Origin: a virus
Direction: 5' to 3' (one strand)
Length of the DNA: 42,852 bases
Virus record (IMG/VR): IMGVR_UViG_3300046683_000166
Location: 1 to 42,852 of that record
The notes under the pieces are model-generated. The model was not told where the DNA came from. It made no database searches and saw only the letters and a list, made by a program, of their open reading frames with translations. Below are positions 1 through 42,852 of this stretch, piece after piece (the first letter of the stretch is position 1; each line of letters opens with the position of its first letter). The translations under genes were made by a program, and so were the position numbers.

Positions 1-149
1 GTGTCGGCGACGTGTTGGATCAGGCATGTTCTGACCAAGGCGCGGAAAGCAATCGAGACTTCGCATTATGCGTTATTCGATAAGGATGCGGTTGGATCAG
101 CGGTTCCCAAGATCGAGGCGGCAGCGCGCGGTTTGCAAGCCGGCGACAT
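1..149. repeat. Terminal redundancy, left copy
   Basis: These bases recur at 42702-42852 as the last 151 bases of the window. The copies match without a break from base 24 to 149 (126 bases), but the right copy carries two extra bases (GC) just before that stretch, so the first 23 bases are out of register. The repeat lies inside one reading frame that runs from 41630 through the junction to 579. A run of 126 identical bases inside a gene suits an assembler overlap of a circular map better than a packaged direct terminal repeat. The indel near the very end suggests an assembly tip error. Confidence 0.9.
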
Positions 150-579
150 GAGCAAGTACGAGGATTTCGTTTCCAACACGCCTACGCGACGCGAGGGGGC
201 AGTTCAGGTGCTGCAGACGTTGATGCACCCTGGCAATGATGCGATCGGACCGAAGGTGATCGATGTACTGAAAGGTATGGACCCCGCAGCGAGAAAGCAG
301 TTCATCATGGATCTGCCACCGGAGGCATTGGCTCGAGCGCAGACGATCGCCGAATCTGCCGCCACGCCGATGCCGAAGTCCGGCAATCTTTTGGGCGAAG
401 CCTATCAACAGGCCAAATCGAGAACATTACCTGTCGTCGCAGCGGAGGCGCTTGGATCAATGGCGGGTGTGCCAGGACTGGTGACCGCTGGCATTACCGC
501 CGCTGCGCTGAAGAAAGCCGCCAGCGTGCATCACAATGCGTTGTTAGCGGCGGCTAAAGCCAAGCAGGCCGCGCGATGA
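1..579 (+). CDS. C-terminal part of the last DNA-ejection-type virion protein (continues from 41630)
   Basis: This is the 3' end of the gene that starts at 41630 and runs off the right edge. The first 7-8 codons here are read in a wrong frame because the left edge lacks two bases present in the right copy. From the residues HVLTKARK onward it matches the right-end frame exactly. Joined across the overlap the protein is about 550 aa. This part is Ala-rich and mostly helical, with a possible amphipathic or membrane-active stretch near the C-terminus (GVPGLVTAGITAAALKKAAS). By position after two other ejection-type proteins it is the counterpart of P22 gp16/gp20. The GTG at base 1 is not a real start. 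Confidence 0.8.
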   Translation: MSATCWIRHVLTKARKAIETSHYALFDKDAVGSAVPKIEAAARGLQAGDMSKYEDFVSNTPTRREGAVQVLQTLMHPGNDAIGPKVIDVLKGMDPAARKQFIMDLPPEALARAQTIAESAATPMPKSGNLLGEAYQQAKSRTLPVVAAEALGSMAGVPGLVTAGITAAALKKAASVHHNALLAAAKAKQAAR

Positions 580-644
580 TCTTCGCCGCGTTGTTTCTGC
601 TTTCGCTCGCGATCTACTCAATTTTGACGGATGACCCGGCATGA
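576..644 (+). CDS. 22-aa predicted single-pass membrane microprotein
   Basis: A 22-residue frame begins at an ATG overlapping the stop of the ejection protein (ATGA). It ends in a TGA that overlaps the tailspike ATG (ATGA again). The product MIFAALFLLSLAIYSILTDD is almost wholly one hydrophobic helix with an acidic C-terminal tail. Start and stop both being coupled to flanking genes, with no other use for the 61-base gap, argues for translation. It may simply carry ribosomes into the tailspike gene or be a tiny lysis or membrane peptide; the function is unknown. Confidence 0.5.
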   Translation: MIFAALFLLSLAIYSILTDDPA

Positions 645-2722
645 TATTTTTCTCTCCGCGCTATCAGGCGCTCGATCACAACGGCGATCCGCTTCCTGGC
701 GCGAAGCTGCATACCTACCTCGCGGGCACGACGACCACGCTCAAGAATACGTGGTCTGACTATCTGCTGACGACGTTGCATCAAAATCCGGTCGTGGCCG
801 ATTCGGCTGGCTACTTCCCCGGCATCTATCTCAGCGGCAACTATTATTTCGTCCTCAATGATTCGACCGATGCGAACATCTGGACGCAGGATCACGTCAA
901 TCAGATCTCGGCGTCCGACATCTCATTCGGAAACGGTTCGATCACGGTCGCTCAGAAGCTCGGACAGTTCTTTCATGTCGCCGACTACGGTGCGATCGGT
1001 GACGGTGCGACCGACGATACGACTGCGATCAAGAACGCATGTCAGGCGGTGCAGGCGAATGGCGGCGGGACGCTGCTGTTCGATCCGAAAACCTATCTGA
1101 TCTATCCGACCGGGACGTTCGCCGGCAGTACGATCATCATGAATACATTCGCGTCGTGTCGTGGCGTGCATTTGGATGGACGTGGCGCAATTCTCACGAT
1201 TCAGGATGTGTTCGCGACGACTGAGCGGCTGTATCTGTTCAAGTTCGACAACTGCGCGCATGTGACGGTTGAGAACTTCTCGACGGTGCAGACCAAGGAA
1301 ACGGTTATCGGGAACGCGGAAACGCGGGGCCATTGCCCGGTCACCGTCAGTAACTCGACTCACAACGTCATCTGTCGCAACATCGATCAGACGGGGGGGA
1401 TCATTGGCTTTGTCGCCTCGAGAGTCGCCGCGTCTGAGGCATTGGCGACGTCGTGTTACGAGATCAAGATCTCGAACTGGAATACGGACTTCGTCGCCTA
1501 TCCGTTGTCCTTCCAATACTCGGGCAACAACGTCGATATCGAGAACTGCAAGGCGATCAACCCCGGCCGGTTCTACTTCCCCTATGGGGTGCGCGGCCAC
1601 AAGTTGCGCAACTGTTGGGTGGTCGATCCACTGACGTCGCCGACGCTGCATCTGGCGAACTATGTGGGCATTGCCGACTCGGCTTTCCTCGAGAACATCG
1701 ACGTCGATGTCTCGTTCATCTGTGCGGGAACCACGCAGTCGGACTGGTGTGCGCTCGACTTTGAATCCCCGATCGCGGGTGCCGGTGCCTATCCCGCCTA
1801 CATCCGCAACATCAATCTGAAACTGAATGGCGTGTTCCCGGCCGGTGCCAACCAGCACATCATGTTTTCGATCATCAAGAAGGTGGATGGTGGCTCGTAC
1901 GATACGCAGACGCGCGGGTACTTTGTCGAGAACGTGACGGTTGGCGGCAACGTCCGGCTCGGTCAGGCATCCTCGACGTTGATGAACATCATGTCATCGA
2001 CCAATACGGGAACCTGGACAACCGGCGAGTTCGTTCGCAACGTCGCGGTGAAGGATCTGGTTGTCACCGGAACGTCGGGCGGCTCGGCGTCGCTGGTTGG
2101 CTACAACGCCATCGTCGATGCGATCAAGTTCGAGAATGTCACGTTGCCGGATGGCATTACCTATGACGGGACGGCCCAAAGAGGGACGTTCTACCGCAAC
2201 AGCCTGATCGGGACGACCTATTATCGCGATGCGCTGGTCGAGAGTTCGTCGGCATCCGCGGTGGTCACGTCGGGTCAGCGGACGATTGTCGAACTTGCCT
2301 CGGATGTGGCATCGACCGCATCGACCGCGTTTCAAGATGTAACAGGACTCGCGTGGACTGTCGTGTCCGGTGCCAGCTATCGATTCAAAGCGACCCTGAT
2401 GTATTACACCTCTGTCGCGACGATCGGTATCCGCGTGTCGATTGCTATTCCATCTGTTACGCACTCGGCGTATCACACTGAAGTATCCGTTGGTGCGGCT
2501 AACGGTGCCAACGCCGCGATCACGTTCGAGAACTGGCAGACCGCGGCTGACTCCGGCACGACCTCGGCGGACTCTATGACGACCACCGGCGGCAACCTCT
2601 GCACGATCGAAGGGATCATCAAGCCCTCTGCGGGAGGCGTGCTGCAGATCCGATTCGCCCCCGAAACAGCCACGGCGAGTGGTGTCATCATCAAAGCGGG
2701 TTCGACACTGGAAGTCTGGTAG
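641..2722 (+). CDS. Tailspike protein with head-binding domain and pectate-lyase-like beta-helix
   Basis: This 693-aa virion protein should bind and probably depolymerise host surface polysaccharide. Residues 1-90 resemble a podoviral spike head-binding domain (SPRYQALDHNGDPLPGAKL, then a VVADSAGYFPGIYLSGNYYF segment). Residues 112-155 carry the pectate_lyase_3 signature VADYGAIGDGATDDTTAI followed by a GGGTLLF strand. Residues 160-530 have repeated hydrophobic strands typical of a right-handed beta-helix (GVHLDGRGA, VTVENFSTVQ, NVDIENCKAINPG). From about 540 to the end is a Thr/Ser/Ala-rich domain that looks like a C-terminal jelly-roll, perhaps for trimerisation. The gene follows the ejection proteins, as in P22-type maps. 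No catalytic residue could be assigned by eye. Confidence 0.88.
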   Translation: MIFFSPRYQALDHNGDPLPGAKLHTYLAGTTTTLKNTWSDYLLTTLHQNPVVADSAGYFPGIYLSGNYYFVLNDSTDANIWTQDHVNQISASDISFGNGSITVAQKLGQFFHVADYGAIGDGATDDTTAIKNACQAVQANGGGTLLFDPKTYLIYPTGTFAGSTIIMNTFASCRGVHLDGRGAILTIQDVFATTERLYLFKFDNCAHVTVENFSTVQTKETVIGNAETRGHCPVTVSNSTHNVICRNIDQTGGIIGFVASRVAASEALATSCYEIKISNWNTDFVAYPLSFQYSGNNVDIENCKAINPGRFYFPYGVRGHKLRNCWVVDPLTSPTLHLANYVGIADSAFLENIDVDVSFICAGTTQSDWCALDFESPIAGAGAYPAYIRNINLKLNGVFPAGANQHIMFSIIKKVDGGSYDTQTRGYFVENVTVGGNVRLGQASSTLMNIMSSTNTGTWTTGEFVRNVAVKDLVVTGTSGGSASLVGYNAIVDAIKFENVTLPDGITYDGTAQRGTFYRNSLIGTTYYRDALVESSSASAVVTSGQRTIVELASDVASTASTAFQDVTGLAWTVVSGASYRFKATLMYYTSVATIGIRVSIAIPSVTHSAYHTEVSVGAANGANAAITFENWQTAADSGTTSADSMTTTGGNLCTIEGIIKPSAGGVLQIRFAPETATASGVIIKAGSTLEVW

Positions 2723-3111
2723 TGGACTTTCATGACGGGATCGCCGCCCGGACCGTGTACGGCGAATCCCGCGGTGAGACATCAGAAGGACGACTCGCAG
2801 TCGCGCATGTGATCCGCAATCGGCTCAAGACGGGGCGATGGGGCACCACGGTTGCGGCTGTTTGCCTGGCTCCATCGCAGTTCTCGTGCTGGCTCTCGTC
2901 CGACCCGAATCGCCGGAAGATGTTGGAACTCGCTGAGGATGATTTCGCGCTGATGTACTGCGCCGAATCGTGGCTCGCGTCGGAGCATCTGCCAGATCCG
3001 TCCCTCGGGGCGACGTTCTATCAGGTCGTTGGGACGGGTGCGCGCTGGTCGATCGGCCAGACGCCATTGGTCGTGATTGGGAAACAGGAGTTCTACGGGG
3101 GTATCGCGTGA
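2722..3111 (+). CDS. SleB-like cell-wall hydrolase (endolysin candidate)
   Basis: A 129-aa protein with the Hydrolase_2/SleB signature: AARTVYGESRGETSEGRLAV followed by AHVIRNR near the N-terminus, then QFSCW and later a GATFYQ segment. Glu15 in YGESRGE is the expected catalytic acid of this lytic-transglycosylase-like family. There is no signal peptide, so it would need a holin to reach the peptidoglycan. The GTG start at 2722 overlaps the tailspike TAG by one base. It begins the lysis region, with spanins and a holin candidate downstream, and is the best endolysin candidate here. Confidence 0.85.
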   Translation: MDFHDGIAARTVYGESRGETSEGRLAVAHVIRNRLKTGRWGTTVAAVCLAPSQFSCWLSSDPNRRKMLELAEDDFALMYCAESWLASEHLPDPSLGATFYQVVGTGARWSIGQTPLVVIGKQEFYGGIA

Positions 3112-3365
3112 TCGCTATTACGTACGGAATGCGGCGCAAGTGGGTCAAGGTCGAGCAGCCGCAACGCAAGATATCGGCTGCCAGTGTCGCCGCTGATGTA
3201 GCAATGTTCTTAAAAAGCGGTCACGCTATAACTTACGTTCCTATCGGAGTGACTGGCGAAATGGATGTGGTGAAGGCATCTCGAGAGCGGGCTGCGGTAT
3301 CCAGACGCAAGCGGCCCATGCCCTCGGGTTCGACCAAACATGCGCGTCCCCCAACGGTCTATTGA
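3108..3365 (+). CDS. Small basic protein of unknown function
   Basis: An 85-aa frame opens with GTG at 3108, overlapping the hydrolase TGA (GTGA), and ends in a TGA that overlaps the next ATG. An upstream in-frame ATG at 2970 would overlap the hydrolase by 140 bases, and the residues it adds look like a shadow of that gene, so the short form was chosen. The product starts VIAITYGMRRKWVKVEQPQR and ends in a basic Pro/Arg/Lys-rich tail. It is probably cytoplasmic and was not recognised. Confidence 0.55.
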   Translation: MIAITYGMRRKWVKVEQPQRKISAASVAADVAMFLKSGHAITYVPIGVTGEMDVVKASRERAAVSRRKRPMPSGSTKHARPPTVY

Positions 3366-3580
3366 TGGGTGACGACTATTGGCATGTTTCAGACGACCCT
3401 TCTGCAGATCGCGACGGCAAGCCGGACACCGATTTGCTGAGCGACATACTGCGTGATCTCACAGAACAATGCATTGAACGTGATCAGACGCAACGGGCGA
3501 TCGATGCGTTAGATCCTCTCGTCCACCCGCCTCAGACTGACGCCGACCGTGGCAAACGCAATCTTGGCCGTCAGTTCTAA
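3365..3580 (+). CDS. Small acidic protein of unknown function
   Basis: A 71-aa product (MGDDYWHVSDDPSADRDGKP...) starts at ATG 3365, which shares its A with the preceding TGA. An in-frame TTG one codon upstream is a weaker choice. It is rich in Asp and Arg, has a central helix (DLLSDILRDLTEQCIERDQT) and no membrane segment. It sits between the hydrolase and the membrane proteins of the lysis region, and no family was recognised. About 100 bases after it (3581-3683) hold no convincing gene. Confidence 0.55.
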   Translation: MGDDYWHVSDDPSADRDGKPDTDLLSDILRDLTEQCIERDQTQRAIDALDPLVHPPQTDADRGKRNLGRQF

Positions 3581-3683
3581 CCGTCCGCTCGGCCCGCATT
3601 GGGTTGTTCAACAGCTCCCTCCTGTTGCCAGTGCGGTGCCGAGTCTCGAGGTGGCAAACAGGGGTCAATGAGAGTAAAACTGA

Positions 3684-4046
3684 ATGATAGAACTCGATGA
3701 GACTCCGGCTGGAAAACGCTTGGTGGCTATCACGCTCAGCGAGAAAACGACTTTTGGGGTCACCCTCGGTCTGTTAGCCGCCGTCGTGATCGGTCTGTAT
3801 GGCGCGGGTTGGCAATTGCGCGGCTATGCGGTGAAGATCGAAGAGAACTCGATTGCGCTCGAGGCGAATACCAAGGCGGTCAACGCACAAATCAGACAAC
3901 TGATCGAAGTCCAGCAAGCCGACAATGATCGCCTACGCACCCTCGAGAACGCCGTACTCGTCCTGACTACCGAGTCGAATGTGAATGCCGGCCGCGGTCA
4001 TCTGTTGATGTTCGACAACAAAGACGAAGCCAAATCCCGCAAATGA
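3684..4046 (+). CDS. Single-pass membrane protein with C-terminal coiled coil
   Basis: A 120-aa protein with a short charged N-terminus, one transmembrane helix at about residues 23-43 (TFGVTLGLLAAVVIGLYGAG) and then a heptad-like helix (EENSIALEANTKAVNAQIRQLIEVQQ). The topology is N-in with a long periplasmic or cytoplasmic rod. It lies in the lysis region and overlaps the next gene by four bases (ATGA). It could be a holin partner, an antiholin or a tail-associated membrane protein. It looks like an inner spanin too, but a clear spanin pair exists downstream. Confidence 0.6.
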   Translation: MIELDETPAGKRLVAITLSEKTTFGVTLGLLAAVVIGLYGAGWQLRGYAVKIEENSIALEANTKAVNAQIRQLIEVQQADNDRLRTLENAVLVLTTESNVNAGRGHLLMFDNKDEAKSRK

Positions 4047-4285
4047 GTGAGACGGTCGAAGATATCGAGAAAATCCGCGTCTCGCTTGCCACCGTTGCGA
4101 AATGGGTGACCAGCGCAATCAGTGTCGCGATTACGGTGTTCTTTGCATGGCGGCAGATCGATCAGCGGCTGTCGGAGATGGAAAAGAATCTCTCTAACAT
4201 GCAGATGGAGATCCGCGGCGATGTCGATCGCACGTTAGACCGCGTGCACAATCTCGAAGATCATGTGCAATGGCGGCATGAGTAA
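4043..4285 (+). CDS. Small membrane protein with C-terminal coiled coil
   Basis: An 80-aa protein translationally coupled to 3684-4046 (ATGA). A hydrophobic segment lies at about residues 18-36 (VAKWVTSAISVAITVFFAWR), followed by a coiled-coil helix (IDQRLSEMEKNLSNMQMEIR). Together with its upstream neighbour, which has the same layout, it forms a pair of one-pass coiled-coil proteins that might oligomerise. This size and shape is common among phage holin-like and DUF-type proteins, but no specific family was identified. Confidence 0.6.
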   Translation: MSETVEDIEKIRVSLATVAKWVTSAISVAITVFFAWRQIDQRLSEMEKNLSNMQMEIRGDVDRTLDRVHNLEDHVQWRHE

Positions 4286-4317
4286 ACAAGTCATGGAAGC
4301 TACGCTATACTGATTTC

Positions 4318-4614
4318 ATGCGCATCGATCTTTACATACACAACGAAGATGATGCGGCATTCAGGCTCTACGTTCGACAATCACTGGAGACTCTCATGGC
4401 TAGCAATGCAGAACTGCAAGCGGATCTCGAAGCGGTCACGGCGCAAGTCGCTAAGATCGGTACGGAAACCTCAGCCACGTTGCAGAAAGTCACCGATTTG
4501 GAAGCTGCGCTCGCTGCTGCGGGTGGCACTACTCCCGAAGTCGATGCGGCGATGGTTGCACTGAAAGCGCAGGTCAAACTCGTCGATGACATGGTCCCCG
4601 ACCCCCAGGCGTAA
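4318..4614 (+). CDS. Coiled-coil protein, likely N-terminal part of a frameshift fusion
   Basis: A 98-aa product starts MRIDLYIHNEDDAAFRLYV and continues as an Ala/Glu/Val-rich heptad helix (ETLMASNAELQADLEAVTAQ). The MRIDLYIH opening followed by a coiled coil is a recurrent small phage protein type. It ends in VDDMVPDPQA and TAA. A frame displaced by -1 continues from the C-runs just before this stop with no stop codon into the 4683-5549 product, so the two may be one protein made by slippage. Confidence 0.7.
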   Translation: MRIDLYIHNEDDAAFRLYVRQSLETLMASNAELQADLEAVTAQVAKIGTETSATLQKVTDLEAALAAAGGTTPEVDAAMVALKAQVKLVDDMVPDPQA

Positions 4615-4682
4615 GCGGCCTATTTCCCGCTAATAGTTTCTGGAATAGCCGGATCGACAAGGCTCCTCTCCATCCGACGCGG
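4594..4682 (+). other. Probable -1 frameshift site and start-less coding segment
   Basis: Frame 3 is open from 4590 (after a TGA at 4587) to 5549, but has no ATG, GTG or TTG before 4683. The untranslated-looking part nevertheless reads GVSGLFPANSFWNSRIDK..., which resembles the normal beginning (FPA.N.WN..ID..PV) of the family to which the downstream protein belongs. The preceding gene crosses two C-runs, CCCC at 4596-4599 and CCCCC at 4602-4606. At the second, a ribosome with CCC in the P-site at 4603 can slip back one base onto another CCC. The alternative is a one-base sequencing or assembly error in a C-run. Confidence 0.6.
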
Positions 4683-5549
4683 GTGGTGGACGTGAACATG
4701 CACGGGGGCCATAGCCTCCATGCGGATTTCGGCACGGTGTACAACGGCAAGCCGAATGGGATTCCGGTGAACCATGTCGGTAACTCGACGCCGCGCAAGG
4801 TGGTCACATATCACACGCCTAACTATGCGGATGAGTCGGACCCAATGCCGGCCCAAGGGTTGCCGATTCCTGATGACGTGAAGATCGAGGCATGGCCGGA
4901 TACGGGTGACGGTGCTGACCACCACATGCTGTTGCTCGATGCGGACAATCATCTGCTGCACGAACTGTATTCGATTCGGCTCGAGGCGGATGGCTCTTAC
5001 TCGACGGGCGTCCATGCGCAATGGGATCTAACCTCTAACGCTCTAAGACCGAATGGGTGGACCTCTGCTGACGTCGCGGGACTTCCCATTACGCCGCTCT
5101 TGGTGAGATACGATGAAGCCGCGGCTGGTTTGATTCCGCATGCCATTCGGTTCTGTCTCGACTTATCGAAAGGACAGGTCTGGCCGGCAAGACATCCCGG
5201 TACTTCAGGGGGTGACTTGAGTCCGCCTATGGGCACTCGGGTGCGATTGAAGGCGGCGTTTGATATCGATCAGGGACACTGGCCGATCTCGGACAGCAAC
5301 GGCAATGTGACGGGTTATTACGACGCCGTGTTATCGCCGATCTGTCACACTATCCTGCAGTGCATGAAGGATTACGGACTGATCCTGGCTGACCATGCAG
5401 GGGACTGGTTTTTCGAGGGGGAACCGGACCCGCGATGGAATGACGATGAACTGCATCTATTCGGTGTCATTCCCGCAATGGCGTTTGAAGTGTTCGATAA
5501 CGAAGCGTTGATGGTTGACCCGGATTCAATGGAAACAAAGGAGACCTGA
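4683..5549 (+). CDS. Phage/bacterial secreted-type domain protein of unknown activity
   Basis: The frame from GTG 4683 gives 288 aa, but the domain appears to begin some 25 codons upstream without a start codon, so the real product is probably a fusion with 4318-4614. Recognisable landmarks are HADFGT, YADESDPMP, DHHMLLLDADNHLLHELY, TSNALRPNGWTSADVAGLPI, LVRYDEAAAGLIPHA, PPMGTRVRLKA, YGLILADHAGDWFFEGEPDP and RWNDDEL. This combination is familiar from uncharacterised bacterial secreted proteins; their activity is not known to me. It lies between coiled-coil proteins and the holin candidate, so it may be a tail-associated fibre or part of the lysis region. Confidence 0.75.
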   Translation: MVDVNMHGGHSLHADFGTVYNGKPNGIPVNHVGNSTPRKVVTYHTPNYADESDPMPAQGLPIPDDVKIEAWPDTGDGADHHMLLLDADNHLLHELYSIRLEADGSYSTGVHAQWDLTSNALRPNGWTSADVAGLPITPLLVRYDEAAAGLIPHAIRFCLDLSKGQVWPARHPGTSGGDLSPPMGTRVRLKAAFDIDQGHWPISDSNGNVTGYYDAVLSPICHTILQCMKDYGLILADHAGDWFFEGEPDPRWNDDELHLFGVIPAMAFEVFDNEALMVDPDSMETKET

Positions 5550-5551
5550 CG

Positions 5552-5752
5552 ATGGAGAGTAAAGACTGGTGGATGAGCAAGACGATCTGGACGGGCCTTG
5601 TGACGTCGCTGGTGGCGATCGCCACAGGTGTGGGGGTCAAACTCGACTGGCTGACACCTGAAATGCAGGGGTCCATCGTCACTTCGTTGATGGCGGTTGC
5701 CGGCGTCGTTGTCGTCATTCTGCGTAAGAACAGCAATACGGCGATCAAATGA
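5552..5752 (+). CDS. Holin candidate, two transmembrane segments
   Basis: A 66-aa protein preceded by a good ribosome-binding site (AAAGGAG, 5537-5543). It has a charged N-terminus (MESKDWWMSKTIW), a first hydrophobic segment (TGLVTSLVAIATGVGVKLDW), a short polar turn (TPEMQGS), a second segment (IVTSLMAVAGVVVVILR) and a basic tail. Two helices, this size and immediate upstream placement to the spanins fit a class II holin that would release the SleB-like endolysin. Other tiny membrane proteins nearby (3684, 4043) are rival candidates. Confidence 0.72.
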   Translation: MESKDWWMSKTIWTGLVTSLVAIATGVGVKLDWLTPEMQGSIVTSLMAVAGVVVVILRKNSNTAIK

Positions 5753-6009
5753 TGGTCTGGCTGTTCGCCGGGTTCTGCGTGGTCATCGTCCTGATGATCT
5801 ACAGGGCGTACAGCGCGGGGCGTGGGGCGGGTTCAGTGGCATCCTTGGCAAAGGGGCAGGGTGATGTACTCGACGCTGTTACGAAGGCGGATGCGGTCAG
5901 GGTGGCTGTTGCTCGTGAGCCTACTCCTATGGAGCTGCTGCGCCAGAAATGGAGTCGAGAATCCGTATTGCCGGATCAGCCAACCGATCCTGATCAGCCA
6001 AAAGGATGA
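5749..6009 (+). CDS. Inner-membrane spanin candidate (Rz-like)
   Basis: An 86-aa product with an N-terminal transmembrane anchor (VWLFAGFCVVIVLMIYRAY) and a soluble, charged periplasmic part. It overlaps the holin candidate by four bases (ATGA) and contains the beginning of the outer-spanin gene in the +1-shifted frame (5891-6103). Nested lipoprotein genes are typical of Rz/Rz1 pairs, which fuse inner and outer membranes at the last lysis step. The protein is shorter than lambda Rz (153 aa) and its coiled-coil region is small, so the call depends largely on context. Confidence 0.65.
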   Translation: MMVWLFAGFCVVIVLMIYRAYSAGRGAGSVASLAKGQGDVLDAVTKADAVRVAVAREPTPMELLRQKWSRESVLPDQPTDPDQPKG

Positions 6010-6103
6010 GATGAGCGACGAGACGGCGCGGCAGATTCTCACTCACAACGAGACTTGGGAAGCCATTTGCAGCCCTATTCACAGCGCACCAAAGACGCCG
6101 TGA
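5891..6103 (+). CDS. Outer-membrane spanin lipoprotein (Rz1-like), nested
   Basis: A 70-aa product begins MRSGWLLLVSLLLWSCCARN, a lipoprotein signal with Cys16 or Cys17 as the lipidation site; Trp at -2 is unusual for a lipobox. The mature part reads PYCRISQPILISQKDEMS followed by ILTHNETWEAIC. The YC..PI.IS...D and HN..W...C pattern recurs in phage Rz1-like proteins. It begins inside the inner-spanin frame and continues about 95 bases beyond it. A longer frame from 5822 adds a basic non-signal N-terminus, so the ATG at 5891 was chosen. Confidence 0.78.
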   Translation: MRSGWLLLVSLLLWSCCARNGVENPYCRISQPILISQKDEMSDETARQILTHNETWEAICSPIHSAPKTP

Positions 6104-6261
6104 TGGCGGTGGTACGTGACCGAGACGGCATCGATCGCCGGATCGTTGAACTCCGATCGGAACTGCATGAGTTACTGTCGGTGCGACTGACGGATGTGCA
6201 GATCGCCGAGAAACATGGGTTGTCACATGCGACGATTTCTTACTGGATCAATGGGAGATAG
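6103..6261 (+). CDS. Small helix-turn-helix protein
   Basis: A 52-aa protein starting at ATG 6103, coupled to the outer-spanin stop (TGATG). The C-terminal half reads LTDVQIAEKHGLSHATISYW, a compact helix-turn-helix (recognition helix LSHATISYWING) as in sigma-like and CRISPR-unrelated small phage DNA-binding proteins. An upstream in-frame ATG (6055) would overlap the spanin and is less likely. It could be a late-gene regulator; the target is unknown. Confidence 0.65.
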   Translation: MAVVRDRDGIDRRIVELRSELHELLSVRLTDVQIAEKHGLSHATISYWINGR

Positions 6262-6263
6262 AA

Positions 6264-6398
6264 ATGCCGCTCGAGAAAGGTTCAAGCAAAAATGTCGTAT
6301 CAAAGAACATCGAGAAATTGGTCAAGGAAGGACGGCCCCAACGCCAGGCGGTTGCGATCGCCCTCAACGAGGCTCGGGCGCCACGCCGACCGAAGTAG
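6264..6398 (+). CDS. 44-aa conserved small phage protein (KNVVSKNI type)
   Basis: The product reads MPLEKGSSKNVVSKNIEKLV then KEGRPQRQAVAIALNEAR and a basic tail. This pattern, 'kG.s..vvs.Ni...i..GkpqkQAvAIAl..A', is a frequent short protein in phages and some bacteria with no established role. It follows the HTH gene after two bases and has GGGAGATAGAA as a ribosome-binding region. It is the last rightward gene of this block. Its final 35 bases overlap the 3' end of the opposite-strand gene 6364-7104. Confidence 0.75.
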   Translation: MPLEKGSSKNVVSKNIEKLVKEGRPQRQAVAIALNEARAPRRPK

Positions 6399-7104
6399 TC
6401 TCCCGCTCTTTCAGCATCGCGTCAGCGAATCGGTATGCGATTTGGGCTACGGTAGCCGGCATCTCGTCAATATCGTCTAACGAAGCGAATCGGATGGCTC
6501 TCGCCGCGAAGTAGTCCCGCAGCGATAGCTGATGAACATAGATTCGATAGCCTTCCGGCGTCTCATACGGTTCTATTGGTTGTTCCATTCCTTTCCCTCC
6601 GTAGTAGCCCGTCCGTAACATCTCCCGCAACGCATCTAGTTCTTGGGTGAGAGATGCGACTTGCGCCTGATATTGTCGAATCACGTCAGCATCAAGAGCG
6701 GTGTGTTCCGCCTGTGCCGCTACCTCTGCACGTAGGCCATCTAACTCTTGGGCTAGTGTGGCTATATGTTTTCGATAGGCGATCAACATCTCTGCGTCTG
6801 GTTCACATAGCTGCGGGTTCTTGCATCGTTCTAGCTCTTGGGTCAGAGATGCGACTTGGGCGGCGTGTTCTTTGTATAGACGATCAATCCGGTATTCGTA
6901 TTTTTCGCGCTGGTCGTTCATTGCATGGTCGTCGGCAATTCTCGCGTCATACATGCCCTGCCATTGCTCGCGATAGCGCTCCAACTTCGCGTTCTCTTTC
7001 GCCTGTGCCGCTACCTCTGCACGTAGGCTAGCGATGGTCTTATCCTTCTCGCGAACCGTCTCGGACCAGAAGGCATCGAGTTTGTCTTCATTCGTATCGC
7101 TCAT
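6364..7104 (-). CDS. Long coiled-coil protein with conserved C-terminal domain
   Basis: A 246-aa protein, last gene of the leftward operon. Residues 1-160 are coiled coil and contain two internal repeats, LRAEVAAQA (twice) and QVASLTQEL (twice), which are also near-identical at DNA level (for example about 6710-6737 and 7002-7029). The C-terminal 80 residues look like a separate domain: YETPEGYRIYVHQLSLRDYF, then DIDEMPATVAQIAYRFADAM. The latter resembles a small conserved phage/prophage domain of unknown function, often seen alone. The repeats suggest internal duplication by recombination. Confidence 0.75.
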   Translation of the reverse strand: MSDTNEDKLDAFWSETVREKDKTIASLRAEVAAQAKENAKLERYREQWQGMYDARIADDHAMNDQREKYEYRIDRLYKEHAAQVASLTQELERCKNPQLCEPDAEMLIAYRKHIATLAQELDGLRAEVAAQAEHTALDADVIRQYQAQVASLTQELDALREMLRTGYYGGKGMEQPIEPYETPEGYRIYVHQLSLRDYFAARAIRFASLDDIDEMPATVAQIAYRFADAMLKERETTSVGVAPEPR

Positions 7105-7299
7105 TCACTGTCCCTCGGGTTGTGCGTCCCAAATGCTTGTCACAATCGGTTTACGCAACGCGGCCAGCTCTGCGCGTAACACATTCTGCTCGTCAATCAG
7201 TTGGAGGTTCTCTGAACGCAGGCACAATGCGCACAGTCCATCCATCCACGCATCTTCGTGCTGCCAGATTGAGTGTCCGCACTTTTTGACATTGCTCAT
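7105..7299 (-). CDS. Small zinc-ribbon-like protein
   Basis: A 64-aa protein with CGHSIWQHEDAWMDGLCALC, that is one CxH and one CxxC pair able to bind a metal, followed by a helical segment. It ends in AQPEGQ, a variant of the SQPEAE tail on the next two upstream genes. That shared tail comes from a repeated DNA module that also carries a GAGG ribosome-binding site for the following gene. Its stop is immediately followed by the next ATG. Function unknown. Confidence 0.62.
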   Translation of the reverse strand: MSNVKKCGHSIWQHEDAWMDGLCALCLRSENLQLIDEQNVLRAELAALRKPIVTSIWDAQPEGQ

Positions 7300-7323
7300 T
7301 CACTCAGCCTCGGGTTGTGATAG
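7300..7323 (-). repeat. Gene-junction repeat carrying C-terminal codons and ribosome-binding site, copy 1
   Basis: Identical over 24 bases to 7491-7514. On the minus strand it encodes the tail SQPEAE and the stop, and includes CCGAGGCTGAG, whose GAGG can serve as ribosome-binding site for the following gene. A diverged 12-base core (CACAACCCGAGG on the minus strand) recurs at 7113-7124. Confidence 0.8.
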
Positions 7324-7494
7324 TGCGATCTTCATCGCGAGAATGACCAACAGCGCGTCAAAGCGGCTGGCGACTGTCAACTTCGTCGGAAACAATCCGA
7401 GTCCGCTGTGCATCACGCTGTCGTACTCCTGCACCAACTTTTCTAGGTGGTTGCGCTCCGCGATTGATAGCGGCATCACGTTGTACGGCATCAC
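7300..7494 (-). CDS. Small helical protein of unknown function
   Basis: A 64-aa protein, MMPYNVMPLSIAERNHLEKL..., predicted mainly helical with a moderately hydrophobic C-terminal helix (FDALLVILAMKIALSQ). It ends SQPEAE. The final 24 bases of coding DNA plus stop region are identical to those at the end of the upstream gene. It overlaps that gene by four bases and stops just before the downstream ATG. It was not recognised. Confidence 0.6.
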   Translation of the reverse strand: MMPYNVMPLSIAERNHLEKLVQEYDSVMHSGLGLFPTKLTVASRFDALLVILAMKIALSQPEAE

Positions 7495-7514
7495 TCAGCC
7501 TCGGGTTGTGATAG
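7491..7514 (-). repeat. Gene-junction repeat, copy 2
   Basis: Second identical 24-base copy of 7300-7323, at the end of gene 7491-7784 and running into the start of gene 7300-7494. Confidence 0.8.
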
Positions 7515-7784
7515 ATAGGCGACCAACTTTTCGGCGATATTTACTGGCAGCGCAACATAGGCAAATTCTTCCGTGCCATTCGGCCAATGCTTTGATGGGA
7601 GCGTCGCGCCGACGCGTCCTCTATCAGCAGTCCGAACCGCCTCAACTAACTCCTTCCGCTTAGCTGCGTCGAGATCGGCGCGGATGTAGCGCGTGCCGTG
7701 ATGCCCAACCTCTGCTTCAGGCGTCAGTGACACCCACCATTTGTGTTTGTGGTCGAGCCAAATCTCATCCGGCATATCGCTCAT
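7491..7784 (-). CDS. Small phage protein of unknown function
   Basis: The chosen start MSDMPDEIWLDHKHKWWVSL at 7784 gives 97 aa. A second ATG three codons later (7775) has better spacing from AGGA. A longer frame from 7838 runs into the upstream gene and was rejected. The opening 'MPDEIW' followed by a short beta strand, a YIRADL segment and a C-terminal helix is common in small phage/prophage accessory proteins. It ends with the repeated SQPEAE tail. Confidence 0.62.
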   Translation of the reverse strand: MSDMPDEIWLDHKHKWWVSLTPEAEVGHHGTRYIRADLDAAKRKELVEAVRTADRGRVGATLPSKHWPNGTEEFAYVALPVNIAEKLVAYLSQPEAE

Positions 7785-7789
7785 TCCTG

Positions 7790-8044
7790 TCACCAGCGTC
7801 CGCGCTTCTGCGGTTCTTCCTTCGCCTCCGGCTTCCACGTATCCAACGCCACGTAGGGCTTACCGGATGATTTACTGATCGCTACCTGCATCCGAATGTA
7901 GCCTTTGTCGTCAACGTCCTGCTCATGCAGCCACGACACGAAGTCCTGCGGTCTCACGCTGATCGAACCCAACACCCAGTCTGGTGCGTTCGGGTGCGGC
8001 TCGTTGAAGAAGATCCCGCTCGCGAATTTCTTGTCGTTTGCCAT
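7790..8044 (-). CDS. Small conserved phage protein (GIFF..PH..APD..GSI type)
   Basis: An 84-aa protein: KFASGIFFNEPHPNAPDWVL then GSISVRPQDFVSWLHEQ, with a beta-rich C-terminal half (YIRMQVAISKSSGKPYVAL) and a charged tail. The pattern resembles small phage proteins found beside recombination and ssDNA-binding genes, whose role is not established to my knowledge. Here it lies just downstream of the annealing protein, overlapping its stop by one base. Confidence 0.65.
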   Translation of the reverse strand: MANDKKFASGIFFNEPHPNAPDWVLGSISVRPQDFVSWLHEQDVDDKGYIRMQVAISKSSGKPYVALDTWKPEAKEEPQKRGRW

Positions 8045-8667
8045 TACCAGTCCATCCCTTCTCGTTTAATTGCGGATCGTTGCTTCGAGTCGAACCGTTG
8101 CCACAACTGCACCTTCTCCTCGCCACTGAATGCAAACACTGCATCGGTAATGGCTTCCTTGCATTGTTCCTTGTCAATCTGACCATCGTCCAGCCGATTG
8201 AGTGCTTGTCGCACCGCCATCTCTGCATCGTCGATGATCGGGTCCGGTGCTCTCTCGACGTTATCCAAAACTGTATCGGAGATGCTGGTCGATCGCTTCT
8301 GCTGATGAATTGCGTTCTCCACTTCGTTCGCTGAGGCGTACTCGGTCCCACCATAGCCACACGCAGCCAACGCGCGGCCGATAGCGGAGGTTTCGCAGTT
8401 CTCCAAGGCAGATGTCTTATTGATCTGCGACGAGTCCCTACGCTCCTCCGCGTAGCCGGTACCGACGATCAGCATTTGGATTTCACCGCCAGCGCCAATC
8501 GCCGGCCTTGCCACTATCGCCTTCATAATCACAACCGCGTCATCGACCGAGTGAATCTGAGTCTCCAACTCCCAATCGGGATGTTCCTTGCGAAACTCAG
8601 CCACGCGCAACGCTACCGTCTTGTAAGTCTTGCCGTGAATGTTCACGGTGCCCTCTTTAGAACTCAT
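8044..8667 (-). CDS. Rad52-superfamily single-strand annealing protein (probable)
   Basis: About 207 aa from the ATG at 8667, which has GAGGG six bases upstream; a longer frame from 8829 overlaps another gene and lacks family-like sequence. The core reads VNIHGKTYKTVALRVAEFRK, then LIVGTGYAEERRDSSQINKT and SALENCETSAIGRALAACGY. The last block is typical of phage Rad52/Sak/DdrA-like annealing proteins, in which it forms part of the DNA-binding oligomer. The C-terminal third is acidic and helical. With no polymerase in the genome, it probably supports recombination-dependent replication or end repair. Confidence 0.68.
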   Translation of the reverse strand: MSSKEGTVNIHGKTYKTVALRVAEFRKEHPDWELETQIHSVDDAVVIMKAIVARPAIGAGGEIQMLIVGTGYAEERRDSSQINKTSALENCETSAIGRALAACGYGGTEYASANEVENAIHQQKRSTSISDTVLDNVERAPDPIIDDAEMAVRQALNRLDDGQIDKEQCKEAITDAVFAFSGEEKVQLWQRFDSKQRSAIKREGMDW

Positions 8668-8845
8668 TTTCATCCCTCGTGTTTTGTCTGAGCCAGTCGC
8701 GGGTTCGCTCGATACCTTTTCTCCAGTGGTCAAGTTCCCAGTGGATGTAGTCTCGAGTCCCCCGCTTGTAAAGATTCCCCCGGCGATTGCTTGTAGGAGG
8801 CTCGCCACATGCTTGGGGTTCTGCGTCATCTTTCGCCGCTCTCAT
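8657..8845 (-). CDS. Small basic protein overlapping the annealing-protein gene
   Basis: A 62-aa frame (MRAAKDDAEPQACGEPPTSN...) ends with YIHWELDHWRKGIERTRDWL and a charged tail. Start and stop are both coupled: the ATG overlaps the upstream TGA (8842-8845), and its TAA overlaps the annealing-protein ATG by 11 bases. The upstream GTGAGG gives a usable ribosome-binding site. This arrangement is why the annealing gene is started at 8667. The aromatic/basic helix could bind nucleic acid, but no family was recognised. Confidence 0.55.
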   Translation of the reverse strand: MRAAKDDAEPQACGEPPTSNRRGNLYKRGTRDYIHWELDHWRKGIERTRDWLRQNTRDENEF

Positions 8846-9048
8846 TGCGAAGCCTCACGGATCGATTCTTCAAGACACGACGCACACAGCCCGCCATCGT
8901 CGGCATGACGGCTGCTAGGACGTGCGCCTTTGCATACCTCCATACACCAGGGGCATACGGTCTCGTCATCCTCTAACGAATCCCAAACCGTAATCTGGTC
9001 GGCGTCGGGCCAAGGCGTAACGTGAACAATGGAAATCGTCTTACTCAT
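8842..9048 (-). CDS. Zinc-ribbon-like small protein with two CxxC pairs
   Basis: A 68-aa product from MSKTISIVHVTPWPDADQIT at 9048, preceded by an excellent ribosome-binding site (GGAGGAAG). The frame extends to 9123, but the extra residues overlap the upstream gene. CPWCMEVC and a later CASC within about 27 residues form a likely zinc knuckle. It is one of several cysteine-pair proteins in this operon (7105, 9041, 15296, 15921 and others). Function unknown. Confidence 0.65.
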   Translation of the reverse strand: MSKTISIVHVTPWPDADQITVWDSLEDDETVCPWCMEVCKGARPSSRHADDGGLCASCLEESIREASQ

Positions 9049-9196
9049 CTTCTTCCTCCAATGCTCGTTCGCGACACTCTGCGCATTCTTCCTCATCGGC
9101 CCAGGGCTCGAACTCGTAGCCACAGCCGGCGCATTCCTTCACTTCCCAGGGGACTCGTCCCTCGTTGAACTCGTGCCAGATCGTTGAATGAGTCAT
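9041..9196 (-). CDS. 51-aa acidic zinc-ribbon protein
   Basis: From ATG 9196 (ribosome-binding site GGAGG, seven bases before) the product is MTHSTIWHEFNEGRVPWEVK then ECAGCGYEFEPWADEEECAE CRERA with an acidic tail. Two CxxC motifs make a four-cysteine zinc site. The long frame to 9364 is a shadow. Start and stop overlap both neighbours by a few bases, so it is part of a translationally coupled string. Confidence 0.62.
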   Translation of the reverse strand: MTHSTIWHEFNEGRVPWEVKECAGCGYEFEPWADEEECAECRERALEEEDE

Positions 9197-9279
9197 TTGC
9201 GCCTCCGGTAGACCATCAGGATTGGAATGCCCCAGAAGAGGGTGACCACAGCCAGATCGATCATGGGGTAGTAGGTCAT
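9193..9279 (-). CDS. 28-aa single-pass membrane peptide
   Basis: A tiny frame from ATG 9279 gives MTYYPMIDLAVVTLFWGIPI then LMVYRRRK: one transmembrane helix followed by a positively charged C-terminus. It overlaps both neighbours by four bases (ATGA at each end). Such coupling plus a clean membrane helix makes it a plausible real gene, although at this length chance cannot be excluded. Function unknown. Confidence 0.48.
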   Translation of the reverse strand: MTYYPMIDLAVVTLFWGIPILMVYRRRK

Positions 9280-9476
9280 TCTGGAAACCCGAATTTCGGG
9301 AGCTGGCGCACCGACTTGTCGAATGCGCCGATCCGTTCTTCCAAAGTCGAGATCCGGCCGGCATGCCAACCCATCGTGAAGAAATGCTCTGCGTCCTCGC
9401 GTGGAATGTTCTCCAGTAGCATCTTGCAGAGTTCCGTTTTCTCCTGCTCTGCCCATGCGTCTTGTAGTTTGCTCAC
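9276..9476 (-). CDS. Small helical protein of unknown function
   Basis: A 66-aa product from GTG 9476 (VSKLQDAWAEQEKTELCKML...), with GGAGG upstream. The frame is open further to 9635, but that part is the shadow of the membrane protein 9473-9628, which has its own start and ribosome-binding site. The sequence is mainly amphipathic helices with an AEHFFTMGWHAGRISTLEER motif of the type seen in small phage proteins ('F..GW.aG...'). No function is known to me. Confidence 0.55.
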   Translation of the reverse strand: MSKLQDAWAEQEKTELCKMLLENIPREDAEHFFTMGWHAGRISTLEERIGAFDKSVRQLPKFGFPE

Positions 9477-9628
9477 TTGCGTTCCTCCATCGATGCCACA
9501 ATTGCCCCGGCGCAAAGGAACATGGAAGAGAGCACCAGATGCACGTCGGTTCTCAATATCAAATAGAACAAGCACCAAATCGCGGACATCACGCAGCAGA
9601 AGATCGTTCCTATCTTTCTGTTGTTCAC
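9473..9628 (-). CDS. 51-aa two-helix membrane protein
   Basis: A frame from GTG 9628 reads VNNRKIGTIFCCVMSAIWCL then FYLILRTDVHLVLSSMFLCA GAIVA and a charged tail MEERK. Two hydrophobic helices are joined by a short polar loop. GGAGG lies eight bases upstream, the GTG overlaps the upstream TGA and its own TGA overlaps the next GTG. A competing soluble frame covers the same DNA (9276-9635) but has no better start. It might be an inhibitor of superinfection or an antiholin; this is speculative. Confidence 0.52.
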   Translation of the reverse strand: MNNRKIGTIFCCVMSAIWCLFYLILRTDVHLVLSSMFLCAGAIVASMEERK

Positions 9629-10041
9629 TTGCCATCCTCCGCTGTCGTGTTCACAGATACCGGCCCCGTTGAATTTGTTATCGGTAGCGGGTTCGATGTC
9701 GCAAGGTAATAGCTCTGTGGTTTGATCTTGTTGAAAACGACTGGCTGAATACCGACGCCGATCGTCTGAAGTCTGGCGAGTTCTGCATCAGTCCATTGAG
9801 TGCCTTTCAGCCATTCCTCATCCAAAGAACGAGCCTGCTCCATGGTCGACAGCGCCGAGTCTGTCATCGTGGCCACGTTGTTCCAACGCTGGCGCAGCGC
9901 CAATTCCGCTGCTGTCGGCACCAACCGCGCCGTCATCCGCTGCGTCGAGTTGATGACTGCGAGTCGTGGGATGCCACTCAGGTTGTGCAACCCGAGATCG
10001 ATCATGGGGGCGTCGGTTCCCCAGAATGCGTGTCGTCTCAT
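9625..10041 (-). CDS. Protein of unknown function
   Basis: A 138-aa product from ATG 10041, coupled to the upstream stop. The first 50 residues are MRRHAFWGTDAPMIDLGLHN..., the centre is helical (LRQRWNNVATMTDSALSTME) and the C-terminal 40 residues are Ser/Thr/Pro-rich (SNPLPITNSTGPVSVNTTAE). No transmembrane segment or metal motif is visible, and no family was recognised. Confidence 0.55.
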   Translation of the reverse strand: MRRHAFWGTDAPMIDLGLHNLSGIPRLAVINSTQRMTARLVPTAAELALRQRWNNVATMTDSALSTMEQARSLDEEWLKGTQWTDAELARLQTIGVGIQPVVFNKIKPQSYYLATSNPLPITNSTGPVSVNTTAEDGK

Positions 10042-10226
10042 GCTTTCTCCATGTCGTTGATCAACAGGTAAAAATATTCAGGGTTGAACAATGTGCTCGA
10101 TGCCTCGCCGGCTTCATCCTCGTCTTTGGCGAACAACGTGACGGTGATGTCGGCTATCTTCGCGTCTCCGGCCAAACCGTTGCCGTCGATTTCGTACAAC
10201 TCACCGCTCACTCTGTACTCGCTCAT
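10038..10226 (-). CDS. Small acidic protein of unknown function
   Basis: A 62-aa protein (MSEYRVSGELYEIDGNGLAG...) with alternating short beta strands (AKIADITVTLFAKDEDEAGE) and a hydrophobic C-terminal stretch (YFYLLINDMEKA). It is acidic and coupled to genes on both sides by four-base overlaps. Small acidic phage early proteins are sometimes inhibitors or DNA mimics, but nothing in this sequence demonstrates that. Confidence 0.55.
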   Translation of the reverse strand: MSEYRVSGELYEIDGNGLAGDAKIADITVTLFAKDEDEAGEASSTLFNPEYFYLLINDMEKA

Positions 10227-10360
10227 CGGTTGTGCCCCTCTGCGATGATGTCTGCCAAGTCGCGCTTCGTCTGCCGCTGAACCTGGCGTTGAGCGCTGCG
10301 CATCAGGCGTCGCAGCTCAGCCAGCTTTGCGGGGTTCACTCGGTAGATCGGTTCTTTCAT
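10223..10360 (-). CDS. 45-aa basic helical protein, first gene of the leftward operon
   Basis: MKEPIYRVNPAKLAELRRLM then RSAQRQVQRQTKRDLADIIA EGHNR. It is strongly basic and helical, so a nucleic-acid contact is plausible. The ATG at 10360 is preceded by AAGGAG and by the putative leftward promoter at 10387-10416. As the promoter-proximal gene of a 4-kb polycistronic unit it is probably an early product. No family was recognised. Confidence 0.58.
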   Translation of the reverse strand: MKEPIYRVNPAKLAELRRLMRSAQRQVQRQTKRDLADIIAEGHNR

Positions 10361-10386
10361 TTCTTTTCTCCTTCAATCTGAGAGTG

Positions 10387-10416
10387 AATCTAGCACCGTC
10401 TAGATAGTGTTGTCTA
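10387..10416 (-). promoter_or_regulatory. Putative leftward promoter overlapping operator boxes
   Basis: On the minus strand, TAGACA (10416-10411, five of six bases to the -35 consensus), an 18-base spacer and TAGATT (10392-10387, four of six) precede AAGGAG and the ATG at 10360. Three of the four TCTAG boxes overlap or lie within it, so a protein bound there would block RNA polymerase. Confidence 0.5.
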
Positions 10417-10427
10417 GTGGTGTCTAG
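10389..10427. promoter_or_regulatory. Operator array of four TCTAG boxes
   Basis: TCTAG occurs at 10389, 10399, 10413 and 10423, that is two pairs with a 10-base period, separated by 14 bases. The 10-base period places boxes of a pair on the same DNA face. CTAGA/TAGA half-sites and side-by-side dimers are how Arc/MetJ-type ribbon-helix-helix repressors bind. A gene for such a protein starts about 70 bases away at 10496. Confidence 0.6.
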
Positions 10428-10434
10428 AAAGAAG

Positions 10435-10464
10435 TTGACCTGACGCAATGCGCGTGGGACTATT
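10435..10464 (+). promoter_or_regulatory. Putative rightward promoter for the repressor operon
   Basis: TTGACC (10435-10440), an 18-base spacer and ACTATT (10459-10464), or GACTAT with a 17-base spacer, lie about 30 bases before ATG 10496. The -35 is good and the -10 is weak. It abuts the last TCTAG box, so the repressor could control both directions. Confidence 0.4.
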
Positions 10465-10495
10465 CGATCTGTCAAGTTGAATGGATAGAGTGAAA

Positions 10496-10630
10496 ATGCA
10501 AGAGCGGTCACAAGTCAACGTCGCGATGTCGCACGAGCAACTGATGAAGCTTCGACGGATCGCGAAGGCGAGAGATCAGACTGTCAGCCAGGTCATTCGC
10601 AAATGGGTTGATAGGAGCAAATTGAAATGA
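10496..10630 (+). CDS. Ribbon-helix-helix (Arc/MetJ/CopG-type) transcriptional repressor
   Basis: A 44-aa protein: a basic N-terminus, a beta strand SQVNVAM that would insert in the DNA major groove, helix A (SHEQLMKLRRIAKARD), then helix B (TVSQVIRKWVDR). Length and order fit the RHH fold (P22 Arc has 53 aa). The ATG at 10496 follows GGATAGAG; an in-frame ATG at 10481 would add five residues. It faces the TCTAG operator array and divergent promoters, so autoregulation and control of the leftward early operon are likely. It is translationally coupled to the next gene (AATGA). Confidence 0.75.
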   Translation: MQERSQVNVAMSHEQLMKLRRIAKARDQTVSQVIRKWVDRSKLK

Positions 10631-10827
10631 ATCAATCGGAAGAGATCCTGCGTTACCTGCAAAAGCCACATAGGACGTTGACGGCGCTCGAGGCGCTGCA
10701 GCGATTCGGTTGTATGCGTCTTGCCCCTCGCGTGCTCGAACTGCGCCGGCAGGGTCATCAGATCAAGTGCACGATGGTGCCGGTAGGTCCGCGACACAAA
10801 CGAGTAGCGAGGTATTGGCTGACATGA
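10627..10827 (+). CDS. Small helix-turn-helix protein of the phage type with VARYWL ending
   Basis: A 66-aa protein: MNQSEEILRYLQKPHRTLTA, then LEALQRFGCMRLAPRVLELR, RQGHQIKC and a C-terminal KRVARYWLT. This corresponds to the common phage winged-helix family with 'ILxxL..g.slT..eAl..fG..rLaaRi.eLr..G..I'. It is thought to bind DNA; the role is unproven. The last codons and following ATG are part of a 23-base sequence repeated at 11037. Confidence 0.75.
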   Translation: MNQSEEILRYLQKPHRTLTALEALQRFGCMRLAPRVLELRRQGHQIKCTMVPVGPRHKRVARYWLT

Positions 10828-10829
10828 GT
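10807..10829 (+). repeat. 23-base direct repeat, copy 1
   Basis: A perfect 23-base match to 11037-11059. It covers the end of one gene (residues ARYWLT, stop) and the ATG of the next. Flanking bases differ at once on both sides. The repeats frame the small gene 10824-11057 and could have arisen by, or allow, gene gain or loss through recombination. Confidence 0.85.
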
Positions 10830-11057
10830 GTCAAGGGGCGCTATCCGCCGCTGGTTGGGGATCTTCGCTATATGGCTGTCGCTGAGATGCGTGCACGCGG
10901 ATGGCTTTTTAGAGAGATTGGAGAATTGTTAGACATTACGCGTGCGCGTGCCAGACAGATGAACAAACGCGCGCTGCGTCTGGGATATAGGCCGAATAAG
11001 AGTCGCGAGATAGACGAGGTTCTGGAAGAAAACATCGCGAGGTATTGGCTGACATGA
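10824..11057 (+). CDS. Small sigma-like helix-turn-helix protein
   Basis: A 77-aa protein from ATG 10824 (overlapping the previous TGA). It has LRYMAVAEMRARGWLFREIG then ELLDITRARARQMNKRALRL, an HTH resembling sigma-70 region 4 / MerR-like small regulators ('G.s.reIg..Lgit..rvrQ'). The C-terminus, ARYWLT, is identical to that of the previous HTH gene because of the 23-base repeat. It probably binds DNA. Confidence 0.65.
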   Translation: MSVKGRYPPLVGDLRYMAVAEMRARGWLFREIGELLDITRARARQMNKRALRLGYRPNKSREIDEVLEENIARYWLT

Positions 11058-11059
11058 GT
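11037..11059 (+). repeat. 23-base direct repeat, copy 2
   Basis: Second perfect copy of 10807-10829, again spanning ARYWLT, the stop and the next gene's ATG (11054). Confidence 0.85.
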
Positions 11060-11398
11060 TACGAAAAAGCGACATTGAAAGCGTGGATTCTCGAAGAGGC
11101 CGCAGGCGAACCGATTCTCGCTGTTGTCATTGGCGAGATGGGGTGGGGCGGCGTCTTTTGTTCCGAGAGAATCGAAGGCTATGACACGCACATTCGCGGC
11201 AAAGTCTTGACATGGGAAGCTGCAGAACCATTTTTGTCGTACCAGTTCGATTATGGATTTGGCGCGCCGGAATGCGAGGCTGTCTATGTCTGGACTGAGA
11301 CCAAGGTCATGTTCGTCACTCAATACGATGGCTCGACCTGTTTGGATTTTGTTCCACGGCATCCGATCGACTGTGATCCCGCGATGCCGGGTGGCTGA
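11054..11398 (+). CDS. Protein of unknown function
   Basis: A 114-aa protein from ATG 11054 (MSYEKATLKAWILEEAAGEP...). It seems to be a mixed alpha/beta soluble domain with strands ILAVVIGEMGW, GKVLTWEAAEPFLSYQFDYG, AVYVWTETKVMFVTQYDGST and a Pro-rich end. It is in the small-gene string under the repressor promoter. No motif allows a function to be assigned. Confidence 0.6.
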   Translation: MSYEKATLKAWILEEAAGEPILAVVIGEMGWGGVFCSERIEGYDTHIRGKVLTWEAAEPFLSYQFDYGFGAPECEAVYVWTETKVMFVTQYDGSTCLDFVPRHPIDCDPAMPGG

Positions 11399-11399
11399 C

Positions 11400-11549
11400 A
11401 TGATCCACGTCGCCGCCTTCTGCCTGATCGTATGGTTCGTGATTGCGAACCTCGATCTGGTGTGGTGGATCGTCAAGATAGTCGGCGTAGCGGCGCTTTT
11501 TGTGTGCGGGCTGGTCTTGCTATGGCTGTTGATCATTTTGAAGCATTGA
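11400..11549 (+). CDS. 49-aa two-helix membrane protein
   Basis: From ATG 11400, one base after the upstream TGA: MIHVAAFCLIVWFVIANLDL then VWWIVKIVGVAALFVCGLVL LWLLIILKH. Almost all residues are hydrophobic, forming two membrane helices. It lies in an early-type operon away from the lysis genes, so a role at the host membrane such as superinfection exclusion is possible but unproven. Confidence 0.58.
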   Translation: MIHVAAFCLIVWFVIANLDLVWWIVKIVGVAALFVCGLVLLWLLIILKH

Positions 11550-11560
11550 AGGAGGGTCGA

Positions 11561-11776
11561 ATGAGTATTCTGCTTTCGATCGTCGCCTATGCGGCCGGTG
11601 CGCTGACTGCCGGCGCGTTCATTGACTGGTGGATGAATCGCGGCGATTGCTATCTGTGTTGGGAGTGCGAAGAGTCGGTGATTCGAGATCGGAGACCGTT
11701 GCCGCGAACTCCTCTCTATTTGCTTTGTGCTCGATGTCGTATGCGGCTCGGCCATGAAAAGAAAAACCCGCGTTGA
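11561..11776 (+). CDS. Membrane-anchored zinc-ribbon-like protein
   Basis: A 71-aa product from ATG 11561, preceded by AAGGAGG. An N-terminal transmembrane helix (ILLSIVAYAAGALTAGAFID) is followed by a cytoplasmic domain with CYLCWEC and CARC pairs about 29 residues apart, a probable zinc site, and a basic end. A small membrane-tethered zinc protein directly after another membrane protein suggests that the two might act together. Confidence 0.6.
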   Translation: MSILLSIVAYAAGALTAGAFIDWWMNRGDCYLCWECEESVIRDRRPLPRTPLYLLCARCRMRLGHEKKNPR

Positions 11777-11885
11777 CATTGCGTCGCGGCGGGTTCATCT
11801 TGAAGCGGTCGAACTGTGTCAGCAGCACGACTTCAAGCAAGTTTATCCCCCTGCTGCCAAAGTTGCAAAAACCTGTGAAAGCTAG
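11754..11885 (+). CDS. 43-aa basic protein of unknown function
   Basis: A frame from ATG 11754, overlapping the end of the previous gene by 23 bases: MKRKTRVDIASRRVHLEAVE then LCQQHDFKQVYPPAAKVAKT CES. The helix-rich composition resembles coding sequence more than the competing frame 11773-12072, which is open only by virtue of Arg/Pro/Ser-rich codons. Translation is uncertain. Confidence 0.4.
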   Translation: MKRKTRVDIASRRVHLEAVELCQQHDFKQVYPPAAKVAKTCES

Positions 11886-12074
11886 CCTGCTCTCGAGGCG
11901 AAATACTCTCAGGCGAACCACCCGAGTTCTCGACAATCGGTATCAGGCTCTGACCTACCGCCGTCACCCTGACCCCTCTAACTGGGATATGAAGTACCCT
12001 TCTCGTGCCCCGCCAAGTGGGCCTACCAGAGGGGGAAAAGGCGGAGTATTCACCAAAATAGGGAGAGAGTAGAG
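11886..12074 (+). other. 189-base region without a convincing gene
   Basis: A 99-aa frame (TTG 11773 to 12072) crosses it but has low-complexity Arg/Pro/Ser composition and a weak start, so it is not called. The region ends with GGGAGAGAG seven to ten bases ahead of ATG 12075, a strong ribosome-binding site. A short GCCC...GGGC pairing near 12010-12030 is the only structure noticed. It is probably a leader for the replication-module genes. Confidence 0.4.
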
Positions 12075-12353
12075 ATGGGAAGACGTCTCACAGAGGAAGA
12101 GAAAGCATTCATCCGTGAATCGAAATGGCCGGTTTATGTCACTCGGGAGAACTTCATGGCGAAATTCGGATGGCTAACGTCGGAAACGACCCTCAAGCGC
12201 CTAATGACATTGAAAACGAAAAAAAAGGGTATTTGGAAATATGGCGGCGAAATCGATGGGGCGGGCGACCGACATTGCAGATATGAGATGGCCCGACAGG
12301 ATAAGTTGCGTGGGATGAGCGAGGCGGATGACTGGCGGAAGTCGCACCGATGA
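12075..12353 (+). CDS. Small protein upstream of the replication gene, unknown
   Basis: A 92-aa basic protein (MGRRLTEEEKAFIRESKWPV...) with features of a winged or homeodomain-like fold (NFMAKFGWLTSETTLKRLMT) and a Lys-rich hairpin (TKKKGIWKY). It overlaps the next gene's ATG. Its basic charge and place directly ahead of the initiator-like gene suggest DNA binding in replication or regulation. Confidence 0.58.
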   Translation: MGRRLTEEEKAFIRESKWPVYVTRENFMAKFGWLTSETTLKRLMTLKTKKKGIWKYGGEIDGAGDRHCRYEMARQDKLRGMSEADDWRKSHR

Positions 12354-12829
12354 TTCTGAACGATGGGACGCAATGGGAACCTAATGCGATAGAATTAACG
12401 TCATGGACGGCCGCATATCCTGGTATCGACGTGAAAAGTCAGATCAATCAGATCGCCGCATGGTGCTTATCGAACCCTAAGAACCGGAAAACGCCGGGTG
12501 GGGTTTCACGCTTCGTGAATTCCTGGTTGGCTCGAGCGCAGGATCAGTCAGGGAAGAACTCCAAACAGCCTGACGCGATCCCGCAACGGCGGGAACTCGA
12601 TGACTATGGGAACTTCATGTGCCACTGGCGGTTAGGGGAGCGGATGATCGAGGCGTTGTGGAATGAAGCCCCATTCGAGGCGCCAGACGGTCTGGCAGGC
12701 TATCAGCCGCGTTTTAACCTGAGGGGCATGTGTGAGTCGCTGGTACGCCAGGAAACGTCCCTAAGCGCTTGCTATGGCGGTTTCAATGCGACGTTGCAGA
12801 AGCATTGGAACGCGGTCGCGTCGAAGTGA
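12350..12829 (+). CDS. Replication initiator / helicase-loader-like phage protein (tentative)
   Basis: A 159-aa protein. The N-terminal block WEPNAIELTSWTAAYPGIDV then INQIAAWCLSNPKNRKTPGG and VSRFVNSWLARAQ resembles the C-terminal domain of phage replisome-organiser proteins ('W...YP.vdv..eL..m..Wl..nP.kRKt..gi.rFi.nWL.r'). The remainder is helical. If correct it would recruit host replication proteins at a phage origin. It carries no ATPase motif, so it would need the host helicase. Gene order (small basic protein, this gene, methyltransferase, nuclease) suits a replication module. Confidence 0.55.
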   Translation: MILNDGTQWEPNAIELTSWTAAYPGIDVKSQINQIAAWCLSNPKNRKTPGGVSRFVNSWLARAQDQSGKNSKQPDAIPQRRELDDYGNFMCHWRLGERMIEALWNEAPFEAPDGLAGYQPRFNLRGMCESLVRQETSLSACYGGFNATLQKHWNAVASK

Positions 12830-13524
12830 CGTTGGCGATCGATCTCTTTTGCGGTCTCGGTGGCTGGACTGAGGGTTTACTCGCTGAAGGTTACGATGTG
12901 ATCGGGTTCGACATCGAAAAGCATGAGTACGGCGACCACAAATACCCGGCGCAGTTGGTGATTCAGGACGTGCTGACACTGCATGGCTCGCAGTTCAAGA
13001 CCGCGGCGCTGGTTGTCGCGAGTCCCCCGTGTCAGGCATACAGCTACAGAGCGATGCCATGGAAGCGGGCCAAGGCGCTGCCGCCACCGGATAACACCTT
13101 GTTCGAGTCGTGTTTTCGGATTCAGCGTGAGGCTATCGAGGCTGCGGGTCATTTCATTCCGCTGGTGGTTGAGAACGTAAGGGGGGCACAGCCTTGGGTG
13201 GGGCGAAGTCGATGGAATTTCGGCTCATTCCATTTATGGGGTGACGTGCCGGCGTTGATGCCGATTGTTTCGGCGAGAAAGAACACAGGCGGTTCATGGT
13301 TCAACGTTGCGCACAACACGACGAGTGGGAAGGGTAAAAATCCAGACGGGCGCAAACAGCCGGGAATCGGTGGACAGCGCACCAACGGCAAGGGAGATTC
13401 ATGGTTCCAGGACGGCGCGGCAAGTCATGGCTCTAAGTCATCCGCCCGCAAAGCCGCAAGCGCAATGATTGCCAAAATTCCATTCGCGCTGTCATCGCAT
13501 ATAGCAAGAGCTTGGAAACCATGA
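12826..13524 (+). CDS. Orphan C5-cytosine DNA methyltransferase (Dcm family)
   Basis: About 232 aa from GTG 12826 (GTGA overlap). Motif I is LAIDLFCGLGGWTEGL, motif IV with the catalytic cysteine is VVASPPCQAYS, and motif VI is LVVENVRGAQPW. The C-terminal part is short for a C5 methyltransferase and has Gly/Lys/Asn-rich segments between the ENV motif and the end, so the target-recognition domain is small. No restriction enzyme gene is adjacent; it probably protects phage DNA against host restriction. Confidence 0.85.
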   Translation: MTLAIDLFCGLGGWTEGLLAEGYDVIGFDIEKHEYGDHKYPAQLVIQDVLTLHGSQFKTAALVVASPPCQAYSYRAMPWKRAKALPPPDNTLFESCFRIQREAIEAAGHFIPLVVENVRGAQPWVGRSRWNFGSFHLWGDVPALMPIVSARKNTGGSWFNVAHNTTSGKGKNPDGRKQPGIGGQRTNGKGDSWFQDGAASHGSKSSARKAASAMIAKIPFALSSHIARAWKP

Positions 13525-13859
13525 ACCGCCAGAACAAATACCGGAACAAACCGACGACGATCGACGGCGTCCGGTTCTCGAGTAAGCTCGAGGCGAAGCG
13601 ATACGGCGAACTGAAACTGCTCGAGCGTGCCGGCGAGATTCGCGACTTGAGGTTACAGCCCCGTTTCCCGCTCATGGGAACGCGCGGGCCGCTCGTTTAT
13701 GAGTCGGGGCGTAAGGTGGTCTATGTGGCTGACTTCGACTACGTGACGCGCGCGGGTGAGGTTGTGATCGAGGATGCCAAGGGAATGCTGACCGATGCCT
13801 TCAAATTGAAGCGTGCATTAATGAAGGACCGCGGGCTGACCGTGACCTTAGTCAAATGA
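13521..13859 (+). CDS. DUF1064 nuclease-like protein
   Basis: A 112-aa protein from ATG 13521 (overlapping the methyltransferase TGA): NKYRNKPTTIDGVRFSSKLE AKRYGELKLLERAGEI, then VYVADFDYVTRAGEVVIEDA KGM. The pattern F.SklEa.r...L.lL...G.I.dL..Qp.f plus D...E.K (ADFDY, VVIEDAKG) matches DUF1064, which belongs to the PD-(D/E)XK nuclease superfamily by published fold assignments. A role as a structure-specific endonuclease in replication or recombination is likely. Confidence 0.82.
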   Translation: MNRQNKYRNKPTTIDGVRFSSKLEAKRYGELKLLERAGEIRDLRLQPRFPLMGTRGPLVYESGRKVVYVADFDYVTRAGEVVIEDAKGMLTDAFKLKRALMKDRGLTVTLVK

Positions 13860-14050
13860 GCGCAGCGACTCGGAAAAGGCTGAAGGCTCGACGCAAACGA
13901 CAATATCTCTATCGCTGGCATTTGGACGTCGAGCACTTCGAGCCGCGATGGTCTAGCAGTTGGCAGGTTGATTCCTGGTCATTCTATCGGAGCTGGCGTT
14001 ATGCCGACGGACCTCCGTTTCGCAGCGCGATAACTACGTTGCCGGCATAG
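13856..14050 (+). CDS. Small Arg/Trp-rich protein of unknown function
   Basis: A 64-aa frame coupled by ATGA to the nuclease gene. It opens with a very basic helix (MSAATRKRLKARRKRQYLYR) and continues with a Trp/Tyr/Ser-rich part (WHLDVEHFEPRWSSSWQVDS). The basic leader suggests nucleic-acid binding. It is the last gene of the rightward block; a hairpin follows directly. Confidence 0.5.
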   Translation: MSAATRKRLKARRKRQYLYRWHLDVEHFEPRWSSSWQVDSWSFYRSWRYADGPPFRSAITTLPA

Positions 14051-14069
14051 GGGCGAGCAGAATCGCCCC
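14050..14069 (+). terminator. Hairpin at the end of the rightward early operon
   Basis: GGGGCGA (14050-14056) pairs with TCGCCCC (14063-14069) around a six-base loop, directly after the TAG of 13856-14050. There is no T-run, so it is not a classic intrinsic terminator. A second GC-rich pairing, GGGGCCG (14138-14144) with CGGCCCC (14162-14168), lies at the end of the opposing gene. Confidence 0.45.
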
Positions 14070-14155
14070 CTCGGATCTCGGAGGATTGCGGTCGAGCCGC
14101 ATTGGCTGCAGATCACGAGATAGTGCCGGCGATTGATGGGGCCGCTCCAAGTCAT

Positions 14156-14356
14156 TTAATACGGCCCCTCTGATTCGAGAATTGTGCAGCGATCGATCGG
14201 ATAAGCTTCGCGTCCGTTGGGATGAACTGCGAGGATTCCAAAGCGGGTCTGATCGACGCGGATAGGGGTGAAGTAGACATCTGGAAAGCCGGCGTTGGAC
14301 TTGAATACAACCGGCTTGCCGACGAGTGACGCCGGCATCTTGTTATAGGGTTTCAT
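14156..14356 (-). CDS. Small protein of unknown function, coupled to the ArdC-like gene
   Basis: A 66-aa protein (MKPYNKMPASLVGKPVVFKS...) that looks like a small beta barrel with strands KPVVFKS, VYFTPIRVDQTRFGILAVHP and YPIDRCTIL. Its ATG overlaps the ArdC-like stop by four bases. It may be a partner of the antirestriction protein, which is inferred only from coupling. Confidence 0.55.
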   Translation of the reverse strand: MKPYNKMPASLVGKPVVFKSNAGFPDVYFTPIRVDQTRFGILAVHPNGREAYPIDRCTILESEGPY

Positions 14357-15225
14357 GCTGCGTCCGCCTCTTCTGTCGTTTCGATTGCGAGCGCTTGGAG
14401 TACCATGTCGGCAGCTGCTTGCGCTTTGCTGGCGGCGGTGAGGATTGCTTTAGAGTCGGACTTGAGAACCTTGATCCACGATGCGAGGTAGGACGCATGG
14501 TTAGGGACTTCATTGGAGTGACCCGTCACCGCGCCAATGAATGCTGCGCCGAGTTCTGCAACGAGTTCCTCGAATGCGTATGCGTGATCGCCGAAACGCG
14601 CGCCGAATTGCCGATCGAGTCGGGACTTAGCGCCGGTCGAGTGAATCGCTTCATGGGACAGAGTCGCGCAATACGCCCCTTCGTTGTCGAAGGACTCGAG
14701 GGTCGGCATCTGGATTCGATCGAATTGCGGCGCATAGAAGGCGCGGTCGCCGCCGTGTCCGATCGTGAGTCCGAGACCGCTAGCGATTGAATCGGCGAGT
14801 TGATGCCGCGACATGGGAGCGGAGGGCGCGTCGATAGCACCTTGGAGTGCTGACTTGTCACCCTCGCATTGATCCAGGTTGAGGACGTGATACACCTTGC
14901 AGAACATGCCGCGTTGTTCTTTCTCGGTGCCATCGTCGCCTTTCTCGGTGCGCGTGGTTGCCTGCCAGAACGTGATCTGGGTGCACTTCTGACCTTTGAT
15001 ATCGAGACCCGCTGCCATTGCCTGCCGGGGCGTTAGCCACCCGCAAGACTCTGATTTAAACGTCCAGATTTCATTTAGTTTATTGCGATATTCGCTCATG
15101 ACCGCGCGCGCGTGGAATTCGCAAGTTAGTACAATGCGATTGCCCGACGGGTCGCAGAGCCATCCGGTTGCTTTGTGATTAGTCGTGCGGCCTTGGCCGT
15201 CGTGGCAGTTTCCGGTGCAGTTCAT
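14353..15225 (-). CDS. ArdC-like antirestriction protein with zinc-metallopeptidase domain
   Basis: A 290-aa protein. Residues 45-115 match the ssDNA-binding DUF1738 part (GWLTPRQAMAAGLDIKGQKC then QITFWQ). The C-terminal half is a metallopeptidase of the MPTase-PolyVal type, with the zinc motif LSHEAIHSTG (HEAIH) and a downstream AFEELVAELGAAF third ligand. Usual ArdC proteins begin with a longer N-terminal ssDNA-binding region. Here the N-terminus instead has cysteine pairs (MNCTGNCHDGQGRTT, then WLCDPSGNRIVLTCEFH). ArdC proteins protect incoming single-stranded DNA from type I/II restriction. Confidence 0.82.
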   Translation of the reverse strand: MNCTGNCHDGQGRTTNHKATGWLCDPSGNRIVLTCEFHARAVMSEYRNKLNEIWTFKSESCGWLTPRQAMAAGLDIKGQKCTQITFWQATTRTEKGDDGTEKEQRGMFCKVYHVLNLDQCEGDKSALQGAIDAPSAPMSRHQLADSIASGLGLTIGHGGDRAFYAPQFDRIQMPTLESFDNEGAYCATLSHEAIHSTGAKSRLDRQFGARFGDHAYAFEELVAELGAAFIGAVTGHSNEVPNHASYLASWIKVLKSDSKAILTAASKAQAAADMVLQALAIETTEEADAA

Positions 15226-15295
15226 TTTCTATTCCCTCTATTGATTGCGGAGTGTTTCGGAATGCGTTCTTTGTAGGAGCGCATTCGCGAAGGAC

Positions 15296-15424
15296 TCAGT
15301 GTTTGTAGAGCCACTCAGAGCGCTTTGCGTGGTCTTTGCAGTAGCGTCTGTTGTCCGGCATGGTGACTCGCGCGGGCCTTTGGCATTGTTTGCGCTTCTG
15401 GGTCATATGTTCGCATCGGTTCAT
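15296..15424 (-). CDS. 42-aa zinc-binding small protein
   Basis: A frame from ATG 15424 reads MNRCEHMTQKRKQCQRPARV then TMPDNRRYCKDHAKRSEWLY KH. The arrangement C..H.....QC......YC..H is a compact zinc motif seen in many short phage proteins. It is very basic. GAGAGATA lies upstream of the start. The gene is bounded upstream by junction repeat A (15443-15461) and downstream by about 70 bases without a gene. Confidence 0.55.
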   Translation of the reverse strand: MNRCEHMTQKRKQCQRPARVTMPDNRRYCKDHAKRSEWLYKH

Positions 15425-15442
15425 GGTTTGTATCTCTCTATT

Positions 15443-15461
15443 GGGTTGGTGAGTTAGGCGA
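15443..15461 (-). repeat. Gene-junction repeat, copy A
   Basis: On the minus strand this is TCGCCTAACTCACCAACCC. It covers the stop of 15454-15654 and the start of the leader of the next gene. Copies occur at 15667-15686 and 15909-15924. Confidence 0.75.
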
Positions 15462-15654
15462 GAGTCGGTAAATCGTAGTAGCTGGCGAGTCCAATTCGAT
15501 CGGGGTAGTTTTTGCAGTAGAACTCATGCCCCCATGCGTTCACGTAGTATGTATTCTCTTCGCCATATTCAGTTTCAATAATGGCGCCCATTTCAATCCA
15601 TGCCAGGGCGACGTTTGATTCGATTTCGCGAGGGCGGGAAGGTTGGTATTTCAT
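15454..15654 (-). CDS. Small protein of unknown function
   Basis: A 66-aa protein (MKYQPSRPREIESNVALAWI...) with acidic and aromatic character (EMGAIIETEYGEENTYYVNA, WGHEFYCKNYPDRIGLASYY). It is preceded by AAGGAGTTCC. The C-terminal LA codons and stop belong to the repeated junction element. It was not recognised. Confidence 0.55.
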   Translation of the reverse strand: MKYQPSRPREIESNVALAWIEMGAIIETEYGEENTYYVNAWGHEFYCKNYPDRIGLASYYDLPTLA

Positions 15655-15666
15655 TTTCGGAACTCC

Positions 15667-15686
15667 TTGGTTGGTGAGTTAGGCGA
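15667..15686 (-). repeat. Gene-junction repeat, copy B
   Basis: Minus-strand TCGCCTAACTCACCAACCAA. It spans the final bases and TAA of 15679-15900 and leads directly into the AAGGAG ribosome-binding site of the next gene. Confidence 0.75.
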
Positions 15687-15900
15687 TTGTGACGTTGAAA
15701 ACGACGCGTGCAGGTACTTTGAATCCGCGCTTGTATTGGGCAACAGGGCGTTCTCCATGCGACGTATCAGCTATCTCGCCCTCTGCGGCGATTGAGTAGT
15801 TGCCAACGTCGTTGATGTACAGCGTCGCTGAACCGTACATATCGGCGATGGCTTGTGCGTCAAGACGGGCGCATGTTTCGTTTCGGTAGATGTTCATCAT
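15679..15900 (-). CDS. Small protein of unknown function
   Basis: From ATG 15900 (preceded by AAGGGGAT) the product is 73 aa: MMNIYRNETCARLDAQAIAD then MYGSATLYINDVGNYSIAAE, continuing to a VARVVFNVTIA-like end. A longer frame to 15981 includes junction sequence and part of the neighbouring gene and was rejected. It seems a small alpha/beta protein and no family was recognised. Confidence 0.55.
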   Translation of the reverse strand: MMNIYRNETCARLDAQAIADMYGSATLYINDVGNYSIAAEGEIADTSHGERPVAQYKRGFKVPARVVFNVTIA

Positions 15901-15908
15901 CGATCCCC

Positions 15909-15924
15909 TTGGTTGGTGAGTTAG
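15909..15924 (-). repeat. Gene-junction repeat, copy C
   Basis: Minus-strand CTAACTCACCAACCAA, following the last codons of 15921-16202 and running into GGGGAT ahead of the next ATG. It lacks the GCGA extension of copies A and B. Confidence 0.72.
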
Positions 15925-16202
15925 TAACCAAAGCCGCAGCGTTGGCATTTGATGGGATTGATTGCGCCGCAGCGTTGGCATTGCGCGGTTTCGCGAAAAT
16001 TAGCGCGGATATCATCGTCGCAGCCTGTCGCATCCTCAATGAGCAATTCAGGGGCGAAAGCTTTGACCATCCCGAACGAAGTGGACTGACCGCAAATGCG
16101 GCACTCAACGCAACCTAGTTTGGTCGCATGGTCCACGTATTCATGTCGATGTGCGGGAACTTCTATGACTTTACCTTCTGGTCCTACGTTGTACGCTTTC
16201 AT
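15921..16202 (-). CDS. Protein with three cysteine-pair zinc motifs
   Basis: A 93-aa protein, first gene of this leftward operon, with AAAGGAAA before the ATG. CVECRIC lies in the middle, and CQRCGAINPIKCQRCGFGY forms a C-terminal two-CxxC zinc ribbon. The N-terminal half is a small beta-type domain (MKAYNVGPEGKVIEVPAHRH). It could bind nucleic acid or protein. It resembles other small zinc proteins of the genome in style but not in sequence. Confidence 0.62.
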   Translation of the reverse strand: MKAYNVGPEGKVIEVPAHRHEYVDHATKLGCVECRICGQSTSFGMVKAFAPELLIEDATGCDDDIRANFRETAQCQRCGAINPIKCQRCGFGY

Positions 16203-16401
16203 CTGGTTTTCCTTTTGCCCACGGGTTTTGGAGAGAGAAGGATGCGCCTATGTCACGCTTATGTGAAGGAATCGTTTCTCATAAGAATATGTCACGGTTA
16301 TAACTGAACAGGTTCACACAGTCGCGCTGTCGGGGATTCTGGTTAATTCGACTGAATTAGCTCTGTAACTCGATGATCGATCAGCAGTAGCGTGATGAAA
16401 C

Positions 16402-16430
16402 TTGACACGTTCTTAAAACACGTCTAGTTA
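16402..16430 (+). promoter_or_regulatory. Putative rightward promoter
   Basis: TTGACA (16402-16407, exact -35 consensus), a 17-base spacer and TAGTTA (16425-16430), or AGTTAT with an 18-base spacer. The -10 is weak, the -35 is perfect. Inside the spacer ACACGT is directly repeated. It would transcribe the two hairpins and gene 16548, and perhaps the large secreted proteins beyond. Confidence 0.5.
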
Positions 16431-16443
16431 TGCCTTTGTTCGA

Positions 16444-16509
16444 GTCGCTTCGCTCCCTGCGAAGAGACGGCCTGTCCTTCGAGTCATTCCGCCGACTCAG
16501 GCGAATGAC
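16444..16509 (+). ncRNA. Two tandem hairpins in the leader downstream of the promoter
   Basis: Hairpin 1: GTCG CTTCGC, loop TCCCT, GCGAAG A GAC (16444-16468), with nine or more pairs. Hairpin 2: GTCATTC C GCC, loop GACTCA, GGC GAATGAC (16483-16509), ten pairs with one bulged base. TTCGAGTC precedes each hairpin. No T-run follows, so it is not a simple terminator. It may be a structured 5' leader or small RNA; no known family was recognised. Confidence 0.4.
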
Positions 16510-16547
16510 GATGAATCCGATCCGCTTAGTCACTCCGAGGTCGAACC

Positions 16548-16763
16548 ATGGCACTACCCAACGGAAACCCCAACGCTGGCAAGTACAACGGGACAAAGGG
16601 AAGGACTCAACGCACGATCGTCTGCGATGAGTGTGGCGAGTCCATCACAGTGATCGACGTCAAAGCCCGATTCTGCTCTGGTTACTGTCGCTTACGGCAC
16701 TGGCTTAAACAGCAGCGCCAACCCGTAACGACACCATTACAGATCAACGAAGTCTCTGAATGA
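16548..16763 (+). CDS. Small zinc-ribbon protein
   Basis: A 71-aa protein (MALPNGNPNAGKYNGTKGRT...). Cysteines CDEC and CSGYC, 17 residues apart, make a treble-clef-like zinc site (VCDECGESITVIDVKARFCS GYC), followed by a basic helix RLRHWLKQQRQ. This resembles small phage/plasmid zinc proteins that bind nucleic acid. GAGGTCGAACC precedes the ATG. Confidence 0.65.
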   Translation: MALPNGNPNAGKYNGTKGRTQRTIVCDECGESITVIDVKARFCSGYCRLRHWLKQQRQPVTTPLQINEVSE

Positions 16764-16935
16764 CCCGCGATTAGCCCGTCATATTCTCCCCAAACGAAGC
16801 AAGTGTCGTTTACCAGACGTGACATATACCCCCCATACCCTCCGATCGAGCGGGACGCCAGGGCCGGGGGTAGGGGTGAAATGAGATGGACGTCCCCCGT
16901 AGTTGTCGCCCTCCCTCATCTAAAATTCTGGTGAG
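16764..16935 (+). promoter_or_regulatory. Non-coding stretch with G-quadruplex candidate
   Basis: Four G-runs (16852-16854, 16861-16863, 16866-16870, 16873-16876) with loops of 6, 2 and 2 bases could form a G-quadruplex. TACCCCC (16827-16833) can instead pair with GGGGGTA (16866-16872). A reverse copy of the GTGACATA box is at 16819. It precedes the two large signal-peptide proteins and probably holds their regulatory signals; no clear promoter was found. Confidence 0.4.
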
Positions 16936-17001
16936 ATGGAACTGGTTGCACTATCTTTGAGCGATGACGCCTGTTTCAGAAATTTCAAAAAAACTCCCGA
17001 T

Positions 17002-19356
17002 ATGAATGTGACCAAATTTGTCACCTCCTTAGTTCTCTTCTTGATTACTGTGGGTGGATCGTTATCGGTTGATGCGGTGACGATCACTGCCAGTTCTGCG
17101 TTTGATACGAGGTGTTTCTCGCCTTTCCTCAAAGGTTCGGGGATGCCGGATTGGAACTTCAATAACAACTCTTTCGTGAGTTACAGCCTCCGCACCTTTG
17201 GGGCTGCGGGGGACGATCTGGTTACGCAGAGTCCGGTGTGCTCGGATGTGAATCCGGCGATCACGATCTCTGCGGGTGCCCTCCCTACTGGCACCACGCT
17301 CACTACCACCAACTTGAACAACGCTCTGATCTCGGGCACGCCGACCGGGACTGGTGCGGTGAACTTCACGGTCCGCTATGGCAACTCGGTCGGCGCTGCC
17401 GTCACTGATCCTGTTGGCGGTACTCTGACTGCGTCGGGTGGTGGGACGCCGATTCCGAATGGAACGGCGGCGGGGGTGACGCGTTTTGTCGATTGCAACG
17501 CTTCTGCTGGCGGCGGCGGCGCTGGAAACGACCTGTTGGACGGACAGACACCGGGCACGCCTTGGGGGACGTTGACGAAGGTTCAGGCGGCGCTCCCTGG
17601 ATTGGCTGCCGGAACTGATATATGGCTCAAAGCGGGGTCTACTTGTAGCGGTCAAACGGCAAGTTTCAAATTGAACGGTACTGGGACAAATGGTACTGCG
17701 ACAGACCCTGCCATTCTCGGCAGTTACTATGTTTCTGGCGGTGTGGCGTTTATCAATTCGCCGACGAACTACACTGTTTCTCGGCGACCCAGTGCCTATA
17801 CCTATACGTCTCCCCGTCCGAGGATTTTGGGCAGTTATCATCCCTCTTGCCGGCAGAGCAATGCGCTCAATACCTCTGCGAACAAATGCGCTTGGAACAC
17901 TGCTGGACATGCGATAGATCCCAATACAGGGACGCCGGGGACTGCCGTCCCTGCTGCGTATGGCGACTATCTGGTACAGGTCACGGGCAAATACCTCGTT
18001 GTGCAGGACCTCGATATTGAGGATTCCGCGGGTCGGACGCTAGGTGTTTTCCCAGACCCATCCACAGGCGCTAACTTTGGCTACTGCTTCTGGGATGTGC
18101 GTTGCGACGTATTTGGTTTTGTTCAGCGCAACAAGCTTGGCCATACACCGGAGGAGGGACTCCTGATATTTGGTGCGCATAACGTGGTGAGGCAGAACGA
18201 GTTCTTCCTGACCATCATGCGCTATGCGGATAGACCTACAGGTTTTCTGCTAGGGCAGGCGGGTGGGTCCGCGTTGGTTCACGCCTTCTGTGATCCATGC
18301 TATGGCTTGGACGAGGGGAATGACTTCTGGGGTGTGCTGGAAGCGATCGGCAATTACGGTGTTTCCGCCATTCTTGAGCGGGGCAACTGGGGCGGTTCCA
18401 GCTCTCGCGTCGGTTACTCGGCAAACCGTAACGCGAGCATGGTGTTCGAGCAGAATATCTGGGTGGGCGGCACCGCGGACTCGCTTGACCCGCTAGATCG
18501 AACGGCAAACGCGGGTGCTGAGGCAGGTGCTACCTTTTGGCCGTTCGGTAATGAGGGCGGGGCAGGTCCAATAGCCTTATCTGCATCTAATGGTGGCTAT
18601 TATCGCATTCTGACGGGTGGCGCCAGTAACGGCGACCAAGCGGGATCGAAAATAGTGCGCCGTAATAATGTCGCGCAGACAGTGGGTGAACGGTGTTTCA
18701 ACCAATACCTAGATATTGGCGGGTTTACCGACCAGAATCCGGCGCAACGGATTGCGACGACGGATGTGGGCAATACCTGCTTCACGGACCTGTACACCGA
18801 TTATATGGACTTCACGAACAATGTGTTGTCGCAGGTCAACTTCTATACCGCCAAGAATAACCTGTTCGTGGTCTCCAGCAGCCAGAGTTGTCTGCAGTAT
18901 CCGGGCACCGGGCAATTCACGTTCGACTACAACCAGTACACCATCTCGCCCACAGGCGCAGTCAATAACGGGGATGTCTGCAAGAGCGCGCATGACGTAA
19001 ACAGCGCCACCACTGGGCTGCCGGGTTCATTTAACTGGCACACGGCGAGTTGGTCCAGTTTCCCGGCTGAGTCGGACTTCCTGCCAAACAACACCGACCC
19101 TGGAAAGGCTGCGGGGTTGGCAATGACCGGAGCCATGTTTACCTATGCTGACCCCGTTTGGGGGCATGTCGATGGCTCTACGGGTGGCGGCGATTCATGG
19201 TGGGGTTGGGTATTGCGTCAGCGCGTTTGGCTGCCCGCATGCAACGTCTCGGGCGTTCAAGTCACGGAAGCCGAATGGAGCAAGTTGTTGACGACCGATT
19301 ATTGTGGTGAGGCGCGCACCACAATGACGATGGGCGCTAGGAATGCCTCACCATGA
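17002..19356 (+). CDS. Secreted beta-helix protein with Sec signal peptide
   Basis: The frame is open from ATG 16936 (806 aa), but ATG 17002 places a clean signal peptide at the N-terminus (MNVTKFVTSLVLFLITVGGS, cleavage probably near VDA). Neither start has a strong ribosome-binding site. Next comes an Ig-like putative domain (GALPTGTTLTTTNLNNALIS then GTPTGTG). From about residue 180 of the long form a right-handed beta-helix begins: VTRFVDCNASAGGGGAGNDL, PWGTLTKVQAALPG, IWLKAGSTCSG. Many paired cysteines and aromatic residues suit an extracellular protein. It lies just before a second signal-peptide giant and the fibre-adaptor-like gene. It could be a secreted depolymerase, an adhesin or a cell-surface decoration protein. 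Confidence 0.75.
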   Translation: MNVTKFVTSLVLFLITVGGSLSVDAVTITASSAFDTRCFSPFLKGSGMPDWNFNNNSFVSYSLRTFGAAGDDLVTQSPVCSDVNPAITISAGALPTGTTLTTTNLNNALISGTPTGTGAVNFTVRYGNSVGAAVTDPVGGTLTASGGGTPIPNGTAAGVTRFVDCNASAGGGGAGNDLLDGQTPGTPWGTLTKVQAALPGLAAGTDIWLKAGSTCSGQTASFKLNGTGTNGTATDPAILGSYYVSGGVAFINSPTNYTVSRRPSAYTYTSPRPRILGSYHPSCRQSNALNTSANKCAWNTAGHAIDPNTGTPGTAVPAAYGDYLVQVTGKYLVVQDLDIEDSAGRTLGVFPDPSTGANFGYCFWDVRCDVFGFVQRNKLGHTPEEGLLIFGAHNVVRQNEFFLTIMRYADRPTGFLLGQAGGSALVHAFCDPCYGLDEGNDFWGVLEAIGNYGVSAILERGNWGGSSSRVGYSANRNASMVFEQNIWVGGTADSLDPLDRTANAGAEAGATFWPFGNEGGAGPIALSASNGGYYRILTGGASNGDQAGSKIVRRNNVAQTVGERCFNQYLDIGGFTDQNPAQRIATTDVGNTCFTDLYTDYMDFTNNVLSQVNFYTAKNNLFVVSSSQSCLQYPGTGQFTFDYNQYTISPTGAVNNGDVCKSAHDVNSATTGLPGSFNWHTASWSSFPAESDFLPNNTDPGKAAGLAMTGAMFTYADPVWGHVDGSTGGGDSWWGWVLRQRVWLPACNVSGVQVTEAEWSKLLTTDYCGEARTTMTMGARNASP

Positions 19357-22300
19357 GGAATCTGCTAGCGTTATTCCTGCTCATCGCTTCGCCTGCATGG
19401 GCGGTTGACCTTTGTTCGGTCTCATCCATTGGTGCCCAAAGTGCTAATGGGACAACCAACTCGACAGTCACGCCAGCCTTGCCGGCCTCTTATGTGCCGG
19501 GGGATTTGTTGTTATTGCATTGGCATTCATGGCAAGGCGGCGCGATTTCATCGTCCGACCCAAGTGGTTATACGCTGATTGCGTCATCGTTCTCTCAACA
19601 TGAAATTTGGGGCAAGATTGCGGGTCCTTCTGAATCGGCGCCCTCTATAACGGCTGGTAGTGATGGCGTGGCCGGTTCGACCGCGCAGATTACGGCAATT
19701 CACAATCCATCCGGCTTCAAGATTTCATCGATTTTGGGTGATAGCAATACAGGGTTCAGTGCGGGTGAATCGGGTCTCGCTTACAAATTCCTGACGGTCA
19801 CCCAAGGCGGTGGTTGTGCGTTTCAGTTTGCTACATCCGACCTATTCACGGGATTGCCAAGTGCGCTTGCAGTGCAGTCGGGCTATGTGGCGGCGGGGTT
19901 TGCTGCGGGTATCGCTGGTGGCGGGGCTCCCGCCCTTGGCGGACAGATGTACAACGGAGACGCCACCACCCCGGACCTTGCGAACAACACCAACCTGTTC
20001 ACGGGCAATACAGAGGCTTTCTCGGACCTCCAGATTTCGCTAACGCTGCTCTCGGGTGATAACACGCCGACGACACCCAGTTTCACGGATAAGACCGGGC
20101 AGGCGATCAACACCCTGATTACAAGTTCCTCAGTGGTGTTAGCGGGGTTCGATAACTACACAAAGTTGGTGGTGGGTGCAGGCTCGGATTCGGGCTGTGC
20201 GTTCAGTCTAAACGGGGCGGCATACTCTTCCGCTACACAATATCCATTGGTGGGCGACACCCTCGCGGCTGAGGTTACGAGCGGCGGGGCAGCGACGACT
20301 AAGAATTGCGTCGCGACATTAGGCGACGGCACCACGGTTTCGGACACGTTCTCAGTCTCAACGAATGCTTCCGATACGACGGCTCCAACCTGTTCAGTAG
20401 CGCCTACGGCGGGCAGTACCAGCGCCTTTGGAACCACGGTCACGGCGACCTGTTCGGATGAAACGGACGCGACTGTCACCCATATTATTGGCGTCGTTGC
20501 TGATGGCGCATCCGCCCCTACCGGTGCCCAACTCGACGCCTGTTCCGGTGGTGGAATCATCGCCAGTTCCTGCGCGAGCGGCAGTCAGACCAACGGCGTC
20601 AGCAAATCCTTGACGACCCCGTCTGTGTTGAGTGCAGCGACCGCCTACGACGTCTACATGACCCAGAAAGATACGTCGAACAACTACAAGACACCCGTCA
20701 AGGTCGATGTGACCACCACCAACAGCGACCAGAACGTCCCGCTGTTACTTGTCGATCACTTCTCTGGCACCGATGGAACGCTGCTGACTGCTCCCCATGT
20801 ACCCAATGTGATCGCTGCCGGCACGGCGTATACCGCTCTCGGCACCTCGAGCACGTTCTTGAGCGGCAACAAGGCCGTCGTACCCGTCACGACCATTGCC
20901 CAGATCGACGTTGGCACCGCCCGTCACGTGTCCGATATTCAATGGACCGCCGCCGCGAACCAGATCATCTTATTGGGGATCAGAACACTCGATTCGACCA
21001 ACTACGTCGCCTGTTTCTTCGATGAAGCGGCCGATCTCGTCAAGCTCAATACGATCGTCAGCGGCGTGCAGACCGTGCTCGGATCTGCCGCCGTCCCCTT
21101 CGTTGCGGGAAATACCTATCGATTGACCGCGAATGCCACACCCGGCGATGTCCTGGGCTGTGCGGTAGACGGCGTCGAGAAGGTGACGGTTGCCACCAGC
21201 GCCTTCAATACGTCCACCTTCGTCAGTATCGGCAACCTCGGCAGCGGGCAGGCAACTTTCGATGATTGGTATGTCCATCTCGCCTATGACGCACTGAACT
21301 CGTCCGGCTTTGTTCCTGATGACCCCAACGGTATCCTGCAGGGGTTACAAATTGGTAACGGAAGTGCCTTCTACGTCAAACCCGGCAGCGATCCGACGAC
21401 GATCTGTTCGATTTACTCGTTCTATTCCGGCGGTTCGCTCTACTGCGTGCCTCAGAGTGGGACGACGACGATCAACATGGAACTGTTGAATACGACGTCG
21501 AATACGCTCTCGACTATACCGCTCACGATCATCAATCCGGGTGGTGGCGCAGTCGCCCCGGTATTGAATGCGATCCCCGATGAGACGGTGACGATCAACA
21601 TCGATCCGGGTCCGCGTGATCTGACCGCCTTCTTGACCGCCGGCCAACCCGCTCCGACATGGTCGTTGACTGCCGGTTATGACACGGCGACGGGTCAACT
21701 CTGTCCGGGGAGGATTCTGAGCGTCTCCGGTAACGTGTCCGGCATCTGTACGGTCCCCGGCACCTATGCAGTGACCGCGAAAGCCCTCAATGCCAGCGGA
21801 AATGCGACCCGTTCGTTCAATGAGGTCGTCCAAGCCGACACCACGCCGGACCCCTTCAGTTTCACCGATATCTTCAACGTCGGCGTCGGCACGTCACAGG
21901 TCACTAATCCCTGTGTGACCATTTCCGGTGCCAATTACACGATGACGACGACGATCAGTGCTGGCACCTGGACGAAGAATGGCGGCGCGCCAAGCGGTGC
22001 CGGCGGGACGGCCGTCAACGGCGATGTGATCTGTCTGCAAGGGACCGCCTCGGGCAGCACCGGAACCGCTGTCAATGCCGTCTTTTGTGCCGGCGGCGTC
22101 TGCGATACCTGGACCATCATCACCAACCCGGACGTCGATCCGACACCGATCTCGTTCACCCCGCATTCCAATGTCTTGCCATCGTCAACCGTCACCTCGA
22201 ACTGTCAGGACATCGCGGGCATCAGCGCCGGATCGACTGTCAGCATCCTGTTGAGTTCGGGTAAGTGGACCAAGAACTGTTCGGCCGCCCAACCGACCTA

Positions 22301-23039
22301 TACGACGGCATCAGCCGGGACCGCGACGCTCGGCGACAGTATTGGCCTGCAGCATACCGCCTCTGCGAGTCACAGTTCCCCGACGGTGCAGACTCTCACC
22401 TATGGCAACCGTACCGCCACGTTCGTCAGTGTGACGGATTCCGGCACCGCGCCGACGTGTTCCGCGATCGATCCGGTTTCGGGCAATGTCGGCAACGTGT
22501 TCCTGATGGACTTGAACAACCATTCGACAGGTGTCTTGCAGTTCACCGCCTCGCCATTGCCGGGTGGAATCACGGCATCCGGTGGCATCTTGAGCGGCAT
22601 CTTTAATGCCATCACCAGTCCGACGTTGACGACGAATGTGATCGGCAGCAACAACTATGGCAGTTGCACGACGTCGATCGCCTTCACCGTGCAGAACCTG
22701 CAGGCGCATTGCGATGACATCCCGCTGCAGACCAAACACATCAACGATGCGGTCAACATCGACCTCAACCTCTGGTGCACCAACGCGATCAGTTACACCG
22801 CGACTCCGTTGCCGGCCGGCTTGACGTTCATCTCACCGAAGATTGTCGGCACGGTGACGACCGTCGGCCCGGTGACGACGACGATTCAAGCAGCGAATAC
22901 AGCGAACACTTTCTCAGGCACCCTCTCTTGGAACATACTGACGCCGGAAGGCACCGACCAGACCATTGGTTCCACGCCCGGCGACACGAATGGGGCCACC
23001 GGCGACAAAGGTCATACCGTACCGAGTGAAAAACATTGA
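19353..23039 (+). CDS. Giant multi-domain Ig-like protein with Sec signal peptide
   Basis: A 1228-aa protein, the largest in the genome, overlapping the previous stop (ATGA). Signal peptide MRNLLALFLLIASPAWA is followed by VDLCS. Domains: an N-terminal phage-fibre-like beta domain (residues 20-230), Ig-like modules with cysteine pairs (SDTTAPTCSVAPTAGSTSAF; later AAPVLNAIPDETVTINI; PTCSAIDPVSGNVG; AHCDDIPLQTKHINDAVN), and a LamG-like jelly-roll (LLVDHFSGTDGTLLTAPHV to ATFDDWYV). Such arrays usually bind carbohydrate or project from surfaces. A Sec signal on a protein placed next to structural genes is unusual, because virion proteins assemble in the cytoplasm. Confidence 0.75.
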   Translation: MRNLLALFLLIASPAWAVDLCSVSSIGAQSANGTTNSTVTPALPASYVPGDLLLLHWHSWQGGAISSSDPSGYTLIASSFSQHEIWGKIAGPSESAPSITAGSDGVAGSTAQITAIHNPSGFKISSILGDSNTGFSAGESGLAYKFLTVTQGGGCAFQFATSDLFTGLPSALAVQSGYVAAGFAAGIAGGGAPALGGQMYNGDATTPDLANNTNLFTGNTEAFSDLQISLTLLSGDNTPTTPSFTDKTGQAINTLITSSSVVLAGFDNYTKLVVGAGSDSGCAFSLNGAAYSSATQYPLVGDTLAAEVTSGGAATTKNCVATLGDGTTVSDTFSVSTNASDTTAPTCSVAPTAGSTSAFGTTVTATCSDETDATVTHIIGVVADGASAPTGAQLDACSGGGIIASSCASGSQTNGVSKSLTTPSVLSAATAYDVYMTQKDTSNNYKTPVKVDVTTTNSDQNVPLLLVDHFSGTDGTLLTAPHVPNVIAAGTAYTALGTSSTFLSGNKAVVPVTTIAQIDVGTARHVSDIQWTAAANQIILLGIRTLDSTNYVACFFDEAADLVKLNTIVSGVQTVLGSAAVPFVAGNTYRLTANATPGDVLGCAVDGVEKVTVATSAFNTSTFVSIGNLGSGQATFDDWYVHLAYDALNSSGFVPDDPNGILQGLQIGNGSAFYVKPGSDPTTICSIYSFYSGGSLYCVPQSGTTTINMELLNTTSNTLSTIPLTIINPGGGAVAPVLNAIPDETVTINIDPGPRDLTAFLTAGQPAPTWSLTAGYDTATGQLCPGRILSVSGNVSGICTVPGTYAVTAKALNASGNATRSFNEVVQADTTPDPFSFTDIFNVGVGTSQVTNPCVTISGANYTMTTTISAGTWTKNGGAPSGAGGTAVNGDVICLQGTASGSTGTAVNAVFCAGGVCDTWTIITNPDVDPTPISFTPHSNVLPSSTVTSNCQDIAGISAGSTVSILLSSGKWTKNCSAAQPTYTTASAGTATLGDSIGLQHTASASHSSPTVQTLTYGNRTATFVSVTDSGTAPTCSAIDPVSGNVGNVFLMDLNNHSTGVLQFTASPLPGGITASGGILSGIFNAITSPTLTTNVIGSNNYGSCTTSIAFTVQNLQAHCDDIPLQTKHINDAVNIDLNLWCTNAISYTATPLPAGLTFISPKIVGTVTTVGPVTTTIQAANTANTFSGTLSWNILTPEGTDQTIGSTPGDTNGATGDKGHTVPSEKH

Positions 23040-23329
23040 GAACGATTCGTAAGACCGTAGTCGAGACACCGTTCGATGGTTGGGATTGGTCGCATCGGCT
23101 CGACCAAGGTGAGGTGCTCGACTCCTCGAGTTGGTACATCAGCGCGGCGATCGATCAATCCGGTGACAATGCGCTTCTGGGTGATACCGCGACATTCGAC
23201 AATACCTCGACCTCGATCCGACTCAAATCGGGTACGTTAGGCAAGACCTATCGCGTATCGAACACGGTCATCACCTCGGACGACGCGGAATATGTCCGGT
23301 CGTTTGAAGTCATCGTGGTGGTGAAGTAA
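23036..23329 (+). CDS. Fibre/tail adaptor-like small virion protein
   Basis: A 97-aa protein starting at TTG 23036, overlapping the upstream TGA. The sequence RKTVVETPFDGWDWSHRLDQ GEVLDSSSW then TYRVSNTVITSDDAEYVRSF EVIV resembles small phage proteins annotated as fibre-tail adaptors ('D.lDw.fdw...L..ge.i.ss.w..' with a C-terminal 'y.v.n.v.Ts.g......'). It lies between the giant proteins and the terminase, hinting that the giants do attach to the virion. Confidence 0.6.
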   Translation: MRTIRKTVVETPFDGWDWSHRLDQGEVLDSSSWYISAAIDQSGDNALLGDTATFDNTSTSIRLKSGTLGKTYRVSNTVITSDDAEYVRSFEVIVVVK

Positions 23330-23679
23330 TGCCGCGGCGAGGTCAGGCGTTCCCACAGAAAGCGCGTGAGCAGATTCAGATCGATCAACTGTTACGCATT
23401 CTCTATGAACACGCGATCGGTCAGATCGACATGACCGCAACGCAGATCGCGGCGACGAACATCTTGTTGAAGAAAGTGTTACCGGATCTGACATCGACCG
23501 ATTTGGAAGTGTCTGGGGTAGATGGAGCAGCTATTGAATACAGCGACACTGAAAGAGCTGCAAGAGTTGCAGCACTTCTTGACGCCGCAAGAACGCGCGG
23601 AATTAGATTCCCTGCTATCGAAGGATCTTTGGGTTCCCCTGCCGGGTCCACAGACCCAGGCGATGAACTCGAGAGCTGA
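23329..23679 (+). CDS. Small terminase subunit (TerS)
   Basis: A 116-aa protein: MPRRGQAFPQKAREQIQIDQ LLRILYEHAIGQIDMTATQI, then AATNILLKKVLPDLTS. This closely follows phage TerS-like small proteins with a 'QLl.rL..ha.G..dmt.tQI.aa.iLLkK.lPdL' core, which recognise the packaging site. It overlaps the TerL gene by 158 bases in another frame, an unusually long overlap. It may act with TerL on a pac site in or near its own gene, as in P22. Confidence 0.75.
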   Translation: MPRRGQAFPQKAREQIQIDQLLRILYEHAIGQIDMTATQIAATNILLKKVLPDLTSTDLEVSGVDGAAIEYSDTERAARVAALLDAARTRGIRFPAIEGSLGSPAGSTDPGDELES

Positions 23680-25045
23680 CATTCTCTTCTATGGCGGTGC
23701 GGCTGGCGGCGGTAAATCGGACTTAGGAATTGGCCTTGCGCTTACCCGGCATCAACGCTCGATCATATTTCGCCGAGAATCGACGCAGTTGCAGGGCGTT
23801 TACGATCGGATGGCCGAGATTCTTGGCAATCGCGATGGATTCAACTCGCAGGACAAGATCTGGCGTCTCAAGAACAAGAAACAGATCGAATTCGGTGCAT
23901 GTCCAAACCCCGGCGACGAAACGCGCTACCAGGGTCGGCCGCACGACCTCAAATTCTTTGACGAGATTACGCTCTTTCTCGAATCGCAGGTTCGCTTCCT
24001 CATGGGCTGGTTGCGTGGACCTCATACACAGAGAAAGCGCGTCATCTTTGCTGGAAACCCACCTACGGAATCTGCCGGCGAATGGATTATTAAGTTCTTC
24101 GCTCCGTGGCTTGATGAGACGCACCCGAATCCGGCGAAGCCGGGGGAACTCCGTTGGTATGCGATGATCGACGGCAAAGAGAAAGAGTTGGAGAGTGGCA
24201 AGGGTTTTGTTCACAATCAGGAAATCATCAGGCCGCTATCACGAACATTTATACCGAGTCGCGTGCAAGACAACCCGTTCCTAATGGAAGCCGGCTATGA
24301 AGCACAGTTACAGGCGCTCCCTGAACCATTCCGCTCGCAGTTTCTCAAGGGAGACTTTCTTGCGGGTCGAACCGATTCCCCATTTCAGATTCTCCCCACT
24401 GCCTGGGTCAAAGCCGCTCAGGACCGTTGGTCTATGGCAGGTCGCAGCGGAATGATGGACTCGGTTGGCGTAGACGTGGCTCGAGGCGGTTCTGCCGAGA
24501 CCGTCATCGCTGTCCGTTATGGCCCCTGGTTCGATGAACTCCATTGTTTTCCGGGCACAGTCACACCAGATGGTCCTGCCGTGGCAGCTCTCGCTGTCCA
24601 ATTCACTAGAGACAAAGCGCCGGTGCATGTGGACGTCATCGGTGTCGGTACATCGGTATACGACCACCTGAAAGGCAACAATATCCACGTCGTGCCGATC
24701 AACAGCGCCGAAGCCTCGCACGAGACCGACAAGACGAAAACACTCAGATTCGCCAACAAGCGCGCTGAGTTGTGGTGGAAGATGCGCGAGGACTTAGATC
24801 CACAGTCGCGTCAGGACATCATGTTGCCACCCGATCCGCAGTTGCGTGCCGACCTCTGTGCGCCGCAGTGGAAACTCACCGCGCGCGGGATTCAGGTCGA
24901 AGGCAAGGATGATTTGATGAAGCGTATCGGCCGCTCGACCGACCGCGGTGATGCGATCATCTATGCTGCCAGCAAGACGCTGAAGAAAACTGAACAAACC
25001 GCCTATGTGCCGCAGAATCGAGGTCCGCAATCTTGGCTGACGTAG
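23522..25045 (+). CDS. Large terminase subunit (TerL)
   Basis: A 507-aa packaging motor ATPase/nuclease. Walker A is GGAAGGGKS at residues 58-66, Walker B LKFFDE at 143-148, a coupling-type motif FAGNP at 176-180, and the RNase H-like nuclease acids are VGVDVARGG (Asp318), VDVIGVG (Asp371) and STDRGDAI near residue 483. ATG 23522 lies inside TerS; no later start precedes Walker A with better context. The last 13 bases overlap the portal start. The protein cuts and pumps DNA into proheads through the portal. Confidence 0.93.
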   Translation: MEQLLNTATLKELQELQHFLTPQERAELDSLLSKDLWVPLPGPQTQAMNSRADILFYGGAAGGGKSDLGIGLALTRHQRSIIFRRESTQLQGVYDRMAEILGNRDGFNSQDKIWRLKNKKQIEFGACPNPGDETRYQGRPHDLKFFDEITLFLESQVRFLMGWLRGPHTQRKRVIFAGNPPTESAGEWIIKFFAPWLDETHPNPAKPGELRWYAMIDGKEKELESGKGFVHNQEIIRPLSRTFIPSRVQDNPFLMEAGYEAQLQALPEPFRSQFLKGDFLAGRTDSPFQILPTAWVKAAQDRWSMAGRSGMMDSVGVDVARGGSAETVIAVRYGPWFDELHCFPGTVTPDGPAVAALAVQFTRDKAPVHVDVIGVGTSVYDHLKGNNIHVVPINSAEASHETDKTKTLRFANKRAELWWKMREDLDPQSRQDIMLPPDPQLRADLCAPQWKLTARGIQVEGKDDLMKRIGRSTDRGDAIIYAASKTLKKTEQTAYVPQNRGPQSWLT

Positions 25046-27138
25046 TCGCCGCCAAAGACGCTCCAACTGCTGCGAAATCAGAGACGGAACTGAAAGACGA
25101 ACTGCTTGCAGAAGCGCGAAAACGCTTCGAGATGTGTGAGGATGCGGAACGGGAAGATCGCAAGCTCGCTGCGGAGGACTTCGCATTCGCCGCAGGCTCG
25201 CAGTGGCCCGACACGATCATGCAGCAACGGCAGAACGACGGCCGTCCGTGTTTGCAGATCAACCGACTGCCGCAATTCATCAAACAGATCACCGGCGAGG
25301 CACGCCAAAATCCGGTCGCGATCAAGGTGCATCCGGTCGATTCCGAAGGTGATATCGACACGGCCGACATCTTCGCGGGCCTGATCAGGAACATCGAAGC
25401 GCAATCCTCGGCGACACAGTCGTACATCACTGCACTCGATCATGCCGTGCGCGGTGGTTTCGGCCACTGGCGTATCGTCACGGAAGAACCGGATGACGGC
25501 TTCGAGCAGGACATCCGCATCAAGCGGATCATCAATCCGTTTGCGGTCTATTGGGACTGCAATGCGAAGGACTACTGCAAACAGGATGCGGAATACTGTT
25601 TCGTCGTCGAACGCATGACGAAAGAGGCATTCGAGGCCAAATACCCCGACAAATCACCCAACGATTGGGCGCTCACCTATCAGAACATCGGTCAAGGTGG
25701 CATGTCGTGGTACACCGTCGATAGCGTGATGGTCGCCGAGTATTGGAAGAAGGTGCCGGTCACCAAAACCATTGGCAAACTCGACAATGGCGCAGTCGTA
25801 GACCTGACCGACGTCATGGATCATCTCGCGATGATTCCGTTGATGCAGATCCCAGACGGTGGAACTGATCCTCTAACCGGCGAACCGACTACCAAGCCGG
25901 TGATGAAACAGGTGCAGAGTCACAAGATCGTCTGTCACAAGTTGACCGCACATGACGTCCTCGATGACAACCTCGACGGATGGGATTTCCCCTCGAAGTT
26001 CATCCCGATTCTGTCTGTCTATGGGCCGGAAGAGTTTATCGGCGACCGCATCCGGCACGTTTCGCTCGTCCGCTATGCGAAAGACCCGCAGCGGATGTAC
26101 AACTATTGGCAGTCGAGCATCACCGAGAAGATCGCCCTCGCTCCAAAGTCGCCGTTCATCGGCACGACGGAGCAGTTCGCAGGTCACGAGAACGAATGGG
26201 ACCGCGCCAACGTCGATAACAAGTCGCGCCTGACCTATAACCATCAGAATGGGGTGAATCCGCCCCAACGCCAACACCCGGCCGACATCAACGAAGCCGA
26301 GATCATCCAGTCGAAAACCGCGATCGACGACATGAAGGCGACGATGGGGCTCTATGACCCATCCTTGGGCAAACAATCCAACGAGACGTCGGGGCGGGCG
26401 ATTCTGGCGCGTCAGGCGCAGGGCAATAACGCGACGTTCGACTGGACCGACAATCTCGCGCGCACGATCGAACAATGCGGCCGCATCCTCGTTGACATGA
26501 TTCCGAAGATCTATGACACGCCGCGCGTCATTCGCGTTCTCGGCAACGATGAAAGCGCAAGAATGGTGCAGATCAACCAGGACGTCGCCGGCGAGGTGAT
26601 CAACGATCTCACGGTCGGCAAATACGACATCGTGATCAGCGTCGGGCCTTCCTATGCGACGAAACGCATAGAATCGGCCGAATCCTTGATGGCGTTGGTC
26701 AACTCCGCACCACAGATTGCGCAGGTCGCCGGAGATCTACTGGCGAAATCCCTCGATATCCCATTTGCTGAAGAGATCGCCAACCGACTCGAGAAGGCGC
26801 TGCCACCCGGAATGGTCGATCCGAAAGATCTGACGCCGGAAGAACAGCAGCAGATGATGCAGGCGCAACAGGATGCCGCTGCCAAACAGGCGAAGATCGA
26901 AGAGATCGGCCTGAAAGAGAAGATGGCCGAAATCGAGAACAAGGTTGCCAATACGAGTCTCGTGAATGCGCAGGCTGATAAACTAAGAGCCGATACTGAA
27001 AAGACGCGGGTCGATACCCGTGCCCAAGATATCGAAAACGACATGGTATTGAATGAGTCGTTAGATCTGATCCCGACAACCCTCTACGACCCCGATTTGA
27101 GAAATGGGCAAACTGACACTAGTTCGCGAGCAGCTTAA
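25033..27138 (+). CDS. Portal protein, P22 type
   Basis: A 701-aa protein, near the 725 aa of P22 gp1. It starts at TTG 25033, overlapping TerL. Typical features are the helical N-terminus with an RKRFEMCEDAEREDRKLAAE type sequence, GSQWPDTIMQQRQNDGRPCL QINRLPQFI, a TGEARQNPVAIKVHPVD segment, KKDAEYCFVVERM-like clip region and the C-terminal helical barrel rich in Gln/Ala/Lys (EEQQQMMQAQQDAAAKQAKI). It forms the dodecameric vertex for packaging and ejection. Confidence 0.92.
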   Translation: MADVVAAKDAPTAAKSETELKDELLAEARKRFEMCEDAEREDRKLAAEDFAFAAGSQWPDTIMQQRQNDGRPCLQINRLPQFIKQITGEARQNPVAIKVHPVDSEGDIDTADIFAGLIRNIEAQSSATQSYITALDHAVRGGFGHWRIVTEEPDDGFEQDIRIKRIINPFAVYWDCNAKDYCKQDAEYCFVVERMTKEAFEAKYPDKSPNDWALTYQNIGQGGMSWYTVDSVMVAEYWKKVPVTKTIGKLDNGAVVDLTDVMDHLAMIPLMQIPDGGTDPLTGEPTTKPVMKQVQSHKIVCHKLTAHDVLDDNLDGWDFPSKFIPILSVYGPEEFIGDRIRHVSLVRYAKDPQRMYNYWQSSITEKIALAPKSPFIGTTEQFAGHENEWDRANVDNKSRLTYNHQNGVNPPQRQHPADINEAEIIQSKTAIDDMKATMGLYDPSLGKQSNETSGRAILARQAQGNNATFDWTDNLARTIEQCGRILVDMIPKIYDTPRVIRVLGNDESARMVQINQDVAGEVINDLTVGKYDIVISVGPSYATKRIESAESLMALVNSAPQIAQVAGDLLAKSLDIPFAEEIANRLEKALPPGMVDPKDLTPEEQQQMMQAQQDAAAKQAKIEEIGLKEKMAEIENKVANTSLVNAQADKLRADTEKTRVDTRAQDIENDMVLNESLDLIPTTLYDPDLRNGQTDTSSRAA

Positions 27139-27595
27139 CGCCAAGCGTGCAGCTCGAGATGCGGCTGCGCGTGCGCGTGCGCAAGAGATCGAGTCGCAGA
27201 AACTCGATGAGGAACTGATCTCGCGGATGAAGGCTGCGATTTTGTCCGGCATCAAGGAAACGGACCTGTCGCCGGTCATGCAGGCGATCGTGGACAATCG
27301 CGTGACGATTCCCGAAGTGAACATGCAGCCGATCGTCGATGCGGTGCGTCAGGCGGTGCTGTCGATGCGCGATGTCGTTGCCGCCGAGTCGAAGTCGCTG
27401 AAGAACTCGATGCCGGTTCCATCCAAAACCGATCTGTCGCCGGTCTTGAACGATCTACAATGGGTCAAGACCTATCTGGCGCTGAAACCGGACCCGAAGA
27501 TCCCAGAGATCGTGCCGCCGCCGAAGGTCAAATGGCTCGATGTCGAGCGCAATCGAGAGGGATTCATTTCGCGTGTCGTACCCGAATACTTTTAG
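27104..27595 (+). CDS. Helical protein of unknown function downstream of portal
   Basis: A 163-aa protein whose ATG lies within the last codons of the portal gene. The N-terminal half is basic and coiled-coil-like (REQLNAKRAARDAAARARAQ EIESQKL), then VRQAVLSMRDVVAAESKSLK, ending with a proline-rich KVKWLDVERNREGFISRVVP EYF. It could be a head-assembly or head-interior protein. No family was recognised. Confidence 0.55.
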   Translation: MGKLTLVREQLNAKRAARDAAARARAQEIESQKLDEELISRMKAAILSGIKETDLSPVMQAIVDNRVTIPEVNMQPIVDAVRQAVLSMRDVVAAESKSLKNSMPVPSKTDLSPVLNDLQWVKTYLALKPDPKIPEIVPPPKVKWLDVERNREGFISRVVPEYF

Positions 27596-27604
27596 AGGTG
27601 AACG

Positions 27605-28078
27605 ATGGCTCTGACGACTGCACAAAAGACCTTACTTGCAACGGGTTTGAAGGCCGAAACCGATGCGGGCGTGGTTGCCGCTATGGCGATCCGCAATGAC
27701 GTGTTTCTGTCGAGTTGGTGTAATGCCAAGGGCAGCACGGACGTCTGGAATACGATGACCGGGACCGATTTGTTCCAGCAAACCGATGTCACGAAGTTCG
27801 ACAACATCACCCAAGGCAAGCGCGACTCGTGGCGGTTGATGCTCGACTTCTCGCCGGTTGATTTCGGGCTCGGTCCGATGCGTAAGGCGGTGGTGGATGT
27901 CTGGGGCAACGTAGACAGTGTCACTGTGCTGCAGGGATGCAGACGCAAGGGCACGCATGGCGAGGTGTATATCGGCGGTTCTGTGGTGACAACGAACACG
28001 GTATCGGCGACGAAACTCGATTTCGTGGGTTCCATCTCGATCACCGAGATGTCGCAGGCGCTGAACGAGAACCCGTAA
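27605..28078 (+). CDS. Conserved minor structural protein (tentative)
   Basis: A 157-aa protein with a good ribosome-binding site (AGAGGTG). It begins MALTTAQKTLLATGLKAETD, has AAMAIRNDVFLSSWCNAKGS then WNTMTGTDLFQQTDVTKFDN and a C-terminal beta segment (VVTTNTVSATKLDFVGSISI). A phage protein type starting with '...dp....l...rnd.ala.wyN..s...vWr..v' and ending with an 'F.G.it..dV..AL' block occurs near capsid genes of podoviruses. It may be a head or connector component. Confidence 0.6.
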   Translation: MALTTAQKTLLATGLKAETDAGVVAAMAIRNDVFLSSWCNAKGSTDVWNTMTGTDLFQQTDVTKFDNITQGKRDSWRLMLDFSPVDFGLGPMRKAVVDVWGNVDSVTVLQGCRRKGTHGEVYIGGSVVTTNTVSATKLDFVGSISITEMSQALNENP

Positions 28079-28542
28079 TGGCGAATGAACTCAAACAGGT
28101 TTACGGCTCTGCCACGACTGTCATCTCGATTGGCGCGACATTGGCGAATGCGGCTAACACCGTGGCTGCCGATGCGACGCAGCTCGATAACTCGACGCTG
28201 AACTATCCCTATGCGATGGCGGTGTTGAACATCAACGATACGTTCGCAGCCGCTCCGACGGCGGGTTCAACGATTGACCTGTACATGACGCGCGATGACA
28301 TCGACGGGACGACGGATGAAACGCCCGTACCTGCGGCGACTGACATTCTCTATCTCGCCAAATATGTCGGGTCGTTTGTGATCGACAACCAAGACGTGGC
28401 GACTGTCAAAGCGATCAATATCAGTCTGCTCGGCGTGCAGAAAGCGCGGTTCTTCATGTTGAACAACACGGGGCAGACGATCTCGTTTACCTCAGTCAAC
28501 ACGACGGTCAAGGTCACGCCGTTCTCGTTCGTTCCGACGTAA
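28078..28542 (+). CDS. Beta-rich putative structural protein
   Basis: A 154-aa protein starting at ATG 28078 (TAATG overlap). It is Thr/Ala/Val-rich (MANELKQVYGSATTVISIGA then TLANAANTVAADATQLDNST) with strands suggestive of a jelly-roll, including YPYAMAVLNINDTFAAAPTA and STIDLYMTRDDIDG. It is similar in style to capsid-decoration or tail-ring proteins, but the identity is unproved. Confidence 0.58.
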   Translation: MANELKQVYGSATTVISIGATLANAANTVAADATQLDNSTLNYPYAMAVLNINDTFAAAPTAGSTIDLYMTRDDIDGTTDETPVPAATDILYLAKYVGSFVIDNQDVATVKAINISLLGVQKARFFMLNNTGQTISFTSVNTTVKVTPFSFVPT

Positions 28543-28545
28543 GCG

Positions 28546-29259
28546 ATGCCCTGGTTATTACGCGAAAATGTTCCGCTCGTCTGGTCCGACGACTTTCTGC
28601 GGGCGGATGAAAGTCCGGCGAAGGGGTGGGACTTTGGAACTGGCTCGTTCAAACCCAGGATACTCAGCCAGCAGTTAGCCAATAACGCCAGTGGCGAGAC
28701 GCATGGCGTCTTTTCGCCGGGTGTTGTTGATGGCGATAATGCGCTGATTCGGGCGTTCTCGCCGGACCAATACACCCGCGTCAAGATGGGCACGGTATCG
28801 ACTACGACTGGTTTTGGTGATGGTCCTGGCCCCGGCGTGCGGATGGGTACAAACCTCGGCGGATTGAGGTATGGCTACCTCTTATACGTCAATACGACCC
28901 GTTCGACGTTGTACAGCGACAAGGTCAACAACTTTTTCGGCTCATGGGAAGCGGGCGCGGATGGGGATGTGTGGGAACTCCAAGTCTGGGGTCCACCCGC
29001 TGCAACGTGGCTGCGCGGTATTCGCAACGGCCGAATCCTGTTCACGATCAAGGACACAATCACTCCGCTGGCGAATATTCCGATCAATGGGGTGGGGGGC
29101 GTTGCGCTAGGTAATGGGGTGGCTGGCTCTTGGACGATGACCCACTTCGAATCCGGCAATCTGCGCGAGAACTTCGACGGCGACATCTTGCCGGACTTGG
29201 TGCCGACGTGGATTCCCGCGACGGCGACAGACACTTTGATGGGGCAGATCATTTTATGA
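28546..29259 (+). CDS. LamG/concanavalin-like beta-sandwich protein
   Basis: A 237-aa protein (MPWLLRENVPLVWSDDFLRA DESPAKGWDF...). The LV.SDDF.R.D opening, RVKMGTVSTTTGFGDGPGPG V and SGWTMTHFESG-like end are typical of LamG-type jelly-roll modules in phage fibres. A related fold occurs inside the 1228-aa protein (around 20742-21275). It probably binds carbohydrate or forms a head fibre. Confidence 0.6.
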   Translation: MPWLLRENVPLVWSDDFLRADESPAKGWDFGTGSFKPRILSQQLANNASGETHGVFSPGVVDGDNALIRAFSPDQYTRVKMGTVSTTTGFGDGPGPGVRMGTNLGGLRYGYLLYVNTTRSTLYSDKVNNFFGSWEAGADGDVWELQVWGPPAATWLRGIRNGRILFTIKDTITPLANIPINGVGGVALGNGVAGSWTMTHFESGNLRENFDGDILPDLVPTWIPATATDTLMGQIIL

Positions 29260-29633
29260 AGAATCCACTGACTTCGTACGAAGGCTGGATCATGTTCGAC
29301 AACCACGTCAATCCGGGCATTCCCGACGAGTTGACGCGCGGCTTCATGCCGCCGGGTGCAGGGAAGGGGCTGTACGAGGTCGCGACGCTGACCTGCGTGC
29401 ATTGCGGACAGGTCGCTATTAAAAATCCCGATCGTTCGCGTCCACGCAATTTCTGTGTTCGATGTTCGCGTTACATTTGTGATATATGTGGGGCGTTGGC
29501 TGCTGCGCCCGACTATGTACATCGTTCGTTTGAGCAGCTTAAAGAGATGGTGCAATCCGGCAAGTTTGTCATTACTGGCGGCACCGCACGTAACCCTACT
29601 GTTGTTTCTATCGAGGATTTGAAGGATGGCTAA
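29256..29633 (+). CDS. Zinc-ribbon phage protein near capsid genes
   Basis: A 125-aa protein from ATG 29256, overlapping the upstream TGA. The centre carries a four-cysteine zinc site: LTCVHCGQVAIKNPDRSRPR followed by NFCVRCSRYICDICGA. The flanks are a Pro/Gly-rich N-terminus and a helix YVHRSFEQLKEMVQSGKF. Similar proteins with CxHC...YxCDxC sit in structural clusters of several phages; no function is established to my knowledge. Confidence 0.65.
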   Translation: MKNPLTSYEGWIMFDNHVNPGIPDELTRGFMPPGAGKGLYEVATLTCVHCGQVAIKNPDRSRPRNFCVRCSRYICDICGALAAAPDYVHRSFEQLKEMVQSGKFVITGGTARNPTVVSIEDLKDG

Positions 29634-30144
29634 GAGATCGTTTGCAGTTCCTACACTCACGACCGGCGCAGGAGTTGCGAAAGGCTCTCAAGCTGGCGCG
29701 GGTAACTACATGGCACTGGCTGGCGGCACAGCGACGCAACTTCTGGACGTTCTGGAAGTGTATTGTGCCGGATTGTCTGGTTCGAGCGCGCCGTGCTTCT
29801 GGATGATGTCGCGCGTGAGCACCGCCCATACGGGTGCGATTACGGCGCTGTCGTCACCGAATACGGACGGCCCGCTGAATCCGGCGACGGCGGCTTTGGG
29901 TACTGTCCCCACCCCATTTGTGGCGGTGGCTACTAACAACCCGATCCCATCGTCCACGATTACAGACGCGGCAATCATGCTCGGTCTGAATCTGTTCGGT
30001 GGGATCGTGCGTTGGGTCGCGGCTCCGGGTGCGCAGTACACGATTCTGGGTACGGCGGCACCGTTGGGTGAGACCTGTTGGTCGGCATTGAACGGTTCAA
30101 CGACCGGCACGATGTCGTCCCACGTGATCTACGAACCGTACTAA
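29626..30144 (+). CDS. Ala/Thr-rich putative structural protein
   Basis: A 172-aa protein (MAKRSFAVPTLTTGAGVAKG...) with low charge, many Ala, Gly, Ser and Thr, and beta-strand-like segments (YMALAGGTATQLLDVLEVYC then GLNLFGGIVRWVAAPGAQYT). The composition matches head-decoration or tail-tube-like proteins. It begins in the last codons of the zinc-ribbon gene. It was not recognised. Confidence 0.58.
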   Translation: MAKRSFAVPTLTTGAGVAKGSQAGAGNYMALAGGTATQLLDVLEVYCAGLSGSSAPCFWMMSRVSTAHTGAITALSSPNTDGPLNPATAALGTVPTPFVAVATNNPIPSSTITDAAIMLGLNLFGGIVRWVAAPGAQYTILGTAAPLGETCWSALNGSTTGTMSSHVIYEPY

Positions 30145-30173
30145 GGTCGTCTGACCGGATGAAGTAGGGCGCT

Positions 30174-31130
30174 ATGGCCAACGTCCCACGCGCCCCCTTA
30201 TTTTCTAGGTTAGCAGTACCCGCCCTAGCGGCGGTATTGGTTGCCCCCAACCTCATACCGCTGCTGTCCTCGACCAAACCGTTCAAACAGAACGATTGGC
30301 CGAATCCACAGGTTGCGAAGCAGCCCTACCGCAATGACACGCGGGGGATGCCCGTCACGTTGCTGCTCAACGGCAACCCCGGCCGACCGCAGAGCGAATG
30401 GCCGAATCCCAGACTGGCGCCACAACCCGATCGCACGCGAGACAGCCAATCGTCACCGCTGGCGCTGCTGTCGGGGCCGATATCCAAGCCATTTAGCCAA
30501 ACCCACTGGCCGAATCCGCAACAGGTCAAGGTTGCCTTTCAGGACGGCAACGACCCAATGCCGCTCACGCTGTTGCAGGTGGGTGCGCCCTTTGCGCAGC
30601 GTGATTGGCCGTTACCTAAGATCGCGCCTCGAGGATCTGGTGATAGTCGTGGGATGCCGCAGACATTGCTCAATGTCGGCGCACCCTTCCATCAAACCGA
30701 TTGGCCCAACCCGAGAGGGCCGGTTCCGCTCAATGTCGGCACATCCGCTGTGGGTATGCCGACCACATTGCTCAATGTCGGCAAGCCGTTCGCCCAGACC
30801 GACTGGCCACTCGCGATTGCCGCCAAATGGCCCGATCTCGGACTCAGTTACAACTCACCGATCGTTCTCACGCAGACTGTAGCTGGCACACCATTACGCC
30901 CGTTCGATTGGCCAAACCCGCGACAACCGGCATTCGCGGATGTGTCGTTCATCGTCACTCCGTATCCCGACAACATCCCGCCGGCCATCATTCCGCCGGT
31001 CATCGTTGCGCCACCGGATACGTCAGGAACCGGCGGGTATCTGACGCGCCGCGATCTGCAGATCATCCAGATTCGTCGGGATGACGAAGATTTGATCAAA
31101 ATCCTCAGCAAGATGTTTGGAGTCGATTGA
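30174..31130 (+). CDS. Tandem-repeat protein with DWPNP motif
   Basis: A 318-aa protein. A hydrophobic N-terminus (LFSRLAVPALAAVLVAPNLI PLL) is followed by about seven repeats of 30-36 residues, consensus PF.Q.DWPNP....(20).RGMP.TLLNVG. Copies begin at about residues 35, 70, 105, 140, 170, 205 and 245. The end is a Pro-rich linker (IPPAIIPPVIVAPPDTSGTG) and a charged helix (QIIQIRRDDEDLIKILSKMF). Repeat proteins of this type are known in phages as putative structural components; the function is unknown. It directly precedes the scaffold promoter. Confidence 0.65.
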   Translation: MANVPRAPLFSRLAVPALAAVLVAPNLIPLLSSTKPFKQNDWPNPQVAKQPYRNDTRGMPVTLLLNGNPGRPQSEWPNPRLAPQPDRTRDSQSSPLALLSGPISKPFSQTHWPNPQQVKVAFQDGNDPMPLTLLQVGAPFAQRDWPLPKIAPRGSGDSRGMPQTLLNVGAPFHQTDWPNPRGPVPLNVGTSAVGMPTTLLNVGKPFAQTDWPLAIAAKWPDLGLSYNSPIVLTQTVAGTPLRPFDWPNPRQPAFADVSFIVTPYPDNIPPAIIPPVIVAPPDTSGTGGYLTRRDLQIIQIRRDDEDLIKILSKMFGVD

Positions 31131-31155
31131 CGGCGTCGCTAAATGGTTCTATGTT
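31127..31155 (+). promoter_or_regulatory. Putative promoter for scaffold and coat genes
   Basis: TTGACG (31127-31132, five of six), a 17-base spacer and TATGTT (31150-31155, four of six) overlap the end of the repeat-protein gene. The leader to ATG 31244 is about 80 bases and contains GGGCTTAATCG twice. With the terminator at 33340-33364 it would define a dedicated unit for the two proteins needed in largest amount. Confidence 0.55.
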
Positions 31156-31178
31156 CGCGCTGTCTTATGCCTACCTGT

Positions 31179-31229
31179 GGCTTAACAGGGCTTAATCGTT
31201 AACCCATGACGATATATGGGGCTTAATCG
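31179..31229 (+). repeat. GGGCTTAATCG direct repeats in the scaffold leader
   Basis: GGGCTTAATCG occurs at 31188-31198 and 31219-31229, with a shorter GGCTTAA at 31179-31185. The first copy also lies in an imperfect palindrome, GGGCTTAATCGTTAACCC (31188-31205). They could bind a regulator or fold in the mRNA leader. The second copy lies just ahead of GGAGG. Confidence 0.6.
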
Positions 31230-31243
31230 CGGAGGCGATACTC

Positions 31244-32053
31244 ATGTCCGAGAGTTCCGATCTGGTCATCGATACCCAGGAATCGATAGGCGTTGAAGAG
31301 TTAGGAGAATCGCCGACTCCTGAGACTACAGACACCCCGGAGCAGCAACCACCCGCTGAACCGCCTGAACCTAAAGGTGTCGCGAAACGACTCAAGGAAC
31401 TGACCGACCAGAAACACGAGGAGCGCGATCTTAGGATTCGCGCGCAGCAAGAAGCTGACTTCCTCCGTCAACAGTTACTACAGGCGCAACAACGACCTCC
31501 CGAAACTCCGACCCCCGTAGTTCCGCAAGGCCCGCCGAATCTGGCAGATTTCCAGGATTTTGCGGAGTTCACGCGAGCAACGGCGCGGTATGAGACGGAA
31601 CAACAGTTCAAGCAATGGCAAACCAATCTGGATCAGCAACGGGAACGCGACGCGCAAGCGCAACGCACTCGTACTTTTCAAGAGAAGATCTCCGCATTTG
31701 CCGGGACTGTCCCCGACTTTCGAGAGACCGTATTCACCGATCAGGTATCGATCAGTGATGCCGTTTTGCAGGCAGTAACGACGATGGATAGGGGGCCAGA
31801 AGTGCTCTACTACCTGGGTAAAAACCGGGATGAAGCAGCACGACTTTCGATGCTAGATCCTGTTTCGGCGGCAGTGGAGATCGGCCGGCTGTCAGCGCAG
31901 ATTGCGCCAAAGCCGAAAGTCACCGGAGCGCCGCCACCCATCGATCCGCTTTCTGGGGGTACAGGTACGGGGATGATTGATCCGTACAACGAACCCAACG
32001 GAGAGAAATGGTTGAAATGGAGAAACGCGCAGCTCCAAAAGAATAGGAAGTAG
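31244..32053 (+). CDS. Scaffolding protein
   Basis: A 269-aa acidic protein directly before the coat gene. The N-terminus is Glu/Pro-rich (VEELGESPTPETTDTPEQQP), the middle is coiled coil (KRLKELTDQKHEERDLRIRA, then a Gln-rich helix), and the end carries a basic helix (EKWLKWRNAQLQKNRK). In P22 the C-terminal basic helix-turn-helix of gp8 binds coat. The position, size (P22 gp8 is 303 aa) and helical low-complexity sequence support the call. Confidence 0.8.
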   Translation: MSESSDLVIDTQESIGVEELGESPTPETTDTPEQQPPAEPPEPKGVAKRLKELTDQKHEERDLRIRAQQEADFLRQQLLQAQQRPPETPTPVVPQGPPNLADFQDFAEFTRATARYETEQQFKQWQTNLDQQRERDAQAQRTRTFQEKISAFAGTVPDFRETVFTDQVSISDAVLQAVTTMDRGPEVLYYLGKNRDEAARLSMLDPVSAAVEIGRLSAQIAPKPKVTGAPPPIDPLSGGTGTGMIDPYNEPNGEKWLKWRNAQLQKNRK

Positions 32054-32058
32054 CTGCC

Positions 32059-33318
32059 ATCGCTAACACGATCCTGACGCCGTTGGTCATCACGCAGGAA
32101 GCCCTGCGGATTCTCCACGGCAAACTCTCTTTCCTCGGTAACGTCTCGCGCCAGTACGACAATCGTTTTGCCAACGAAGGTGCGAAGATCGGTTCGCTGC
32201 TCAACATCCGTATGCCGGCAAAGTATACGGTCAGAACCGGCGCGAGCGCGTCGTTCCAAGACCATGTTGAACGCTCCACGCCGTTGACGATCACGACCCA
32301 AGTGGGCGTTGACGTGTCGTTCACCACCTTCGACCTGACTCTGTCACTCGATGACATCTCGAATCGAATCCTGACCCCGGCGATGAGCCAACTGGCAGCA
32401 TTCATCGAAAACGACTGCCTGACGGCTGCGAAGAACCTGACGTACCAGTACAACGGTACGACCACGACTTCCGGCCAGATGACATTCGCGCAGATGGATG
32501 AAACCGGCGCAATCCTGACGCGTCAGCTCGCTCCCTATGGCAATCGCGTCGCACTGCTCGATCCGACCTCGCGCAACAACTTCAACGTTGATGTGAAGGG
32601 TCTGTTCCAGTCGTCCGACAACATTCGCGAGCAATACCGCGAAGGCATGATGGGCCGCACCTCGGGCTACGATGTGTATGAATCGACGTTCCTGCCGACG
32701 CATACCACCGGCACCTTCGCTGGCTCACCGTTGACCACGACCGGCACCACGGCGATCGGTTCGTCCACGACATCGAATGCCTGGGTCTCGGGAACCACGG
32801 TTTGGATCGACGGTGCCACCGCACTGACGACTCTGACCGCGGGCGACATCATCACGATTTCCGGTCTGTACGATGTGCACCCGGAGACCAAGGTGACGAC
32901 CGGCATCCTGAAGCGGTTCGTAGTCCAAGCCAACATCACCCTGACCACAGCGACGTCGTCTTATGGCGTGTCGGTACGTCCGGGCATCATGTTCGGTTCG
33001 GGTAACGCCTATCGCAACGTGCTGCTGTCGGGTCCAGCCAACATGGACAACAACACCGTCACCCTGATCGGCAACGTAGGCACGACCTACGGTCAGAACC
33101 TGATGTTCGCGAAAGACGCCTTCGTCTTTGCGACCGCAGACCTGATCGACGTCTCGCAGTACGGTGCCTGGGGTGCTCGCGCTGTCCAAGATGGAATCTC
33201 GATGCGGATCGGTCGGCAGTGGGCGCTCTCCACTGACACCGTGCCGACTCGGATCGACATCGCCTATGGCTTTGCGGATCTCTATGCAGAGAACGCCGTG
33301 CGCCACTGGCACACCTGA
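32059..33318 (+). CDS. Major capsid (coat) protein, P22 type, with apparent ATC start
   Basis: A 419-aa protein. The sequence after ATC 32059 (I-ANTILTPLVITQEALRIL) matches the usual N-terminus of this family, M-ANT.LTP..i...AL.iL. No ATG, GTG or TTG occurs in frame between the upstream stop (32044) and TTG 32083, which would lose ANTILTP. AGGAAG (32045-32050) is well placed for ATC 32059. Core: NRFANEGAKIGSLLNIRMPA KYTVRTGA, later TTFDLTLSLDDISNRILTPA, a Thr-rich insertion-domain region, and a C-terminal RIDIAYGFADLYAENAVRHW. Confidence 0.85.
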   Translation: MANTILTPLVITQEALRILHGKLSFLGNVSRQYDNRFANEGAKIGSLLNIRMPAKYTVRTGASASFQDHVERSTPLTITTQVGVDVSFTTFDLTLSLDDISNRILTPAMSQLAAFIENDCLTAAKNLTYQYNGTTTTSGQMTFAQMDETGAILTRQLAPYGNRVALLDPTSRNNFNVDVKGLFQSSDNIREQYREGMMGRTSGYDVYESTFLPTHTTGTFAGSPLTTTGTTAIGSSTTSNAWVSGTTVWIDGATALTTLTAGDIITISGLYDVHPETKVTTGILKRFVVQANITLTTATSSYGVSVRPGIMFGSGNAYRNVLLSGPANMDNNTVTLIGNVGTTYGQNLMFAKDAFVFATADLIDVSQYGAWGARAVQDGISMRIGRQWALSTDTVPTRIDIAYGFADLYAENAVRHWHT

Positions 33319-33339
33319 TCCCTGAACAGGGATGCTATG

Positions 33340-33364
33340 GGGGGTGGCAACACCCCCTTTTTTT
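33340..33364 (+). terminator. Intrinsic terminator after the coat gene
   Basis: GGGGGTG (33340-33346), loop GCAA, CACCCCC (33351-33357), followed by seven T (33358-33364). It is the strongest intrinsic terminator in the window. A second small hairpin, ATCCCT-GAAC-AGGGAT (33318-33333), begins at the coat stop codon and might protect the mRNA. Confidence 0.92.
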
Positions 33365-33383
33365 AACCAAGGAGAGGGAAAGC

Positions 33384-34310
33384 ATGATTGAAGAACCGGA
33401 ACGCCGACTCGGTGCGAGACATCGAGGCCCGGAGGTTCGCAGCAAGGTTTTTATCGCAACACCGGCCTATCAAGGGAAAGTCGATTCCGACTTCGCAATG
33501 TCGTTGGCCGATACCTGCATGATGGCATCGACGCGAGGGATCGGCGTCGTCGCCAGCGTCATGGGCAATGGCGCATTCATCGAGTTATCACGCAATCAGT
33601 TCGTCAAGATCTTCCTCGACACCGATTGCACGCACCTGTTTTTCATCGACGCCGACCTGCGATGGGAGGCTCGCGCCTTCTGCGGTCTGGTCGAAGGTTG
33701 TACGCCTGAACGTCCGGTGGTCGCGGGTGCCTATCGCCGCCGCCAGCCGAAAGAGGACTATCCAATCCGCTATTGGGAAGATGCCGCTGAACCCGGCTTG
33801 ACGTTTGTCGATGGCGGATGGGTGCTCTGCGAACGGGTCGCGACGGGCTTCCTCTGTATCCATCGCTCGGTCGTCGTCGAGATGGCAAACGAAGCGCGGC
33901 TGCTGCATGTCCCGATGTGGGGGGATGCGCCGGAACTGTTCTATACCCAGGATGTTCCGATGATGCCGGAAGAGACCAAGATGGACATGGCGGCATGGAA
34001 TGCCATGTTGGAGCGCAAGCGCGAACTCGAGCAGGAGATCGAGGATCTGGAAAAGACCCTATCGAACGGCAAATGGCTGTTCATGGGTGAGGATATCTCG
34101 TGGTGTGACGACTACGTCCACAAATATAAGAAGTATATCCACGTCTGGCCCGACTTCGACTTCATCCACGCCGGACTGCATTGCAACTGGCGCAAATTCA
34201 TCCTGAAAGAGTTGGCGAGTGACGCCAAGGAAGAACAGGAACGGTTGGAGCGAGAGGAAGCAAAGCTCAAACTCATGGAAAGCAAAGAGAGGGTGGCAAA
34301 CGGTGAGTAA
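33384..34310 (+). CDS. GT-A-type glycosyltransferase
   Basis: A 308-aa protein with AAGGAGAGG before ATG 33384. VFIATPAYQGKVDSDFAMSL at residues 22-41 forms the nucleotide-sugar region, LFFIDADLRW includes a DxD-like metal motif (IDAD, 88-91), and a GEDISWCDDY motif then DFDFIHAGLH correspond to the late acceptor and catalytic segments of GT-A enzymes. Insertions at about 205-235 and 275-308 are charged coiled coils. It should transfer a sugar from a nucleotide donor to an unknown acceptor, possibly coat protein, DNA or a small molecule. First of four coupled genes. Confidence 0.78.
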   Translation: MIEEPERRLGARHRGPEVRSKVFIATPAYQGKVDSDFAMSLADTCMMASTRGIGVVASVMGNGAFIELSRNQFVKIFLDTDCTHLFFIDADLRWEARAFCGLVEGCTPERPVVAGAYRRRQPKEDYPIRYWEDAAEPGLTFVDGGWVLCERVATGFLCIHRSVVVEMANEARLLHVPMWGDAPELFYTQDVPMMPEETKMDMAAWNAMLERKRELEQEIEDLEKTLSNGKWLFMGEDISWCDDYVHKYKKYIHVWPDFDFIHAGLHCNWRKFILKELASDAKEEQERLEREEAKLKLMESKERVANGE

Positions 34311-34881
34311 CGTCTACGTGGTCGAGCAGGGTGTCGAGAAGTTCAAGCCGACAGTGAAGTTGGGACATGAGTTGCTGATCGGTTGCGGCAACAATCGACG
34401 GAAGTTGCTGGATGAGAACGGCAAGCCGGAATGGAAGGATCTCGTCACGTTGGATATGGATGCGGCCTGCGAGCCGGATATCGTCTGGGATCTGACCCAC
34501 TTTCCCTATCCGATTCCCGATGCGTCATTCATGGAGATTCATGCGTACGAGGTCCTCGAGCATATCACCGGGTTCGTCGGTGACTTCCGGTCGTTCTTTA
34601 AGCCGTTCATCGAGTTCTGGCGTATTCTGAAACCGGGCGGTCTGCTCTGTGCGACGGTGCCGATCTGGGATTCGGTCGGCGCATTCGGCGATCCGGGGCA
34701 TGGCCGTATCATCAATGCGATGACGCTGTCGTTCCTGTGTCAGACGATCTACGAGCGTGACGTCGGGGTGAATACGCCGATGACCGATTATCGGGCGTGG
34801 TTCCCGCGACCGAATGACTTCAACATCATCGAATGTCACGAAGTGAATCAGCGATTTTGCTTCGTCTTACAGAAACAGTAG
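34303..34881 (+). CDS. SAM-dependent methyltransferase (class I)
   Basis: A 192-aa protein from GTG 34303, overlapping the glycosyltransferase stop. Motif I is LLIGCGNNRRK, an acidic strand-2 end is LVTLDMDAACEPDIVWDLTH, motif IV-like EVLEHI and post-IV RILKPGGLLCATVPIWDSVG. It belongs to the Methyltransf_11-like group often found in glycan-modifying clusters. The substrate is unknown. Its end overlaps the radical SAM gene by 49 bases. Confidence 0.78.
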   Translation: MSNVYVVEQGVEKFKPTVKLGHELLIGCGNNRRKLLDENGKPEWKDLVTLDMDAACEPDIVWDLTHFPYPIPDASFMEIHAYEVLEHITGFVGDFRSFFKPFIEFWRILKPGGLLCATVPIWDSVGAFGDPGHGRIINAMTLSFLCQTIYERDVGVNTPMTDYRAWFPRPNDFNIIECHEVNQRFCFVLQKQ

Positions 34882-35702
34882 ACAAGCGACTCAACTGGCT
34901 TAGGGACAACTACCTAGATCAACCGGCTGAGATAGCGATCGAGACGCAGGCGGTCTGTAACGCCGCCTGCACGTTCTGCCCCTACCCGACGCTCGAGCGG
35001 ATCGGCACCAAGATGCCGACCGAAATGCTCTATGCGCTGGTCGATCAGACGCGGGATTGGAAACCGTTCTTTTTCACCCCGTTCAAGGTGAACGAGCCGT
35101 TACTCGACAAACGGCTCTATCCGCTGCTGCGCTACGTCAACAAGCATGTTCCTCAGGCGACCGTTAGGATCTTCACCAACGGGTCGCCGCTGACACTCGA
35201 TTGGGCGGAAAAGTTACACAATATCGACAACCTCGAGTTGTACATCTCGCTCAACAGCCACCGGAAAGCGGAGTACGAGCCGCTGATGGACCTGAACTTC
35301 GATCGCACGATCAAGAACATCGACGCACTGCACGCCTCCGACTTCCGCCATCCGGTGAACATCCTGAAGGTGGGCAGGGACATCCCGTTCGCGCAGTACG
35401 TGCTCGATCGCTGGCCCTACTTCGAGCCGCTGTTGATCAAACGCGATGCGTGGCTCGGGTTCACCAACAGCGATAATTTGGAAGTTCCCGATCATGGCTG
35501 TGCGCGCTGGTTCGAGTTGTCTATTATGGCGACTGGAAAGGCCGCGCTCTGCTGCATGGACTCGACCGGCGAACATGGTTTGGGCGGCGATGTGACGAAG
35601 CAGACGTTGCTCGAGGTATACAATATGCCGGTCTGGCGTGAACGTAGAGAGCAGATGTTGAACCGCAAACTGGTTCCGACTTGTCAGGGATGCACCTACT
35701 GA
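34833..35702 (+). CDS. Radical SAM protein with SPASM-like C-terminus
   Basis: A 289-aa protein. IAIETQAVCNAACTFCPYP carries the [4Fe-4S] motif CxxxCxxC at Cys42, Cys46 and Cys49. The barrel continues with FKVNEPLLDKRLYPLLRYV and VRIFTNGSPLT (the usual 'TNG' strand). Late cysteines HGCARWFE, ALCCMDST and CQGC could ligate auxiliary clusters as in SPASM proteins. Such enzymes modify peptides, sugars or other molecules. It begins inside the methyltransferase gene, which points to coordinated synthesis. Confidence 0.82.
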   Translation: MSRSESAILLRLTETVDKRLNWLRDNYLDQPAEIAIETQAVCNAACTFCPYPTLERIGTKMPTEMLYALVDQTRDWKPFFFTPFKVNEPLLDKRLYPLLRYVNKHVPQATVRIFTNGSPLTLDWAEKLHNIDNLELYISLNSHRKAEYEPLMDLNFDRTIKNIDALHASDFRHPVNILKVGRDIPFAQYVLDRWPYFEPLLIKRDAWLGFTNSDNLEVPDHGCARWFELSIMATGKAALCCMDSTGEHGLGGDVTKQTLLEVYNMPVWRERREQMLNRKLVPTCQGCTY

Positions 35703-36091
35703 TGGTCTATGCCTTCGACTTCTGGAATACGCTGTATCCGATGAACGACGCGGCCAGACGTCAATGCGCGATGATGCAGGGTCTTGTCTCTGCGCTCCAT
35801 GACAGCGGCAATGAGATCCATATCGTGTCGGCAATCTCACCGGGGCTGCCATTGGATAACGACGAAGCCTATGCTCGGATGTTGGGTGAGATCAACGTGC
35901 CGTTCACCAAGATCCATCGCGTCGATCACGTACCGGCGTTAAAGGTCGAAGTCCTCAAGCGAATCGGTGCCGGTGGTTTCTGGGACGATTCTGAAGTCAA
36001 TGTCATCGCGGCGAGAGAGGCCGGCATCCCAAGCAACCACGTCGGTATCGACGCTGACATCATGCAGATATTCTGTTTGGAGCAATCATGA
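35702..36091 (+). CDS. HAD-like small protein, altered motif I
   Basis: A 129-aa product from ATG 35702 (overlapping the radical SAM stop). MVYAFDFWNTLYPM takes the place of the HAD motif DxDGT, with Trp instead of the second Asp. Motif II-like strand EIHIVSAIS and motif IV-like GFWDDSEVNVIAAREAGI follow. Loss of the acid/base Asp suggests weak or different phosphatase activity or a regulatory role. It completes the four-gene cassette and is coupled to the gp4-like gene (ATGA). Confidence 0.65.
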   Translation: MVYAFDFWNTLYPMNDAARRQCAMMQGLVSALHDSGNEIHIVSAISPGLPLDNDEAYARMLGEINVPFTKIHRVDHVPALKVEVLKRIGAGGFWDDSEVNVIAAREAGIPSNHVGIDADIMQIFCLEQS

Positions 36092-36480
36092 CGACTTACA
36101 GGGATCTGATCACCCGCTCCATGCGTCACCTCGGTGTGGTGCAACTGAATCAGGCACCGACTCCCCAAGAGATGGCCGACGGACTCGCCGCCATGAACGA
36201 CATGTTGAACTCGTGGCGGATGGATGGGATCGATCTCGAGTACGTAGAAGCCACTAGCGTCAACAACGATGTACCGTATCCGCAAGATCACATGGCGGCG
36301 TTTCAGTACAACTTGGCCGCATGGCTCGCGCCGATGTATGGCAAGAAGGTGCCAGATGTGATCGTTGGACTGGCTGGCAAGACCTATCACGATCTACAGG
36401 TCTGGTATTCCGACCCGCACAACCTGACGGTCGATGTCGCACTGCAACCCCTGGTGACCAACAACCTGATGTTCCGATGA
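36088..36480 (+). CDS. Head-closure / tail accessory factor, P22 gp4-like
   Basis: A 130-aa protein: TYRDLITRSMRHLGVVQLNQ APTPQEMADGLAAMNDMLNS WRMDG, a well-conserved N-terminal pattern of P22 gp4-type adaptor proteins ('..l...al..l.v...g..p...e...al..lN.ml..w...g'). A PYPQDHMAAFQYNLAAWLAP segment follows. gp4 binds below the portal after packaging to stop DNA leakage. P22 gp4 is 166 aa. Confidence 0.8.
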   Translation: MTTYRDLITRSMRHLGVVQLNQAPTPQEMADGLAAMNDMLNSWRMDGIDLEYVEATSVNNDVPYPQDHMAAFQYNLAAWLAPMYGKKVPDVIVGLAGKTYHDLQVWYSDPHNLTVDVALQPLVTNNLMFR

Positions 36481-36656
36481 GATGGAAGCAAAAGACGACC
36501 ACGGCTTTACACAGAATTTACCTGTATGTCCTAAGTGTGGTGCGCACCATTGGACTAATCATCCTTGCAGTCCTGTTGGTCCTGTTGTCGTTGCCGATGT
36601 TGCTCCTCCGAGTGACGCACCTGTTGTTAGAAAACGCGGCCGACCCAGAAAGGTAA
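36477..36656 (+). CDS. Possible hydrophobic protein in alternate frame (dual coding)
   Basis: ATG 36477 overlaps the gp4-like stop (ATGA) and opens a 59-aa frame: a basic N-terminus MRWKQKTTTALHRIYLY, then VLSVVRTIGLIILAVLLVLL SLPMLLLRV as one long membrane helix. It overlaps almost completely with the zinc/AT-hook-like frame 36482-36676. The hydrophobicity could be a by-product of Pro/Val-rich codons in the other frame, so it is only a candidate. Confidence 0.3.
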   Translation: MRWKQKTTTALHRIYLYVLSVVRTIGLIILAVLLVLLSLPMLLLRVTHLLLENAADPER

Positions 36657-36676
36657 GAGAGGAAGGTTCCACGTGA
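36482..36676 (+). CDS. Small protein with zinc pair and AT-hook-like motif
   Basis: A 64-aa protein (MEAKDDHGFTQNLPVCPKCG...). CPKCGAHHWTNHPC is a likely zinc knuckle, a Pro/Val-rich linker follows, and the C-terminus has RKRGRPRKV, matching the AT-hook core GRP flanked by basic residues. It might bind DNA near the connector or act as a regulator. It overlaps the start of the gp10-like gene by four bases. Confidence 0.6.
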   Translation: MEAKDDHGFTQNLPVCPKCGAHHWTNHPCSPVGPVVVADVAPPSDAPVVRKRGRPRKVREEGST

Positions 36677-38058
36677 AACTTGTTACCACGCTCAAAGATG
36701 GGCAGGGACGTAGCAAGCAGCTCACCGCTGAAACACTGATCAATATGTATGCCGAGAAAGCGCCGGAAGAATCGGTGAGTCCGGCATGGTTGGTCGGTTC
36801 TCCCGGCATGTCGCTGTTGTTGACCTGCGGTATCGGCCCGCTGCGCGCGTTCGATGAGATGAACGGCATTCTCTACGCCGTCTCGGGGACTTATCTCTAC
36901 TCGATCACGAGTGCGCTGGTCGTGACGAATATCGGCGTGCTTGCGGGCATGATTGCGCCCGTCATCATGGTCAACAATGGGACGCAGTTGTTCATCTCAT
37001 CGGCGACTGCACCGGATTACATCTATTCGGTGGCGACCGGCATCGTTGCGATCACCGATCCCGATTTCCCCGGTGCGACTTCTGTGGATTATCTCGACGG
37101 CTACTTTATCTCGACGTCGGATGGAGACACCGGACAGTTTCAGATCTCGGCGATTCTCGATGGCACTAACTACGATGCGCTCGACTTCGCAACCGCGGAG
37201 TCATCGCCGGACCCCTTAGTGCGGGTGTTTGTCGATCATCGCGAGATATTGCTGTTCGGCACCAAGACGATGGAACCGTGGTTCAACTCGGGCGCTTCTG
37301 CATTCCCCTTCGAGCGCATTCCACAAGCGATCACGCAGAAAGGCATTGCATCTCGGATGGCGGTTGCGAGAACGGATAACACGACCTTCTGGCTCGATCA
37401 TACGGGTGTGGTGCGCAAACTCTCGTCGGGTTACGTGCCGACGCGCGTCTCGACGCACGACATCGAGTTCAAGATCAGCCAAGGCGACATCTCGACGGCT
37501 GAGGCATTCGGCTACACGATTGAGGGGCATGAATGTTTCGTACTGACGGTGACGGGTGCAGGGACATTCATCTATGACGCAGCGACCGGACTCTGGCACC
37601 AACGCCAGTCATACGGCCTCAGTCGGTGGCGGGCGAGTTGTTACGCGTATTTCTCTGGGCGGCATTTTGTCGGTGATTACGCAAACGGGAACGTCTACGA
37701 GTTATCGCTGGATACGTTTGTCGAAGGCACCGACCCCCTCGTTGCCGAAATGATCTTTCCGCCGATCGCCAACGATGGGAATCGGTTCACGGTCGATAGT
37801 ATTACATTAGCGATGGAAGTCGGCATTGGGGACACGGTGACACTGTCTCCGCAGGCGACGTTGCAGACGTCGAAGGATGGTCGTACATGGAGCAATCACG
37901 ATCCGATCGATCTCGGTGCGCAGGGTGAGTATGAAACGCAAGTCCAGTGGAATCGTGTCGGGCAGTATCGAAATCTGCACTGCCGGTTTCTGATCTCAGA
38001 TCCGGTCAAGCGAGCGGTATACACGGCCTATGCCGACATTCGAGGAGACGATCAATAA
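36673..38058 (+). CDS. Packaged DNA stabilisation / tail hub protein, P22 gp10-like
   Basis: A 461-aa protein from GTG 36673; P22 gp10 has 472 aa. SKQLTAETLINMYAEKAPEE, SPGMSLLLTCGIGPLRAFDE then MNGILYAVSGTYLYSI are typical of the Phage_stabilise family, and later FVDHREILLFGTKTMEPWFN with GFPFERIPQA-like text, HTGVVRKLSSGYVPTRVSTH. It is a beta-propeller-like hub that plugs the portal with gp4 and carries the tail needle and spikes. Confidence 0.88.
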   Translation: MKLVTTLKDGQGRSKQLTAETLINMYAEKAPEESVSPAWLVGSPGMSLLLTCGIGPLRAFDEMNGILYAVSGTYLYSITSALVVTNIGVLAGMIAPVIMVNNGTQLFISSATAPDYIYSVATGIVAITDPDFPGATSVDYLDGYFISTSDGDTGQFQISAILDGTNYDALDFATAESSPDPLVRVFVDHREILLFGTKTMEPWFNSGASAFPFERIPQAITQKGIASRMAVARTDNTTFWLDHTGVVRKLSSGYVPTRVSTHDIEFKISQGDISTAEAFGYTIEGHECFVLTVTGAGTFIYDAATGLWHQRQSYGLSRWRASCYAYFSGRHFVGDYANGNVYELSLDTFVEGTDPLVAEMIFPPIANDGNRFTVDSITLAMEVGIGDTVTLSPQATLQTSKDGRTWSNHDPIDLGAQGEYETQVQWNRVGQYRNLHCRFLISDPVKRAVYTAYADIRGDDQ

Positions 38059-38429
38059 TGCCTTTTGATAATGCGATCATGCGACATCACTACAATGCGG
38101 TCGCAAACAACAAATTGCTGTATCAAACGCCGCCGATGGGGGGCGCTGGTGATTTCTCGACCGTGCGAACTATTGTGGTCAATCATCCAGAGTTGAACGG
38201 TGGCAAACCGACCGTCATCCCAACGATCTGGGATGGCAAAATGATGTCGAACCACGATGCAATCGCTCATGCAATCGAGTCAGGTCAGACATGGCCTGTG
38301 GATACCGCAGACCCGAATCAACCATGGAGTCAGTCTCCCGATGCGGCATGGCATCAAGAGATGTATCAGATGGGAACTCCACCCGAGATCGGCAATGCGT
38401 TTCTGAGTCCTAAATATCGGTTTCAATAA
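38058..38429 (+). CDS. Small virion-associated protein with NHPELNGGKPTVIPT motif
   Basis: A 123-aa protein from ATG 38058 (TAATG overlap). TIVVNHPELNGGKPTVIPTI WDG is a motif widely seen in phage internal or minor virion proteins (T...v...eln.GkptviPTIwdGk...), followed by MSNHDAIAHAIESGQTWPVD and a Pro/Trp-rich end. Function is not established. It lies between hub and fibre-type genes, so it is likely a virion component. Confidence 0.65.
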   Translation: MPFDNAIMRHHYNAVANNKLLYQTPPMGGAGDFSTVRTIVVNHPELNGGKPTVIPTIWDGKMMSNHDAIAHAIESGQTWPVDTADPNQPWSQSPDAAWHQEMYQMGTPPEIGNAFLSPKYRFQ

Positions 38430-38923
38430 TGACTGACGGCACGGGTTGGTTTCCATCTGCCGAGTTAGGGCGCGTCCTGCCGAATACGGTAGTCGATGCG
38501 CTGCGGCAGACTAAGATCAATGCCGAGACAAAGGCACTCGACAAGAGTTATGAAGTTCGCAGCGATGGGGCCGGCGTGTTCGCGGCGAATACGACTGATC
38601 TCGACGTGCAGTTCTTCTACAACAACCGGGAAGTCGCGACCCGCACGATTCACGGCGTGCTGAATACGACGACCGGCGAGTTCACACTTTCGAGCACTGC
38701 GTTCACCGGCGAGTTGACCGTTGTCGATTACTACGGGACGACCTCGAGCAATGTCGGCGATAGCGTGCGCGCGGATGTCACGCATGTGAAATCAAAGAAA
38801 ACCGGATTCGCGTCGTTCGTTGCGAAGGATATGTCGGTCGGCGGTTCGACGCCGAGTGTGATCACGGATGGGGGTGGTGGTGGTGACTTCCCACCGGGTG
38901 GGGGTGGCGGTGGGTCTAAGTAG
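38429..38923 (+). CDS. Beta-rich protein with Gly-rich C-terminus
   Basis: A 164-aa protein (MTDGTGWFPSAELGRVLPNT...). The region DLDVQFFYNNREVATRTIHG then FTLSSTAFTGELTVVDYYGT looks like a small beta-sandwich. The C-terminus is a glycine-rich tail (GGGGDFPPGGGGGGSK) made of GGT/GGG repeats. That DNA also encodes the N-terminal Val-rich part of the next frame. It may be a tail-needle or head-fibre type protein; this is uncertain. Confidence 0.58.
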   Translation: MTDGTGWFPSAELGRVLPNTVVDALRQTKINAETKALDKSYEVRSDGAGVFAANTTDLDVQFFYNNREVATRTIHGVLNTTTGEFTLSSTAFTGELTVVDYYGTTSSNVGDSVRADVTHVKSKKTGFASFVAKDMSVGGSTPSVITDGGGGGDFPPGGGGGGSK

Positions 38924-39362
38924 CGACATCACACCACCCGATCAGCCGGTCCCGGTAGATCCGCCGCCATTGACATTGCGAGCGGCGACCTATGACGATC
39001 GAACCTGGATGTATGAAGCCTATAAGACGTGGCCGAATCCAAAGGATTTCATCTCGGAGGAGACGGTCTACCGATTCCTACGACGCTGGATCGAGCGCGG
39101 GCAACCGACCTGTAAGGTGGCTGAGGCGGATGGCATTCCAGTGGGGCTGATCACCTACCAGACAAACCTATTCGTCTGTTGGGTCTACAATGTTCTCGTC
39201 GTGCCGGAACACCGTGGCAAAGGCTATTTCAAGCAGATGGCGATGAGTGTCAGGGATGATCTGGTCGCACAAGGGGTGGTGGTGGCGAAGTTCCAGACGC
39301 TACCCGGTCCGATCGAAGGTCGATACGAAGATGATGTGGTCACCCCGGACACGATATTTTGA
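38868..39362 (+). CDS. GNAT-family N-acetyltransferase
   Basis: A GNAT fold from about residue 35: LTLRAATYDDRTWMYEAYKT, then IPVGLITYQTNLFVCWVYNV LVVPEHRGKGYFKQM with the acetyl-CoA pyrophosphate loop (R-G-K-G-Y). ATG 38868 gives 164 aa but overlaps the previous gene by 56 bases; GTG 38910, after a G-rich stretch, would give about 150 aa and is equally possible. It may acetylate a protein, an amino sugar or another host molecule. Its position between virion genes suggests that it is co-expressed late. Confidence 0.72.
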   Translation: MGVVVVTSHRVGVAVGLSSDITPPDQPVPVDPPPLTLRAATYDDRTWMYEAYKTWPNPKDFISEETVYRFLRRWIERGQPTCKVAEADGIPVGLITYQTNLFVCWVYNVLVVPEHRGKGYFKQMAMSVRDDLVAQGVVVAKFQTLPGPIEGRYEDDVVTPDTIF

Positions 39363-39538
39363 TCGAACCGGAATTGGAATGGGACTCTTACGCCGGACAG
39401 AGTATCTTGTTCGCCAGACACGGTGAGGCGTATCACACCATTTGTTGCGAAGGTACGCCAACTGACGACATGGCCCGTTATTACGAAATGATTGCACGCG
39501 AAGAGTTGCTTATGGCGTTGATGAAGGAGGCTCAATAA
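39359..39538 (+). CDS. 59-aa acidic protein with TTG start
   Basis: TTG 39359 overlaps the GNAT stop (TTGA). The product reads IEPELEWDSYAGQSILFARH then GEAYHTICCEGTPTDDMARY YEMIAREELLMALMKEAQ. It is acidic, with a helical C-terminus that contains AAGGAGG, the ribosome-binding site of the next gene (ATG 39538). The codons look protein-like and the gap has no other use. Unknown function. Confidence 0.55.
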   Translation: MIEPELEWDSYAGQSILFARHGEAYHTICCEGTPTDDMARYYEMIAREELLMALMKEAQ

Positions 39539-40458
39539 TGGGGGCATGGATTGCGCCGGCGTTGATTTCTACCGCTGGTGCGTTGATCGGTGGAAATCAA
39601 GCGAACAAAGCATCCAAGGCTGCGCAGAAGTCGGCTGATCAAGCCGCGCAACTGCAGTGGCAGATGTTTCAGCAGACTCGGGCAGATCAAGCGCCCGGTC
39701 GTGCGATCGGCAATGCCGCGCTCAACATGCTCGGTGAAACGGCAGGGTTAGGTACTTATGGACCCGATCAGGCTGCGGCCGATGCGGCACAAGCGAATAC
39801 CCCCGAGGGTGGCGGTCCTGTTGATCCATCAACTCTGGTCGCCACAGGTCGCAAATCAGACGGTGGGCGCAATATCATGGTCGATCCCAACACGGGTTGG
39901 GGTTACGTCATCGCGCAGAAAGGTAGCAATGCCGGGTCTCCCGTGCCGATTGGCTCGAAGATTCCAGGCTATCCACTGACCGACAAATCCGCTGCCGGGC
40001 TCGCCGCGGTTGCTGCGAAGGCCGGTGCGCCGACCCTCAAATACTTCCAGGCGTCACCCGACTATCAATTCCGACTCAACCAAGGCGTGACGGCACTCGA
40101 TCGCTCCGCGGCAGCTCGAGGCATGGTCTTGAGCGGTGCGCAGAACAAGGCGTTGACGCAGTTCGGTCAGGATACGGGTGCGAGTGAGTTCGGCAACTGG
40201 TGGAATCGTATCGCCGGGATCGCGGGGGTCGGGCAGAGCGCGGCTAACAATGGTGCCGCAACCGCGGCGTCGTTCTCGAATACGATCGGCAATACGGTTC
40301 AGAATGCCGGTGATGCGCGGGCGAGCGGCTATCTGGCGAATGCGAACCTGATCGGCGGTGGCGCGAATACCTTGGCGCAGATCGTGTCGCAGTATTACAA
40401 CCCACAACCCAAACTGCCAGCTCCAAGCTATCCAACAACTTGGCGTAATCCAGCATGA
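39538..40458 (+). CDS. DNA-ejection / internal virion protein 1 (P22 gp7-like position)
   Basis: A 306-aa protein. The N-terminus WIAPALISTAGALIGGNQAN KASKAAQKSADQAAQLQWQM is typical of small phage DNA-transfer proteins: a hydrophobic Gly/Ala helix followed by an Ala/Gln coiled coil. A central PDYQFRLNQGVTALDRSAAA RG and SGAQNKALTQFGQDTGASEF block recurs in many podovirus 'DNA transfer' proteins. It probably leaves the capsid with the DNA and helps form a channel through the envelope. Confidence 0.75.
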   Translation: MGAWIAPALISTAGALIGGNQANKASKAAQKSADQAAQLQWQMFQQTRADQAPGRAIGNAALNMLGETAGLGTYGPDQAAADAAQANTPEGGGPVDPSTLVATGRKSDGGRNIMVDPNTGWGYVIAQKGSNAGSPVPIGSKIPGYPLTDKSAAGLAAVAAKAGAPTLKYFQASPDYQFRLNQGVTALDRSAAARGMVLSGAQNKALTQFGQDTGASEFGNWWNRIAGIAGVGQSAANNGAATAASFSNTIGNTVQNAGDARASGYLANANLIGGGANTLAQIVSQYYNPQPKLPAPSYPTTWRNPA

Positions 40459-41630
40459 GCGGCGTCATTGGTGAGATCGCCCGTTACGGTACCGGCCAGA
40501 ACACCCCGTTCGCCGGCATGGCTGAAGGGATGCAGGGTCGCTTCAGGAATGCGCTGCTGCAGCGGGAATCCGATCAGCGGCAGGCGCAACTCGCATTGGA
40601 ACAGCAGCAAGGCACGCGGGCGCAGACGACCTTCGATCAGGCCCAACAAGATCGTCAACAGGCTCTCGCCGCTCACAAGATCTACAGCGAAGCGCCTGGC
40701 TTCAAGAACGATCCGCAGGGATTCTCCAAATGGGTCGATGGTCTCGTTGCGACTGGCTTGATCGTCCCGCAAGACGGTGACGCCATGAAGCAACATGGTT
40801 GGGCTGCTGCGACTGATGTGGCCGCGTCGAAGCTTGGGATTGGGCCGAAGGAATACAATCAAGCGCCGGGATCGCAGACGCTGATTCGCCAACCGAGTGG
40901 TGCGACAGAGACGATTGCTGGACCGCCTGATAATAAACCGGCACCTCTGACCGTCGAAGATCGAATCAGAATCGCGCAGGCTGGAGCGAATGCTAGGGCT
41001 AGCAATGCGCCGCCCGTCATAATCCAAAGTCCCACCGACCCCACCAAGACCGTCTACGGCACCCGAGAACAAGCCGTGGCGGGGGCTGGTACGCCAGCGG
41101 ATGCAAAGGCTGCACAGGATGAGCAGGCGCAAATAGAAGCCAACAATAAAGCGATCGATCAGGGTCGCCAATCATTGGATATCGTCAAGAAGCAAATAGA
41201 CGAATTGACTCCGATGTTGAATGCCAGCAACACCGGCATCGTCGCCAAAAAGGATGCACATGGAAATTGGGTGCATCCGACATTGGCGGGACTCAACCAA
41301 GGTCTTAGCGACGTCGAGGCCAAACTGAATACGATTACGTCCAATGCCTTTGCTGCCAACCTCAATTCGATGAAAAACACCAAGGGACAAACTGCCTTGG
41401 GCCGCGTGTTGGCGGTAGAAGTGCCGATGATTTCCAACAAATTGGCAGCGATCAAACAAGAGCAAAATGCCCTTCAACTAAAGAATGGTCTGGTTGATCT
41501 CTATCGGCAAATGGTGATTCTGCAGAAGCATTTGGAACAGGCGAGGGCGCAGGATGCCAAGAGTTCGCCTGCAGCGCCCAATGCTAAACCCGGCGCTATC
41601 GTTGATTTCCATCAACTGGAACATCCCTGA
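40455..41630 (+). CDS. DNA-ejection / internal virion protein 2
   Basis: A 391-aa protein coupled by ATGA to the preceding one. Residues 1-75 read SGVIGEIARYGTGQNTPFAG MAEGMQGRFRNALLQRESDQ then a Gln-rich helix, like ejection proteins in other podoviruses ('g..f.g....l...q..q.. l.lq..q'). The rest is helical with an Ala/Pro-rich centre and long coiled coils (KAIDQGRQSLDIVKKQIDEL). It is probably co-ejected with its neighbours. Confidence 0.7.
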   Translation: MSGVIGEIARYGTGQNTPFAGMAEGMQGRFRNALLQRESDQRQAQLALEQQQGTRAQTTFDQAQQDRQQALAAHKIYSEAPGFKNDPQGFSKWVDGLVATGLIVPQDGDAMKQHGWAAATDVAASKLGIGPKEYNQAPGSQTLIRQPSGATETIAGPPDNKPAPLTVEDRIRIAQAGANARASNAPPVIIQSPTDPTKTVYGTREQAVAGAGTPADAKAAQDEQAQIEANNKAIDQGRQSLDIVKKQIDELTPMLNASNTGIVAKKDAHGNWVHPTLAGLNQGLSDVEAKLNTITSNAFAANLNSMKNTKGQTALGRVLAVEVPMISNKLAAIKQEQNALQLKNGLVDLYRQMVILQKHLEQARAQDAKSSPAAPNAKPGAIVDFHQLEHP

Positions 41631-42852
41631 TGGACGTTAGGTTGCCGAATGGGACGGTGATCCGAAACGTCCCCGACCACTATAAACAGGTCGATGTTGC
41701 TGGTCTGGCGATCAGGAACAAGTTGGCAACCCCCGACGACTTTCCAGACATCCAAGACGTCGCCAACGCGCCTAGTATGCAGATGAAGCCTGATCAGCCA
41801 CAAGGCTCGGCGCTCGGTGCGGTCGCGGAGAACGCCGCATCGATCGACTCGCGCGCTCTGCTAACGATTCCAGCCGGTCTCGTTGGTCTCGGTCGCACCC
41901 TCTATGGATCTGCAACTGGTGAATCACCCGACGTTGCCGATAGTGCAGGCGGCGAGGCAGTTCGTCAGATGTTGTCTCTCGGCTACACACCCAAGACCGT
42001 TCAGGGGCAGGCGGTTCAGTCAGCGATTGCAGCGCCATTCGTGAAGGGCGGCGATGTCGCACTCGAATATGGCGGTCCCAAGGCGAAACTCGCATTCGAT
42101 GTCGCCTCGCAGCTCGCGCCGGTAGGTAAGGTCTTTGGCGCGAAGGCTGTTGGTGCAGCGACCAAATCCGCTGCGGCTGCGGAAGCTAAGTCCGCCATGT
42201 TGGATACCGTCAGCAAGGATGTTCCGCTCGAAAGTCAGATTAATCAGGCGAGCCAAGATCTCGTCAGCAATCTGGGTGGTTCGAGTAGCGCGCAGTATGA
42301 CGCTGCACTGAAGAAATCCAACACCGATCGGATTGAGTCGATCAAATCTGCGGAGGGGCCAAAGTATGATCAAGTCCGCGCGGCAATCAGTAACAAATAC
42401 ACGGTCCCTGGCGAAACGTATCAATATCTGCAAGACAGACTGAAGCAGGTTGGCGGCAACGTCGATGCGCTTTCAGCCGGCGAAAAGAAACTCAAGACGA
42501 CACTAGAAAACAATCCCACGTTCGTCAGCGTCGGCGGGCAACCACAGGCGATGGTGACGTACGGTGTGATCGATTCGCTGCGCAAACAGTTCGGTAAGAA
42601 ATACTCGAACGATCCCGAGTTCGCGACAGCGGATACCGCGCAACGCGATGCGATCTATGGTGCATTGAGTCGCGATCAGACAACTGCGGCGAAGGCGGCG
42701 GGTGTCGGCGACGTGTTGGATCAGGCGCATGTTCTGACCAAGGCGCGGAAAGCAATCGAGACTTCGCATTATGCGTTATTCGATAAGGATGCGGTTGGAT
42801 CAGCGGTTCCCAAGATCGAGGCGGCAGCGCGCGGTTTGCAAGCCGGCGACAT
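41630..42852 (+). CDS. DNA-ejection / internal virion protein 3, partial (continues at 1-579)
   Basis: It starts at ATG 41630, sharing its A with the previous TGA, and is open to the window end (407 codons). Through the overlap it continues to TGA 577-579, giving 550 aa. MDVRLPNGTVIRNVPDHYKQ VDVAGLAIRNKLATPDDF is a usual opening of phage internal proteins ('..lPnG..i.nvP....'). A membrane-active-looking stretch (LLTIPAGLVGLGRTLYGSAT) follows. The remainder is Ala/Lys-rich helix. The position corresponds to P22 gp16, which crosses the inner membrane at DNA entry. Confidence 0.8.
   Translation, partial: MDVRLPNGTVIRNVPDHYKQVDVAGLAIRNKLATPDDFPDIQDVANAPSMQMKPDQPQGSALGAVAENAASIDSRALLTIPAGLVGLGRTLYGSATGESPDVADSAGGEAVRQMLSLGYTPKTVQGQAVQSAIAAPFVKGGDVALEYGGPKAKLAFDVASQLAPVGKVFGAKAVGAATKSAAAAEAKSAMLDTVSKDVPLESQINQASQDLVSNLGGSSSAQYDAALKKSNTDRIESIKSAEGPKYDQVRAAISNKYTVPGETYQYLQDRLKQVGGNVDALSAGEKKLKTTLENNPTFVSVGGQPQAMVTYGVIDSLRKQFGKKYSNDPEFATADTAQRDAIYGALSRDQTTAAKAAGVGDVLDQAHVLTKARKAIETSHYALFDKDAVGSAVPKIEAAARGLQAGD
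42702..42852. repeat. Terminal redundancy, right copy
   Basis: A 151-base copy of 1-149. It has two extra bases (GC) after GTGTCGGCGACGTGTTGGAT CAGGC that keep the ejection-protein frame open, so this copy is the more credible version. Confidence 0.9.

Follow-up and report, generated by a model that had tools for sequence, protein, structure and literature searches.

A predicted glycosyltransferase-methyltransferase cassette, joined in some phages by a radical SAM enzyme, is conserved beside the coat gene in a clade of P22-type phages and may decorate the virion

Here, we propose that a clade of P22-type phages carries, between the coat gene and the gene for the head-tail adaptor, a cassette of tailoring enzymes that probably decorates the virus particle. 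This is based on the core of the cassette being conserved in place across related phages. The core of the system is a glycosyltransferase (GT) gene and a methyltransferase (MT) gene, while a radical SAM (rSAM) gene comes and goes. That the cassette is a functional unit, selected within its clade, is nearly certain, and a sugar-modifying function is plausible. To the fuller version, in which the enzymes work late and in the cytoplasm, glycosylating a head protein and methylating or oxidising the sugar, we give about an even chance.

The cassette lies in a stretch of viral DNA of 42,852 nucleotides (the window), which is an IMG/VR-type virus record. The ends of the window match each other at 149 of 151 bases, with a 2-base indel, indicating a complete, circularly permuted genome of ~42.7 kb. 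On the plus strand, the P22-type coat gene (gp5-like; 32083-33318; PF11651, E 3.7e-29; phrog_283, E 1.3e-55) is followed by a terminator-like hairpin with a run of seven T (33339-33366, also plus strand) and then by genes for the GT (33384-34310; 308 aa), the MT (34303-34881; 192 aa, GTG start), the rSAM enzyme (34833-35702; 289 aa), a HAD-like protein (35702-36091; 129 aa) and the gp4-like head-tail adaptor (36088-36480; phrog_637, E 4.5e-16, with PF11650 exactly at its cut-off). Successive genes from GT to adaptor overlap by 8, 49, 1 and 4 bases; the MT/rSAM overlap would be 25 bases if rSAM starts at the in-frame TTG at 34857. Hence all four reading frames are present at 33384-36091 with the order, strand and overlaps that a first-pass annotation had listed, and they lie, as it had said, 3' of the coat terminator and coupled to the gp4-like gene. 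The G+C content of the cassette (0.54-0.57) is that of the flanking DNA, so that it does not have the look of a recent foreign insert.

The GT has no match in Pfam and matches phrog_1574 (E 7.7e-14). Its AF2 model, made with 29 relatives in the alignment, has a GT-A fold (pLDDT 89), and the matches of this model in the PDB are nearly all GT-A or nucleotidyltransferase-like folds. The closest solved fold is STIV A197 (E 1.6e-7), which was also recovered by a separate profile-sequence search (E 1.8e-4), and the next are the GT domains of LH3, mimivirus R699 and collagen galactosyltransferase. Among the fold neighbours are viral GTs linked to the glycosylation of capsids (STIV A197 and a PBCV-1 capsid GT), with TM-scores against capsid GTs that are low (0.28-0.40 by query length); against viral GT-A proteins, TM-scores reach 0.66/0.81. 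Residues R70, D89 and D91, the last two forming the DxD metal motif, are found in 37 of 37 relatives, and D237 and H262 in 36 of 36. Based on the model, we classify the protein as a GT-A glycosyltransferase, with sugar transfer as its predicted activity.

The MT of the window scores 17.6 bits against Methyltransf_11 (PF08241; cut-off 21.2 bits), below the Pfam threshold, and the same profile exceeds its cut-off in MT relatives from three other loci (L166, L214 and L226). Conserved among relatives are G27 and G29 of the glycine-rich SAM loop, the acidic D51, E86 and H87. Judged by its sequence, it is a predicted class I SAM methyltransferase, Methyltransf_11-like.

The rSAM protein lies above the Pfam cut-offs for both the radical SAM domain (PF04055, E 1.8e-12) and SPASM (PF13186, E 6.4e-7). 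The cysteines of its CX3CX2C core (C42, C46 and C49) are invariant among relatives, as are five C-terminal cysteines (C223, C240, C241, C284 and C287). Since the chain stops right after the CxxC that ends in C287, we read the C-terminus as twitch type (a truncated SPASM), predicted to hold one auxiliary cluster, with four cysteines (C223, C240 or C241, C284 and C287) as its ligands, rather than the two of a full SPASM domain. The top match by profile (E 1.4e-11) and by fold (E 1.5e-9) is BtrN, with which the C240 region and C284-C287 align; after it come EpeE/YydG, a peptide epimerase, and SuiB by fold, EpeE being found by sequence profile as well, and anSME is likewise close by fold. We claim no orthology with BtrN, only homology, as suggested by the alignments. 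The structure model is poor near the cluster loops (pLDDT <50), and for this reason no active-site argument is drawn from it. The earlier label "radical SAM/SPASM-like" is therefore kept in its first half, while its second half is better put as twitch-type, nearest to BtrN and then to EpeE/YydG. The catalytic motifs, whose loss in relatives would have counted against the first-pass annotation, have not been lost: those of the GT and rSAM are invariant and the MT residues are conserved.

The fourth class that had been named, a HAD-like enzyme, stands on motifs and on no profile match, in distinction to the other three. The protein has, by eye, the motif-like stretches FDFWNTL and FWDDSE, with Trp in place of the second Asp of motif I. 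Searches against Pfam and NCBIfam gave no HAD profile at E<=1 except a weak 5-nucleotidase match (E 0.23), and no HAD protein was matched among PDB sequences. Elsewhere the gene was found only in a contig that is 99.9% identical to this phage (L002); a further candidate relative (L232; 41% over 46 aa) was discounted, its frame looking spurious.

How widely is the cassette linked to the coat? Two coat searches of IMG/VR gave ~157 loci, and the coat-clade counts refer to the 23 coat-selected loci with a coat close to that of this phage and an intact coat-to-adaptor interval, some of the counted contigs representing one phage that was recovered from more than one sample (L009/L093/L094 and L091/L096). 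The GT lies between coat and gp4 in 23/23 of these loci, the MT in 21/23 and the rSAM in 12/23; twelve intervals hold all three (one of them with the HAD-like gene), nine hold GT and MT, and two hold the GT alone. The search for linkage in other phages that had been proposed was thus strongly positive. Three loci whose coats lie at the margin of the group (L114, L168 and L140; coats 46-52% identical) lack the GT. Among more distant P22-type coats (300-450 bits), a GT occupies 9 and a sulfotransferase 6 of 105 intact intervals, and the remaining intervals have mostly small genes or are empty. The statement that P22-type maps normally lack such genes at this place is therefore right for most distant phages and wrong for the phage's own clade. 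A coat tree with 61 rows contains a clade of 35 rows (100/100 support) in which every row bears the GT; many of them stem from a search with rSAM, so that unbiased figures for rSAM come from the coat-selected loci alone. On this tree, the rSAM label has to change at least 4 times, indicating repeated gain or loss. Accordingly, "four-enzyme cassette" is an apt description of this genome and not of its clade, in which rSAM is variable and the HAD-like gene private.

The enzymes are under constraint, with dN/dS of 0.03-0.28 for GT, MT and rSAM over all pairs with usable dS (coat 0.00-0.32). GT-MT and MT-rSAM junctions of -8 to +20 bases are kept in most of 25 loci. The coupled tailoring cassette of the first-pass annotation does exist, its order and coupling being seen again in tens of loci, a recurrence that places the arrangement far beyond chance. 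Enzyme distances track those of the coat (r 0.83 for GT, 0.75 for MT and 0.66 for rSAM, with 0.60 for the gp4 adaptor as control), which suggests that the cassette has mostly been inherited together with the coat and exchanged to some extent. Hairpins of unrelated sequence lie 3' of the coat in 14 of 32 clade loci tested (13 of 31 without this phage), which suggests that expression of the enzymes at a level below that of the coat is selected for.

A separate search with the rSAM alignment alone returned 65 loci, of which 62 (L169-L230) were tallied. The coat and/or gp4 adjoin in 44/62, usually in the order coat-GT-MT-rSAM-gp4, terminase or portal adjoin in 8 more, and a major head protein adjoins in L213; an MT is within reach of the rSAM in 56/62. 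In five loci (L209, L210, L211, L214 and L220), MT and rSAM lie in either order between TerL and portal, with a major head protein of another family (phrog_1328) downstream, and in L175 a T7-type portal is followed by MT-rSAM-GT. Found in such unrelated head-gene contexts, the pair travels as a unit, and this is the best evidence for a late or head-phase job that is not tied to one coat family. A WPNP-repeat protein encoded upstream in the window (30174-31130) was considered as an rSAM substrate and rejected, there being no such repeat gene in the other fetched loci.

The travelling pair also bears on a different reading, in which rSAM and MT would act directly on a head-protein side chain, in a RiPP-like maturation, with the GT separate or later. 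The loci with MT and rSAM between TerL and portal are without the window-type GT, and the nearness of SuiB, EpeE/YydG and anSME by fold, and of EpeE by profile, would fit a peptide substrate. However, the top match by both measures, BtrN, acts on a cyclitol, and no precursor peptide or leader-like small open reading frame was noticed in the slot; direct action on a side chain is in our judgement rather improbable.

What else does the slot between coat and gp4 receive? In another P22-type clade, a single one at 100/100 support, it holds a PF00685 sulfotransferase, for which no relative was found among annotated phage records, and one locus from the rSAM search has the order MT-sulfotransferase-rSAM-MT-GT (L226). 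Together, these gene sets suggest that the slot hosts group-transfer enzymes. An HNH endonuclease (L104) and beta-rich proteins occupy it in other P22-type phages, and the strongest objection to a virion target is that, given such unrelated inserts, the neighbourhood alone is unable to name the target. The slot could thus be a general cargo slot, and the cassette could be selfish or metabolic cargo (auxiliary metabolism or small-molecule synthesis) in a permissive site, with no link to the virion. The absence from the genome of the nucleotide-sugar synthesis families PF00483 and PF01370 points the same way as the unrelated inserts. Set against this are the strict retention of the cassette over the whole coat clade, its co-divergence with the coat and the strong purifying selection, and we regard mere cargo as highly improbable.

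If the cassette decorates the virion, as we propose, how might it work? Read-through past the coat terminator would, as the map suggests, supply the enzymes at a modest level while heads are being assembled. The GT, as a soluble GT-A enzyme, would then move a sugar from a host nucleotide-sugar onto a head-protein residue, the coat being the simplest acceptor; that the host supplies the donors is assumed in view of the missing synthesis families. The MT, an enzyme whose class is the firmer part of this step, would cap the sugar or the acceptor by methylation. Where present, the twitch-type rSAM may oxidise or epimerise a carbon of the sugar or of the carrier residue, a step modelled on BtrN, which oxidises an aminocyclitol, and the HAD-like protein may add an optional extra step in this phage. 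The particle would end up carrying a modified glycan that alters its surface and thereby adsorption, environmental binding, or recognition by the host or others. None of the four cassette proteins has a transmembrane segment (maximum 19-residue hydropathy <=1.32). In the coat comparison, no acceptor residue specific to GT-bearing coats stands out; W234, N308 and S358 differ consistently between GT-bearing and GT-lacking coats, and nothing marks them as acceptor sites. A bolder form of the proposal, possible though doubtful, is a head-operon module in which rSAM and MT build an unusual particle glycan (oxidised or epimerised, and methylated), and in which tailoring enzymes are interchanged within a slot set aside for them beside the coat gene. 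If true, this would be the first virion modification by radical SAM chemistry, and in relatives the glycan would possibly be sulfated.

The likely host opens a further alternative. One carrier with coat-GT-MT-rSAM-gp4 (L166) was found as a prophage, on a contig belonging to an uncultured Woeseia MAG (Woeseiaceae). Past the phage region lie a tyrosine-integrase-like gene and then galU-, rpsA-, aroA-, serC-, gyrA-, nusA- and infB-like genes, as judged by eye from their translations, with a drop in G+C from ~0.53 to 0.46. At least some members of the clade therefore probably infect marine or aquatic Gammaproteobacteria. The cassette might, late or in lysogeny, modify the surface of such a host (LPS/O-antigen or capsule precursors), resulting in superinfection exclusion or receptor masking. 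O-antigen loci commonly hold GT and MT pairs broadly like this one, the carriers include at least one prophage, that of the Woeseiaceae MAG, and the GT has diverged between two phages with identical coats (L009 and L092; GT dS 0.5), suggesting exchange or diversification. Yet the cassette has no membrane GT, flippase or transmembrane segment, its place is the late head block, past the coat terminator, and not among lysogeny genes, and MT with rSAM is also found between terminase and portal in unrelated phages. On this evidence, modification of the host surface is unlikely.

Modification of phage DNA, by hypermodified bases or nucleotides, is very unlikely. Phages do apply GTs to modified bases, and radical SAM enzymes take part in some hypermodification pathways; moreover, distant homologues of the GT occur in early or DNA-metabolism regions of other phages (MW202753 and MW202825). 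However, the thymidylate synthase/hydroxymethylase family PF00303 is absent from the apparently complete genome in a search in which positive controls matched, and the cassette lies in the head block, away from replication genes. PF18723 was likewise absent, in a search that had no matching positive control.

Among the known systems with which virion decoration can be compared, tailed-phage particle glycosylation is so far represented by few. Among 50,697 annotated phage records, relatives of the GT are mostly distant and those of the rSAM almost lacking, and no paper describing the combination of GT, MT and rSAM in a head operon was found in the literature searched. Phage virion glycosylation is already known, whereas a radical-SAM-bearing head-operon module appears to be undescribed in that literature.

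The strongest precedents for decoration of the virion are mycobacteriophages with glycosylated capsids and STIV. In the cluster F1 mycobacteriophages Che8 and Rita, phage GTs place glycans covalently on the major capsid protein (Freeman et al. 2023, cited in PMC11256854). The GTs are phage-encoded there as in the window, and a weak fold link joins the window GT to the Ardmore protein Gp87. The GTs of Maravista, however, are encoded close to the 3' end of its genome and not in a coat-gp4 slot, the account consulted mentions no radical SAM partner, and both capsid type and host differ. In STIV, the major capsid protein B345 is glycosylated and the GT A197 is essential (PMC10551542). A197 is, like the window GT, a soluble viral GT-A enzyme; STIV differs in being an archaeal virus with an unrelated capsid and no known MT or rSAM partners, and the acceptor of A197 is itself unproved. 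The gtr cassettes for O-antigen conversion consist of a flippase, a bactoprenol GT and a polytopic membrane GT, none of which is in the window cassette.

For the rSAM, the comparison is with BtrN, a twitch radical SAM dehydrogenase (2-deoxy-scyllo-inosamine dehydrogenase) of butirosin synthesis (PMC9012708). The two share the CX3CX2C core and corresponding auxiliary cysteines, whereas BtrN belongs to a cellular antibiotic pathway with other partners and is ~16% identical overall to the phage protein. The slot is likewise filled in the uncultured podovirus MW202691 (ctkAd229), where the coat gene precedes a GT (annotated "polysaccharide biosynthesis"; 35% identity over 55%) and then a P22 tail accessory factor; unlike in the window, its GT is fused in one polypeptide to a different class I MT, an endonuclease lies between coat and GT, and there is no rSAM. 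A conserved coat-linked GT and MT in many uncultured P22-type phages, with rSAM in some of them and a sulfotransferase in the slot elsewhere, would make head decoration common and chemically richer than thought, and the gene set is specific and testable, with one natural host lineage, the Woeseiaceae of the MAG, in which to look.

The order and content of the cassette (the glycosyltransferase, methyltransferase, radical SAM and HAD-like genes) vary among the loci fetched in our coat or radical SAM searches. Among the phages of loci L009, L092 and L093, the coats are identical while the glycosyltransferases differ strongly, with a local nucleotide identity of 77-92%, pointing to recombination at the glycosyltransferase gene. 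In L104, an HNH endonuclease (8083-8520) is inserted between the glycosyltransferase and methyltransferase genes, which shows that homing elements can target the cassette. Gene order itself departs from that of the window in L217 (3-755), L218 (3718-4349) and L204 (4206-5254); the variants among these are a radical SAM gene 5' of scaffold/coat or directly after the portal, and a duplicated methyltransferase.

The interval between coat and gp4-like adaptor can also carry a different enzyme. At six loci (L055, L136, L141, L144, L149 and L155) it is occupied by a PF00685 sulfotransferase (9257-10108 in L055), for which no relatives were found among 50,697 phage records. The P22-type phages bearing it form a separate clade, with full support, in the coat tree.

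The ends of the window (1-149 and 42702-42852) match at 149/151 bases with a 2-base indel, an end-to-end repeat by which the window is probably a complete, circularly permuted genome, even though an exact-repeat test would class it as linear. Its early region encodes a C5-cytosine DNA methylase-like protein (12769-13524; PF00145), and a minus-strand zincin-like metallopeptidase (14353-15225; PF18818, E 7e-44; weak ArdC N-terminal match) possibly has an anti-restriction role. Upstream of the terminase lie two adjoining, very large ORFs of 806 and 1228 aa (16936-23039), whose N-termini are signal-like and which matched nothing in PHROG, Pfam or NCBIfam. A 318-aa protein (30174-31130) with about six WPNP/WPLP-type repeats (PFxQxDWPNPR) has no PHROG match and was not detected in the other fetched loci.

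The tail region of the window includes a GNAT acetyltransferase (38868-39362). An acetyltransferase-like ORF is similarly placed in Xanthomonas phage PBR31 and in the Woeseia prophage L166 (17552-17974), which carries coat, glycosyltransferase, methyltransferase, radical SAM and gp4 genes.
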